DNA of 64,000 bases from Bryoerythrophyllum caledonicum (Eukaryota > Streptophyta > Bryopsida > Pottiales > Pottiaceae). A model generated the notes under the pieces. The model was not told where the DNA came from, did not search any database, and worked only from the letters and a program-made list of their open reading frames with translations. Every line of letters begins with the position of its first letter. Position 1 is the stretch's first letter. Both the position numbers and the translations under genes were made by a program. Positions 1 to 64,000 of the stretch are shown here, one piece after another. The stretch lies in NCBI GenBank assembly GCA_963971425.1, contig OZ020524.1:12713845-12777844 (forward strand), written 5' to 3'.

Positions 1-2
1 AC

Positions 3-1547
3 ACCGAACAACAATTGGTACCAAAACAACAACCAACATTCAAACCCATTTCCAGATTCCCATATCATTGCATTATTCGAGGCAGACACAATACCATACG
101 AAGAACCTACTATTCCACCCGAGTTAAAAAACCCCGAATCGAACCATCCACGTTACAAATACTATGCGTCCACCATCAAAATCAAACCCTTGGCTCCCTA
201 GAACAACTTACTGAACTTACCTCCTTAACATACAATTTAAATATACATCGACTATACACAAAACTGGCCCCACCAACACCTATACAAATCCCTGTAAACA
301 AAAGTAAAAACTGGTCAAAACTAAACTATGTCGACAACACACTAAACTACTCCGTCACACCTCCCCCTCACCCAAACTACCCAACTCATACCACACCAAA
401 ATTTAACCCCGCACACAGTTATTACACTGATGGCTCCTTTAAACCAACAAAACAAATAAGCCTGGGATCTTGGCGCAGAGAAAAAGTTGGCTATGGCATA
501 TATAATTCTATCAAAGAAATTAAATTAGCCAAAAGACTCCATGGACTACAAAAAATCCTCAGAGCAGAACTCATGGCCATTCACAAAACACTACAAATCA
601 TCACAACAAAATACAACAATGAACCTGCACATATATTTTCAGATTGTATAAATGCACTCTATTTACCAAACACTCAAATAACACACCCTACCCTTCATAA
701 TAGCCACCCCGACCAAACCATATTAACGTCAATGGTCCAAATGTTACAAAACCGTACACAAATCTCAACCCTCCACAAAGTAAGAGCCCATGCTAACATC
801 GATGGCAACGAACAAGCAGACAAATTAGCAAAAGAAGGCCGAGAAAAAACACACAAAAATTCCAAAGACCCACACGAACATGCCCACGCCACCCCATACT
901 ACTTTCAAAAAGAAGATTGGCCTTCCAAAGAAGATACCCCCGACAAAGGCCCGATCAAATTTCTGGGCAATTATCTCAAAAAACAAGACTTCTACAACAA
1001 CCTTGATACAATCTCACACAACTTCCCTAACATAGAAAAGTGGACTAACAACAATGACATAGACAATGAACTCTCGACAAATTTTTGGAAAAACCCCATC
1101 ATCACCGATTCACAAATCACATGCCTCATCAAATTCCATACCGGTCAATACATGGGAAACGCCCGTAAGCAACTCTTCTTTGGAATAGAAAGATTCCCAT
1201 CCATAACATGCCCCATATGCCCCTCAACAGACCCCGACATATGGCTTCATGTTCTACTCAAATGCCAAAACCACCACATACACTCTCTAATTGTTAAAAG
1301 ACATAATAAAGCGGTATGGGAAGTCCGAAAACTAATCACCTCATACAATAAATCGAGATGTTTTATACCAATGAACGCTGGCACTTTTAATAACAATCCA
1401 CAAGAAAATACGGTCCCCCCTTGGCTACTCCCATGTTCATGTATGATCCAAATATGTCATTGCAATGCTAGGCTCAAACCGGACATCCTTTGTGTTAAAG
1501 GTTTACCATATAATGACCCACCACCCGTTAACATCAACCAAGACTAA
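3..1547 (+). pseudogene. LINE polyprotein C-terminal half: RNase H and CCHC zinc knuckle
   Basis: The frame is open from the window edge, so the N-terminus lies outside. The RNase H domain has the four acidic/histidine signatures: YTDGSF near base 420, RAELMAIH near 560, FSDCINALY near 635, and VRAHANIDGNEQADKLA near 780-830. All expected catalytic positions are present in this copy, unlike the others. About 110 residues downstream is a CX2CX9HX4C motif (CPIC...H...C) near 1,210-1,265, typical of the zinc-binding domain found after plant and insect LINE reverse transcriptases. The stop at 1,545-1,547 is not the natural one. It is created at the junction of a 41-bp insertion. In the 58-kb copy the protein continues about 100 residues, and the matching sequence here lies at 1,600-1,936, with one further frameshift in a C run near 1,722. 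Confidence 0.85.
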
Positions 1548-1587
1548 AGAAGAAGAAGAAGAAGAACGCCGGTCTCCAAAGGAGATA
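1547..1587 (-). mobile_element. 41-bp minimal retro-insertion (tail hairpin plus TTC tract, antisense)
   Basis: The direct repeat CAACCAAGACTA occurs at 1,535-1,546 and again at 1,588-1,599. Between them are five GAA units followed by the arm and loop of the LINE/SINE tail hairpin in antisense. The uninterrupted copy of this LINE (58,026-58,036) has the sequence once with nothing between. This is therefore an extremely 5'-truncated insertion from the 3' tail of the LINE or SINE family, with a 12-bp target-site duplication. Confidence 0.88.
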
Positions 1588-2166
1588 CAACCAAGACTAC
1601 ATCATTCAATTCATTGAATTCACATATTACAACGATAGATTTTCCCCGGAAACAATCCAAAACAAAATAGATAAATACCATCCCTTATTGACGACATCAT
1701 CGCCCTCGAATGGAAGGTTGACCCCCCTTATTGTAATCACATCCGACGCTCGTGCCACCACCTTTATCCCATCTATGAAAACTCTAGAAGATACCTTCAA
1801 GATACCCATTGAAACAATTAAAACCTCCTTTAAAAACATTAACACCATAGCTACTCAATATGCCATGTCCATTCTTCTACATAAACGCAAAATCGAAAAC
1901 AATCAAGCCCTCCCCGATACACAGGACCCCCCTTAAACTCTTCCCCCGCCTTGATTTACCATGACTAGTTGGTTTTGAGGTTTTCACTACTTGCTCGGTT
2001 TGTGGTTATTTGGCTACTCGTTACATAGTGTCTATCCTCGAGAGAGGGAAGTAGTTCCAGCTGTCTAATTCCTTGTCCAGTGGGCATGGTCTTTGTAGTG
2101 GAACGAACAGACACTTTATTCACGGCGGCCTTCTCCGGAGACCGCCATTCTTTCTTCTTCTTCTAC

Positions 2167-3633
2167 TATATCTACTAAACACACAAATAACACGCCCTAC
2201 CTTCCACAATAATCACCCTGACCAAGCCATACTAACATCTATGGTCCTAATGTTACAAAGTTGAACACAAACTACAACCCTCCATAAAGTTAGAGCACAT
2301 GTCAACATAGAAGGAAACGAGCAAGTGGATAAACTACCTAAAGAGGGACTAGATAAATCCCATGGAAAGGCCAAACACCGGCATGAACACGCCCATGCTA
2401 CCCCATACTACCTCCAAAGAGAAAGTTGGCCTTCTATTGAAGACATCCCGGACAACGGCCCCATCAAATTTTTAGATTAATACTTCCAAAAACAAGACTT
2501 AATTAACAACCTTGACATTATCTCAGACAATTTCTTGAGCATAGACAAATGGACCGGTAATAACACTGACAATGAACTCTCTACAAACTTTTGGAAAAAT
2601 CCACAATTACAGATTCACCAAAAAATATGCCTTCTCAAATTTCGTACCAGACAATACATGGGAAATGTCTACTAACAACTTTTCTTTGGAACGGAATGCT
2701 TTCCACCCATAACATGCCCAATATGCCCCTCCACACACCCAGACACATGGCTACATGTACTCCTCAAATGCCAAAACCATTACATACACTCCCTAATCTT
2801 CAAAAGACATAACAAAGCAATATGGGAAATCCGTAAACTAATAATATCCTCCAATAAATCACAATGCTTCATACTTATGAACGCCGGAACCTTCAACAAC
2901 AAGTCACAATAAAATACTATTCCTTCATGGCTACTTCTATGCACAAGTGAAACCCAAAGATGTCATTGTAATGCCAGATTCAAACCATACATACTATGTG
3001 TGAGAGGACTACCATATAAAAACCCCCTACCGGACCACATAATCACAAACCTTACTATCCAATTCATCGAATTCAAATACTACAATGATAGATTTTGCTC
3101 AGAAGCTATTAAAAACAAAATTAATAAATATCAACTACATATTAATGACATTACAACCCTTAGATGGAAAAGTGGATCCCCTTATTGTCATTGCCGCCGA
3201 AGCGAGAGCTACCACCTTTATCCCATCTATGAAAAGTCTCCCAAAAAAATTCAATATCTCCATCAATCAAATTAAAAAGACATTCACAAAAATCAACACG
3301 ATTGCTATCCAACATGCGATGTCCATCTCCTTCACAAACAAAAAATTGAAAATAACCAACCTCTCCCCGAACTAAGTGGTAGCCTCTAAACCTCCCAAAA
3401 GCACACACATCATCTCTTCAAAATATGCCTTGTGGCTCTAACCTCGTCCTAGATCCGTGGTTACTAGTTACTAGTTACATATTTTTGGTTACATAGTGTC
3501 TACCGTCGAGAGGGAGGAGTAGCATCATACTACTAAATCTATGTTTTGTAGACATTGGTTTAGTGGTGGAACAAATAAACACTTTATTCACTCCGGCCAC
3601 CACAAGGGAGGACTGAAGTTCTTCTTCTTTAGT
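2167..3633 (+). mobile_element. LINE copy 2, 5'-truncated
   Basis: Homology to the LINE starts inside the RNase H domain (LLNTQITRPTFHNNHPDQ near 2,172) directly after the TTC tail of copy 1, and ends at its own TTC tail near 3,625. The reading frame carries several stops (for example after MLQS near 2,262 and at the FLD-stop near 2,478) and frameshifts. It still shows the RAHVNIEGNEQVDKL RNase H end and the CPICP...H...C knuckle. It is an old, dead copy, in the same orientation as copies 1 and 3. Confidence 0.85.
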
Positions 3634-3821
3634 GATAAAATTCAAATATAAAAATGACTATGATAAGATTACGATACCAAAATGACCATAACAAGGTTCA
3701 GATATCAAAATGACATCTAAATAAAGGATGTAAATGACGTTCTTTCTAGGGATTGTTGTCAGGATAAACGCGCCGGAAAACTAAGCGAGTGGTACATTAT
3801 CACCACTATGAATTGGTGTGT
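3634..3821. other. Spacer between LINE copies 2 and 3
   Basis: About 190 bp of AT-rich sequence with a short internal direct repeat of the phrase 'caaaatgac' (3,640-3,712). No gene is seen. Confidence 0.5.
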
Positions 3822-5883
3822 GGCCTCCTATACAAACCAAAGTAAATTGTAATAAAAATGGTCTAAACTCCCTTACAAAACTACTCCTCAAACACAACTC
3901 ACAACAATCCCTCCACTTCCTGATTATTAACTCGACACTCCTCTAAATTTTAATCTCAAATTGAGCTATTATATAGATGGTTCTTTCAAAGAATGGACAG
4001 AAGTTAATCTAGGACATTGGCTCTAGGAAAAAGTTGGGTATGGTATTTACAATCCCATCAAAGAAACCAAAATAGTCAAAAGGCTACATGGCCTCCAAAA
4101 TGTTATTAAAGCAGAGATGATGACCATCCACAAAACTTTGTGCACAATCACCCCATAATACCCCAATGAATTGGCACACATCTTGATGGATTGTATAAAT
4201 GTACTATACCTCCTGAATACACAAATAAAACATCCAACTCTTCACAATAGCCACCCGGATTAAACCATCCTAGCATCCATGGTTGAAATGTAATAATGTT
4301 GCACACAAATTACTACACTCCATAAAATCAGGGCCCACGCTATTAATGATGGCAACAAACAAACAAATAATCTAGAAAAGATGGGAGTCATAATGCCTAC
4401 TGTGATCCCAAACACCTCTACAAACACGCCCATGCAACCCCACACTATTTTCAAAAATTCAAAGGGCCCTTTATGGAAGATATCCCAGACAAAGGCCCCA
4501 TCCGATTCTCGGACAAATACCTCAACAATCATGACCTTGTAAACAACCTAGAAATAATTTCCAACATTGACAAATGGAAAGGCAACAAATACATTGACAA
4601 CAAACCCTTTACAAACTTCTAAACAACCCCATTATCACCGACCCATAAAAAAACATGTCTAATCAAATCTCATACCGGACATGACATGGGAAATGCCCAA
4701 AAACAACCTTTCTTTGGAATATAATGATTTCCATCTACGACATGCTCCATATGTACCACCATGGATACATGCCACATAGCTACACATACTACTTAAATGC
4801 CAAAAGCATCACATCCACTCCCTCATTGTCAAAAGACACAATAAAGGGATGTGGGAAATTCAAAAGCTAATTGTATCCACCAACAAATCTCGGTGGTTTA
4901 TACTCATAAATGCCGGCACCTTCAATACAATCCACAAGAAAATACGGTCCCTAAATGGCTACTACCATACACATGCGGGACCTAAAGATGTCACTGTAAT
5001 GCAAGACTCAAATTGGACATACTATGCATTTGAGGCCTACCATATAATGATCCCCTACCACACCAAATAGCTCCAAATTCCACTATCCAATTCATTGAAA
5101 TCACATACGGCAATGATATATTCTCACCTGAAACCATTGCAAATAATAGAAATAAATATTAGCCACTTATTGATGACTTTACCGAGCTTGGTTGAAAGGT
5201 TGATTCCCTTTTTGCCATCAAAGCTGGCGCCCAAGCCACTACCTTCATCCCATCAATGACATATCTTGATAAAACATGTCATATTCCCATCACTTCAATT
5301 AGACATACATCTAAGAACATAAACACCATTGCAATCCAACATGTTGTGTCTTTTCTTCTCCACAAACGAAAAAATTGAAAACAACCAACCCCTCCCAAAC
5401 TTACAAAATCATTCATGAAACCTACTTACATCACAAACCTTAAATACAAGCACCGTTAATTTTGGGTTCCTAGTTTCCCATGTGTTTGGTTTTTGTTACG
5501 TGATACATAGTATCTACCCTCAAGAGGGAGGAGTAGTTCCATACTACTAACCTCAAACAAACACTTTATTCACGCGCCCATGGCGAATTGACCCCCTCAT
5601 TGGGAGTTATCCGAGGTGGGCCCCATCTTAATTGCGTGGGGCCATTTTTCTGGCCCTCTTATTTTGGGGGGTCCAAAGGCTATTTTTGGATTTTTGGGAA
5701 CAAATTTGGGACCCATGGCTATTTTTACCCACGTGACCCTCCCTTTTTATAATTAGGGCCCCATCCAGAAATAAAATAGGTGCCAAGTTTGGCCCCACCA
5801 CCTTGTGGCCACCTCGGGTAACTCCCAACGAGGGGGTCAATTCGCCCTGGGCTTATTCACGCCGGCCCCCAAAGTTCTTCCTA
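3822..5883 (+). mobile_element. LINE copy 3, 5'-truncated, heavily decayed
   Basis: The sequence aligns from upstream of RNase H (about 56,780 in the long copy) to the tail. The RNase H motifs YYIDGSF (near 3,973) and IRAHAINDGNKQ (near 4,327) can be read across many stops and frameshifts, so this is the most degraded of the four LINE copies. Its 3' tail is split by a 277-bp MITE at 5,576-5,852, after which the tail resumes with a TTC-like end near 5,883. Confidence 0.82.
5576..5852. mobile_element. 277-bp Mutator-like MITE with about 42-bp terminal inverted repeats
   Basis: The ends are imperfect inverted repeats starting GCCCATGGCGAATTGACC on the left and, reversed, GCCCAGGGCGAATTGACC on the right; they extend about 42 bp with three mismatches. 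The 10-bp sequence TTATTCACGC flanks both sides (5,566-5,575 and 5,853-5,862). A 9-10-bp duplication with long terminal inverted repeats is the Mutator-superfamily hallmark. There is no coding capacity. It sits in the tail of LINE copy 3 and so is younger than that copy. Confidence 0.85.
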
Positions 5884-6464
5884 CTTTTGGTGTGAACATG
5901 AGCCGCAATTCGGTGGGACCTGCAGCGTTCTCACTCCACGTTCCCGATCTTGTTCTCATGCCTTGTCCATGTTGAAGTGGCGTCCCGGGATCCGGGTGCG
6001 CTTGCGCCCCGCCACCGGCAAAGTGGTGGCTTGCCAAACCTACAGTACGCATAGGATGTGGTACGTATACATACAGTACAGTAAGCATACGTACAGGGAG
6101 GGCTTCCACCTCCTGATTTCGATTAGGGTTCCAGTCCTTCCGATCGCAGCATTGCTATGTTCTCGGACACACACATTCCGCGCAGCAGGAGCACAATCGA
6201 TTCTCGGATGCTGAAGCAGCAACCGCAGCAGGAGATCGTGCAGCAAGAGCACATCACATGATGGAGGGCGCCGATTGAGCGGAAGATGGTGTTCCAGCCC
6301 CTCTCGTGTTGCGCACTGGACGGGGTGCAGGTCGTGGATCACTCTACCACAATCCACTTCGCTGTCTCCAAGCACCACCGACTTTGCCTGTGCCCCAACC
6401 TGCGCTCCATCTTGATCACAGGTCAGAACAATCATCCTCAGGTCCAATTTTGCCGTTCTTTGCT
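5884..6464. other. GC-rich flank upstream of the ELMO gene, no supported gene
   Basis: This contains a CAG-rich stretch (6,205-6,250) and short open frames on both strands. None has a recognisable domain, and one candidate on the + strand has an in-frame TGA. A near-palindrome of 'gtacgta' words lies at 6,060-6,093. It may be promoter-distal sequence or an unrecognised decayed exon. Confidence 0.4.
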
Positions 6465-6815
6465 GCACTGGGCAGATGAGTGAAATCGAGTTTAGGACTC
6501 GTCTGTGCCGTCCCTATAAAATCTTTTTCGGGCTTTTCCGTTTTGGGTTTTGGAAATTTGGTCTCAGGGTTAGGTTTTGGTCGGAAGTGCAGTGACGCAC
6601 ATTTTGTGTTGCCTGTGATGTTCTGGGTTGGAATTAGGCCGCACTAGGCGGATCAATGAGATCGAGTTCTAGGACTTCATCTCTGTCATCTCAATTTCGT
6701 CTTGAGAGGCTCTTCTATTTTGGGTTTTGGATTACAGGGTTAGGTTTTGGTTGGAGCTGCAGTGACGCACAGTTTGTGTTCCCTGTGGTGTTCTGGTTTG
6801 AAATTTGATGTAGTG
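6465..6815. repeat. Tandem duplication (about 176 bp x2) upstream of the ELMO gene
   Basis: The block beginning 'gcactgggcagatgag' at 6,465 recurs as 'gcactaggcggatcaatgag' at 6,641. Both are followed in the same order by 'tcgagtt(c)taggact', 'ttttgggttttgga', 'agggttaggttttgg' and 'gcagtgacgcaca'. Identity looks like roughly 75%. The two units make up the probable promoter and 5' leader of the ELMO gene. Confidence 0.75.
6514..6522 (+). promoter_or_regulatory. Possible TATA box of the ELMO gene
   Basis: CTATAAAAT lies about 415 bp before the ELMO start codon, in the first unit of the tandem duplication. The second unit has lost the motif. This is a motif match only. Confidence 0.3.
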
Positions 6816-6934
6816 TTGGAGTAGATCGGGGGAGACCGGTTTGGTTTTGTGCCGTCTGGATCTTTGAGGTTCGAGGGAGTGGGATTTTGTGATTGTTTTA
6901 AAGGGGGAGGAAACTGGTCAACCAAGTGAGGACG

Positions 6935-7852
6935 ATGAACTCAGCAGGGGCGTTGCGGAGGAGAATACACCACGAGAATGCAGCAGGCGACCGGTTAAAC
7001 GAGCCGCTGCTAGCGCAGCGCAGCAGCAGCAGCGACGAAGACGGTGAGCGCGAGTGGAAGAAGCGGGAGGATCTCGTGTGGACAAATAACCTCTCCCGCC
7101 TCCTTGCGCAGTGGGCGCAGTGGTTCTCCGCCGTGGTGCTCGCGGGCGGGTTCCGATTCGGCAGCAACCTCTTTATGGCAGTGATCGGCCGCCACCAGCT
7201 GACCAAGACTCCCGAGGATGACCTCTCTCCCGTGGTGCTCTCCCGGTTGGCCACTCTCCAGCATCGTCTCGCCATTCCGTTCGATGGATCATTGCCCGGG
7301 CATCAGCACGCGCTGAAAGCGCTCTGGCAAGCGTCGTTTCCTGACAGAGCCATGCCGGGGCTGGTGTCTCCACAGTGGAAGGACATGGGCTGGCAAGGAA
7401 ACGATCCCTCAACGGATTTTAGAGGAGGCGGTTTCGTCTCGCTGGAGAATCTTCTCTTCTTCTCCCGCAGATTTCCCGTGATTTTCCAGAGGCTTCTCCA
7501 CAAGGAAGAAGGGCAGAGATCCGAGTGGGAGTATCCGTTTGCAGTTGCGGGGCTCAACATCACCTTCATGCTCATTCAGTTGCTGGATCTCCGTGCGGCC
7601 AAGCCGAGTTCTCCTTCGGTGGCGTCGTTCTTCAACATGTTGGCGTCGGATGAGGATTCGTTTGACTTGTTGTACTGTGTGGCGTTCAAGTTGCTGGATG
7701 GACAGTGGCTGGCGCAGGGCGCTTCGTACATGGAGTTCAATGCCGTGCTGCAAGCCACCAGGAAACAGCTCGAGAAAGAGTTGGCATTGGAAGACGTAGA
7801 TCGTGTTGAGGACCTCCCTTCCTACGTTGCTCTTGTGAGTTCCGTCGCATGA
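6935..7852 (+). CDS. ELMO/CED-12 domain protein (plant ELMOD type)
   Basis: A single-exon gene of 305 codons. The ATG at 6,935 was chosen because the frame upstream offers only a GTG. The N-terminus has an RRRIHHEN...LNEPLL segment, as in plant ELMO proteins, then an acidic/serine stretch (residues 30-42). The ELMO domain runs from about residue 95 to 295. It contains the family signature MGWQGNDPSTDFRGGG (residues 151-166), with Arg163 in the position proposed as the catalytic arginine of ELMOD GTPase-activating proteins. It also has WEYPFAVAGLNITFMLIQ (178-195), FDLLYC and QASYMEF-like blocks. By family knowledge, such proteins act on Arf/Arl small GTPases at endomembranes, and in plants they include the pollen-aperture factor MACARONI. 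Many plant homologues have introns, so the uninterrupted frame is notable. The C-terminus (LPSYVALVSSVA) matches the family's usual end point. Confidence 0.9.
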   Translation: MNSAGALRRRIHHENAAGDRLNEPLLAQRSSSSDEDGEREWKKREDLVWTNNLSRLLAQWAQWFSAVVLAGGFRFGSNLFMAVIGRHQLTKTPEDDLSPVVLSRLATLQHRLAIPFDGSLPGHQHALKALWQASFPDRAMPGLVSPQWKDMGWQGNDPSTDFRGGGFVSLENLLFFSRRFPVIFQRLLHKEEGQRSEWEYPFAVAGLNITFMLIQLLDLRAAKPSSPSVASFFNMLASDEDSFDLLYCVAFKLLDGQWLAQGASYMEFNAVLQATRKQLEKELALEDVDRVEDLPSYVALVSSVA

Positions 7853-9238
7853 TGTAATATTAATTTTTTAGGATTCCGCACCTTCATGGTGTATTCTTTC
7901 CCCGGAGGAATTATTTTTCGCTCATCTCAACCGACTCTCGTTTCTGGAGACTCTTTCGGGGGTTGTAAACTTGTAGTGTGTTTTTTCACCGGGGGTTGAA
8001 GCTTACGAGCTCTGAGCATTCGTTCTGCTGTATTATAAGTTTGGTTCAAAGAACTTTTTGTGCACACCCATGTATATTTGGGTTAGCGGTTAACGTTTTG
8101 TTGCTTATAATTACAGAACCTCGAAAGAACAAGGTGACCTGCTGCCGCATTCATAGTAAGCTTTCGTTTTCCCTCTCTTCTTCCGTCACATCACATAAAG
8201 GATAGTGAAATTGTTCCTTACTTGCGTTTCTGTAGAAGTGGGCATGTCCCTACTTTTTTTACTCTCTTGGTGAGAAGATCAGGATAAAGTATCTGCGTGG
8301 GAGTGGTCACCTTACCGATGCAGAATCAAGTTAACAAAGTGGGCTCCAGGTATAATTACTGGAGGAACTTAGTGAGCGTAATGTAAAGACTCTAGACTGT
8401 ATAGACGGTGTACGGAGTGGAATTACACTACTGTACTATTTTTCAGTACTTTGTTTTGTGCCAATAAAAGGAGAGCAAGCCTGCACGTAGCACTGGTGGG
8501 GCCGGGAAAGTGGCGATGACACATAATTGGCAGGGGTGTGGCCACTAGGACAGGCTTTCCGGGAGCAGTGGGGCCATGTCGACACTCCAACTGGCTAGAT
8601 TCAAGTGTCAAATTCTCAGATGGGGTAGGAATTATGTCTCCACTTTCGACTCATAGATTCTGCATGAAAGAGAGCCTTTTCGGAGCTGATGATCACACAC
8701 TGAAGAGCTCAAGGCAGCTCGTGTTTGACGGAGCCTTAGAGTGTATGGGAATCAGCGCGGGGAAGCTCGTGTTTGACAGAGCCTCGAGGGATTCTCACCG
8801 AGCTCGACCTGCGGAATTCACAAGAATCTCGGCAGATTCCGGGCAGGTTGTGTAACATGTGACGTGATGATCAGGACTCATGGTTGCTTAGCTTGCAGTT
8901 TTCATGACCAAGTCGGCCATGGCCGGATTGATCGTCTCGGATCCGCTCCGTTGTCACTCCCCGGAGGTTTTGTAGAGCTGCCCTCAGATTCTGTCTTACG
9001 AGATTCTCACACTCCTATACGTTTTATAGTTTCATTTGTGCGCCTCTTAGAACATCACCCTTTGAGAGATGAAGCGTCAGAACTCTTGACAAGCTCCAGG
9101 ATTTCAAGGTTTGGGTGAAACCAGGAATTCTCTCCGTTGCAGGTCCATCATGGCGAACGATGACTCTCGTTTCTAGCACGTCTTTCATGGTCAGTTTTTG
9201 TGGCTAGTCTTTGAATTGGCTCCTTGTGGCGATCGAGG
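7853..9238. other. Spacer between ELMO and F-box genes: 3' UTR, then promoter and leader
   Basis: The first few hundred bases are probably ELMO 3' UTR; an AATAAA lies near 8,463. A phrase 'agctcgtgtttgac(g/a)gagcct' occurs twice (about 8,717 and 8,766). Open frames at 8,538-8,855 and 8,864-9,118 have no recognisable domain. The last part is probably the F-box promoter and 5' UTR, with no clear TATA box. Confidence 0.45.
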
Positions 9239-11346
9239 ATGGGGACGATCACGATGGCGAATTCCGCAGCCGCGGCATTGCTGAGCCTGCAGATGATGGC
9301 CGCGCAGAGCGGCAGGGTGCAGGGGCTCAAGCGCCGGGTGTTGCTCGCGGAAGAGGACGACACGGCGAGGGTGTGTTCCAGGGGTAACAAGAGCGTTGCT
9401 GCTGCTACGGCTGCTGCGATGCTCGTTGAGGAGAAGGCGTGTCTCTGTGACGTGTTGCCGGAGGGTGTTCTGGCGCAGTGTCTCTCCTACCTCGACTCCT
9501 TCCAAGACATGGCCTCGTAAGCATTCATAACTGGAGATTTTCTGCCGGTTATACTCATTTGGAAGAGTCTTCATTGTGAGAATCTGCTTTGCGTTCCTCC
9601 CTGATCTGATATAGAATGCAAGCTTGAGGACCTGCCTGACATTCAGGCGTCGCTTAGTGGAGTTTCAAGTCGAGAAGACGTTTTTGACGATTTTTGAGCT
9701 TGAGAGAGTCTTGAAAGCGTGAGATAATTTCAGCGACGAAGTCGTTTTTGTGCTTTGTTGCAGTTCGGTTGTTAATATAACCGCATCGGCCGATGGAAGT
9801 ACCATGATTCTGTTGATGGAAGGGCCGTGAACTTTTGATGGAAGTGGTCGAGGGTAGAATTACAGTTCCTTGATTTCTGAGAGTCGGATTTCTGGACACC
9901 GCAGTAGAAGTGATCCATAATTTCTACTTTGGTGGCAGTTGTGGGCGTCTCGTCCCGTTAAATTCCCGTTCGATGTTTTTTGTCAGTTCGCGAGGATTGT
10001 TTGATATGGCGATGGCTGTGAAGACCAGGAACAAGTTACATGATGTTATTTGTTGTGAGCCCTGAGACAGGAATGAGGCAAATTACTGTCATTTCGTGTT
10101 GCAAACATAGCTGCCTGGAACTGGAGAGTCAACTTCTGGTGTTTCATTATCTCTTAGATCAGCAGTTCCACGTCAGTACAGACACTTCGTCCACTAGCAG
10201 CATGGTCAAATGATGTGCTTGACCTAAGTTAGCACCTTGGACATTGGCAGGGCAAGCAGAGTGTGCAAGCACTGGCGGGAAGGCATCCGGCAAGCGCTGG
10301 CTTGTCAAACCAAGCTCAGTTTTGCAGGGTGGCGTCCTGACGACGACGCCATTTCACGCTTGGTAGAAGGAGCCAGCAGCCTCAAGGAACTCAACCTGTA
10401 AGACACAATATTCTCGTCATCGTATTCAAATAGTTTTCAAATACCTCAGTTTCTTTCCTGCTAGAACCAGTGTCTTCTCGAATTGGGGATGTTTGAGTGT
10501 TTCTTTTTTCTTTTTTCTTTCTGATTTTGTGGATGAGCATAATGTGCAGTTCGAATGGAAGATGGGGCTGCCGAATTACGGACGAAGGGTTGCTCCAAAT
10601 CTCCTTGGCCAAGTGTTGCCCTAACCTCACCTCCATCTCACTCTGGGGCGTGACAGCCATCACCGACGCCGGCGTCGTGAATTTGGTAAACCTGGTCTCT
10701 CTTTTCATCCTCCACCATTTTCTGGAAGAACTCTGTATGTGTTCTTCTTACCGTCTCTAGTCCATTGCGATATCTATGTCATTTGACTGTATTTATAGAT
10801 GGAGTTATCAACCATGCAGTTTCGGCAGTTTAGGAAGCCCTCTCCAATCATGAAATCCGCCGAAGTAATGAATTTTCCTCCAAAACAGAGAATTAGTGGT
10901 TAAATCTGACCAATATTCGGTGGTCATGTAGGCCACAAAGGCAGTGTCACTCGAGCATCTCAACGTCGGTGCAACCTTCATCACCGACATCTCTATTCTA
11001 GCCGTTGCATCCCACTGCAAACTTCTCAAGGTTATTGTTGGACTACCTAGATATTTTGAATCTATGTGCTCCTAGTATACAGTCCACTCCAAGTTGGCTG
11101 TAGGTTATTGAGATGTTTTTGTATCTAATCTTATGTTTCTTCCCTCCTTTACAGTGCATGAACCTTTGGTGCTGCCGTCACGTGACTGTGGTTGGATTGC
11201 TGGCATTAGTAGAGGGCTGCCCTGACCTCGAATCTATCAATGTGTGGGGCATGAGTATTTCTCCATCTTCCCGGCGTCGTCTAAAGCAACTCAACCCAAA
11301 GCTCCAGCTCAAGCCTCTTGATGACGATCCTTTGCAGCATCTTTAA
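9239..11346 (+). CDS. F-box/leucine-rich-repeat protein, At5g67140 type (five exons)
   Basis: Predicted exons are 9,239-9,516, 10,251-10,397, 10,550-10,685, 10,932-11,030 and 11,155-11,346. All introns are GT-AG, and the joined frame is 852 nt (283 residues) with no stop. After an Ala-rich N-terminus comes an F-box (LPEGVLAQCLSYLDSF across the first junction to ASRVCKHWREG, about residues 74-103), the segment that binds SKP1 in SCF ubiquitin ligases. Four to five leucine-rich repeats follow: RWGCRITDEGLLQISLAKC, NLTSISLWG.TAITDAG, SLEHLNVGATFITD and LWCCRHVTVVGLLALVEGC. I recognise the close plant family by these blocks, so substrate adaptor function is inferred from the family. The acceptor at 10,250 was chosen over the one 9 bases later because it restores the ASxVCK spacing. 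An upstream TTG at 9,224 is not the start; ATG at 9,254 is an alternative. Confidence 0.9.
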
Positions 11347-12273
11347 CCACTGTAAGCAAAGAATCCTTTCCAGGGTCTATGTATATGACGGGCCTGGTAA
11401 TGTTGTACATTTGTGTAAGAGTTTCATGACAGTTGTGCAGTTGATATTAGATAAAATGTGCAGTAGACTATGTGTGGAATTCATCAGGTGAATGGACCAG
11501 AGGAACCGTGCATTGTGAATAAGGGAGCCCAATTTGTGCTACCACATTTATTAGCGGATGAGCTACATTTGTGAGTTCACTGCTCTGCTATTTAGGACTT
11601 TCTCCAACGTTTTCAGGTTGATTCATGAGGTTCTAATCAGAGTGTCACTTTTAAAAAGAGTCATTACAAAGTGGCACCTCAGAAGCAGAACTTGGAAAGT
11701 TTGCAATATGTTTCACAAAAATATTCTAGTGAGGGTTACATGCATGGGTATGCGATAAAAAAGATGCTGGTTTTCAATATCAAATGGGCATGGTTGCTGA
11801 GTGGAGAGATGTTTCAGAGCAGGTCTCCATCTGAAACTATCGGTAGATTTCAGTTAGCAAACCTCTGAGGGAGACTGCTACTTTTATGGCCACCAACCTC
11901 TTCAATGGTTTCCCTCTCTTTGGACTTTGTGTACTTTGGCCACATGCCATTGAAACCGTGGCTCAGAAGATAAGAAGGGATCCATGTTGAATCTGCAGTG
12001 ATGTATCTCATGAACTTGGAGCTGGGGTGGGTGGTGTTCCTGTGGTGGTGGCTGTAGGCAATCTCGAAAGCAGCCACATGATCATGGTGTGACACCCTGC
12101 ACATCACGTCCTCATCATTTGTGCTTTTATGTGGCTTACACAAAATGCGAAGCATCCGACCTTCAGTTCAGATCTTCATGTTGAGGTGTATCCCTTTGGC
12201 AAAATCCATCCAGGTGCTGTGACAAATGTGTAACTTGGCACAGCAACCAACCATCTTTTAACCACTTGATCCT
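11347..12273. other. F-box 3' UTR and intergenic sequence, no gene seen
   Basis: The first 150-200 bases are probably 3' UTR. The rest has only short open frames with no recognisable domain and no clear repeat structure. Confidence 0.45.
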
Positions 12274-12277
12274 TTAA

Positions 12278-12569
12278 CCCTTTTAGGATGAGAGGCCCAT
12301 AGGTCACTTTTGGAGTAATTTGTGAATTGGTGGACCAATACTTCATCTTTGTTTGATTTGTGGCCTAATTTAAGCTCCTTGGATCCGTGCGCTTCCAATG
12401 AATGTGGTGAGGATGTGCGCCATGGTATGATGAATGAATTATAGTGGTGTTTGTAGTGACCAGTCGCAATGAAATGTACCCATTGGGTAGATGATGTAGT
12501 GAATATTCAATAAAATGTACCCACTCATGGCATTTCCTAGGCCTATTTGTACATGTCATCTATAAAGGG
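12278..12569. mobile_element. 292-bp TTAA-flanked MITE
   Basis: TTAA lies at 12,274-12,277 and 12,570-12,573. The inner ends are inverted repeats: CCCTTTTAGGATGA on the left against CCCTTTATAGATGA on the right reversed. There is no coding capacity. TTAA specificity with a CCC-starting end is the piggyBac-superfamily pattern. It has nearly the same length as the element at 25,294-25,586, and part of its interior recurs at about 60,060-60,210. Confidence 0.75.
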
Positions 12570-12573
12570 TTAA

Positions 12574-13648
12574 CGACGAGTGGTACCAAATTGGATGCAA
12601 CAAGGTATTTGGATTATCTACGATGCAACAACAAAGGCTTGTCCACATCACATGCCGATTGTGCTTTCCCGATTATGTGTTGGCCGGTTGGAGCGTACTT
12701 TCAACATATTTCATCAAACTTGCTGCAGAAACCACCATCGTCGTGAAAGGGTAAATGATTAAATGCCATAATGGCATCATCTCCTAATGACATGGTTTGG
12801 TTTGGTCCTTTCTTGGTGCAATTGAAAGGAGTTTTCCCACTGTAGGAACCCCTCTCACCAGATAATAATATACCATATTCTAAAGCTCAAAACCTCATTT
12901 CTGAGTAACAAATATCTGCATGCAAACAACTCCTCAGAAAGTCCTACAGTAGCATGACTTCTATGGAATCACTTATTTTTAACAAAAAAATAATATTAGT
13001 GTCATTATGTCATAATAAGTGACACTCTTCATCTATATTAGTGACAGTATTTACAAATGTGACATAAAGTACCAATCAACTCATTATTGACTTTCAGGTT
13101 TTGTTCGCACATGGAGGTTTATACATCCATGGAAAATCTCTGCATCCACGGAAACCAGATAAGGAGAAATGTTTTTACAAAGGAGAAGAGAAATTAGTTT
13201 TGTATGTTCACGAGTAATAAAAAAATGTGCAACCGTAGGAAACCTTATATACGCACGAAGTTGTTTCACAAATATCTAAAGTGCCACTTCTAGTATACTT
13301 TCCATACCTTTGTCTTTATTGTGGTTACTCATAGATATGAGGAACATACATTTTCATTTTCTAAAGAATTTTGAAATACCTAGCAATTGTATAAACACTT
13401 TCTACATCCAAGCTAACTCTAGTCTACCTCCACAATTTTTGTCATGATTTTGTCCTCCGTGTCATTTATTCCCTCACTACTCTACCCGATGCGAATCCAT
13501 GACTTTGTACCACTTTCCCACCGACCTTTAGTGTGAAACAAATCTTTAGTATTGGTGACACTACTACCTTGGAATTTGTGACACTATTTATCATTTTTAG
13601 TGAACTAATCCTCACACATCTCATTCCAAACAATCTGTAACAAGAATT
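12574..13648. other. Intergenic, AT-rich, no gene seen
   Basis: The sequence holds scattered words of the type 'agtgacact/gtgacactatt' (12,995-13,610) that suggest a decayed element. No open frame with a recognisable domain is present. Confidence 0.4.
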
Positions 13649-13756
13649 TGTACAAACTAATGCTCTACTATAGTAATGTCAAGGTGTACAAACTAATGCT
13701 CTACTATAGTAATGTCAAGGTGTACAAACTAATTCTCTACTATAGTAATGTCAAGG
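13649..13756. repeat. 36-bp tandem repeat, three units
   Basis: Three 36-bp units start at 13,649, 13,685 and 13,721. The first two are identical and the third has one change (gct to tct). The third unit contains the stop codon of the peroxidase gene on the other strand (13,751-13,753). Confidence 0.95.
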
Positions 13757-16650
13757 TGATTCACAAACAGATCGGACAAGGCCAAATGTCAAGACGCCAA
13801 TCCTACCCATGGCAACCATGGCGGCGCCAAAATCGGCAATGAAGGCGTTGGGCAAGGCGGCCAGGGCGTTTACGCGGCCATTGGTCGCGGCATCATTGGC
13901 AAGGTCCTGGTCAATACGGAGCACGCCCTTGCTAGCTTGCAAGTGGTGGAAGTAGCTGGTGTCGAACGTAAACTCCGAGGTATCGTCCAGGGCCACGTTG
14001 GTGGTGCCGCCTTTCACGTCCGGGCACAACGATTGCAGCTTGTGTAGGTAGGACAAGTTGAGGTTTGGGTCCGGTTTGCCTGTTCCCTTGAAGTCATACA
14101 ACCGGTCCACAAAGAATAGGCACTGTGACACGCCCACCGTATGCGAACCTATCCAAAATAGACACATTAGTACATATACTTACAAATTCATAGACACATG
14201 AGTACACATACACATAGAAAGAGATGCAGATAAGTACACATCCCCTTAAGAATAGATACGCAAAAGTAGACAAAGAAATACTCCTTTCCTTCAATTTACA
14301 CTAGCATGAAGAAAGTGTGTTTTTATTTGGTCACTACAGTGAATTTATTATTATTGATGTGGATCATCTAATTTACATCAAACACATGCATGTCAAATTC
14401 TGATTGAATATTTGTTTTCAAGCAAGTGTGTGCTCATTGACGATTGCATGTAAATTTCCAATTAGTCTACAAACTTGAACTACTATGGTCAGCAATGGTC
14501 CACAACTACATTCGGTGAAAGGTGTAGTTAAAGATGGCCTATGATAGAAATTGAAGCTTGGAAACAATTCATTATGTCACCATCACAAAGGAGAAGGTTT
14601 ATCTAGCCAATGAATGTTGTGTTACTTTTGAGAGTTTGAGTTTCAAAACACACTACTGAATTCTTAGACCAAAATGGTTAAGAAAGTGGAGAGCCTTATG
14701 GTTATGTTTCTGGATAATTAGTTACTTCCTTATAAAGGCACCACGGCCTTGGAGTAGTGGTTTGGGTCATGGCACACTGGTGAGGTGGTTGTGAATTCAA
14801 GTCCGATTGCCGGCATGGTGCCTACCACCATAGTCCACCCAATTATGGTGGGGGTCCCCAGGCCTCGTTGTATGGGGAACCACAAAGCCTTGGGGGAGAT
14901 GACATGTCGGTTGTCTCTAAGGCAATTAGTGTAGGGAAGCACTTAGTGTAGAAAAGTGTTTACCCTCGAGAGGGGGGAGTAGTTCTATTACACTAGCCTA
15001 TGTCCCATGGCCATATGCTTAGTGAAGAGAATGAACAATCACTATATTCACACCGGTCTCCTTCGGAGACCGGAGTTCTTCTTCTTCTTACTTCCCTATG
15101 AATGAATTGAAAAGTCACCCGAAGTTTCAATAAGATACCTCTTTTCATTACTCTAAATAGACGTTAGACCTATGGAAGAGCTCTAAATAGATGTTAGACT
15201 TGGTGGTCTCCACACTAAAGTCTTAATAGTTTGAGTCACCTTTTTTGAAAAAGTTTGCATTAGATACTATGATAAATAATACTTGTCTTCCGATGAGTGA
15301 CGTGATCATGAACTATGTATAAGTACGTACAGGTGGATTTGATGGCAAAAAAGGAGGGGGTATCTTGTTCAAAATCTGGGTGAGTTTAGAAAGAATAACA
15401 ATTTACTAGGGTGGAGGTAAAGTTTACCAAGTAGAGTGACCATGTCTTCCTGTGTGAGACCGAGGTTGGTAAAAAATGGAGTAGCTTCTTCCACAGTCAT
15501 GTTGGGTCCGGGTATCTTGACCAGCACATCGGTGCCTGGCGCACTACCATCGAACCGACCCGTCTCTGTATCATAAGGAGCTCCACCAAGCTGCAAAATA
15601 AAACCAAAATCACCATTTTCATAACATTAATTACCAAGGTCCAATACACAATAGTGGGGAGCAAATCAGAAACACAAGGGTCCTACCAAAAGTGGAATCC
15701 ATCAAATCACCTCTTCTACTTGTATTCAACTTCAGCCAAAGGTGATCTATTAAATCTGGGGAACAACTCATGAAGGTGAAGGTTTTTCCAACTAATGAAT
15801 GTTATTGACAATTCTACTAAATTAACCCTTTAACGTCTGAGTGGACCACGAGGGGCTGGAAGAATCTACGAGCGTAATAGATTATGCAGAATAACATCTA
15901 AAAATTGGATACATTTCATCATGATCCCACTGCACGAAAATCATTGTAGTTCGCCAATGCCAGGAGATCAGGGAGATTTGTTGGGAAGCCAAGGTGTAGC
16001 TCAAGGTGCGTTTTGAAGAGGAGAGAGAGAGAGTTATATCAGTAAAAGCACAAGGGTTAACTGTGTGTGAGGAGTTCCTCACTACATTGTCATTTTAGGA
16101 AACCCTCTCCAAACATGAACATGAAGTGTATTCTCATTCGGGTAAGTGGAAAACTGAATATCTTCTTCATGCTTACGATTTGGACGGAATCGCGAGCAGC
16201 AAGGGCGGCTATGTCGGCGCACGACACCACGCCGGGGCAACTTGCTTCCAGCTGCGACTTGGCGTCGCTGATGACGCCGTATCCGCGCACAGACAGGTTG
16301 GGAGTCACCGTTTGCTCCGTCCCGAGCCCCGTCAGAAGCAACGATGCATCGCATCCCTGAATGTACAGATCATTCAATCCACCATCTAATCTCAGTACTA
16401 GCTTCAGCCAGCTTGTAGAATTCAGACTCCTCGGCCTAACTCTTACCTCGACAAAGCAGTCGTGGAAATGCAACCGGATGAGGCTGGCGGCGATGGTTCG
16501 GTCGGAAGCTACAGCTGCACGGACCGTGTCTTTGACGATGGATTCGGCTCTGGAGCAAGTGCTGTCGTAAAATCCCACTTGCAGCGCTACGTTAGCGAAG
16601 GCTACAATTAGCTGCAGGGTGACGAGCCAGAGCATCATGAATCGCGCCAT
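13751..16650 (-). CDS. Class III secretory peroxidase (four exons)
   Basis: Exons in coding order are 16,650-16,447, 16,356-16,177, 15,590-15,428 and 14,148-13,751; introns are GT-AG and the joined frame is 945 nt (314 residues). The start MARFMMLW gives a 24-residue signal peptide; an in-frame ATG at 16,749 lacks this. Distal heme residues are in IRLHFHDCF (Arg59, His63). GCDASLLL and SCPGVVSCADI carry structural cysteines, and the proximal histidine is in LLGSHTVG (His185). The C-terminal MGRIGVLT is followed by a last Cys (SVCESP) near the tandem repeat. By family, the enzyme oxidises phenolics with H2O2 in the cell wall or apoplast. Intron 2 carries a MITE fragment and intron 3 (1,279 bp) a complete SINE. 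The ending after GVLT differs from typical family members and may have been reshaped by the repeat. Confidence 0.92.
14734..15087 (+). mobile_element. tRNA-derived SINE, full length, in peroxidase intron 3
   Basis: A 354-bp element flanked by TTACTTCCTTAT (14,722-14,733) and TTACTTCCCTAT (15,088-15,099). The head has a pol III box A-like word (TTGGAGTAGTGG) and a box B-like word (GAATTCAAGTCC). From about 14,961 the 3' part matches the LINE tail. It ends in a hairpin with a perfect 9-bp stem (15,053-15,061 with 15,065-15,073) and TTC repeats. It lies antisense to the peroxidase. Confidence 0.92.
15829..15980. mobile_element. TTAA-family MITE fragment in peroxidase intron 2
   Basis: It begins TTAACCCTTTAACGTC and continues with the shared body words 'agaatctacgagcgtaatagattatgcagaa' (split across positions 15,861-15,893) and 'catttcatcatgatcccactg'. 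These recur at 17,690, 20,407, 25,587 and, reversed, at 25,460 and 59,830. Only one end is present. Confidence 0.6.
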
Positions 16651-16827
16651 TTTGGCCACCTCGGAATCAATCGGGTCCAGGCTATTTACGAGTTCGAACT
16701 TGATACTCCGACCTCGGAACTGATCCACTGATTTGAGGCGAAAGCACACACACTATCGTATTCCGATTACTGATCCTCGAATCTCAGTGGAGGTACGTAT
16801 GATTGAGTTCACTTCATGAGATGTCTA

Positions 16828-16835
16828 GATATAAA
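16828..16835 (-). promoter_or_regulatory. Possible TATA box of the peroxidase gene
   Basis: TTTATATC on the minus strand, 178 bp upstream of the start codon. This is a motif match only. Confidence 0.35.
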
Positions 16836-16838
16836 TGG

Positions 16839-17222
16839 CCCAAGCGACTGTCGGGCAAGCAAAGAACGATTCAGGTGGCACAGCTTGCAAATTGGACTGA
16901 CTTTGCAGCACCTTTAAAGTGAATCCACCATGATAGTACTACTGATCATTTGCTAGGTTGCGGCACCACATATTAGTCAAGCGGAAGTGAGTTTCGTCCT
17001 GGTTTCAGCGACTTTGAGCGGAACCGCAGAAGCGAGGCGCAAGGAACTTCATAATCTGCATGCGCGTGCAGTGGCAGAGATATGATTAAACCGAAGCTAG
17101 GTGCGGCAAGTCGGAGGAGGATTCCTGGTCATTGTGGCCGTCGACTCCTCGTCCTCCAAATCATATCTAGCGACATCACCGATACGGCCGTTTCTTATTA
17201 GTTTTTGCATGCGATCACGAGA
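16839..17222. other. Peroxidase upstream region
   Basis: Unique-looking sequence of mixed composition with no gene. It would hold the distal promoter of the peroxidase. Confidence 0.4.
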
Positions 17223-17226
17223 TTAA

Positions 17227-17689
17227 CCCTTAAATGTCAGAGGGTGTTACTGATAGCCACAGTATTCTACATGTATGGTGTTGTATTTCAACATCATAAG
17301 GATCACATACTGAAATCGGACCTCCTAATGAAAGATGTTAGTGGAAGAATCTTCAATCCAAAGGTGTAAGTCTTGCTAAACTTGTTTGATACATTGTTTG
17401 TATTCTACAAAGGAAAATATATGCTTCAACATATGGTTTCCAAATGACGTTTAAGGGACAACCCTTGAAGGTATGTGGGGGACCATGTGTACAGTCATGT
17501 ATTTTGCTCTCAGAATTTTAAAAATGTATTAACTAACTTTAGCAAGACTCACACCTTTGGATTATAGATTCTTCAACTAACTTCTTTCATTTGGAGGCCA
17601 TTTCCATTTCTGAACCTTGTCATGTTCAAGCATGACACCATACATGTAGGATATTGTAGCCATCAGTGGCACCTTATGGCATTTGAGTA
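17227..17689. mobile_element. 463-bp foldback MITE flanked by TTAA
   Basis: The two ends are inverted copies of each other over about 160 bp (17,227-17,385 against 17,530-17,689, roughly 75-80% identical by eye). They share 'ctacatgtatggtgtt', 'aatccaaaggtgt' and 'cttgctaaa'. TTAA lies at 17,223-17,226 and 17,690-17,693. There is no coding capacity. Single-arm fragments occur at about 19,200-19,330 and 34,590-34,650. Confidence 0.75.
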
Positions 17690-17845
17690 TTAAGGCCTAC
17701 TAGCACATGAGGTCTTGGAGAATCTACAAATGTAACAAATCATGTAGAACACCATGTACACATTGCGTACATTTCATCACGACCCCACTTGACAAAAATC
17801 ACTGTAATTTGCTAAACACACATTCTCACCACAAATCCATGCAAG
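17690..17845. mobile_element. TTAA-family MITE fragment abutting the foldback element
   Basis: It begins TTAAGGCCTACTAGCACATGAGG and carries the same body words as the fragments at 15,829 and 25,587. It starts exactly at the TTAA that ends the foldback element. Confidence 0.55.
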
Positions 17846-18224
17846 TTATCTTAGTTTGCAGATCATGTTGTAATGAACGTGCAGATTTGCTATTCGCAAA
17901 TTACTTCTAAAATGACCACCTATGGGCATGTCATTCTTAAAGAGATAATTTTTTCCTCAAACACACAAAAATTATATGAAATTGGGATCTATGTAGATTG
18001 CGGCCACGGAAGTGTACGTTCGTGGTAGATCTTGATTGGGCACGTGAGGATTCATAACCGTTCTCAAGGGTAGGCAACATATATGTATTACAACCTTCAT
18101 GTAATATAAAGCTCTTTAATCCATGTATGCTCAGATTCGTGATACCCTACGTGCACGGCAGTATGGTATATAATTGATTCGCAATGGAAAATGTCCAAAA
18201 TTATTGGAAAATTCAAAAAAATTG

Positions 18225-18360
18225 TCTAGGTGATACCCATATATTGCCAAAGTGATACCCACATAAGACCTAAATGATACCCACCTAATGCCAAATTGAC
18301 ACCGAGGTAATATCTGAATGATATCCATGTAATATCTAGGTGATACCCGTTGAATCCGTA
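18225..18360. repeat. Degenerate short tandem repeat, unit about 20 bp
   Basis: About six diverged units contain 'gtgatacccat.ta' (for example near 18,230, 18,251, 18,272, 18,318 and 18,340). Period and phase drift. No gene is seen in 17,846-18,860. Confidence 0.6.
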
Positions 18361-18860
18361 CCACTGTGATTTGGGAAAATAATTGTTTCCACAAGTAGGT
18401 GTCAAATTGACCACTCCGTATGGTTCTAAGGTGGGTAAAAAATATTTCAATTTAGCTCAATTTATTGTAACATCATGTGACAGTGGAGTCATTGGGTCTC
18501 GAGCCAGTGAAAACAAGGAGATCTGAAATCAACATAATCTGAAGCATATGTAGAATGTGGTCACATGTGTGGTAGACAAGGGGGTTGATGACTGTTCGTT
18601 GGAAGGGTATCACCCGGGTGTCTGAACCTGGTGAATTGATAACCGTGGGCTGTGTACTGTTGCGGTGCGAAGTCGTGGTCGGCGTTGATGGCTGCGAGTC
18701 AGCTGCAAGCCAAGTGTGGTTGGCGATGGTGCACTGTGTACCGTCGCCGATGTGCTCTGGACGCTGCAACTCACAAGTACTGTATCAGTGTAACGGATTA
18801 CACAACTGATTCGGTCAATGGGAAGAATTGCCTTCATCTCTTTCGTCCACCACCTCGGAC

Positions 18861-18985
18861 GAAGAAGAAGAACTCCGGTTCCTGTTGGGGACCGGTGTGA
18901 ATATAGTGTTTGTTCACTCACTTCACTAAACCCATGACGAGGGGACATAGGGTAGTGTAATAAAATCACTTCCACTGCTGCGATG
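18861..18985 (-). mobile_element. SINE 3' end, 5'-truncated
   Basis: Read on the minus strand, this matches the last about 125 bp of the SINE (tail block, hairpin with one bulged region, TTC repeats at 18,861-18,870). It matches the SINE version of the tail better than the LINE version (ATTACACTA..CCTATGTCCC). No clear target-site duplication was found. Confidence 0.8.
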
Positions 18986-19194
18986 CATGTATGCAGGATC
19001 ACTTAGAAGTTAGGGGTAAAAGGTCTAAGAAGCCACATTTGGATTGCACCATGATATTTTATGTGTATTTGACATAGATGTAGGAATTAATGTGTACAAT
19101 AGTTACAATGGTTTGTATTTGTGTTGAGCCCTATCCAATGAAACATGGCATGTTCAGTTTAGATCATCAATGCACCTACTGCATGTTTGAGGAG

Positions 19195-19910
19195 TTGCAA
19201 AGTGGTCATGTATTCTACATGTACGGTGTTGTATTTGAACATGATAAGGTTCAGATAATGAAATGAACTCCAAATGAAAGATGTTGTTTGAAGAATCTTC
19301 AATCCAAAGGTGTATGTCTTGCTAAATTTTAATACATTTTTTGTATTTTTTGCAAGGTACCGGGAAAGCTTCTTCTTTTCCACATAAAACTTAGAGGTAT
19401 TCATATTTTTTACTTCTTTTTTTCCCACAACAATTCGTAGTGTAATTCGTCTTATTGACCATTTGGATTATCAATCTAAAACACATTAATTTCACAAAAA
19501 ATTAAAATGCAAATTGGCAATTTTTGAACCTCCACTCCGTGCACAATTGTTTTGAATATGCTACACCCTTCTTCTACCTCTAAAAATTGGTGTACTAGGA
19601 ACTAACATCATGCTTAACACAATGGTAATGGATTTAGACCTTGTGTAGTGCAAAAATTTGACATCAAGTGAAGTCAAAGTCTGCTTATCCAGTGAATGCA
19701 GGGAAGAAAATGAACCACTTGTTTGACTTTAAACACTATAATCTTTCAATCCGTGCGGTCAAAGTTTATGAAATTTTTTGAGTATGCTATTAAATAAGTC
19801 GTATTTGAGATCCTACGATCAAACCTAGAAATCAAAGTTTTTTTTCCTTCTTTATTCATTGCATTAGAATCCAACAATTTTGAAGTGTTTTTGGTGAGAA
19901 ACTATCACGG
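19195..19910. mobile_element. Fused fragments of foldback MITE and 0.9-kb TTAA element
   Basis: 19,200-19,330 matches one arm of the foldback element. From about 19,345 to 19,910 the sequence matches, in opposite orientation, the interior of the TTAA element at 60,442-61,387 (shared 'ttttgaacctccactcc', 'gaagtgtttttggtg'). The right terminal repeat is missing. Confidence 0.65.
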
Positions 19911-20332
19911 TACCTTACGGGTGAAGGACGAGCCAGCATAATCTAGACGGCTATAGATATTTTCAAATACCTCGCTGAAGGGCCATCCAAATCAACCCCA
20001 TGATCCTCTTGTGTCCAAATTTGCCTTTCCCGATTTGGTTTTGGCTTGGTGAGTTGAACAATGGCTTTGTACAATTCAGCCATTTTCTTGGCCAGCATTT
20101 GCCTCAAGAATAGAGGCTTGTGTTCCGAATTAGAGCGACCAAGGATTTCAGTTTACCAAATTTGTGAAAAAGACTATCATAGATGAGCACTTTGATACCC
20201 ACTATCTGCCCAATTCTTGAAAAGTTGTGGGTCAGGCTTGCCCTCGGAATAATTTTTTTTGAAAAAGGCTTGAATCTTGCAAATTGCAGGAGAAAAACTT
20301 AGTACATGGTACATCACAGGATCGTCATGTCA

Positions 20333-20366
20333 CTACACTAAAGATGAATGACCATCTTTAGTGTAG
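20333..20366. repeat. Perfect 14-bp inverted repeat made of TA-element tips
   Basis: CTACACTAAAGATG and its exact reverse complement are separated by 6 bases (20,347-20,352). The arms equal the outermost bases of the TA-flanked transposon ends at 24.7 and 59.57 kb. This looks like an element reduced to its two tips. Confidence 0.7.
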
Positions 20367-20406
20367 TACAAATGAGGTTGTTTTTCACACTCTAAGTTCA
20401 ACACAT

Positions 20407-20550
20407 TGACCCTTTAACACCTAAGTGGACCATGAGAGCTTGGGAGAATCTACAAGGATAATAGATGAGGCAAAACATCATCCTGATATTGGGTACATTT
20501 TAGCACGACCTAACTTTAGGGAAATCACTATAGTTTGCTAATCACTACAT
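20407..20550. mobile_element. TTAA-family MITE fragment
   Basis: The body words 'ccctttaacacctaagtggaccatgag' (20,411-20,437) and 'gagaatctacaaggataatagatgaggc' match the fragment at 15,829 in the same orientation. The far end is not recognisable. Confidence 0.5.
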
Positions 20551-21063
20551 GGATTGGAGATTGGAGAGATCCGCTAGAAAGTAACGAGGAGCTTGAAATG
20601 CATTTAGAGGACGTGAGAGACAATGGTCAATTGTGGAAAGAGTTAGAGGGAGTCTTATTCATGAGCGGTGAGCAGAGAATTCAACCACCGAGAGCAGAAA
20701 ATATTCAAATATTCCTAGAATATTTTGATATTTAATGAATATTTGAGGAATATTTGAGTGTCCCTGAAAAGTGTCAAATTTAGAGTGTCAAAACAACCCT
20801 ATTTTGACTACACTAAGCATCTCATTTAGTGTAGTCTACACTAAATATGAATCCTTACACTAAATGTAAGAATCACAATTAGTGTAACGACACAACAATA
20901 CACTAAATGTGAAACATTACACTATATGTGAATGGCAGTAAAAGTTGGATTTTTTAATTTTATTTGTGCACAATTAGTGTATGAGAAAGCTTTGCCGCAG
21001 TGAATGAAAAACAACACTATTCAAAGGAGCATAAGTCACTCAAAAAGGATTGTAATTACAGTC

Positions 21064-21115
21064 ATGAGATGTTTTTTGACATCTACATTTTTGTAGATGT
21101 CAAAAAACATCTCAT
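21064..21115. repeat. Perfect 24-bp-stem hairpin, 4-nt loop
   Basis: ATGAGATGTTTTTTGACATC... (24 bases) is followed by TTTT and its exact reverse complement. It is the core of a longer imperfect palindrome (about 20,999-21,162) related to modules at 30,885, 38,040 and 38,280. Confidence 0.9.
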
Positions 21116-21370
21116 ACGTTTAATTTGAAGAAAATCTGAGTAAGTTAAAGGCATTCAAAGATTTTGGTGGTGTAAATTAAACAAAGTGGCAAAAATGAAG
21201 GAATATTTGTATAAAAAAGACTAAAATCATAAGTTTGAAGACATGCAATATATTTAATAAAATAGGGGTAAAAAATATATACATGAGGAAAATAAAAGTA
21301 GAATTGCAAATTCATGTAAAAATGAACTCATACATTAATTTGCCATTGGCAAATTTGGGACTTGTTATCC

Positions 21371-23840
21371 TTAAAAGTAAGAACGATATTTTGCAATAAT
21401 TTCCCAAAGGTGGGGAAATAGTTGCTCAATAGTCCAAGTGCCATCTAAACCTAATGATAAACGGCATCTAATCATGGCTTTTGGAGCATATGAAATATGT
21501 TGAGAATCAACCATGCCTTTTACATCATTTACGGCATTTGCTGCTAATGCAAGAAAAAATTGCTTACCCGGATTTTGAAGCTTCCCGGACCATTGACCGT
21601 CACCACGTGGAGTATTTTGTCATGCATTTGCTTGGATAAGTTCGGTTTTTTTCGCCTTCCAACGCTTCGTCCATGCGTCTTTAATTTTTGACATAATAAA
21701 AGTGTCGGCGGGTTGGCAAAGGTGAGTTGCACAAGGAGGTAAGTATTCTAAAACGGTTCTTTTTACCACTAAAACGGCCGTCAACCGAGGGGTTACATTG
21801 TGGGCTGTAGAATTGTCCACCCACACGTATTTTATATGATTGTGGATGTCCGGTTGGTAAGCCCTAGCTTCACAAAAAATTATGGAAACAAAGATTGGTC
21901 CATCCATCCTTTGGGCTCCGTACCATAACTAACACCTAGAATAGAGTCGTCCAAACCTCTAATTGGATAATTACTGTTTGGGTTAGAAAATATCAACATT
22001 GGTGCCTCTATTATTGCTCTACGGCCCCTGGAAATCATAACCACCATGGTCATTGCCTTTCCGCTGGCAACAACATCCGCGTACTTCACGGAAGTATCTC
22101 CACGAAAGCCAAGGATTTTACCATTGTCAAAATTAATGGAAAAGTGAGTTTCGTCCAAATTTTCCATCAAATTTTCATCAAATTTGCCCGAAAGAAACCC
22201 ACAGTGTAAAATATCTAAATGGAAAGCCGTATTCATTTCAATGTATGCTTCTTTTTCCGGACTACAAGTTAGACGGCCTCTTTGTGACAATAAAACTATA
22301 CTATAGGCATCCATAAAATGGAAAATCCATACGTTTGTTATTTTCTCTGTTAAAAGAACATTATCCTTAGGGTCAGTTGATTGGGAGTTGTAAGGTGAAT
22401 CCATCGATAAAAGAATAGAAAGGGCCACTTTTATAGGGATGACGGGAGAGAATTTTACCCCGGAGGTGCGGTAAATATTAACCCCTAAAGGACCAAACGT
22501 CCCCGCGGGGTCATTTTGGATTTTGGGCATGTACCTACAATTCGAAAAAAAATCCTTTTTAATTGAATTTTTTTTTTCAAGATAGGATCTGATAAGAGCT
22601 TCGTGGAGATGTTTCTATATTTTTTTTTGGATTTGTGGTTTGAAAGTTAGTACCACTTAAAGCCAAAAGTGGGACTTTGGACACCTCCAAAAATTTTGAC
22701 AAAAGTTTCTGTTGACATTGAGATTTTTCACACATATAAAGAATATTTCCTCATTTAGAAAATTTCAAAAAAAAATCTTGTCTTTATTGTAAAAAGGCAT
22801 TTTATTCCAAGTCAAACATTTTCACACATTGTCGGGCAACGGGGGAAAAAAACTTCATCTTTTCTACATAAAACCTAGAGATCTTCATATTTTTCACTTT
22901 TTTTTTTTCAACAACAATATGTGGTGAAAACCTTCTAATTGACCGTTTGGATTATCATTCAAATACATACGTAGTTCACAAAAAAATAAAACATGAAATG
23001 GCAATTTTTGAACCTCCACTCCTTGCACACTTGTTTTGAATATGCTACACCCCTTTTCTACCTCTAAAAATCGGTGTGTTTGGGAATAACTTCATGCTTA
23101 AGACAATGGTAAAAGATTTAGACCTTGTACAATGGAAAAATTTGATACAAAATGAAGTCAAAGTCAGCTGATCTACTCAATGCAGGGATGAAAATGAACC
23201 ATTGTTTTGACTTTAAACACTAAAATCTATCAATCCGTGCAGTGGATATCAACCAAAATTTGATGGCATGTTTATATCAAAGTCTATTTTAAGATCTTAT
23301 GGTTGAAAATCCAAATTTCACTTTAAAATGTGATTTTCATGTCTCTTTTTGACAGTGGCAGTTTTGGACTGGTTTAGAGCGAATTAGGTGGTGGTCCTTT
23401 AGGGGTTAAATGATTGCACCACCTTTGGATATAGCCATTGCACCCAAAGCGAACGGCGGGGCCCCGGTCTTGCGGCGGCTTTGGTGAGAATCCGCTTTCG
23501 GGTGCCCATGGTGCTACGCGTGATTTCGGCGGGTTGGGGGTGCCAGCTGTTTTCTACAGGGAGGATGCTGTCGCGCAGGCTCCACCAACAGCTAGCGCGG
23601 ACGAGGTTTGTTCGATGTTGGCCGCATAAATGCTCTAGAAATGCTCTGATGGCGCGGCTAGTGAGTCCAGAAGTGCGATGGAGGGCGTGGTCCTCCACCA
23701 TCCATGCCACTACGGTCCGTCGTGTTTGGATGGTGGCAACTTGCTGAACCGCTCGACGACGGGGTTGGGAGTGGATGATTCCGTCCCTGCGGAGACGAAA
23801 AACAGGAGTTACATCTGTGGTTTCTACTCGACTTGTGCAA
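21371..23840 (-). pseudogene. DDE superfamily transposase, split by a TTAA element
   Basis: The coding parts in order are about 23,840-23,410 and 22,477-21,371. Removing the nested element with one TTAA gives VVQSFN-IYRTSG in frame. The N-terminal part has a basic, Trp-containing segment (ASCWW; PRRSLW). The catalytic core shows the triad Asp residues in NLDETHF, in VDNSTAHN, and in LCQPADTF 37 residues later (DD36D). It also has NGKILGFRGDTSVKYADV and NSNYPIRGL. Besides the insertion there are only two lesions: a frameshift in a T run near 21,882, and a TGA at 21,620-21,622 in place of a likely Trp. The frame then runs to TAA at 21,371. I recall the closest look-alikes from oomycete genomes, but this is memory and not a search. 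The true start is not resolved; a possible 5' exon near 23,946-23,871 does not join in frame. Confidence 0.78.
22482..23405. mobile_element. 924-bp TTAA element (piggyBac-like, non-autonomous)
   Basis: Flanked by TTAA (22,478-22,481 and 23,406-23,409), with a perfect 14-bp inverted repeat CCCCTAAAGGACCA. There is no coding capacity. The interior is homologous, in inverse orientation, to the element at 60,442-61,387, including a GTCCCC..GGGG subterminal hairpin near one end. It is inserted in the transposase gene of the surrounding TA transposon. Confidence 0.9.
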
Positions 23841-23849
23841 ATGGATGAA

Positions 23850-24460
23850 CTTTGTGGATGAATTTCATACCTGGGGGTGGTTGGAGCATTGCCTGTTCGG
23901 CGGTGTCGTCTTCAGCGGTTTGCGGAAGGTGGTCACGGTGGTCCATGGTGAGCTCGGGCGATGACGGGGCGTTGAAGACGGCGGACGTGGATTGGTGGTG
24001 ACGTGGTGTCATTGGTGGGGGCCGCAGAGTTGGCCATCAACCGGATTTGTGGGGCCGTAGAATTTTTGGTGTCGCTGGTGGCGGCCGCGGAGCTGGCCGT
24101 CAATCGGATTTGCAACCAGGTTGTCGTGTCGCTCCTTCCCACAAGGTTTGCGAGCGGCGGAGTGGCCCCCGACCTTTGGAGGTATAAGCCCCCCCTCCTC
24201 TGGTGTAAGTGGCCCCCGACCGCGACCTGAACTCCAAACCAAAAGTCCTCGCCATCGGTGCCCTCCAGCAATCCCAAATTCCCGAAACTTCAGAAACCCC
24301 AAACTCCAGAAACCCCAAAAACTCGTATCTCAAATTCCAAACTCCAGAAATCCCAAACCAAAAATTCCAACAAGCTCTATATTCCGCCTCGCTAAACAAA
24401 TATGATCCAACTTTACTATACCTTCCGTGAACAAACAAGGTGAGAGAGTGCAAGAAAGGG
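23850..24460. other. GC-rich internal part of the TA transposon, upstream of the transposase
   Basis: This probably holds the transposase 5' region. It contains degenerate 'ccagaaaccccaaa' repeats (24,280-24,370). No second gene is recognised. Confidence 0.4.
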
Positions 24461-24715
24461 ATGGAATTATAGATAGGATTTCAATGAAGAGAATAAAGGC
24501 ATGACGGCCGGTAGGCGATTGATTGGGGGTAGAGAGAGGTGGGAAATAAGAAAAGTCAACATAGAGAATAAAGACATGACGGTTAGTAGGCGGTTGATTG
24601 AGGCATCATTAATGATGTTGGCCGCTAACACTAATTGTGAACTTGTTCGCAAATAGTGTAGTAGGGTAATTACACTAATTACGTGGCTACACTAAATGGG
24701 ATGTTTAGTGTAGTA

Positions 24716-25285
24716 TCTTTTTACTAACATTCCAATCATTTCATTGAAAAGGCATTTAGGTACATTGAATGTTACACAAGATTTCAGTTATTGCAACATT
24801 CACTTGTAAAAAAAAGGCTACTACAGTTGCATTTCTTTCAAATCAATATATGGACATACTTATATTGGTGAATGTTGATTCACCTTATTTAAGTCCACAA
24901 CTTCTCCATGATCACGTTGTGAATTCTGCTTCTTCCTTTGAAAAAAAGTTCTCCTGAAAACCAAACTATACATTCATTAAAAACCCTATTACATGGTGAA
25001 AGTGTTGAGGCAAAGTTGCCACAGACCCATCTTCATGCAAGATTGACAAAATCTCAAACAGAAATCAACACAAGTCACTTACAATTACAATGTTTACACA
25101 CTAACCAAGCATAAAGCTTACAAGTCCATGTGACTGAGCAGACAACATGTCATCCAGTTGTTTGTTGCATTGACTCCTTCAAAATGTACTGAAATGTTTT
25201 GGTTAAGCACCATCCTCCAGAGGCATTGTAGAAAGGGCGCAAGACTTCTCATCCCTGCTTTACATCATTTTGGTTTCCTCATTAA
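24716..25285. other. Intergenic, no gene seen
   Basis: AT-rich sequence with no recognisable open frame, terminal repeats or simple repeats. Confidence 0.4.
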
Positions 25286-25293
25286 CCCTTTAA

Positions 25294-25586
25294 CCCTTTA
25301 AGGTTAAGGACAAGCAACCATTTTGGGGTTGTTTTGGCACAATAATCTCAATCGTAAATGCTACATGCCACCTCTATAAAAGGTTTAAACTATGATAAAA
25401 AGGTGGTGGAAGATGGGCTTCTATTGAAATTGGCACCACAAAAATCAGTGCAAGCATTGGTGAACTACAATGATTTCCATGGAGTGGGGTCACAATGAAT
25501 TGTACCTCCTGTGGAGATGTTGTTCTGCATGATCTAGAACACTTGTAGATTCTTGCAAGATAAAAGAGCTCATTAGCCTTAAAGGG
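25294..25586. mobile_element. 293-bp TTAA-flanked MITE
   Basis: CCCTTTAAGG on the left and CCTTAAAGGG on the right are a perfect 10-bp inverted repeat. TTAA lies at 25,290-25,293 and 25,587-25,590. A related copy in the same orientation is at 59,681-59,987. Confidence 0.8.
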
Positions 25587-25725
25587 TTAAGGCCTACAAG
25601 CTCACGAGGCCCAGAAAAAATCTACAAGCCTAATAGATTATGCATTAACATCATCTACACAATAGGTACATTTCATCACGACCTTACTTCACGAAAATCA
25701 TTCTAGTTTGCCCATGCCAACATCG
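25587..25725. mobile_element. TTAA-family MITE fragment, head to head with its neighbour
   Basis: It starts at the TTAA that closes the 293-bp MITE and is an inverted relative of that element's right half, so 25,460-25,720 forms a large imperfect palindrome. The far end is not clear; another TTAACCCTTTAAAG lies at 25,872. Confidence 0.55.
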
Positions 25726-26039
25726 ATTTTGGTTGCGTTGGTCCCGGTAGATGCTCATCTTGCTTTGCCTCTAATTTTTCCTCAAATTTTCCTTGGAGGT
25801 GGCCTACAGCGCTTGCTACAAGGGTTAGTGTTCCCAAACAATCCAAAAATGGACATTAGGCCTTAGAAGGTTAACCCTTTAAAGCCTACAAGGCCCTTGG
25901 AGGGTCAATTTTGGTACTCTAGGTGTCGTAACTATTCTCATTATTGGTTGTTGTCGCAGCGGTCTCGATATCGCACTTCGAGCTCAGCGGGAGCTTTCCA
26001 ACCCATCTCTCTAATCTCCAATCGATGCAAGCATTGACA

Positions 26040-26551
26040 AACTTTAAGATCTACATATTTTTCACTTTTTATTTTATTAATCAGAAGAGGTGGTGTAAAC
26101 CTCCTTATTGACCATGGAAGTTATCATTCTAAAACATATTTTGTTTCCAAAAAATTGAAACGTAAATTGGCACATTTTGAACCTCCACTCCCTTGCACAA
26201 TTTTTTGAATATGCTACACCTCTTTTCTACCTCTAAGAAATGGTGTATAAGGAGTTAGTATTATTATCAATATGATGCTATAAAATTTAGACCTTGTGTA
26301 GTACAAAACTTTGACACCAAGTGAAGTCAAAGTCTGTTGATCCACTCAAAGCACGGGTGAAAATGAACAATTTTTTGACTTCAAACACTATAATTCTTCA
26401 ATCTGTGCGGTCAAAGCTAATATAATTTTGTGAGTATTAAATGACATCCTACGGTTAAAACTAGAAATATTTTTTTTCCTACCTTACTCATTGTACTAAA
26501 ATTGACAATTTTGAAGTGTTTTTGGTGTAAAATTGTGGAGAAATTTAGGGG
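26040..26551. mobile_element. 0.9-kb TTAA element, truncated on the left
   Basis: It matches the interior of the 22,482 element ('ttttgaacctccactcc', 'gaagtgtttttggtgt') and ends TTTAGGGG before TTAA at 26,552-26,555. The other end is missing. Confidence 0.65.
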
Positions 26552-26559
26552 TTAACTTG

Positions 26560-29340
26560 TTGGGTATGGAAGATTATCCTATACAGAGATGTGTTATCAT
26601 TTGTACAGTATCTTCATCACAACTTAGCGGTTGGACCACCAAATAATGCATTTGAAGTGAAGGATGATATTTCAATGTGGGACCTGTAGATAGTTGTCGT
26701 AGTCTACTGGTTCGTAATTCTCAAAGTTAACCAAAATTAAACTTAAGCGAGCCCACCTAATCAGATTGTTTCCAAAGATTTTTATTGTGCATTAAACTCT
26801 TTAAATCTTAACAACACTTCACACTTAAATACCCGAGCACATCTCAAAAGATGGCTTTCCCAATACCTTAGAAACCGGGAAACAAGTAACCACAAGTGTT
26901 TCAGTTAAACTCTATTGAGCATCACAGTAATTTTCGGATAAGTTTTTACACTACCTGAAAAGTCACTACCCTCCGTTCTTGCAGTCTAGAGGCCACAATA
27001 TCCACAATCTAACCCTACACCTTGAAAGAGTTAAAAAGGTTGCACCCGGTTTTCCGGTCTTCACAATCTAGCGGAAAACTTGTCCGGGTAAACCGTTCAC
27101 GCAAGCCCGGGTTCCAACTACAACTACACCCAATGAATCAAACAAAGGAGATACAAGACTTACAACAAGTTAGTGCTAAGCAAATCGTATGAGCAAGACA
27201 ACCTTCCATGGGGATCGTCAGAACTCGTCCACTGCAAGGGTAACAATCCCGAAATTCTTCGGACTTAGGCTAATTTGGGATCTCTCCCGGTGTACCAAGA
27301 GGGGGGATATCACCCCTCCTCCCCATCAATCCAAACACTTCCCACTTAAGGGTGGCTATCATAATAGCCGTGGGCTTTCCGGATCCCATCCGATAAAACA
27401 ACTCTTCCGGGTCTCACCGGTGAAGGGCCTGGAGTATAGATCCCGGATCTTACTCCACCTATCTAACCTAGATATCCTACATCCTTGGGAAGTCTCTACT
27501 CACACTCAATCACATAACACACAACAAGTTACAACCTTGCACACCTAGCAAAGACATACTAGGAGGACTCAACTCTCTCCCGGTCTATTCACACAAGCTC
27601 AACAAAGGCTCTAGACACAAGCAATGAAGGCAAGACACGAGCAAATCAACAAAGAGAAGATTATTTAACACAAAAGCCCAAAGCTCTTTAAGTACACAAA
27701 GGCTACTAGCTACCCTCCAAAACTAGATCCCCAAAAGGTGGAAATGGCATCGAGAGAGTGCACTAAAGTCAATAGCTACCCTCCAAAAGTATATCCACAA
27801 ATAGATAAAATGACATCTAGATCCTAAAATTAAAGGTAGCCCAGTCACCGGCGGATTATCGGTAGACCGGTAAACCGGAAGACTCCCGGTCCGGGACCGG
27901 TAAAACATTCCCTTACAAAAGTAAGTTGCCAGAGAAATCACTTAAGTGGTAGTGACCGGGTGCGCAATGGGGCCCCATCGACATCACTACTCTCACCCTA
28001 GTGTTTAAATCTAACAACTTTTATCAACATCCTACCAACTGGTACGATAAATCAACAATACACATAACATATAACAAAGGCTCAACCGAAAGATCCATCC
28101 GGAAGAGTGGAATTATCTTCCAGTAGATCCATAGAAGGATTGACCGGAAGATTGAGTTCAAAAACTCAACCACCTTCCTCAATGTATTTTCTTTTGCAAT
28201 CCCTTCCCACTTGTTTGGGTCAATCTTGAAAAGCGTTCGTGTTACCGGTGGAGTCTTGTTGTCCGAGATGGACTAACTCCCGGATGTGCCTTGTACTTAC
28301 ACCAATCACCTATCACAAATTCCGGTTCGGCCCGGAAAACATAAGTATACCAGACAACCAGTATATTTTCTCCGTAAAACTTACTAGACTAACAAGGATG
28401 TAGATATCGCAAGTATCTAGTAACACAAGAAATATAACAACATCACAATTGACCTCTTTGAAGAAGTGACTTGGAAAACAAGAAGTTGGAAGAGGGTTTC
28501 CCGGTTGACCGGGAAGACCGAAAAAAATAATAGAAAATTTGGGCAAGACCTAAAGATGATAGAAGGATGGAGAAAACCTAAGGGAAAGACTTGCCACAAA
28601 GCTAAGACAATAAAAAACAAATGATATGACACCAACGTAAACTCACAAGTATAAGAAGTCACAATCTATGACATATATGGTCTAGATAGAGTCCACGGGG
28701 GGAATTTTTCTCTAGACCGGAAGAAAGTAACTTGAATCACCCCGGGGAGAGAAAAATGAGAGGAGCCTCAACAAAGAAGTTGTGCAAACAAGAAAAAGAT
28801 ATTACTTGGCAAGAATCACCTCAATGTCTTGCCACTTCCTTGTTGCACAATCTCCTCTTCAAAACCATAGATTCTTCTTCTCTCTCCTTGGAATTACACC
28901 ACCTCTTCTTCTTCTTCTTTGAAAACCACCTCTTCTTCTCCTTCCTTGAAAACTACCTCTTCTTCTCCTTCCTAGAAAACCACCTCTTCTTCTTCTTTCT
29001 TGCACTAAACCTTGTTGCACCTCCTCCTCTTCTTCTTCAAAATCCCAACTCCAAAAAAGATCCAAACAGAGAGAGAAGGAGAAACTTTGAGAGAGAGAGA
29101 GAGAGAACTAGAGAGGGAGATAGAGGGAAAAGTTTGAGGGGGGAGGGAAATTAGAGAAGAAGGGAGGAGGTCGCTAGAAAAGGAGAGAGGATTGCAGGAG
29201 AGATAGAGAGTTCTAAAGAGAGGGGGGTTGGCTTGGGAGGGGAGGTCGGTTGCTGGTATCCGGGTGATACCCGGGAACCCGGGTATCAGCCCATATCTGG
29301 GTTGATATTTGGGTTGGCTCGTACCCAAGTATGTTTTTCT
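26560..29340. other. CCGG-rich non-coding block, probably repetitive
   Basis: CCGG/ACCGGT words are very frequent from 27,030 to 28,740. A duplicated phrase ('tagctaccctccaaaa') occurs at 27,710 and 27,774. Open frames here have no recognisable domain. It may be part of a long LTR or an unclassified repeat, but no TG..CA ends or target-site duplication were found. Confidence 0.4.
28865..29135. repeat. Polypyrimidine minisatellite and GA microsatellite
   Basis: Units of about 33 bp containing 'gaaaaccacctcttcttct' repeat four times (28,885-29,010). GA/GGA-rich sequence follows at 29,068-29,135 on the same strand. Confidence 0.8.
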
Positions 29341-30616
29341 TTTTCTTTTATTTTGTTCTTTTCTTTCTTTTTCTTTTATTCTTTCCTTTTCTTTTCTTTT
29401 CCTCATAAAATTAAGTGTCTGTAAATGGGAACTAAAACGTCTACAACAACAATCCTAAATCCTAAACAACTACTACTAGCACTACTAAGTATACTATCTA
29501 GTTGATGAAGACTTTGACTAGTTAGTTTAGTCTTTAAGTGGAGATTTGGACTTTTGTTCCGGAGATCTTGCCTGGTCATTCTTTCTCGGCCTTTCCGGGC
29601 ACAACTTTGGTAGTTTAAAGGCCCGGTTTTATCACCACTTTAACACTAATTAATTAGTTAAGGATTTACCGTCTTTCACTAATTATTATACAACCTACTT
29701 CTACGTTATACTAACTACATTCCCGGTTATCCAAGACTAAAATTCACAAATTAACTAATTTTTTTGGTAGAGGCAACCAATTGGAAGTTTCAGACTCCCA
29801 CAATAGTTCTATACTCCTTTAAGTGCACCTTTTGTGGCTCCTTTAATAGTTCATAATCCAATTATGTTGTACTTGTGTATAGGTCAAAAATATTACCAAA
29901 ATGATGGCAAGTGATTTGTGGAAAATATGAGTACGTGAATGAAAGAAGTATTATCTTCAGTAATTGATAACAAAAATATAGTAAGTCATTGTTCAAATTA
30001 AACAAATGGATTTGACAATCTTACTCAAAGTTGTAAGTGAAGATACTTTTGTTTTAATAGTGATCATTATCTCTTATTTTTGGCACACACAAGTTGCTAT
30101 ATTGGCAACTTGCGGCAATGTGGCCATGTAAAAAGAAGATTTCACGATTAAGAACTAAATCTGCAACCACTCCATTTGGAGGATACATAAATATTATCAT
30201 CACACGTATGTTGCATGTAGCCCTTTTTTTTAGGTGAACTGATGCCTTAAGACAAATAAAAACATTGTGGCAAGCGCCCTTTGCTTGCAAAATGAGTTTA
30301 ATTTTTTTTAAAACAAGAGTCTATTCTACATCGAGTGGACATTAGCCTAAAGACGATCCAACGTAGGTGGTTGTGCCTTACTGAGGTGATCTTGTGCACG
30401 GTTGGGTGGGTTGCAGTTGCCTCATGGCCAGTTTTCAAGGCGAGCATGTTGCATCAGCTGCCTCTCCGCGCTCGCAGGTGCAGAATTAGTCGCCAACGTC
30501 GTTGGAATATGAATACGTTCTTTGCCTTACATTGCTCTTAATCTTGTTCATTGGTTGTTTTCCATTGTTGCCCTCCTCCGTGGCCTCTCGCCACCTCTAA
30601 CTAGGGTTCTCATATC
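29341..30616. other. T-rich then AT-rich spacer, no gene seen
   Basis: 29,335-29,405 is a 'tttctttt' low-complexity tract. The remainder has no recognisable gene or terminal repeat. Confidence 0.4.
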
Positions 30617-30884
30617 GGGCGGACTAGGGTCATTGGACAAGACGGACAAACAGGCATACCAGACCCGACAAGCGGACGGTCCGAGCAGATGGCCAGAAGT
30701 ACGCCCAATAATTTTTCTTAGTTTAGAAAATTTGATTGTAAAAAATACGTCACATTGTGACATGTCCCACCACGCTAGAACTACGACGTGGGCGTCAACG
30801 TCCGGGCAGGGACGTCACTTGGTAGGGGCCGGTACGTCCCCGCCCTAACGTCCCTACCCCTCCCAATTTACTTTTTATCAATCT

Positions 30885-31020
30885 TTGGATGGCCATAACT
30901 TGCTCATAAATGATCCAAATCAATCTTATGAGGTATGTTTTGGCATCTACAAAAAATGCAAATGTCAGAAAACAACTTAAATGCTTGATTTGGACTATTT
31001 TTGAGTGAGTTATGGCCATT
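30885..31020. repeat. Palindromic module, copy A
   Basis: An imperfect palindrome running from 'ggccataacttgctcataaa' to its approximate complement 'tgagtgagttatggcc'. The core is 'atgaggtatgttttggcatctac' against 'aatgcaaatgtcagaaaaca'. Related modules lie at 20,999, 38,040 and 38,280. Confidence 0.7.
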
Positions 31021-31344
31021 TCAAAGTTTTGAATGAAGAGAAGACTTGGTTGTCCGTGCCCTCATGTCACCGCCCTCACGTCTGCGCTCTAGCATCCCCC
31101 CTCACGTCCCCGCCTTGAAGGTAGTCCCTTGCTTAATGCTTGCAAAACTTGGCTTGGACCATGCCAAGGCTATTCCTTTCTCCTAAGGATTGGGGAAGCC
31201 ATTGATTGCAGTTGGCTATTTTTTTTAGGTCTGACAAGATCTTGACATTCCCCATTAATGACAACGATTCTGTCTTTGCCAATATGTGGGAAGGAACCCT
31301 ATATTTGAGGTATGACTTTGGAGGTCGTACTCCCCTCCTCTCCC

Positions 31345-31810
31345 CATTAGATTTAATTATTTGGTTGTCTTTCACTACCACTTCCTCCTTCCCTCTACCT
31401 CCATACTTAGATCATTTAATTAAATGTCTTTCATCCTCATCCCTTAGACCCATCCTCCCATTAGATTTTATTACTTTGTTGTCTTTCTCTATCACTTCCA
31501 CCTTCCTTCTACCTCCATACTATGCTTATTTAATTAAATGTCTTTCATTCCCATGCCTTACTTCCACCCCCATTAGATCTATTTAGAACGAAGGAGGAAG
31601 TGGTAGAAAAAGACAACAAAGTAATCAAATCAATAAGGGGGAAGGAGTAAGGGATGGGAATGAAAGACATTTAATTAAATAAGCATAGTATGGAGGTAGA
31701 AGGAAGAGGGAAGTGGTAGCGAGAGACAACAAAATAATTAAATCAATAGGGGGGAAGGAGCAAGGAATTGGAATGAAAGACATTTAATTAAATAAGCATA
31801 GTATGGAGGT
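31345..31810. repeat. Large palindrome of about 105-bp units (two forward, two reverse)
   Basis: Units ending 'ctacctccatact...ttaattaaatgtctttcat' occur forward at about 31,350 and 31,455. They occur reversed at about 31,590 and 31,700 ('aaagacatttaattaaataagcatagtatggaggt'). The centre is near 31,575. Confidence 0.8.
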
Positions 31811-31867
31811 CAACGACGATACCGTGTGAGGGACCAGAGAGCATTTGCGGTGAGCGGCGAGTGGTGA

Positions 31868-32254
31868 GTAGAAAAGAAAGACCTAATTTTTTTTTAATTA
31901 TATATTTTTTCTAAAATTGGATATTAAAATTAGTTTTTAAAGTTTAGACTATCTAAATTTGGAAAATATATGGACCTATTCCCGTGGAACATTTTATTCA
32001 TTCCCCCTTATGACAAATGTACATGATTTTTGACTCATTGGAATCTCAAAGATAAACTATAAAATTTGGAAAAATAGTGGTTCCATTACCGTGAAAATGT
32101 CACAAATTTCCCCTTTTTGCAGATGTAAATGACAACCCTTTTTGTCTTTGGGTTACTTTGTCGGATGATAAATTGAGGTGGAGTGGTGAAAGTTGGAACG
32201 AACGATACGCGAGACATATTATACACAATGTCACATTCGTGAAGTGGCATAAAC

Positions 32255-32291
<37 letters not shown>

Positions 32292-33887
32292 ATAAAAAAG
32301 TAATATGCAAACATGATACAAGGCAAAGACAAAACACAACAATACCAGCCACTTGTATAACAATCAGTGTTATAGCAACGTCCCTAGTTCTTGTCTTCCT
32401 ACAAAGTTTCAAGCAAACTTTCACAACATAATTGTTCTAACTACGGGTATGAGTTCCTAGAAGTTGAGTGTTGCGGTGTGGAAAAACAAATTCTCTAGCT
32501 TGTCGAGCTTGAACATGACCCCATACAGGAAGTATAAATGCTTGCAATTAATCCAAGACCAACCAAATTGGTTGACCTTTGCCTGCATTGAAACAAAGCC
32601 CGGACATGTTTAAGCCAAAATTGAGTTCAACGTAACAATGCTCCAAGACGTGGATAGTAGAAGGATCAATTTCAAGATCTACAATGCAATAAATCTAGTG
32701 AAGGTGAACATTGGGCCCATCCAAATCATTGCCTTCACCGTAGGGCCGACCTCCATTGATGAAGTTAGGCAGCAATTGGCCCGCCCGAACGACGCTTCAC
32801 CACTTTGTTGAACTGGAACGTGGGATGCTTGTCAGCGTCCTCAGAAAGTGGATATGCTACGAGGCCAACACCATCAAAATTACTTAATTGGAAGTGTTGG
32901 TGGAAAGACACTTCTCGCTTTTGTGGAAGCTGAAAACGAACGCGCTTGAGGGCAATGATCTCCAACCGCTTGAGATTGGTGCTTCTTAACATGCCAGATT
33001 TGTGGGACATTTTTTGGGCAAGTAAAAACCCACTTTTTGTTAGAGTCCAACACACAAGGATGAACATCGTCGGGGCATAAATAGAACCCATGTCGCTAGA
33101 TTCTACCAATGTAATAGTTCATCCACTTTCCGATGTATGTGAGCTATATAGTGGCATTTCTTCTTTTGGATGATCTATATTGTGCATCGCTTTCTTGAGA
33201 GGCCTTTAAGAGCCTAGCATGCTATACTAGAGCAATGTTTAGGTCCTTGGATGACATGTTTAGGTCCAATCGGTAACATCATGGTTGGATTCCTCTACCC
33301 CGCAACATGAGCAAGTCGATTGTGCCCGACAATAACGTTGTCCATACATTCCTGACTTAGAGAATCCTATGCGCCGGTAGTTAAATCGACATCCACATCT
33401 AAGTCTACGCCTTCACCAACCTCTCAAAGAACTTCACTAGTCCTCTAGACCTTGGCCGACTTGGTCTCCACTCGAAGACAAAAGAAATTGATCGTCTTTG
33501 GAAGGAGGGGGGTGAGTCAAACTTTGATCATGGAGGTACTTGGTCAATATTTTGTCATGTGCATTGCATTCAAATTAGATTGATAAGAGATGTGATTTGT
33601 TGCAGATTCTCAAAGAAATTGTCATTTGAATACATGTTCATATAGCTGAGGAAAAGAAGAAAAGAAGGAAATGCGATTCTTCATTTCTCAAGTAGTAAGC
33701 AGTTGAGGAAGGCAAGGATGGGAAGATGCAAGTTCTAGAGGATGACTTAGGAGATATCCCTTGTGCCCTATCATTAAAGATTGGTGAATGTGAGAATTTG
33801 CCAACTATCAGAGAGGATGGTGCAACGCCATTGGTATACATGGAAGACGACATTAAGGACTAGGGACAAGGACATGGAGGGCTAAAA
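31868..33887. other. Inner region of the long-inverted-repeat unit, first part
   Basis: A TA microsatellite lies at 32,261-32,288. The minus-strand frame 32,765-33,109 (114 codons) has no domain I recognise. There is no transposase signature. Confidence 0.4.
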
Positions 33888-34590
33888 TGTTTAAAAGTGT
33901 GCTCTAGGGGGCTGCCAGCAGAAGCACCCCTTCAATAGTGCCTACAACAAACTCCAAGGCACATTCAAAAGGGGTGCCATTACAGCATCCCATTGGTGCT
34001 GAATGAAGATTTTATTTTCTTTAAACGTGCAATAGGCCTTGTAATGCACTTTCCAAATTGGTGTGGCACAATAGGAATTGAGCTTGGAAGAGTGTATCAT
34101 GCGCGGATGAAGTATGTCAATACAAAACTTCATTTAGACATTGCTCTCTCATCTAATATCCATTTCTAATGTGCCACACCATTTTAAAAACTGCATCAAA
34201 TTTTCAAAAATATGCCATAGAGGGCCGCCGGCACCAATACTTTTTTGGAAGTGCCTACAAGAAACTCCAAGGCACAATAAAAAGGGGTGCCAATAGCAGC
34301 ACCCCCTTGGTAGTGAATGATAAGTCCATTTTATTTAAACCTTGCTACAGAGCTTGTGACGCACTTTCTAAAATGGCATGGCACATTAGGAATTGACCTT
34401 GGAGGAGTGTATCATGTGCGGATGAAGTATGTCAACACAAAACTTCATTCAGACATTGTTCTCTTATCTACTATCCATTTCTAATGTGTCACACCATTTC
34501 GAAACCGCATCAAATTCTCAAAAGTGTGCTCTAGAGGGCCGCCAGCATTAGCACTTCCTTAGAAGTGCCTCAACAAACTTCATGGCACTT
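33888..34590. repeat. Tandem repeat, unit about 310 bp, about 2.3 copies
   Basis: The phrase 'tgtgctctag..gg.cgcc.gca' recurs at about 33,898, 34,210 (as 'tatgccatagagggccgccgg') and 34,525. In the two complete units it is followed by 'ctccaaggcacaa', 'aaaaggggtgcca', 'gaggagtgtatcatg.gcggatgaagtatgtcaa' and 'acttcat'. Identity looks like about 80%. Confidence 0.8.
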
Positions 34591-34940
34591 GCCTTTGGAT
34601 TGAAGATTCTTTAAGAAACATCTTTCATTTGGTTGTCATTTCAATATTTGGCTACTCCAAGTTGATATCTCCATGTACTCTCATTGTTTTTGTTGCTTGT
34701 TGACCGAGATTAATGGTGCCGGCATGGGGGCTGTGGGGGCCAACATGGGAGCTACCGGTGCCGGCAGGGGTTTGTAGTTCATATACAGACTGGGAAAGCG
34801 AGGCCTATCAAGGCTCTAGTCTTTTGTAATCTAAATCTGGAGGTGAAAGAAAAGGTAGTTCACATTTAGCGATGGAAGCAACATTCATTAAGTTTTGGAT
34901 TGTTCAGCCACGAATAGGATTTTGAAGCTGGGTTATTGAT

Positions 34941-34971
34941 TTCGTAAGGCAAGATATCATTGCCTTACGAA
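34941..34971. repeat. Short perfect hairpin, 11-bp stem and 9-nt loop
   Basis: TTCGTAAGGCA (34,941-34,951) and TGCCTTACGAA (34,961-34,971) are exact complements. No T run follows, so it is not a terminator. Confidence 0.75.
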
Positions 34972-36101
34972 TGCTCAAGAAACGTGCTCATATGCATCTT
35001 TTGACAAGTATGACATCCATTTTGAAGCATGGACTATGTTGATCTTAGCTACGACCACGGTCTTTTGGATGGCTTTGGGTGGAAAAGTGATCCTAGTGGT
35101 TGGTTGCTAACAAGGCTAAGGAGGCTTGTCGGTGTCGGCACCTCCTAAGCATGTGACAATACTCACTCAGTTTCATGGAATCATCCAAGAGGATATTGAT
35201 GAGTGGATTGCACAATTCCTTCTGTTGAATGTTGTGGCTTCTAGTTTCATTGCGTCAGACTGTAGACATGACATTGAAGTTGAGCAAATAGATTGAGGGT
35301 GCAATCCTTAAGAACATCTCATTAGGTGAGTGTTTTCATTCTCAATGGCCAATCGTCACTCAAAAGTTGACAATTTATCTACAAAAGCATGTACCTAGGG
35401 TTTAGATTTAAAGAGCCCACTACCTGACTTTTTTTTATTTCTTTTGGTTTTGTAAAGGGAGATATGGTCACTTTGAAGACGTCATTGCTGCAACAAGTGC
35501 AAGTATAACTTATTAAAAGTGGCTTTTTATGCACTCAATCTCCGTTTAATCGTTTCTAAATCTGATTTTTTTAAAGTTCAAGAGCTTTTATTCCTGCAAA
35601 AAAGAAGCTAGATCAACGTGTTATTGGCTTTGAAGCCAATCCACTCATTTTTAGGCTCTTCTTTGTTCTTTTCAAGAAGAAGCAACAATTTTATCAATTT
35701 CAGCCAGACCTAAACCTTTGGTGAAGATGAGGTTCTAATTTGTCATGTGGCAAAGTGCAACTGTTTAAGTAAGTTCATTTTTAAATGGCTTTTCCGTCTT
35801 TATAGTGGAATCATTTTAAATTATCTTTATTTGTATTACCTATTCTTTGGCAAACTGATGGCCTCTGCAATGTCTCTTCCAAAGTCAATTACACTTCTGA
35901 CATATGCCGGGACTATCACACATGCCTTTGCTACAACACATTTTCCACCGTCAATTCATAGGCGCCGTGGTTTCAACCTTGGCGTTAATTAGTTTGTATA
36001 TGTGGTAGCAATAAAGGGCAGTGAAAATTCAACTTAGATTTTTTGTATGAGTTGTCGTGATTTATGTGGCTTTGGTTTTGCGAGTATTGTTCCTCTTTCT
36101 T
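34972..36101. other. Inner region of the long-inverted-repeat unit, second part
   Basis: No recognisable gene. Short frames such as 35,747-35,992 lack known domains. Confidence 0.4.
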
Positions 36102-36389
36102 ATTTAAATATTTTTTACTTCATTCATTGGCTTCAAATACGGAATTGAGATCCTCCAGCCTAGATTTTGATTTATGACAAAGATATATTCCATACATACG
36201 TTTTATTTGGTGATTGGTTGTAAACATGAACTAAATTCTCTTTCAATTTAAATATTTTTTACTTCATTCATTGGCTTCAAATACGGAATTGAGATCCTCC
36301 AGCCTAGATTTTGATTTATGACAAAGATATATTCCATACATACGTTTTATTTGGTGATTGGTTGTAAACATGAACTAAATTCTCTTTCA
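36102..36389. repeat. Perfect 144-bp tandem duplication
   Basis: 36,102-36,245 and 36,246-36,389 appear identical over all 144 bases, so the duplication is recent. The unit carries no gene. Confidence 0.93.
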
Positions 36390-36960
36390 GCATTGGAAGT
36401 TTGTATTTATCTTGGTGTGTTTGACATAGTTCAATGTTCCATATCGTTGGTCTAGGATAACTAAGTCATGTATGTAGAGCAGAAATAGACACAGCTTAAT
36501 GTGAACTACAATTATTCTAACAAGCTAGGGGTGACAAGTGACAACCCTTTACCGTTTGAGAGTTTGAAACTCTAAAACAATCAAAAGGTGTTCACCATTG
36601 AGTAGCTAAAATTAAAGTTTTTATTTTTTGGTATTTCATTTTGACCAATAAAGTAAAATTAGTTGTAGGAATTAATAAGATAAAGGAAAAATAGAAAGTA
36701 ACATAAATAGACTCACACATAAAAGGTACTTACTTTCATTCTTATCAACATATAGTAAAGGGTGTTGGTGAATGAAAATAAGAGCGTGGGATAAGAAAAA
36801 AATGCCCTAATAATATGACTTAGTAATTGTTTTTTTTTAAATCACCTCCCAAAGGATCCAGGTAATGGCGACCCTGTTGTGGCATTTTGTCACAAAATAT
36901 CTAAATATGTCAATGTCCCGTATCATTTGTCAAAGCAAAGTAAGTAATGCACTCCCTATT

Positions 36961-37312
36961 AAGCACCACGGTCTTGGTGTAGTGGTTTGGATCATGGCAC
37001 ACTGGTGAGGTGGTTGTGAGTTCAAATCCTAATGCCGGCGTGGTGCCTACCACCATAGTCCACCCAAGTATGGTGGGGGGTCCCAAGGCCTTGTTGTATG
37101 GAGACCCACAAAGCCCTTGGGGGAGATGACATGTCGGTTGTCTCTAAGGCAACTAGTGTAGGGAAGCACTTAGTGTAGAAAAGTGTTTACCCTCGAGAGG
37201 GGGGAGTAGTTCTATGACACTAGCCTATGTCTGGTGGCCATATGCGTAGTGAAGAGAATGAACAAACACTGTATTCACAGCGGTCTCCTTTGGAGACCGG
37301 AGTTCTTCTTCT
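36961..37312 (+). mobile_element. tRNA-derived SINE, full length, second copy
   Basis: A 352-bp element with an exact 13-bp target-site duplication TGCACTCCCTATT (36,948-36,960 and 37,313-37,325). The box A-like TTGGTGTAGTGG is at 36,974 and the box B-like GAGTTCAAATCC at 37,018. From about 37,188 it shares the LINE tail. The hairpin is CGGTCTCC, TTT, GGAGACCG at 37,281-37,299, followed by TTC repeats. It lies inside the long-inverted-repeat unit. Confidence 0.95.
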
Positions 37313-37619
37313 TGCACTCCCTATTCAACTTCAGCCATATGTATTTATCTACAGTATTAGGCATCATATATCACCCTCTCTTATTGTACTTATCATTGTA
37401 AGGATTTTTTAATGCACTTATCAATCTTTCATGACGTTTAATTCCACGGCAATAGGATAGTATACTCCACTACCAATATTTGTAATTTCTAAATAATATA
37501 AATATTGTCCCCCGGTTATAGGATTATAGAATAATAATCAACTACCATACTTGATAGGATTCCACGGCTTTAGGCCTAATAGTTTATAATTCCAAAACTA
37601 AAACTAAATACCTGCTTAT

Positions 37620-38670
37620 AGTTCTCGGCTCACCGCTCACTGCTTACGCTGACTGCTCTCCGACCGCACACACCGTTTCCCGTATGGAGGTAGAAAGAAG
37701 GAGGAAGTGGTAGTGAAAGACAACCAAATAATTAAATCTAATGGGGAGAAGAGGGGAGTACGACCTCCAAAGTCATACCTCAAATATAGAGTTCCTTCCC
37801 ACATATTCGCGAAGGCAGAATCGTTGCCATTAATGGGAAATGTCAAGATCTTGTCGGACCTAAAAATAATAGCCAACTACCATTTATGGCTCCCCCAATT
37901 ATTGGAAGAGAGGAATGGCCTTGGTAAGGCCCAAACCAAGTTTTGCAAGCGTTAAGCGAGAGACTACCTTCAAGGCGGGGGACGTGAGGGCAGGGACATA
38001 AGGGCGTGGACAGCCAAGTCTGCCCCCATTCAGAACTTTGAAATGAACATAACTCACTAAAAAATAGTCCAAATAAAGCATATGAGTTGTATTCTGACAT
38101 TTATATTTTTTGTAGATGCCAAAACATTCCTCATATGATTGATTTGGATCATTTATGAGTAAGTTATGGCCATCCAAAGATTGGTAATAAGAAAATTGGG
38201 CCGGGCGGAGACATCATGGCGGAAACGTTGGGGCAGGGATGTCAGGGCGTGGATAGCCAAGTCTTTCTCTCATTCAAAACTTTGAAATGAACATAAATCA
38301 GTCAAGAATAGTCCAAATCAAGCATATGAGGTGTTTTGGACATTTGCATTTTTTGTAGATGCGAGAAAACACCTCATATGATAAACATAGATCATTTTTG
38401 AGTAAGTTATGGCCATCCAAACATTGGCGATACAAAAATTTGGCAGGGCGGGGACGTTAGGGCGGGGATGCCTACGCCCAAATCGGGCAGGGACAGGGAC
38501 GTCCCGCATTGCTTGCTCCTTTCCTTGAATTCCTGCCCCTACTAAGTAAGTCTCCGTCCTGCATGGCAACGATGTAGTGCCAACGTAGCCGCCATGTCGC
38601 TTATTTTTTACCTTGCCAATAAGTCAACACTACGTTGTTTGTATCGGATGGGCGAACCGGACGTCTGCCC
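37620..38670. repeat. Right arm of the long inverted repeat
   Basis: Inverse homologue of 30,617-31,867. It contains two palindromic modules in tandem (38,040-38,172 and 38,280-38,415, period about 240 bp), where the left arm has one. The outer edge near GTCTGCCC at 38,670 is approximate, and no convincing target-site duplication was found. Confidence 0.75.
38040..38415. repeat. Palindromic modules, copies B and C
   Basis: Each is an about 130-bp imperfect palindrome. In copy C, CATATGAGGTGTTTT (from 38,324) pairs exactly with AAAACACCTCATATG (to about 38,380). The outer arms are 'catgaacataa..caa.aatagtccaaat' and 'gatcatttttgagtaagttatgg'. Confidence 0.75.
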
Positions 38671-41600
38671 TATATGTCAACCAAACCACTAACTCTTGCG
38701 CAATTTGCCCTTCGACTATATTTGCAGTTTTATTTTGCTCCTCTCTGGTGCGCCACTCCAGCCTATAGAACCAACACATTTGATGCATGTGCTTTCATTG
38801 CTCCAATTTGTAATGATGGCAACTTTGCTATTAAAGATTGCGTTATAATGGAAGCTTAGAGGTGCGCCGACTTAGGCATACCTTTGTTGGAGGTTGAATC
38901 ACCTTCACTGTTGTGAGTTGCAATTGCTTCTGATTTCATTTGTAAGGTGGTGGGTGCTCAATCTTTGAGGTTGTTGTTTGCGCTTGAATAGTACCAAATC
39001 TGTGAAGTCTTTGACGTGTTACTCTGCTAAATTTGGCATCTTTGGTTTCAATAGAATCTGACGTCTTTTCTTTTTTTGTCGTTGATGGAATACACATTGG
39101 AGAACGTTGTTTCCACGCTTCTTGATCTAGAGGCAGCCGCCGGTTGTGGTAAAGCAAACCATGGCAAACGTTGCAAAAATAAGGCATCTACTGCTGGCGT
39201 GGAGCCCTTACTCAATGTGTGTTGCGTGCATGGAGCCATTATCTGAAGCGCTACATGCCATGATTTTGTTGCCCAACACCTAACAAGGTGTGGTTGCAGA
39301 GAGAGAGAAGCGCCAAATTCATTGAAGGCTTGTGAAGGAGGTAGCTGAGAAGCGGAGTCAACTGCGTTTTTTAAGAGGAGGTTGCTAGTTTGGCTATGAA
39401 AGTTGGCTTGACTTTAAACATTTTTTTTGAATCTTTAAAGAACAACCTGAGAGAGGCAACAATCGAGTGGAGCGCCAATGAAAAGGCGCCAACAGCCTCA
39501 ACAAAGGCAGTAGTGGAGGACATTTTTTTTCTATTCGTTAGCCCGCTCCTAGTCATCCAACAATGCGGCTGATTCTATCGGTAGATAACAAGGGTAAGCA
39601 ACCTTAAGTCTCCAAAAAGGTGGCACCTCTTCACCCCAAGCAAAATAATATAGGAGAGTCATAAGAGGCTCCATGCCTGCCTCAAAATCTCTTCTTTGAA
39701 TGCATTTGTTCTTCATCTTTTTTTTTCTTTTGATCTTTGCATTGTTGGATCTATGTTGGTGGAAATTGAATTGCGCGTTGTAAGCTAGGAATGGTGTTGT
39801 AGGTAGTGGGGTGGAGATTCTACTATAAGTTATGGATTGAAATTTGTCTTGAAATGCAGGCTGGGGTGAGAATTGTGCGAGAATTGGTTGCTTGAGAATT
39901 GAAGTGGGTTTTTTGTCTCACCGAGGAATTGTGTGTGGCCGGGGGATTGTCGTCTCTGTGTAGCATATTGTGTGTGCACCTTCGAAATAGTGTGTAGACA
40001 AAGGGGTTGTTCATTGAGTGGGAGATTGTAGGCTCTGTACCGAGGGGGTTGTTCTAGGAGGGCTGGGGATTGTGCTTGGATTTGCATGCTCTTTGGATGG
40101 GGATGATGGAATCGCGTTGGAGAATTTGGGCTGTGGACAGAGGATGTTGGAATGTGCATTGAGAATGTCGGTCGACGGGGAATTTGTGTGCATGGGCAAA
40201 GATGATTCCTAGAGATCGTGGGCTGCGGATGGAGACTCTTTGTGGGTGGGGAATTTTTTTGTTGTGGCGGGAAATGATTGCTACAGATTGTGGACTCTGG
40301 AGGGAGGATTGTAGGCTTTGAATTGGATTCTACGTGTGTTATAAGATGTTCTTTGCTTCCTATGTTGTATAGGTCATTTCATAGGAGAAGGAATTGAGCG
40401 ACTCTAGTGATTCAAACTTCAAGCAACTCCCTCCCGCACATAACCATCAAATCAAACAATTTGATCGCAAGAGGCGGTATCATTACAAATGATTTGCGAG
40501 ATTTGCATGGACAAAGGGCAGGTGGAAGCAAGGGTCTATTTTGTAATTTGCATCATATGCACGGCGATTGATGGTCGTCTCAAGCTGCCAACGGCAATAA
40601 TTCGTACTTCCATGAAGCACGAGGGTCGGCACATGTATGTAGATTTTTTTTCTACTTTTGTGAATGCTTTTTTTGCTGTGAGTTTTGAATCTCATCCTCT
40701 TCACATGTACATGCAAAGAAAGATGATCGGCAAAAAGGCGTTGAAAAGGGTGATGGTTGTGAGCGCTACAGCTGCTCCTTGTGTTTAGTTAGAATAGATT
40801 AGGAGAAAAATTAATAAATTTGCTACAATTTGATGTTAAAGTTACAAATTAGCTTTCAGTGGTTTAGAATTTAATTAAATAGTGATTAGAATATAGGTTA
40901 AAATTCAAAATGATCAAAAGTTGTAGAAGGTTATCCGTTTTGTTGCAAAAGAGAGGGGAAAAGGAAAAATCAGTTGCAAGTAGAAATTAGTTAGAGTTAG
41001 AAGTTAGAAGCCCTACTATTGGGTAGAAATAAATTATGAGAAAACGGCAAGGAAAAAAAAAAAAAGGAAAAAGAAAAAAAAAGGAAAGAAAAAATGTGAT
41101 AAATGTAGTATAATCCAAGATAGTACGTACGTGGAAATGTCCACCAATACCAATTAATAATATAAGTTACCATTGTAGAAAGTAGAAATTTCAAATAGTA
41201 TTTGAGGAAGAAAATCATTTTATTAGAAAAAAATAAAATAAAATATCTAAAAAATCCAAAAGCCTTGTAGAGGCACAGAAAAAAGTTTGAAGATTTTAGG
41301 AGACTTTTTAGATAGTGAAAGACTACTTTTTGTAGTATAAGAAAAACATAGAAAATAGTAGAAAATAGAGTCTTATCCCTAAAATCTTGGAAATTTTTAT
41401 TTATGTGCTTTAGAGTAGTGTTATTTTAAATGTAAATTCTTAGAGGAATCAAAGGTGGAAAATGGGGTTAATATGGTATTAACCTACCAGCTGAAGACCC
41501 TAAAACTTCTTTTAGAGTTTTGTGACGTCAAATTGAAGTGAAGGGACAACATTTTTTAGTTTACTTGGACATTCTAAGATCATTGGTAAAAGAAATTTTT

Positions 41601-43230
41601 ACCAAAGAATACTTAGAATGAGCTGAATGTGCACACAAGTGGTGCTGGAATCCCAACTATCATACGATGGCAAAACTTTCTTAAAATAGGATATTGATGA
41701 ATTCCCTCCAAAATTTGAGCTTTTTTAATCCATTAGTGCAATTTGTTTGTTCATCTGACCTTTGACGAAAAAGTTAGAGTAAAGGACCAACATAGATAAG
41801 AGTAAAAGATGAAAGGAGAGAACGTGTGAATATTCTTCAATTTTTGAAGATCTACGGATTCAAGAAGGCTTTTAAACTCTAGTTTAGTGTAGCAAGTTAT
41901 TGTGTATGTGTTCAAGTTAGTGAGGACATCAAACGGAGAACTGACCATGTTATGCACATTTTGAATGCTCTTACTATTGTTATCGTTAATGGTAATTTTC
42001 CAATAGCATTTCCATCATAAATGATTTATTATTTGTGTTATTTATTTAGTTTAGTTGAACATGGATTAAGCCAATAGGAGATTAAATTCAATCTTGGAAG
42101 TGGTAAAAATTACAATAATTACTAAAATATATAAAAGAGGAAAATCAAATCAAATAAAAAATCAAAATAAGATAATTTTAAAAATAAAAAATAAAAATTG
42201 AGTACGGTTAAGATTATAAGTCTTGAAGGGATTCAATTAGATTTAGATTGAATCTACAGCAAACTCAATTTCTTATTTGCATGCCAACCAACTCTCTGTG
42301 AACAAAGTAGGCTATCAAAAACTAGAAGGTGGTTTTTTGCTTCACAATGGTTATATTTCTAAAGAGTGCCTTTACTAGAAGGATGTTCTTTTTGCAAAAC
42401 AACATTCCCATACAATATTGCAACAAGTCAATAACATCAATGAGAAAATGCAGCGGAAGAAGAACGTTTAATTCACGATTGTGTTCCAAAGTTCTTGCAA
42501 ATGGTCGATCCATGTTGGAGTACCAAGAAGGAGAAACGTTGTACAAGTTCCTCTACTTCCTAACATTCCAAGGATGCATTGGTCGGATTTGTTGGAGTGG
42601 TGCATGGCGGAAGCCATGTGTAATGTGGTAAGTTTGGTCTTTTCAGTTTTTTGGTTTCAATTATACACTTGACACTTGATACTTGTGGTTTTTAGATGAA
42701 TGTAGACTTCATGCTGCGGACTAAGGTCTTTGTGATTTTGGTATGGTATGAATAAGAGGCTTTCGGAGGAATATGGGCTGTTAGATTGTGGGTGATAGCA
42801 TGTATGATGGAACATAGGGTATTGACTGGGAATGCTAAGATTAGGGCTGGATAGGATGGGATTCAGGCTACGGTTCTTAGATGCGGTTCTTCGGTGGGAA
42901 TGCAAAGATTCCTATGCTAGAATGTCGGCGGAGATTGTGGGCCTTGGGCTGCAGTTGTAAACTATTGGCTGAGATTGTGGATTCCGGGTAGGGATTTCCT
43001 TGCTATAAGCTTGGATTTTTGTTAAGGAGGCTGGAATCACTTTATGTTTAGTTGAGGCTTGTTGCTGGTATGGGTAGCGGATGACATCTTAGCAATCCTC
43101 ATGACCGTCTTTAGAGACCATAGTGGATTGAAGAATATTGATATTCAAAGAAGATTGGTTAGCTTTGGAGTTGATGGTGCGGTTGTCTTCTAAAGTAAGG
43201 TGACCGGGCTATCCACCCAAATTTGTAAAA
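38671..43230. other. Long degenerate region, no intact gene
   Basis: Mixed composition with short open frames (39,390-39,572, 40,489-40,788, 42,329-42,631) that have no recognisable domain. A/G-rich low-complexity sequence lies at 41,050-41,095. With the hAT relic just downstream, part of it may be a decayed hAT transposon with introns, but this cannot be shown from the sequence alone. Confidence 0.35.
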
Positions 43231-43249
43231 AAAATGCACCTTTCCCACA

Positions 43250-43440
43250 GACCATGCATTGCTTTGCACACATGTGTAATTTGGTGTTCAAACCGGTCAG
43301 CTGAAGGTGATGGAGGCCATTGAGAAGAGCCTTGCTTTGACCTGTATATATTTCAACAAGAGCCCAAAGAGGATTCAAGAGTTCAAGGATCTTGTTGAAA
43401 CAATGAAGAGCACAATGTTGAAACGCAATGGATAAGTTTG
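43250..43440 (+). pseudogene. hAT-family transposase relic
   Basis: Reading across one frameshift gives MHCFAHMCNLV (from 43,254) and then VMEAIEKSLALTCIYFNKSP followed by KRIQEFKDLVET (43,308-43,403). This matches, by pattern, the conserved 'C.AH..NLV...AI.K.......SPKR...F' core of plant hAT (RICESLEEPER-like) transposases. No BED finger or C-terminal dimerisation domain was found nearby. Confidence 0.5.
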
Positions 43441-46400
43441 TTGGACCCTATGCGACGCTTGATGTCGCAGTATAGAACAACTTTTGCAAAGATGAGCCAC
43501 TCTATAGATTCTCAGGCGTCTGCGCAAGCAAGGCTATCTATGTTTTGTTTATCCTTTCTCATATGAATTGCGTTCTTGCTTGGTGACATGGACTGATGTC
43601 CTCTTTTATGTTTTGGTTTTGGCAGGCCTTGATCGATAAGATGGTAGATCCAATTGTCTTGCTTTAAATGGTTGCTATGATCTTGTTAATCGAGTCAATT
43701 GTTGTGCTTGTTTCATTCTCGTAGGAATAAAATGTCTCCATCCAATATTTTCCCAATGCCCTTGGAGCTTGTCAAGCCCATTATTCAAGCATTATATAGA
43801 TTCAGCTTCAGCATTCTCTGCAGATGAGTTTGCTAATATTCTTTCACTATTGAAGTTGTCTCACTAAAAAATATATATATATTGATGCGTTGGGATGTGG
43901 ACTTGAATATCTAACGCGAGCAACTGATTTGGAGGTTGTTTGTGATGGAGGTACTTGCTCTCTACAAGAACACCACCATCGACCAAGTTGCGTTTTGAGC
44001 CATGGTTGTGGACATTGAACTTGAGTGCAAAAGTAACACCTCCCCTCATAGTAGTTTGTGAAAAAAAATTATATTTCCTTGAAAACTTTTTCAGTTACTC
44101 TTTTCGCCTCGTGCATTATGAGTAGCGGTGTCGTGTGAGATATCTTTGTTTTAAAAAACTTTGGATCTTTTTTTCATTTAGTTGGTTAAGTGCAAGGCTT
44201 GCCTTGTGTGTATAGGCTAAAAATACTTAAACCATATCTTTATGCTTGTCTATTCCCTCAAATCCTTCTCTACTAAATTTTAAGACTATAATTTTTCATT
44301 TTCAAACTCTGCCTCGAAAAATCCGAGTACAAATTGACTCATAATTTTTACTTCAAAAGTTTAGTGATTCTAAAATTTAGACAAAAGATTTATTGTCCTT
44401 ATGAAAAGCTATCTACCAAATTTCATAAGTATTGGCTTAATAATCGTCAAAATACACTCTCTTAAAGTATACTACCTCTACTATGGATCCTCTTCAACTG
44501 CCCCTTTCATTACTCCTAAAATATTGTTTATAAGCACCTCAAAAATTTGTATTGTCAATACTTACATGACATGGAACACTTCTACAAAGGATGAAACAAA
44601 CTGACATTTTCAATCTACCCCTATAGACTAAAATCCCTATTTCAAATTCTGCCTTAAATTGGCCCTAAAAAATTTGGTTGCAAGTCTTCTTATAACTTTC
44701 AACTCAAAGGACCTGTACATTGAAGATTTTGGCATAATATTCTTGAATCATTTTCAGCACTACACTCAAAATTTCACTATCAAATTCACAATGATCGCCA
44801 AGAACCACCCTTTCAAAGTCTATATACTTTGATGCCATACTTTTTGAATTTTTTTAATTCAAAACAACACCACAGCTTCACTGCAACTCTATTTGGAGCA
44901 TGTGATACATCCTTGAAAAGCTAAGAACACAATAAACAACACTTAAAATTCTGATAATCAAACTCTAAAAAATTGTGATGTCACATCTAAAAACTCAAAA
45001 GCTATTTGTAGCCTTGGGAGAAGTGTTCAAGGCTTCAAATAAGGGAGGAATGAAAAGAAAGTCAAGGATCTATATCAGCCTATGCCTTTCAAGCCTCCTC
45101 TTTTTACCATACTTTAGTCACCTAAATCAATTTACCTTCAAATCCTCGCACATATCTTCCCACACTAGAGCCTAGATTCCATCTTATCTCTTATCTATTA
45201 TTTCTACTACTAGCTGCTCATATTTTTCTCTCTCTAACTGAACTCCAAACACTAACATTTCTTATTTTTACTACAAACTAAAACACCATAGCACTCTATT
45301 TAGGTTTTTGATCTTTGAACAATTAGATAATATTCTTAATTGTCAATAGATTTCAAGTATTGACATCCATTGCGGCTTAATTTGGCTGGCTAGGCACTCC
45401 ACCGCACCTCGGCATTTGAGATTCAATTTCTTTGATTGTAAGAGCGACTAGTGCGCGCGTGGTCGAGGGATTGCTGGAATCAATAGAAAATCAGCCAGTG
45501 GACATTCCTAAACCTTGAGCTTGTGACAAGATGCAGTAAAGACCCTCTAAGGTAAGGATGCCGTTGGGTGAAGTATGACTGCGTAATTGAGGATTAATCC
45601 GCTAGTCATCTCTTTACCTTGGGCCCTAATCATCCACTTTCTCCTCTTTTCTTTATGAATCTCTCTTTTAACAATATTTATTGAATGCCTTCACAACAAC
45701 GGCTGCAGTTTACCTCAATAAGGAGCTATGCCAACTTTTTTTGTATATTGTTACGCTCAATGCTATGTCTATTGAATATCCACAGTTTTGCGCAAAAGAA
45801 GACTGCTTGGAAACGTTTCGTCACCATTTGGAGGTAATAAAAAGTTAGTTTTGTAAAATCAAGGAGATGAATCTTAAAGGGTCAGTTGCGCAGAAGGTGG
45901 TGGTGCCGCCATTGTTAAATGGTTATGACCTTGATACCGAGCAGAGTCTTTTTAAGCTTTTCATAAGTAACAACTTATAGGGCGCATGTGAGCCACCTTT
46001 CGAGGTCGATCCACAAACTTGCATTTGGCGTGTGGCCTATAGGCAAACATGTCACTTGCAAAGCGTTTTTCCACACACATATAACACATGGAGATTGTCA
46101 TGGCCATGGTCTTAGGGTCAAAGAGGACGAGTGCACCTTCAACTCCCTCAATTTTATTAAGTCCGCGCTAAGGAATTTCCTCAATGCTTATCTTGGGGTA
46201 AAGGTGGGCATATACTCTTAGAACATATACAAGCTTCACAATTTCTCTTACAAGAAGGTATTAGATTTGTGGACCCTAGAGCGAATGCGTTACAATTTCG
46301 ATGAGAAGGAAATTGTTATTCCTTTATTTTTTGATGATGCACTTCGAGTGCATGGGGGTTTATGTTTGTCTCATCTAATTTTGAGTTATTGATTTTATAT

Positions 46401-47902
46401 TAGTGCTGCATGTTTGGGTGGATCATGGCAGTGGTTGCGCAAGCCGGTAGAAATTGCGGTTTGTTTCTTGTTCCACTTTCTTTTGTTTCATTATTCTAGT
46501 ATTAACTTTGGCATCGAAGTGGTCTGTATGTGTTTCTAGGTCCCCTTTCATTGCCTAAAAAGTGTCTTTGGGCGTGGTTGTTTTGAGTCAACTATGGACT
46601 ATAGAATGGTATAAAAGCGGTGGCTTGCAAATCCATATCCGTCGGTGCTATGGACGGGGGGCTGTGAGCATGCGGCTTCTCATGAGAGGAAGTTGTGGTT
46701 GTAGGGGGGGATTGTTGGTTGCACTAAACACCATATTCATTATATTGGGAGATTGGGAGCCTCCCAAAATATCATATGAAGCTTAAGTCGAACTAAACAT
46801 GCAAATGTTTAGTGAATTTACACAATGAAATTTGTCCTGTATGTACAATATGGGTACATATTCAGCTCAAGTCGAGCTGAATGTGCACAAACAATTTCTA
46901 TTGGGAAAACCATTCATACCTTTCAAAGTCGTGAAAATCTCCCAATATAATGAAAATGGTGTTACTGGGTTCATTCTTGCCCTTTTATTAATGCTTGGGG
47001 GCTGTTGGCTTCCATGATACAATCATGCACTTGTAGGACAATTGCTGATTTCTACGCATGTAGCCAGAATGGCAACACTGATTTTTGTCCACGTAGCCAA
47101 GTATTGGCAAGATTTTCAACTTGCTCGCATGTTTGCACTTTGTTTGTACTTCTTAATTGCCAAAACATTTTTCAGCTTTAAAAAAAATTGCCACTCCTTT
47201 CATTTTTGTTTTTCTACATGGTGCCTACTTGCTTCCAAATTTTTTATGAGAAGCCAGAGGATCTTGCTTTTTCATCTCTATAAAAAGCCAAATTTGCTGC
47301 AAGTGCCACTCCATTGCAGCCACTGTGGCTATCTCATGAAATAATAAATTGAAGAAGAAAAATGGGGCTGGTTTCATGGCTAAAACTAACAATATTAGGG
47401 TCCTCTACCTTAGTTGAATGTAGATCTCATGAGTCAAGCACCTGCAAAATATTTTTAGTTGTGTGCCTAGGAAGTAGGTCAATAATACAATCTAACCTCT
47501 TTAAAATGACAAGTTTGATCAACCAAAAATATGTCACAATAGCGAGGTGTCACATAATTGTTAATATGACATTGCGAACCTAAATGTTGTATCATCGAGG
47601 TTTTAGTATAATGCAATATAATATATATCCAAAGGCTGCCAAAAAGTATCTACAAGAAAAAAAATTGCCAAAAAATACCTATGAGAAAGAAGAATCCTAA
47701 TATGTGATGCATGTGTTCTCATTGTTCATAACTTGTTCCTAGCTTGATAAAATGTTCCCAATGCATTTATTCCCTCTAGTATATGACAAATTGGGGGTCT
47801 CAAAGTGTCACAATATCTAGTGTCATAATCGTATTACAGAGGGATTTTTATACTACAAAGTTGGGTTGTGCAAAAATGTGTCATATAATCAAGGTTGTTG
47901 TA
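43441..47902. other. Degenerate and AT-rich region, no intact gene
   Basis: Short open frames only. 45,840-46,330 has somewhat higher coding-like composition on the + strand but many stops and no domain I recognise. The minus-strand frame 43,864-44,049 is also unassigned. Confidence 0.35.
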
Positions 47903-48448
47903 TAAGGTAGAGGCACCCAATTCCGATCACTTAAGCCAGTTCGGGACTCAAATGACATTGTATGTCGAAAACATTTGTGTAGGAAGATGCGGAATTAGAA
48001 ATGAAACTCAACAAATATTTTTCGAATTTAATCACAAGATTTGGAATTGATATAGAATTTAAAAGCCCAAAAATCACGAGAGCCCATAATCAAACTCTAG
48101 AGAGATGAGATTTGGTGCCCTCCTTCACCCAATTCCAATAAGTGAGAGGGAGTAAAAGAGAGAAGACATTCCATGGATAACCAACTCATGGAGGGTACCC
48201 AATACCGATCGGCCTTGTTCGACTTTCGAGGCAATGCCACCAATGAGAGCTCAATTGAGGTGGAGCAACCCAAAATTGCACACATCATGACCCAATGCCA
48301 ATAATGACTTGTGTTTTCAGATTTTGAGTTATCGATTTTGGGTCACTTCATGCACCATTTCAAACATTTGCCATTTTCATGCACCATGCCATGCATACTC
48401 TACTGATCGGAATTGGGTGGATGATTGGAATTGGGTGCCTCTACCTTA
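47903..48448. mobile_element. 546-bp MITE with about 27-bp terminal inverted repeats
   Basis: The left end, TAAGGTAGAGGCACCCAATT and 7 more bases, is matched on the right by its reverse complement with one mismatch. If TA is the duplication, the element proper is 47,905-48,446. The motif 'acccaat.ccgatc' recurs inside (for example 48,197). There is no coding capacity. Confidence 0.75.
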
Positions 48449-48889
48449 GTGGAGAGTTGTAATAAAGAGGTTAGAGTGTACACAGAGGTTAGAGTGTACA
48501 CTGGAAATGTATTTGAGGTTCATTAAAGATGTTCAGTTTTTAGCAGTGATTTCATTTTTAACATATTCTTTCTCTCTAAATTAATCATCATCAGCATCAC
48601 ATGATCACTGGTTTTGGAGAACGACATAAGTTAAATCCTGATTGAATAATAATGCAAGCACTAATCACATCACAGAAAACAAACTCAATTTCAATAACAT
48701 CACCAAAACTAGCTCTACTTCAATAATTAATAGATGGATTTCAAGAGTTCTCATCACCTTGAATATTGTTGTTTATAGTAATCGAGCTTATTTGGTGCTC
48801 ATACCATGTCCTTGCTGCCCCATGTTGGAAGTTATTGAGTTCTTCAATCATGAATAGAGCCACCAAACAAGCATATTCAGCTCTTTCAT

Positions 48890-49057
48890 GTGATTAGATG
48901 ATCACATTTAGTGTAGCATACACTAAATGCAAAATTCGCAATTGGTGTAGTGACATAACCATATAGTAAATGTGAAAGACTACACTATATGCGAATTTCA
49001 GTGAAGATTGTAACGGATTTTATTTTACTCGTGTGCATTTAGTGTATGAAAAGTAAA
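48890..49057. mobile_element. Left end of a TA-family element interrupted by the LINE
   Basis: 'gatcacatttagtgta' is followed by 'tacactaaatgc' and '..gtgcatttagtgtatgaaaag', which parallels 20,811-20,990 of the 3.9-kb transposon. Its partner end is at 58,697-59,567. The outermost bases are decayed. Confidence 0.6.
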
Positions 49058-50523
49058 CAAAACCCGCCAGAACGACACATTCACACTCCGCACCCGTATA
49101 TCAAATTTCTTGAAGACAACCAAAATATTATAAACCATGGGAACTCAATACATAAGGAACTATTTGACTTCTTACATAGTCAAACCATACCCCCTTCAAA
49201 TGAAACAATAAAACTAAAATTCCCTTACTTCCCTAACAACCTCATAAATGAATCACTTAAATGTCTAGAGCCTATACCAGAATATACCCACCCACCCCCA
49301 CCTCTTCCCTACATCCCTCCTCTAAATCAAAACATTAGATCAAATCAAGAAAATACATACATAATCATATGGAATGCCTCCTCACTAAACAGTGCCCTTT
49401 CTAGCTTACAAACTTCGGTCACACACACAGACACACCACCGGCCCTCATAGTTATACAAGAAACAAAATTAACCCCCACAAAATCTACAAAATACATACA
49501 AAATATATTTCAAGACTATAAACTCATCTTTAATAATACACATGCACTTACAAGATGCATTCAACAACGGAGACCATACACACCGGGCCGCGGTGGCCTC
49601 CTTACACTAATACACAAAAAATATGCCTTCCCGGGCAACATCAACAAAATTCCTACCCCAATGCAGATATCACCTTACATTCAAATAATCAAAATCACTA
49701 ATCACCCACTACAACCGTGGTTAATCTTTCACATGTATATGCCATCCCATCCCGAAGATACTAGATTTATCATAGACATACAAAACACTATTACATCCCA
49801 AATTAATAATAACCCCAATCACACATACCTATTATGTGGAGACTTCAACAGAGACATAGCGCTAGTTGGTCGCCAAAATGGAAATCATAACACCCCCCTT
49901 AAAACATTGATTATCAATTGCGCCGCTTCACAAAAAACTTAAACTTCACTTACATCAATACCAATACACAATTCTCTAGACAAGGTGGCTATAATTATAG
50001 TGATTGGAGTCTAATAGATGGATTGTATATAAATACAAACAATAATACACAATGCACCTCTACAACAAACAAGGATGTTATTCTCAACTTGGACCACTCA
50101 CCTATACAATTGCACATCCCAAATAACACATTAATTAATAGAACTTCTACAATCCTAAACAATGACATTATACGCATACTCAACCCCATCTCAAAAAACA
50201 ATATAGAAAAATTCAACACAAAATTCTTTAAAGAAAACTCCATACAAATAGACTCCCTCATAAACACTCTTGAAAATAATAGTCAACTAGCACAAGTACA
50301 ATGGCAAGAAACATGCCACACCCTAGACAAACTCATCAATAAAATCTATACACTAGAACAAACTTGTAGAGCACATCCACTACCTCAAATAACAAACAAA
50401 ACTTTCCAAGAAGGTGGGTACTTACCCCGCAAACTTTCTAAAACTTGGAAACAACACCTAATCACATACCATACTATACAAAAAACCATTAGAATTGTAA
50501 AAAAACAACCCTCAATGGCGTAA
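49058..50523 (+). pseudogene. LINE apurinic-type endonuclease domain
   Basis: The domain begins near IIIWNASSLNSALSSL (49,364). Catalytic-site signatures are IVIQETKL (Glu), GRGGLLTLIHKKY, LLCGDFNRDIALVGRQNG (Asp, Asn) and, after a frameshift near 49,930, SDWSLIDGLYI and LDHSPIQLHI (the terminal Asp-His). This is the class of endonuclease that nicks the target in target-primed reverse transcription. About 100 residues of Pro/Asn-rich sequence precede it, with no CCHC gag motif visible. The frame ends at a TAA near 50,521. The apparent start codon at 49,046 belongs to flanking DNA. Confidence 0.85.
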
Positions 50524-51635
50524 TCACCCCATATGCAATGAACTACTAACTCTACAACACGCCCAAATCCTTAACCCGCCGCCTACGGATCTTCCCCACG
50601 ATACATGAATAAAAGATATCGCACTAATTGCAAAAAATGCCAACATACAAGCTCGGAAAGTAACCTCAAAATACGCCAAAGATAACATTAAAAAAGCCAT
50701 CTCAAAATACAGACAATTATACGAAATCAGCCCAAAAAATTTAACAAAAAAGTCTTTAAAAACCTTGAATCCCTGCCAATGGATTCTATCACAGATCAAT
50801 ATAATAATATTCTAACTAGCCCTGAAGACATTGCGAATGAAATATTCAACCAACAAACAAAAATCAATAGACCAACAGTACCAACATGTAATTACCAACC
50901 ACAACATCCAATCAAATATACATGTGCAATACGCCAATATCCATGGCATGACATAGATGGATATATCCTTGACAAACGAGGCGAACCAGAAATTCCACTA
51001 CATAAATACTTTAACAGAGCCACATACAACACACGCCTTCAAAATCTTGGTAACAACAAAGCCCAAAGCCCAGATCGCATACCAAACTCAATACTCAAAA
51101 ACATGCCTCCAAGATTTCATAAATTATTATTCATATTCTTCTCTCACTGCTTTAAACAAAAACAAATACCGACCTCATGGAAATCAAGTGCAACAATTTT
51201 ACTATACAAAAAAGGCGACCCGTCTATACTACCCAACCATAGGCCAATTGCACTAGCTAACACAATATATAAACTATTTACTAGTACACTCACCTCTATA
51301 CTATCCTCATATGGTGAAAAATTCAAAATCCTACATGATAGTTAAGAAGGATTTAGAGCAGAGAGAAGTACCGCTTGACAAATACAAACTATAATAGCCG
51401 CACTCGAAGACGCAAAATTTACAAACCAAGATATATACATATTGTACGTTGACTTTAAAAATGCCTTTGGCTCAATAGACCATGCCCGACTACTAGCAAT
51501 AATGATGGACCTTGGTTATCCAAAAGATGCAACTACATTTGTAGGAAACATCTACTCCCAATCATCTACTTACTATATCGGTGAACACTTAGGAAAAACA
51601 AAACCTATACCCATTCAAAGAGGAACTATACAAGG

Positions 51636-54278
51636 TGTGAGCCAAATAAACCGCCCCCTAACGGGTGGCTTAACTTGAACACAAGACCCTAATATGGGAT
51701 ACAACCCCTTGTGCAACCATCATTGAGACCAGCCATAGATATCCCATACAAGCATGGCGACTTATATCATGGTCACTTTGGAAGTTTGGTTATTGATTGG
51801 TACTGTGATGACTGAATTCAGCCTTAATGTGGACACGAACTTCAAACACGCATAAGTTTTGCCTTACGGCTTCGTTTTCAACAATTTTTGGCTTAGATGG
51901 GTTCAGCTTGGTCTTATGAACAAGATTAGACCTTCCAAGACCGGTTTCAGGTCAAGGTACGACCTTGACAGCAGCTGGTAGCAGACAGACTTCTTTTCTT
52001 GACACGAGAATTTACATCCCCATTATCTCCTTGGTTATAACTTTGTTTTTGATGTTTTCTTTTTCAATCCTTACTATTTTTTTGTGCTTAACACGATGGC
52101 AATTTTCAATTAATCAAAAAAATTAAATTCGGACTCACAACCATGCGACCAGCAGTGCAATACTCAATACATATATTCACTTAAGTCATGCACCATATGA
52201 TTCATGCATACATCATGCACATTCACAACCAAGGGTCTAACTCATGCATACGGCACACATACTTATCAGTTGAATTTAACTCTTTGTATTGACTTAAACC
52301 GACTTAGATTTGAAACCTTAATTCTCTTGTAATTTGGGCAGCGCTTCCACGCGATCGTTGTAGATAGTAAACTTAGGCTTCCTTCCTATTACATGCACAA
52401 AAGGTAGTGAACAAGGTTGAGAGAGGAAGAAAGCTCCCTGATCCCGCTTAATTCACCCTCTGCCCTTTGATGCTGACTTCGAGATCGTGCTCGTTTTTTC
52501 TCCGTGGTGCTCTTCACTCCGCAACCCGTATCTTCGTCATCACAGCTCTGATCCGCACGATCTTGAGCTTGTTGCAAAGCCAACGCTTTGATCTAACTAC
52601 TCCTAGAAATTCAGCTCAATTGGACCAAAACTCCGCGACTGACAAAGGAAAACCCAAGGCCGTGCGAGATCCGCCGCCGATCCTCCAGCTGGTCATCCTC
52701 GCTCCGCAGGTCGTATCTTTGTTGTCACAGCTTCGATCCACACCCTCTTGAGCTTCTTGGGAAGCCAACGCTTTGATCTAACTACATCTAAAAATCCAGC
52801 TTGATTGGACCAAAACTCCGCGACTGACAAGGGAAACCCGAGGCCGTGCATGATCCGCCGCCGATCCTCTTGCTTGTTGTCCTCGCTCCGCAGCCCGTAT
52901 CTTCGTTGTCACAACTCCGATCTGCACATTCTTGAGTTAGTTGGAAAGCCAACACTTTGATCTAACTACGTCTAAAAATTCAGCTTGATTGGACAGAAAC
53001 TCTGCGACTGACAATGGAAAAACCAAGGCCGTGTGAGATCCGCCGCCGATCCTCGAGCTGGTTGTCCTCGCTTCGCAGCTTGTATCTTCGTTGCCATAGC
53101 TTTGATTTGCACGCTCTTGAGCTTATTGAGAAGCCAACGCTTTGATCTACTACTCCTACAATCTTAGCTTAATTGGACAAAAACTCCGCGACTGACAAGG
53201 GGATATCTGAGGCTGTGTGAGATCTGCTGCCGATCCTCCAGCTGGTCGTCCTCGCTCCGCAGCCCGTATCTTCGTTGTCACAACTATAAATCACACGCTC
53301 TTGATCTTGTTGGAAAGCCCGCGCTCTGATCTAACTGCCGTCTAATTTTTGTAACAATTGACTGAAAATCCAGCCCACACGAGGGGGAATATGGAACCCT
53401 ACCTCTTCTCGCTCTTTCCACACCTCCTCTCGGTTTCCTAGCTCCTATCCTCACACTCGAATGAGCGACCTCCCAGGGGAAACCCCAAGGCCTTTGCTCC
53501 CTTTTTCGTTCCCAAGGTCGTTCTCATGGGTCTTTTGCATGCTCGAGCCGCCATCTTGGCTGCCACTACCAATGGCATCCTTTTAAAAAACATAAAGCTA
53601 TCCACTAATTCCTTGTGAGGCTCCCTTGCAATAACTAGGGAGGTGTCACTACTAACCTAGGAATATTCTACTAATCTTTTTTAACCTCATGTCACATGAT
53701 GTGTGCATGATCAACAATAAGTGAGCCGTCTAACTAATTCAAGGATGCTAAATCTACCTACTCCACCAAACTTGAATTCCCCTTGCGTGGGGTTATGCGT
53801 AATTTAATTAGTGATTGGTGGGGATTTTACCCAAGTCATTTCGACCCTTTCAGACTATTTTTTATGGGCTTTTTAAGCCTCACCCTTTTTTCTTCCTCCT
53901 CACCATCATTCTTCCATCTCTCCTATTTTTTCCGTGGTTAAATTACCGTGGCTTCTTCGCGGTTTCCAAATTGGTAGAAGGTAAATTCCTCTCCATTCCT
54001 TCTCCTTCTAACTCTTCTATTGTTTTTACCTTTCAACCTTTTATTTATTATTATTATTATTTTTTCTTTCTATTTTTTTTTTGGTTAACCACATAAAAAT
54101 CTTGGTTGCCATATTGTGGCTCCCAATCAAGAATTAGTGGATGAAAATAAACCAATTGGCCATTTTGGTCAAAAACTATGGGCTAATCCAATTGGAAAAC
54201 CCATTTCTACTACCTATTAACCTCAACGCGTACATTGTGTGACCCAGTCATCACCGTGAGCCGTTTTTGCGGCTCACA
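51636..54278. mobile_element. 2,643-bp solo-LTR-like insertion (TG...CA, 5-bp duplication)
   Basis: The ends are TGTGAGCC and GGCTCACA, with direct repeats CAAGG at 51,631-51,635 and 54,279-54,283. The insertion separates two halves of a reverse transcriptase frame that rejoin exactly. There is no gag, pol, primer-binding site or internal LTR pair, so a solo LTR is the simplest reading. An unclassified non-autonomous element is the alternative. A third of it is a 185-bp tandem array. Confidence 0.8.
52440..53345. repeat. 185-bp tandem array, about five units
   Basis: The landmark 'gca(a/g)...gtatctt(c/t)g' falls at 52,521, 52,706, 52,890, 53,075 and 53,259, a period of 184-185 bp. Each unit also has 'ttggaaagccaacgctttgatcta', 'aaactccgcgactgacaa' and 'gatccgccgccgatcct' variants. 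GC content is well above the surrounding LINE. Confidence 0.93.
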
Positions 54279-54848
54279 CAAGGGGACACCCTTAGCCCAT
54301 ACCTGTTCATTATATTCTTAGAACCACTTCTTAGATGGCTAGAATGAGGCAACAATGGATACACTTTTGGCACATCACAAGTCACAATAAACTATGCCAC
54401 ATACGCGGATGACCTCGCCGCCACAACTAACAAAATTAAATCTATCCAAATACAACTCAATAAAACTAATAGATATTGCAAATGGATTGGTATAGACGTA
54501 GGTGTCCCAAAATGCGCCGCTACCGGATGCCCAAACAAATCCAAATTGAACCCTACCACGTTCAAAGCCCTAATGCAAGCTTCTCACATCAATTACCGCA
54601 ATCTACCGATCCCCACACTACACCAAAATGAACCATACATACACCTAGGTACAAACCATGTTCCCTCACTAAAATGGAAAATCCAAATTCACACCACAAC
54701 CACAAAACTCATTAAACAATGCAAAGAACTAACAACATGTCCGCCAACCATGAAACAAAAAATAAAATTGGTTGATACCGTACTACGGCCAGGTGTGGCA
54801 TACACTTTCTACGGTGTACCATACTCTATGCCAGCTATCAAAAAATAA

Positions 54849-56889
54849 TAGCCATTAAAAAAACTACATGTGAACTTCCAAAATGTATGTCAAATGCGAT
54901 AACCCAACTCCCACCTAATCTATTTGGGCTTGAAGCTTTCTCCCTCAAAAACACATATCTCCGATGTATAGGTGAACAACTACAAAATGCTTTAAACGAT
55001 AAAGGTAGATTTGGAAAAATATATAATGGATTAACTCATTATGTCCTAGCCGAATACGGAGGTGCCGAAAACATATATTGAATTAAAAAAAGTGACTGCA
55101 TAAGATCACCAATAACACGAACATTCTTCTTATTAAAACACATAGCTAAAGTCCACCTTAAAAGTACTCTTCCAAACTTCCTCATTAACCCTATATCACT
55201 AGAAATACTATGGCGCCATGAAACACTAAACCACAACACATTCAATGCCCAACTCTCCCAAAAGCTTCTACAAAAACTCCTTTCAAAAAATATTTTTGAA
55301 CTAAACCAAATCACTTTACCTAATGGCACACACATCATGAACAATGATGACTTCAAAGCCTACCACTTCAAAGCCTACCACTTCATCCCATCTAAATTAA
55401 TAAAAAGTGCTCTAAATGTTGCTAAACAACTATTTGCCATCCAACATGCCCCACCACATGTCATACCCCTTGTAACATACACCCATACTCATATATACTT
55501 CAAGATACATTCATCACCATCAACAATAGCATCACCCCAAGAAATATCCCCCCACCAATCAATCCCCCTAACCCCCCACATCCATATCACCTCCGTCCTC
55601 CAACATACATCTCCAAAAACCCTACCACATTTTCCATTAATGACATTACACACCATAAACATATACAACACACAGATACGAATAATATACAAAAAACCTA
55701 CACAATATATTTATGCCAATGGCAACATAATGCGAATACATATAGCTAATGGCTTCCTCAAAGAGACCTTTTCCCACAACACGACACCAATACCTCCACA
55801 CATAACATTGAAAAATTAAAACAATACTCCCAAAAAATTCAAAACATAACTTACTCGGATATCATCCAAACCCACCACCCCCAAGAACAATCCTCAGACT
55901 CAAAATCTGTAACACCACCCATAATTATTCGACTCTTAAACATCTATACAACAAAATGCAATCCAGAGAATGATATCCTTACACTCGCAAACACAATAAA
56001 AATAAATAACAATCAAGCACACCTATATGAAGAAAATGGCCGACATTTACACACTATCTCCATCACTCGACTCCAATGGCTATGAAACCAATACAATACA
56101 AAACTACAAACTCCTACAAACATCGAACCAACGACCCAACCCTTTGAAACCGAATTAATTTGGCTATACCAAAGATATAAATACCGAATTCCAAAAAATG
56201 ACCCCCTCAAAAATGCGCAATACACAATACCCACCCCCATTTTAGACTCACTGATCTCATCCTTTAACATCGAACAATCATATTTTTCTTCCCCGGTCAC
56301 ATGTTCAACCAAACTAAAAAATTCTACTCACCTTATGAAAGAGACAAAATATTCGGATCTTTGGGAAAGGCCTTTGACTACAAATGGATTGGTAATGGTA
56401 TAGCACACCCCCACAACAAGAAGGAAATGGAACAAGCAATACATTGGGCTCCACTTGCCGCCAAACATGATCCAAATAACACAAATACAATCACACCAAT
56501 AACAATTGGTACCAAAACAATAACCAACACTCAAGCTCATTTCCAGATTCTCATATCATTGCATTATTTGAAGCAGACTCAATACCATACTAAGAACCTA
56601 CTATTCCACCCGAGCTAAGAAAACCCCAAATTGAGCCATCTACACTACAAATATTATGTGTCCATCATCAAAATCAAACCCTTGGCACTCTAGAACAACT
56701 AGCCGAACTTACATCCATAACAGACAATCTAAACATACTCAGATTGTACACAAAATCGGCCCCACCAACACCTATACAAACCCCCGTAAACCGAAGTAAA
56801 AACTAGTCAAAACTAAATTATATCAACATTACATTAAATTACTCCGTCACACCGCCCCCTCTCCCAAACTACCCAAATCATACCACACC
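54849..56889 (+). pseudogene. LINE connector between reverse transcriptase and RNase H
   Basis: Broken reading frames (54,887-55,081; 55,337-55,819; 56,301-56,618) cover a roughly 650-codon connector rich in Thr, His and Pro. No known domain was recognised. From about 56,500 it corresponds to the start of the window copy. Confidence 0.65.
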
Positions 56890-58374
56890 AAAATTTAACC
56901 CCACACATAGTTATTACACTGATGGCTCGTTTAAACCACCAGAACAAATTAGCCCAAGATCTTGGCGCAGAGAAAAAGCTGGCTATGGCATATATAATTC
57001 TACCAAAGAAATTAAATTAGCCAAAAGGCTCCATGGACTACAAATATCCTTAGAGCAGAACTCATGGCCATTCACAAAACGCTACAAATCATCACAATAA
57101 AATACAAGGATGAACCCGCACATATATTCACCGATTGTATAAATGCACTTTACCTACTAAACACTCAAATAACACACCCTATCCTTCATAATAGCCACCC
57201 CGACCAAACCATATTAACATCGATGGTCCAAATGTTACAAAACCAAACACAAATTACAACCCTCCACAAAGTGAGAGCCCACGCCAATATTGATGGCAAC
57301 GAACAAGAAGATAAATTAGCAAAAGAAGGCCGAGAAAAAACACACAAAAAAGCCAAAGACCCACACGAACATGCCCATGCTACCCCATACTACTTTCAAA
57401 AAGAAGATTGGCCTTCCAAAGAAGATACCCCTGACAAAGACCCGATTAGATTTTTGGGTAAATACCTCAAAAAGCAAGACCTCTACAACAACCTTGACAC
57501 AATCTCAGAAAATATTTCTAACATAGAAAAATGGACCAACAATAACAACATAGACAATGAACTCTCTACAAATTTCTGGAAAAACCCCATCATTTCAGAC
57601 TCACAAATAACATGCCTCATCAAATTCCGTACTAGTCAATATATGGGAAACACTCGCAAACACCTCTTCTTTGGAATAGAAAGATTCCCATCCATAACAT
57701 GCTCCATATGTCCTTCAACGGACCCCGACACATGGCTCCATGTTCTACTAAAATGCCAAAACCACCACATACACTCCCTAATTGTTAAAAGACATAATAA
57801 AGCGGTATGGGAAGTCCGAAAACTAATCACCTCCTACAACAAATCGAGATGTCTTATATTAATGAACGCCGGCACCTTTAATAACAATCCACAAGAAAAT
57901 ACGGTCCCTCCTTGGCTACTCCCATGCTCATGTGTGACCCAAAGGTGTCATTGCAATGCTAGGCTCAAGCCGGACATCCTTTGTGTTAGAGGTTTACCAT
58001 ATAATGCACCACCACCCGATCACATTAACCAAGACTACACCATTCAATTCATTGAATTCACATATTGCAATGATAGGTTTTCCCCGGAAACAATCCAAAA
58101 TAAAATAGATAAATACCAACCCCTTATTGACGACATCATTGCCCTTGGATGAAATGTAGATCCCCTTATTGTAATCACATCTGGCGCTTGTGCCACCACC
58201 TTTATCCCATCTATGAAAACTCTAGAAGATACCTTCAAAATACCCATTGAAACAATTAAAACCACCTTTAAAAACATTAACACCATCGCTATTCAATATG
58301 TCATGTCCATTTTATTACATAAACGCAAAATTGAAAACAACCAAATCCTTCCCGAAACACAAGACCCCCCTTAA
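56890..58374 (+). pseudogene. LINE RNase H, CCHC knuckle and C-terminus
   Basis: YYTDGSFKPP (near 56,915) is separated from LMAIHKTLQIITIKY (57,064) by a 1-base deletion near 57,045. Then follow FTDCINALYL, VRAHANIDGNEQEDKLAKEGR (the last catalytic Asp region reads EDK) and the CSICPSTDPDTWLHVLLKC knuckle. The frame stops at a TGA (58,150-58,152) where copy 1 has TGG. The ancestral frame continues as VDPLIVITS...ATTFIPSMK to TAA at 58,372-58,374. Confidence 0.85.
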
Positions 58375-58389
58375 ATTCTTCCCCCGCTT

Positions 58390-58550
58390 TGATTTTTTCT
58401 TGATTGGTTGGTTTTATGGTTTTTGGCTACTTGGTTGGTTGGTTTTGTGGCTTTTTTGGCTTCTTGCTTGGTTGGTTTTGTGGTTTTGGCTGCTTGCTTG
58501 ATTTGTAGATTGGTTGGTTGATTGGTTGTTTGCTTGATGGGTTTATGGCT
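58390..58550. repeat. TTGG-rich simple repeat in the LINE 3' UTR
   Basis: Repeats of 'ttggttggttttgtgg..tttggct' are expanded compared with the same position in copy 1 (1,955-2,010). Confidence 0.8.
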
Positions 58551-58696
58551 ACCCGTTACATAATGTCTACCCTCGAAAGGGGGAAGTAGTTCCAGCTTAC
58601 TAATTTCCTGTCCGGTGGACATGGTCTTAGTAGTGGAACGAACAGACACTTTATTCATGCCGGTCCCCTTCGGGAACCGGCGTTCTTCTTCTTCTT

Positions 58697-59567
58697 TATG
58701 AAAAGTAAAAAAACATAATATGTGCATGAAGACATAAAACAACCATTTGGAGGAAGAACGTTGATTAAATAAAACAGAACTTGCAAGAAAAAGAAAGAAG
58801 AAAAGAAAGACTTGCAATAAAAATAATGAGAAATAATGAGGAATATTAAGAGATTCTGAGGAATGTTAAAGAATATTACAGAATATTGAGGAATATAGAC
58901 AAATGTAGAGAAATTTTGTGGAATTTGGAAGAATCCTAGAGAATCATGGAGAGTTTTAAGGAATCTTATAGGAATATTGTAGGAATCATTTGGTGAATCT
59001 TTTTAGGAATATTTTGGAGAATCTTGTGGAGAATGTTGAGAATGTTGGAGAATCTTCTCGAATAATTTGAGGAATCTTGATGTATTTTGGAGATTCTTAG
59101 GAACTTGTGAGAATCTTGAGGAATCTTGATGGATCTTGGAGGATCTTGGAAAATCTTGAAGAATCTTTGGAAATATTGAGGAATGTTGAGGAATCTTTGG
59201 AAATTTTGAAGAATATTGCGTAGTAATATAAAAATATTGAAATATAAGAAATGAAACATGGAATGAAAACATTGAAAGATATGCAAGAAGGAGATTGAAA
59301 ATAGGAACACATAATAGTTAATGGGAACAATTAAGTCATGACGGCTGGTAGGGGCTTCCTTGGGGGTAAGAGTGATTGATGGGGGTAGGGTGAGTTGGAC
59401 ATGGGGAAAAGTCAACAATGAGAATGATAGTATGACAGCCACTAAACGGTTGTTTGGTGGTGTCATTAATGACATTGGCATCTAACACTAATTGCGAACT
59501 TGTTCACAAATAGTGTACTAAGGTAATTACACTATTTGCGCTCATACACTAAATGTGATCTTTAGTG
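58697..59567. mobile_element. Right end of the TA-family element that hosts LINE copy 4
   Basis: 59,335-59,567 aligns with the right end of the 3.9-kb transposon: 'catgacgg', 'aaaagtcaaca', 'tcattaatga', 'aacactaattg.gaacttgttc.caaatagtgta' and the terminal CACTAAAGATCACATTTAG (reversed). TA follows at 59,568. Without the LINE the element would be about 1 kb, with no transposase gene. Confidence 0.7.
58830..59225. repeat. Degenerate minisatellite of GAATCTTGAGGAAT type
   Basis: Dozens of 12-18-bp variants of 'gaggaatcttg(a/g)ag'. The open frames across it are low-complexity artefacts. Confidence 0.85.
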
Positions 59568-59680
59568 TACTAACAACAAGAAAATAAGTAATTTCCTTGG
59601 TGAACAAACATATGAGTAAGCTGTAGGAGTACACATGGTCTACGATTTCAATCACACTACAATCTAAGTTTGAACATGAA

Positions 59681-59987
59681 TAACCCTAATAGGCTTACTG
59701 TCCATTTTTGGGTTGTTTTGCCACAATAAGGTCAGTAGCAAAGACTATAGGTCATCTCTATGAAAAGTTGTGACATAAACTATGACATTAAGGTAAAGGA
59801 AGGCAGGCATATTGTGGGATGGGTGCCACCAAAGTCAATGCAAGCATTGGTGAGCTACAGTGATTTCTATGAAGTGGGGCCGTGATAAAATGTATACTAT
59901 GTGTAGATGTTGTTCTGCATGATCTATTACACTTGTACATTCTCCCAAACTTTTTGAGCTCATTTTCCTTAAGGGATTAAGGTAATT
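59681..59987. mobile_element. TTAA-family MITE, decayed ends
   Basis: It matches 25,294-25,586 along its whole length ('tttttgggttgttttg.cacaata', 'gatgttgttctgcatgatct', 'gagctcatt..cctta'). The terminal repeats have drifted (TAACCCTAATAGG, CCTTAAGGGATTAA). Confidence 0.7.
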
Positions 59988-60059
59988 GGGCAAATAATAT
60001 CATTTACATATCTCAATCTAGTTACAATTTGATGGACATACATTTGTATCACTAGCTTA

Positions 60060-61395
60060 GTCCTTTTAAAGTTGACAGGGTGATAGGTGGTCACTTTTGA
60101 AGTTACCAAGTAATAGTTTTACCAATAGTTCATCGTTGTTTGATTTGCAAACTATGGAAACTTGCAGTTTTGTGCACTTCCGACAAATGCAGACAAATTT
60201 GTAGGACATGTGATTTGGTGATGGCCAAGTGGTATTTTTACTCTAGTTCCATGTGGAAAGCGCTCTCCCAATTTGTCGTTGTTGACCTTTGTAGGTGTGC
60301 CATCTGCATGTGGTATGTGAGGACGGGTTTTTGAGACCCACTAGAGAAATCATGCATCAGACCATCAACGCTTTTAGAAAAATTAGGTGTATATGTTGTG
60401 CATAGACGAGAGACTAGAGACCAATACGTTGTAGTCCTTAACCCCTAAAGGCCCAAGGCATTTTCACACCAAAAACACTTCGAAACTCCTCGTTTTAGTG
60501 CAATGAGTAGTGAGTCAATCAAAACAACTTATTTCTACATCTAACCATGGGATCTAAGTTAAGACTTACTCATCGAGGCCCTCACAAAATTTCATAAACT
60601 TTGACCGCACGGATTGAAAGATTATAATGTTTGAAGTAGAGAAATCTGTTCTTTTTCTTCCCTGCATTGAGTGGATCAGCAGACACTTGACTTCACTTGG
60701 TGTCAAATTTTTGCACTACACAAGGTCTAAAACATTACTACCATGTTAACCATGATGTTATTTCCTTGCACACCAATTTTTAGAGGTAGAGAAGGGATGT
60801 AGCGTATTCAAAACAATTGTGCAAGGAGTGGAGGTTCAAAAATTGCCAATTCACATTTTAATTTTTTGTGAACTAAATATGTTTTAGAGTGATAATCCGA
60901 ATGGTAAATATGAAGGTTTAGACCACATCTTGTAGTAGAAAAAATATAATGTAAGAAATATGATGATCTCATAGTTTTATGTGGAAAAGAAGAAGTTTTT
61001 TTGGTACCTTGCCCGACAAAGTGTGACAATATGTGAAAATGTTTGACTTAGATTATTTTGCTATTTACCACTTAAGACAAGATATTTTTTTGGACAATAT
61101 GAAAGGAAATAATATTGTTTTCTAGTATTGAAAATCTCACATTTAATAGAGTGTTCTAGCAAAAGGTTTTGGAGGTGCCCTACGTGTGTGCTCTCCTCGT
61201 TTGAAATTCAAAACCCTACAGCTTTTGCATAGAATGTCGGATCTCGGAAAAAAATTGGACTCACACAAAGCTTTTAGGAATGTCCATCTACAGTAGAAAC
61301 TTCAAAAAGTAATGTTACAAATTGACACCATAGGAACCTGCCCAAACTTTCATAAGTCCCCTGAGGGGACTTTTGGGCCTTTAGGGGTTAAAGGG
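60060..61395. mobile_element. TTAA-family MITE split by a younger TTAA element
   Basis: 60,060-60,210 matches the 12,278 element. The right terminal repeat is broken into CCTTAA (60,436-60,441) and AGGGTTAA (61,392-61,399). Joining them with one TTAA gives CCTTAAAGGGTTAA, the exact right end of the 25,294 element. The left end is decayed, so its start is approximate. Confidence 0.6.
60442..61387. mobile_element. 946-bp TTAA element (piggyBac-like, non-autonomous)
   Basis: A perfect 15-bp inverted repeat CCCCTAAAGGCCCAA is flanked by TTAA at 60,438-60,441 and 61,388-61,391. A subterminal GTCCCCTGAGGGGAC palindrome lies at about 61,357-61,371. There is no coding capacity. It shares its interior with copies at 19,345, 22,482 and 26,040. 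Confidence 0.92.
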
Positions 61396-61399
61396 TTAA

Positions 61400-62080
61400 C
61401 ATAGAATAGCATTCATCCACTACTTTGGCATTCATTGTTCTATGAACTCCCATATATCCATTGCTTATGCTACAAATACTAATTTAATCAATATAGCTAT
61501 TGAATTCAATCATACGTTGTTTGCTATTGCGGTGATGATTTGAACAGGTGTATCTTTCAAAAATGTCAAAATTTGCATCCACTTGAATAATAACAACTTT
61601 CTTTTGCTTTCAATAAAATCTTCAAAGAAAATATGGGGTCTCTTCTACAGTTGACCAAGCATTGAAGAGTAGATATTTTACCTGTTCACCAAGGCCAGTA
61701 GTAATAATTCAAGCGAGGACATTTTTCCAAAGGTGTGCAAAATTTGTTGGATCAAAATATTGGAAGACCCAGGAGTGATGCAGAAGAGACAAGTCACATA
61801 GGTTGGCCATATCACAAATGAAAGTCATTCTTATCTTCCAACCCCCCCCCCCCACTGGAACTTTCTACTCAAACTTCCAAGAAGTTGTGAAATAATGTGC
61901 CCCATAGCAATGTCCATGGCTTCTCCACAGAGGTTACTCTTGTCGCCATAAAACACATCTTTCCATACAAGCATTTTGTAGACATACAAGTCTCATTGTA
62001 ATTCCACACTTCTATGAACCCTTTCTCAAAGATATTTATAGTTGTATAATTTGCATCCCTACTTTACCTCTAGTACATAA
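61400..62080. other. Intergenic, no gene seen
   Basis: AT-rich, with an 11-base C run near 61,843-61,853. No recognisable frame. Confidence 0.4.
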
Positions 62081-63127
62081 GGGCCGGTTTACATTAGGCC
62101 TGGGGTCAGATGGAAGGCCGGCCGGATTTGCCTTCTATCCGGCCCCAATTCTTCCATCCGGCCCCAAATAATGTAAAGCATTGAGGCCGGATTCTAGGGC
62201 CGAACTTCAAATTCATCATCTTGGCCCTAGTCAATGTAAAGTGTTGGGGCCGGATTCTAGGGCTAAATTTCCAATTTTTAAGTGTCTTAGATTTTCATTA
62301 GGCTCAACTAAAAATTATAGAAGCTCATGTGTCAAGCTTTTGTCTTTGTTTCTTTCCTAGTTTAAAGAAAAATGGGTTTCTTATATTTACTTTATATGTT
62401 TTCTTTCCTTACTACATTTAAAATAAAAAAATAAATAAGAGTATTTTTTCTATTTTCATAAAATTTTCCCTTTTCTCTTATTTTTGATAGGTCTAAAATA
62501 AAAGAGAGTTTTTTTTCATATATATGCAACTTCTAATTCCTCTTCCTATTTTGACTATTGGAAAAAAGAGTTTTATTTACTTTATTTGGCCAAATCCCTT
62601 TTTTTGTGTGCATATGCAAAAGGAAGGAGTATTTTAATTTTTTCAAAAAAAATTAAAAAATAATGATTTAAAAAAAATCGAAATAAAATTTTATTTTTTC
62701 AAAAAAAATAATTATTTTTTCAAAAAAAATAATTATTTTTTCAAAATGAAAAAACATTTTTTCAAAATGAAAAAACATTTTTTCAAAATGAAAAAACATT
62801 TTTTCAAAATAAAAAATAAAAAATAAAACAAAAAATAAATTTTAAATTAATTGACGGTAGCGATTTGAAGGATCCAACGGAGGAACCGAATCTGGCCCTA
62901 GATGGGAGTTTGGGCCACCCCAAACCTCGTCCCAATTGCTCCCTTGGGGCCGGATGGTTTGGCGCCAAAACCATGCCACCTAAGGCAACACGTAGGATGA
63001 AATGTGGTTCCGGCCGGCCCCAAGTATAAAGCTCTTGGGTTGGATTTTGAGGGATTGAAAGATCCTATTGGTTGAAACTTGTAGAGTTCCGGCCGGCCTT
63101 CAATCCGGCCCCAAGTATAAACCGGCC
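62081..63127. mobile_element. About 1.05-kb MITE with GGCCGG-rich inverted ends
   Basis: The left end GGGCCGGTTTACATTAGGCC and the right end (reversed) GGCCGGTTTATACTTGGGGC are imperfect inverted repeats extending about 45 bp to GAAGGCCGGCCGG on both sides. The end type resembles PIF/Harbinger (Tourist-like) MITEs, but the flanks read TAA and TTA, so a 3-bp duplication is not proven. The interior has a duplicated 'gccggattctaggg' unit and an A/T low-complexity tract (62,640-62,835). There is no coding capacity. Confidence 0.65.
62640..62835. repeat. A/T low-complexity tract with 'ttttttcaaaatgaaaaaac' units
   Basis: Short tandem units of about 25 bp (62,695-62,810) inside the GGCCGG-ended MITE. 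Confidence 0.85.
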
Positions 63128-64000
63128 TTAAGTGACATCTCCCTTTAGATGGAGTGTACACCAAGTGTAGGGGTGTAAAACTACTATTAGTTGCTACATG
63201 GGTTTACCTCCTTATACCATCTTTCCACTACGTTGATTACGATGTTCATTGTGACCACACTATATGATTGAAAAGGCTATAAGTTTTTTACTCTTGATGA
63301 AGATTTTTTACTAGGAGTTCTATCTATCCATACTACTCAAAGAGGGTGATCAATAGTAACATAGTTGGTAAAAATATTCAGCAAGAGTAAAAAACTATAG
63401 CATTTATAAATCGTATAGTGTGGATACACTAAACATCATAAACAGTGTAGTGGCATAAGTCATCTACAACATTCAGTAAAGATCATTATGTTTACTTTGA
63501 ATCCAGCATGTAATTGAACTTTATACCATGCAACATTGGGGTAAGAAAGGTAATATAAAGTGAAGTTTGTAGGTCTTCATGCAATCAATAAGTTATCTCA
63601 AGTAATCTACTTATAGAAAATGGGTGCAACTACACCAAAAAAGAATACCATGAAATGGCATATTAGAGCAAAAGGTCAAAATTTCCGGTGCAATGCATTT
63701 ATTAAAAAAAATTGGTACAATTGCAGCCTTTTTTTACCAAAGAATGGAAGTTTGCTCCAATATGAGTTTAAGTACAAACTTGACTTGGAGTAAACTAGAT
63801 AGCATGGGTGTTAGAAAGGTGGTCCTTTAATACCACCATGTACAGTGTCCAACAAATAAGTTACGTTTATTTCTTGAACTGCCACAACACGTTTTCTATA
63901 GTAGGATTACTTCGGCATGAAAATGTGATAAGAATTTCAAACACCTGGCTAAGTGACTTTGTCAATACAAAAAGTCATAGTTGAGACTCACCAGCTGCTA
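63128..64000. other. Window end, no gene seen
   Basis: AT-rich sequence. 'tagtgtggatacactaaacatcataaacagtgtag' words near 63,415-63,455 look like a decayed tip of the TA-element family. Confidence 0.4.

Follow-up and report, generated by a model that had tools for sequence, protein, structure and literature searches.

We asked whether a SINE in the genome of Bryoerythrophyllum caledonicum is copied by the LINE whose 3′ tail it carries, and what kind of LINE such a partner would be. A SINE with the same folded tail as a LINE most likely borrows the copying machinery of that LINE. The copies of both elements were located and compared in one stretch of 64,000 nucleotides (hereafter the window). 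The reading that best explains our results, and which we consider probable on the strength of the nucleotide sequence, is that the SINE and the LINE form a stringent pair in the genome of a plant, in which the LINE is of the Dualen/RandI type and carries a PCIF1-like domain.

Two full-length SINEs with TTC ends lie on the plus strand at 14734..15087 (SINE1) and 36961..37312 (SINE2), and they are 92.9% identical over 351 columns. The tail common to the LINEs occupies 14957..15087 of SINE1, where predicted stems are followed by (TTC)n, and 37184..37312 of SINE2, both on the plus strand. On the minus strand, 18861..18989 is a fragment with a SINE-type tail and no head, which matches SINE1 at 82% identity across 113 nt. 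The coordinates given in the original prediction for both SINEs and for two LINE tails were correct. The SINEs had also been described as tRNA-headed, and this description stood in part. SINE2 contains an exact Pol III box A and a box B with one mismatch, a pair that is unique at that level when both strands of the 64 kb are searched at a spacing of 30–60 nt; boxes A and B of SINE1 need one and two mismatches, and the window holds six such pairs on the plus strand and five on the minus strand. TTTT was absent from both SINE1 and SINE2. The Pol III boxes are present, but no tRNA was recognized by ARAGORN (0 tRNA genes) or by Rfam at the gathering threshold, and over 36900–37350 Rfam gave none even at E up to 10. 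The head may resemble tRNA-Gly; a tRNA origin is suggested by the promoter boxes.

Four LINE copies, all on the plus strand, were found in the window. LINE A (1..2166; tail 2029–2166) is cut by the window edge, has one frame open from base 3 to 1544, and retains RNase H, the zinc finger and the first part of the restriction-like motif. It ends directly against LINE B (2165..3630), a decayed copy with its tail at about 3496–3630, which points to nesting. LINE C (3859..5885) is also decayed, and its tail is broken by an inverted-repeat element that was delimited by eye at about 5574–5850. LINE D (49058..58696; tail 58566–58696) is the longest copy and contains frameshifts and stops. An insert of ~2.6 kb (51636–54278) with the ends GTGAGCC/GGCTCAC interrupts its reverse transcriptase and includes degenerate direct repeats at about 52505–53345. 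Across 330 codons compared between LINEs A and D, dN was 0.050 and dS 0.367 (dN/dS 0.14), with ratios of 0.11 ahead of the zinc finger and nuclease stretch and 0.20 inside it. This purifying selection between A and D makes it probable that the lineage from which the copies came maintained a working LINE protein.

The window also contains two likely host genes, i.e., a peroxidase gene on the minus strand (16090–16749; PF00141, E=4e-32) and an ELMO/CED-12 domain gene on the plus strand (6926–7852; E=4.2e-50). Eight PDB sequences matched the former at E up to 1e-20, all of them named peroxidases, including those of peanut, barley, royal palm and banyan, so that this gene is plant-like and indicates a plant host. 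The stretches 17223–17693 and 31335–31810 are ~74–76% identical to their own reverse complements and appear foldback- or MITE-like, and a 216-aa open frame on the minus strand (21880–22530) had no Pfam match at E up to 0.01.

We then compared the SINEs with the LINEs along their length. SINE1 matched the LINE D tail with 76.1% identity over 134 columns (86.0 bits), the match beginning at SINE1 position 224 and running to the end. The LINE A tail matched with 72.1% identity (136 columns, 61.7 bits) and the LINE B tail (3495–3629) with 69.9% (136 columns, 48.2 bits). The best score among 200 mononucleotide shuffles of SINE1 was 31.0 bits, and the first 215 nt of SINE1 gave nothing above 21.1 bits against LINEs A, B and D. 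That is, the homology is limited to the last ~130 nt of the SINEs and the heads are unrelated, which is the pattern of a stringent pair; this tail-only similarity and the TTC ends are direct observations. The expectation that SINE and LINE tails align and end in TTC was thus borne out. All copies lie within one 64-kb window, as they would if the likeness had arisen by chance or by gene conversion among nearby repeats. We regard this as very improbable, because there are separate insertions with duplications of their own, and the score is far above those of the shuffles. Moreover, SINE and LINE tails differ by at least 25%, so there has been no recent conversion.

A covariance model was built from six tails (the two SINEs, the minus-strand fragment and LINEs A, B and D) and run over the window with cmsearch. 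The six source tails were recovered at 103.6–150.7 bits, and the next matches were the broken tail of LINE C (5511–5601; E 1.3e-7) and a 41-nt tail-only insertion (E 0.02). The remaining matches in the window had E of at least 0.067, several being the opposite strand of known tails, and no further strong tail was present. LINE B, the broken tail of LINE C, the minus-strand fragment and the 41-nt insertion are tail copies beyond those listed in the original prediction. Outside the window, three scans of viral contigs with the LINE proteins confirmed no relative, and a scan of viral contigs with the tail pattern gave no match. In a genome contig collection of 257 Gb, five bacterial loci matched a shortened form of the pattern (17 fixed bases and one R), for which ~15 matches are expected by chance.

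The tails of SINE1 and SINE2 are 68.5–75.0% identical to those of LINEs A, B and D, which is inside the range among the LINE tails themselves (65.4–80.2%). The nearest LINE tail in the window is just 75.0% identical to the SINE1 tail and 73.8% to the SINE2 tail, and the LINE tails differ mutually by 20–35%; therefore, other subfamilies probably exist. Under these circumstances, the SINE may have been born from the tail of the LINE A–D family and now be mobilized by another LINE with a related tail. Two further values count against the pairing that we prefer: identity to the LINE A tail is as low as 59.8% in the minus-strand SINE fragment, and between LINEs A and D the tails (80.2%) are less alike than the compared reading frame (90.2%, DNA). 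However, the window holds no other strong match to the covariance model, and the insertions of the SINEs and of LINE D are alike in end type and duplication length. We therefore consider mobilization by a different LINE unlikely, and continue with the pairing of the SINE with the LINE A–D family.

Next, we examined whether the common tail has a common fold. Folding and pair counts favour several stems over the single hairpin first proposed, which we abandoned, and the tail probably has two or three of them according to the predicted structures. Single-strand folding of the six tails gave z-scores of -2.77, -1.71, -1.24, -3.35, -2.48 and -1.47. A central arm of varying sequence folded in all six tails. 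The terminal hairpin folded in five of six, LINE B being paired otherwise there. Stem 1 (CCCTC/GGGGG) folded in SINE1, SINE2 and LINEs A and D and not in LINE B, the minus-strand fragment being without the stem 1 part. In LINE A, 3 of the 12 counted central-arm pairs are broken. The terminal hairpin and the central arm are both likely in these models, and stem 1 may form. A three-stem structure of 27 pairs drawn on the alignment had 87.3% of its 157 cells paired, compared with 36.0–47.6% when one strand was slid by 1 to 3 columns; the six sequences scored here are also those from which the structure was derived, so this control is biased in its favour.

The stems had been predicted to keep pairing while their bases change, and covariation had been proposed as the check. 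Six pairs changed on both sides, compared with a shuffle mean of 3.0, and 15 of 500 shuffles reached six. By contrast, the covariation term of RNAalifold was unfavourable (+0.42), although 9 of the 35 pairs in its structure changed on both sides. The predicted base swap was seen at one pair only (columns 99–122), which is G-C in LINE A and C-G in three of the six tails but unpaired in SINE2 and LINE B. These counts suggest a modest covariation of the stems (n=6 tails), in which the differences between SINE and LINE tails appear to keep pairing in part. RNAalifold also proposed another lower part, with the UUC repeats paired to the G-rich strand of stem 1. This pairing (alignment columns 17–24 and 127–134) would compete with stem 1, and it could make the whole tail a single closed domain. 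The prediction of a stringent pair with the LINE as driver was therefore retained as the best reading, with similarity limited to the tail and far above shuffles, but with several stems in place of one hairpin.

If the tail directs copying, the insertions may carry marks of the reaction. Target-site duplications were searched for at SINE1, SINE2, LINE D, the 41-nt insertion and the 18861–18989 fragment, with flanks of 30 to 70 bases and with ~7 kb for the upstream copy of LINE D; the 5′ side of LINE A lies outside the window. SINE1 is flanked by a 12-bp duplication with one mismatch (TTACTTCCTTAT at 14722–14733 and TTACTTCCCTAT at 15088–15099). Perfect 13-bp duplications flank SINE2 (TGCACTCCCTATT; 36948–36960 and 37313–37325) and LINE D (TATGAAAAGTAAA; 49045–49057 and 58697–58709), and none was found around the minus-strand tail fragment. 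Perfect matches of at least 12 bases occurred between random 30-base stretches at a fraction of 0.0004 (5000 trials), a chance that is larger for LINE D because its upstream copy was sought over ~7 kb. The 41-nt insertion lies on the minus strand within LINE A (1547..1587) between perfect 12-bp copies at 1535–1546 and 1588–1599. It is made up solely of TTC repeats and part of the terminal hairpin (the inner stem, the loop and the whole 3′ arm), and the reading frame of LINE A is continuous once it is removed and the flanks are joined. Duplications and a 5′-truncated insertion beginning at the tail are thus directly observed. A piece of tail of only 41 nt with a perfect 12-bp duplication suggests that copying begins at the TTC end. 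Together, the insertion marks, as read from the sequence, indicate target-primed reverse transcription started from the TTC end.

The domains of the LINE protein, which were absent from the original prediction, were then assigned on the plus strand of LINEs A and D. An APE-type endonuclease at 49340..50250 of LINE D shows, in two frames, the motifs WN, QETKL, GDFN and LDHSP, which by eye we take to be those of APE endonucleases. The region matched PF03372 with E=3.1e-5 and 24.3 bits, just below the cut-off of 24.5; an exodeoxyribonuclease III model gave E=0.005 (far below its cut-off), and exonuclease III in the PDB gave E=0.66. The reverse transcriptase (50692..55078) consists of two RVT_1 pieces split by the insert, which cover profile positions 59–123 and 146–192 with E=0.001 each, both below the cut-off. 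Five of the six PDB matches of the first piece were R2 proteins (best E=0.0029) and none was an L1 protein; the second piece had 0 matches in the PDB. Between the reverse transcriptase and the PCIF1-like domain, Pfam gave nothing better than E=0.14 (55082–55816 and 55750–56082). RNase H was clear in LINE A (417..842; PF00075, E=2e-11) and weaker in LINE D (E=1e-4). No cysteine protease, presumably a feature of Dualen, was found in the scanned LINE pieces.

At the C-terminus of LINE D (57700..58149), a CCHC zinc finger (C-x2-C-x9-H-x4-C) is followed by the restriction-like endonuclease motifs RHNK, KPD, IEF and KIDKY, in the order of R2 and with similar spacing. Both LINE D and R2Bm contain the motif string, whereas 0 of 100000 shuffled versions of LINE D did; it was composed after both proteins had been viewed and is therefore a description more than a test. 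KPD is kept in LINEs A and D and is KPY in decayed B and KLD in decayed C. Its aspartate is the residue changed to alanine in the R2 entries 8ibw–8ibz and is thus presumably catalytic. We considered that the element could be an ordinary APE-type LINE with RNase H, from the I or plant L1 group, and the CCHC and RHN...KPD motifs merely a zinc knuckle. In line with this, Pfam gave no family for the C-terminal stretch up to E 10, the profile search of the PDB turned up no nuclease, and BLASTP against R2Bm gave nothing. Likewise, hhalign with a nuclease profile was borderline (E 0.008 with a probability of 5%; the score of 21.9 compares with 21.6 for the best of 100 column shuffles), AlphaFold modelled the domain only at pLDDT 31 for lack of homologues, and KPD is lost in B and C. 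However, the R2-like motif order and spacing, the aspartate kept in A and D, the R2 and no L1 matches of the first reverse transcriptase piece, and the purifying selection on the stretch all argue against a mere knuckle, which we judge rather unlikely. Most likely, from its predicted protein, the LINE is of the Dualen/RandI type, with APE, a putative restriction-like endonuclease, R2-like reverse transcriptase and RNase H, and carries in addition a PCIF1-like domain.

PCIF1 is an RNA methyltransferase with cap methyltransferase activity, and NPPF is its catalytic motif. The PCIF1-like domain (PF12237) lies between the reverse transcriptase and RNase H of LINE D, at 56086..56500 on the plus strand, across one frameshift. 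Its two pieces matched colinear parts of the profile, positions 11–76 with E=6.9e-5 and 77–142 with E=0.021, each below the cut-off. When they were joined with X over the frameshift, E was 4.5e-11 and the score 43.1 bits, against a gathering cut-off of 31.1. The joined query matched PCIF1 in the PDB at E=0.052 (6irx) and 1.0 (6irv), with an unrelated glyoxalase at 0.86, and the second piece alone had 0 PDB matches. The PF12237 region is thus common to PCIF1 (6irv, 6irx) and the element, but here it lies inside a LINE, and ANPPF, which aligns with AHPHN, is not intact in the single copy (decayed LINE D) that covers the site. Our guess is that the domain would methylate the element's own RNA.

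RTE-clade LINEs are not known to carry RNase H or the restriction-like nuclease. The tobacco SINE TS and its RTE-clade partner RTE-1_Stu are likewise a stringent pair of a land plant with a common tail of ~100 nt and a trinucleotide end, but that end is (TTG)n, compared with TTC here (PMC3747384, as excerpted). Maize ZmSINE2 and ZmSINE3 have a tail in common with LINE1-1_ZM, also with a stem-loop of varying stem bases, but the LINE belongs to the L1 clade, ~50 nt are common and one stem is described (excerpts of PMC3747384). A close parallel is known from Chlamydomonas, where, in the same excerpts, SINEX-1, -2, -4 and -5/-6 are paired with RandI (Dualen) LINEs (PMC3747384). Those SINEs likewise share their 3′ ends with a Dualen/RandI LINE and end in a microsatellite other than poly(A). 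They differ in having a green-algal host, (ATT)n or (CTTT)n as end repeats and, in three of four table rows, a promoter given as unknown; the excerpted text does not mention a methyltransferase domain (PMC3747384). Dualen/RandI LINEs carry both APE and restriction-like endonuclease, as the LINE here probably does (excerpts of PMC4640811, PMC3636483 and PMC8226300) together with RNase H (PMC4640811); the plant host, the PCIF1-like domain and the TTC end distinguish the present element. Dualen elements are comparatively obscure and, in the part of the source that we cite, are described in Chlamydomonas and its relatives (PMC8226300).

The 2013 tables, in the available part of that paper, name TS, ZmSINE2 and ZmSINE3 as SINEs of land plants for which a partner LINE is given, and place RandI under green algae (PMC3747384). 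None of the plant SINEs and LINEs in these tables has a TTC end, and "TTC" occurs 0 times in the available main text (PMC3747384). The original prediction knew of no described plant pair with a TTC tail, which fits the 2013 tables but is a statement about that date more than proof for today. Among the open-licence papers listed in our searches, none was seen to report Dualen LINEs from land plants or a PCIF1 domain within a LINE. Since SINE/RandI pairs are known from Chlamydomonas, the pairing itself is of a known kind; as far as seen, the new parts are the plant host, the TTC end, the multi-stem tail and the PCIF1-like domain.

We propose that the LINE protein would bind the structured 3′ tail of ~130 nt of its own RNA, and that target-primed reverse transcription would start at the UUC repeats after the last stem. 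The SINE, presumably transcribed as a short RNA of the Pol III type, would have captured a copy of the LINE tail and would be copied by the same LINE protein, i.e., mobilized in trans. The scenario in full is that a Dualen-type LINE lineage of plants was recently active, that its PCIF1-like methyltransferase marks the element RNA, that the multi-stem, UUC-ended tail is what is recognized, and that a Pol III SINE copied the whole module and moved in trans; taken together, we give these somewhat less than an even chance. A Dualen-type partner in a plant, if true, would extend this group to the streptophyte line and provide another tail system for studying RNA selection by LINE proteins. A methyltransferase within the LINE protein, if true, would link nucleic-acid methylation directly to retrotransposition.
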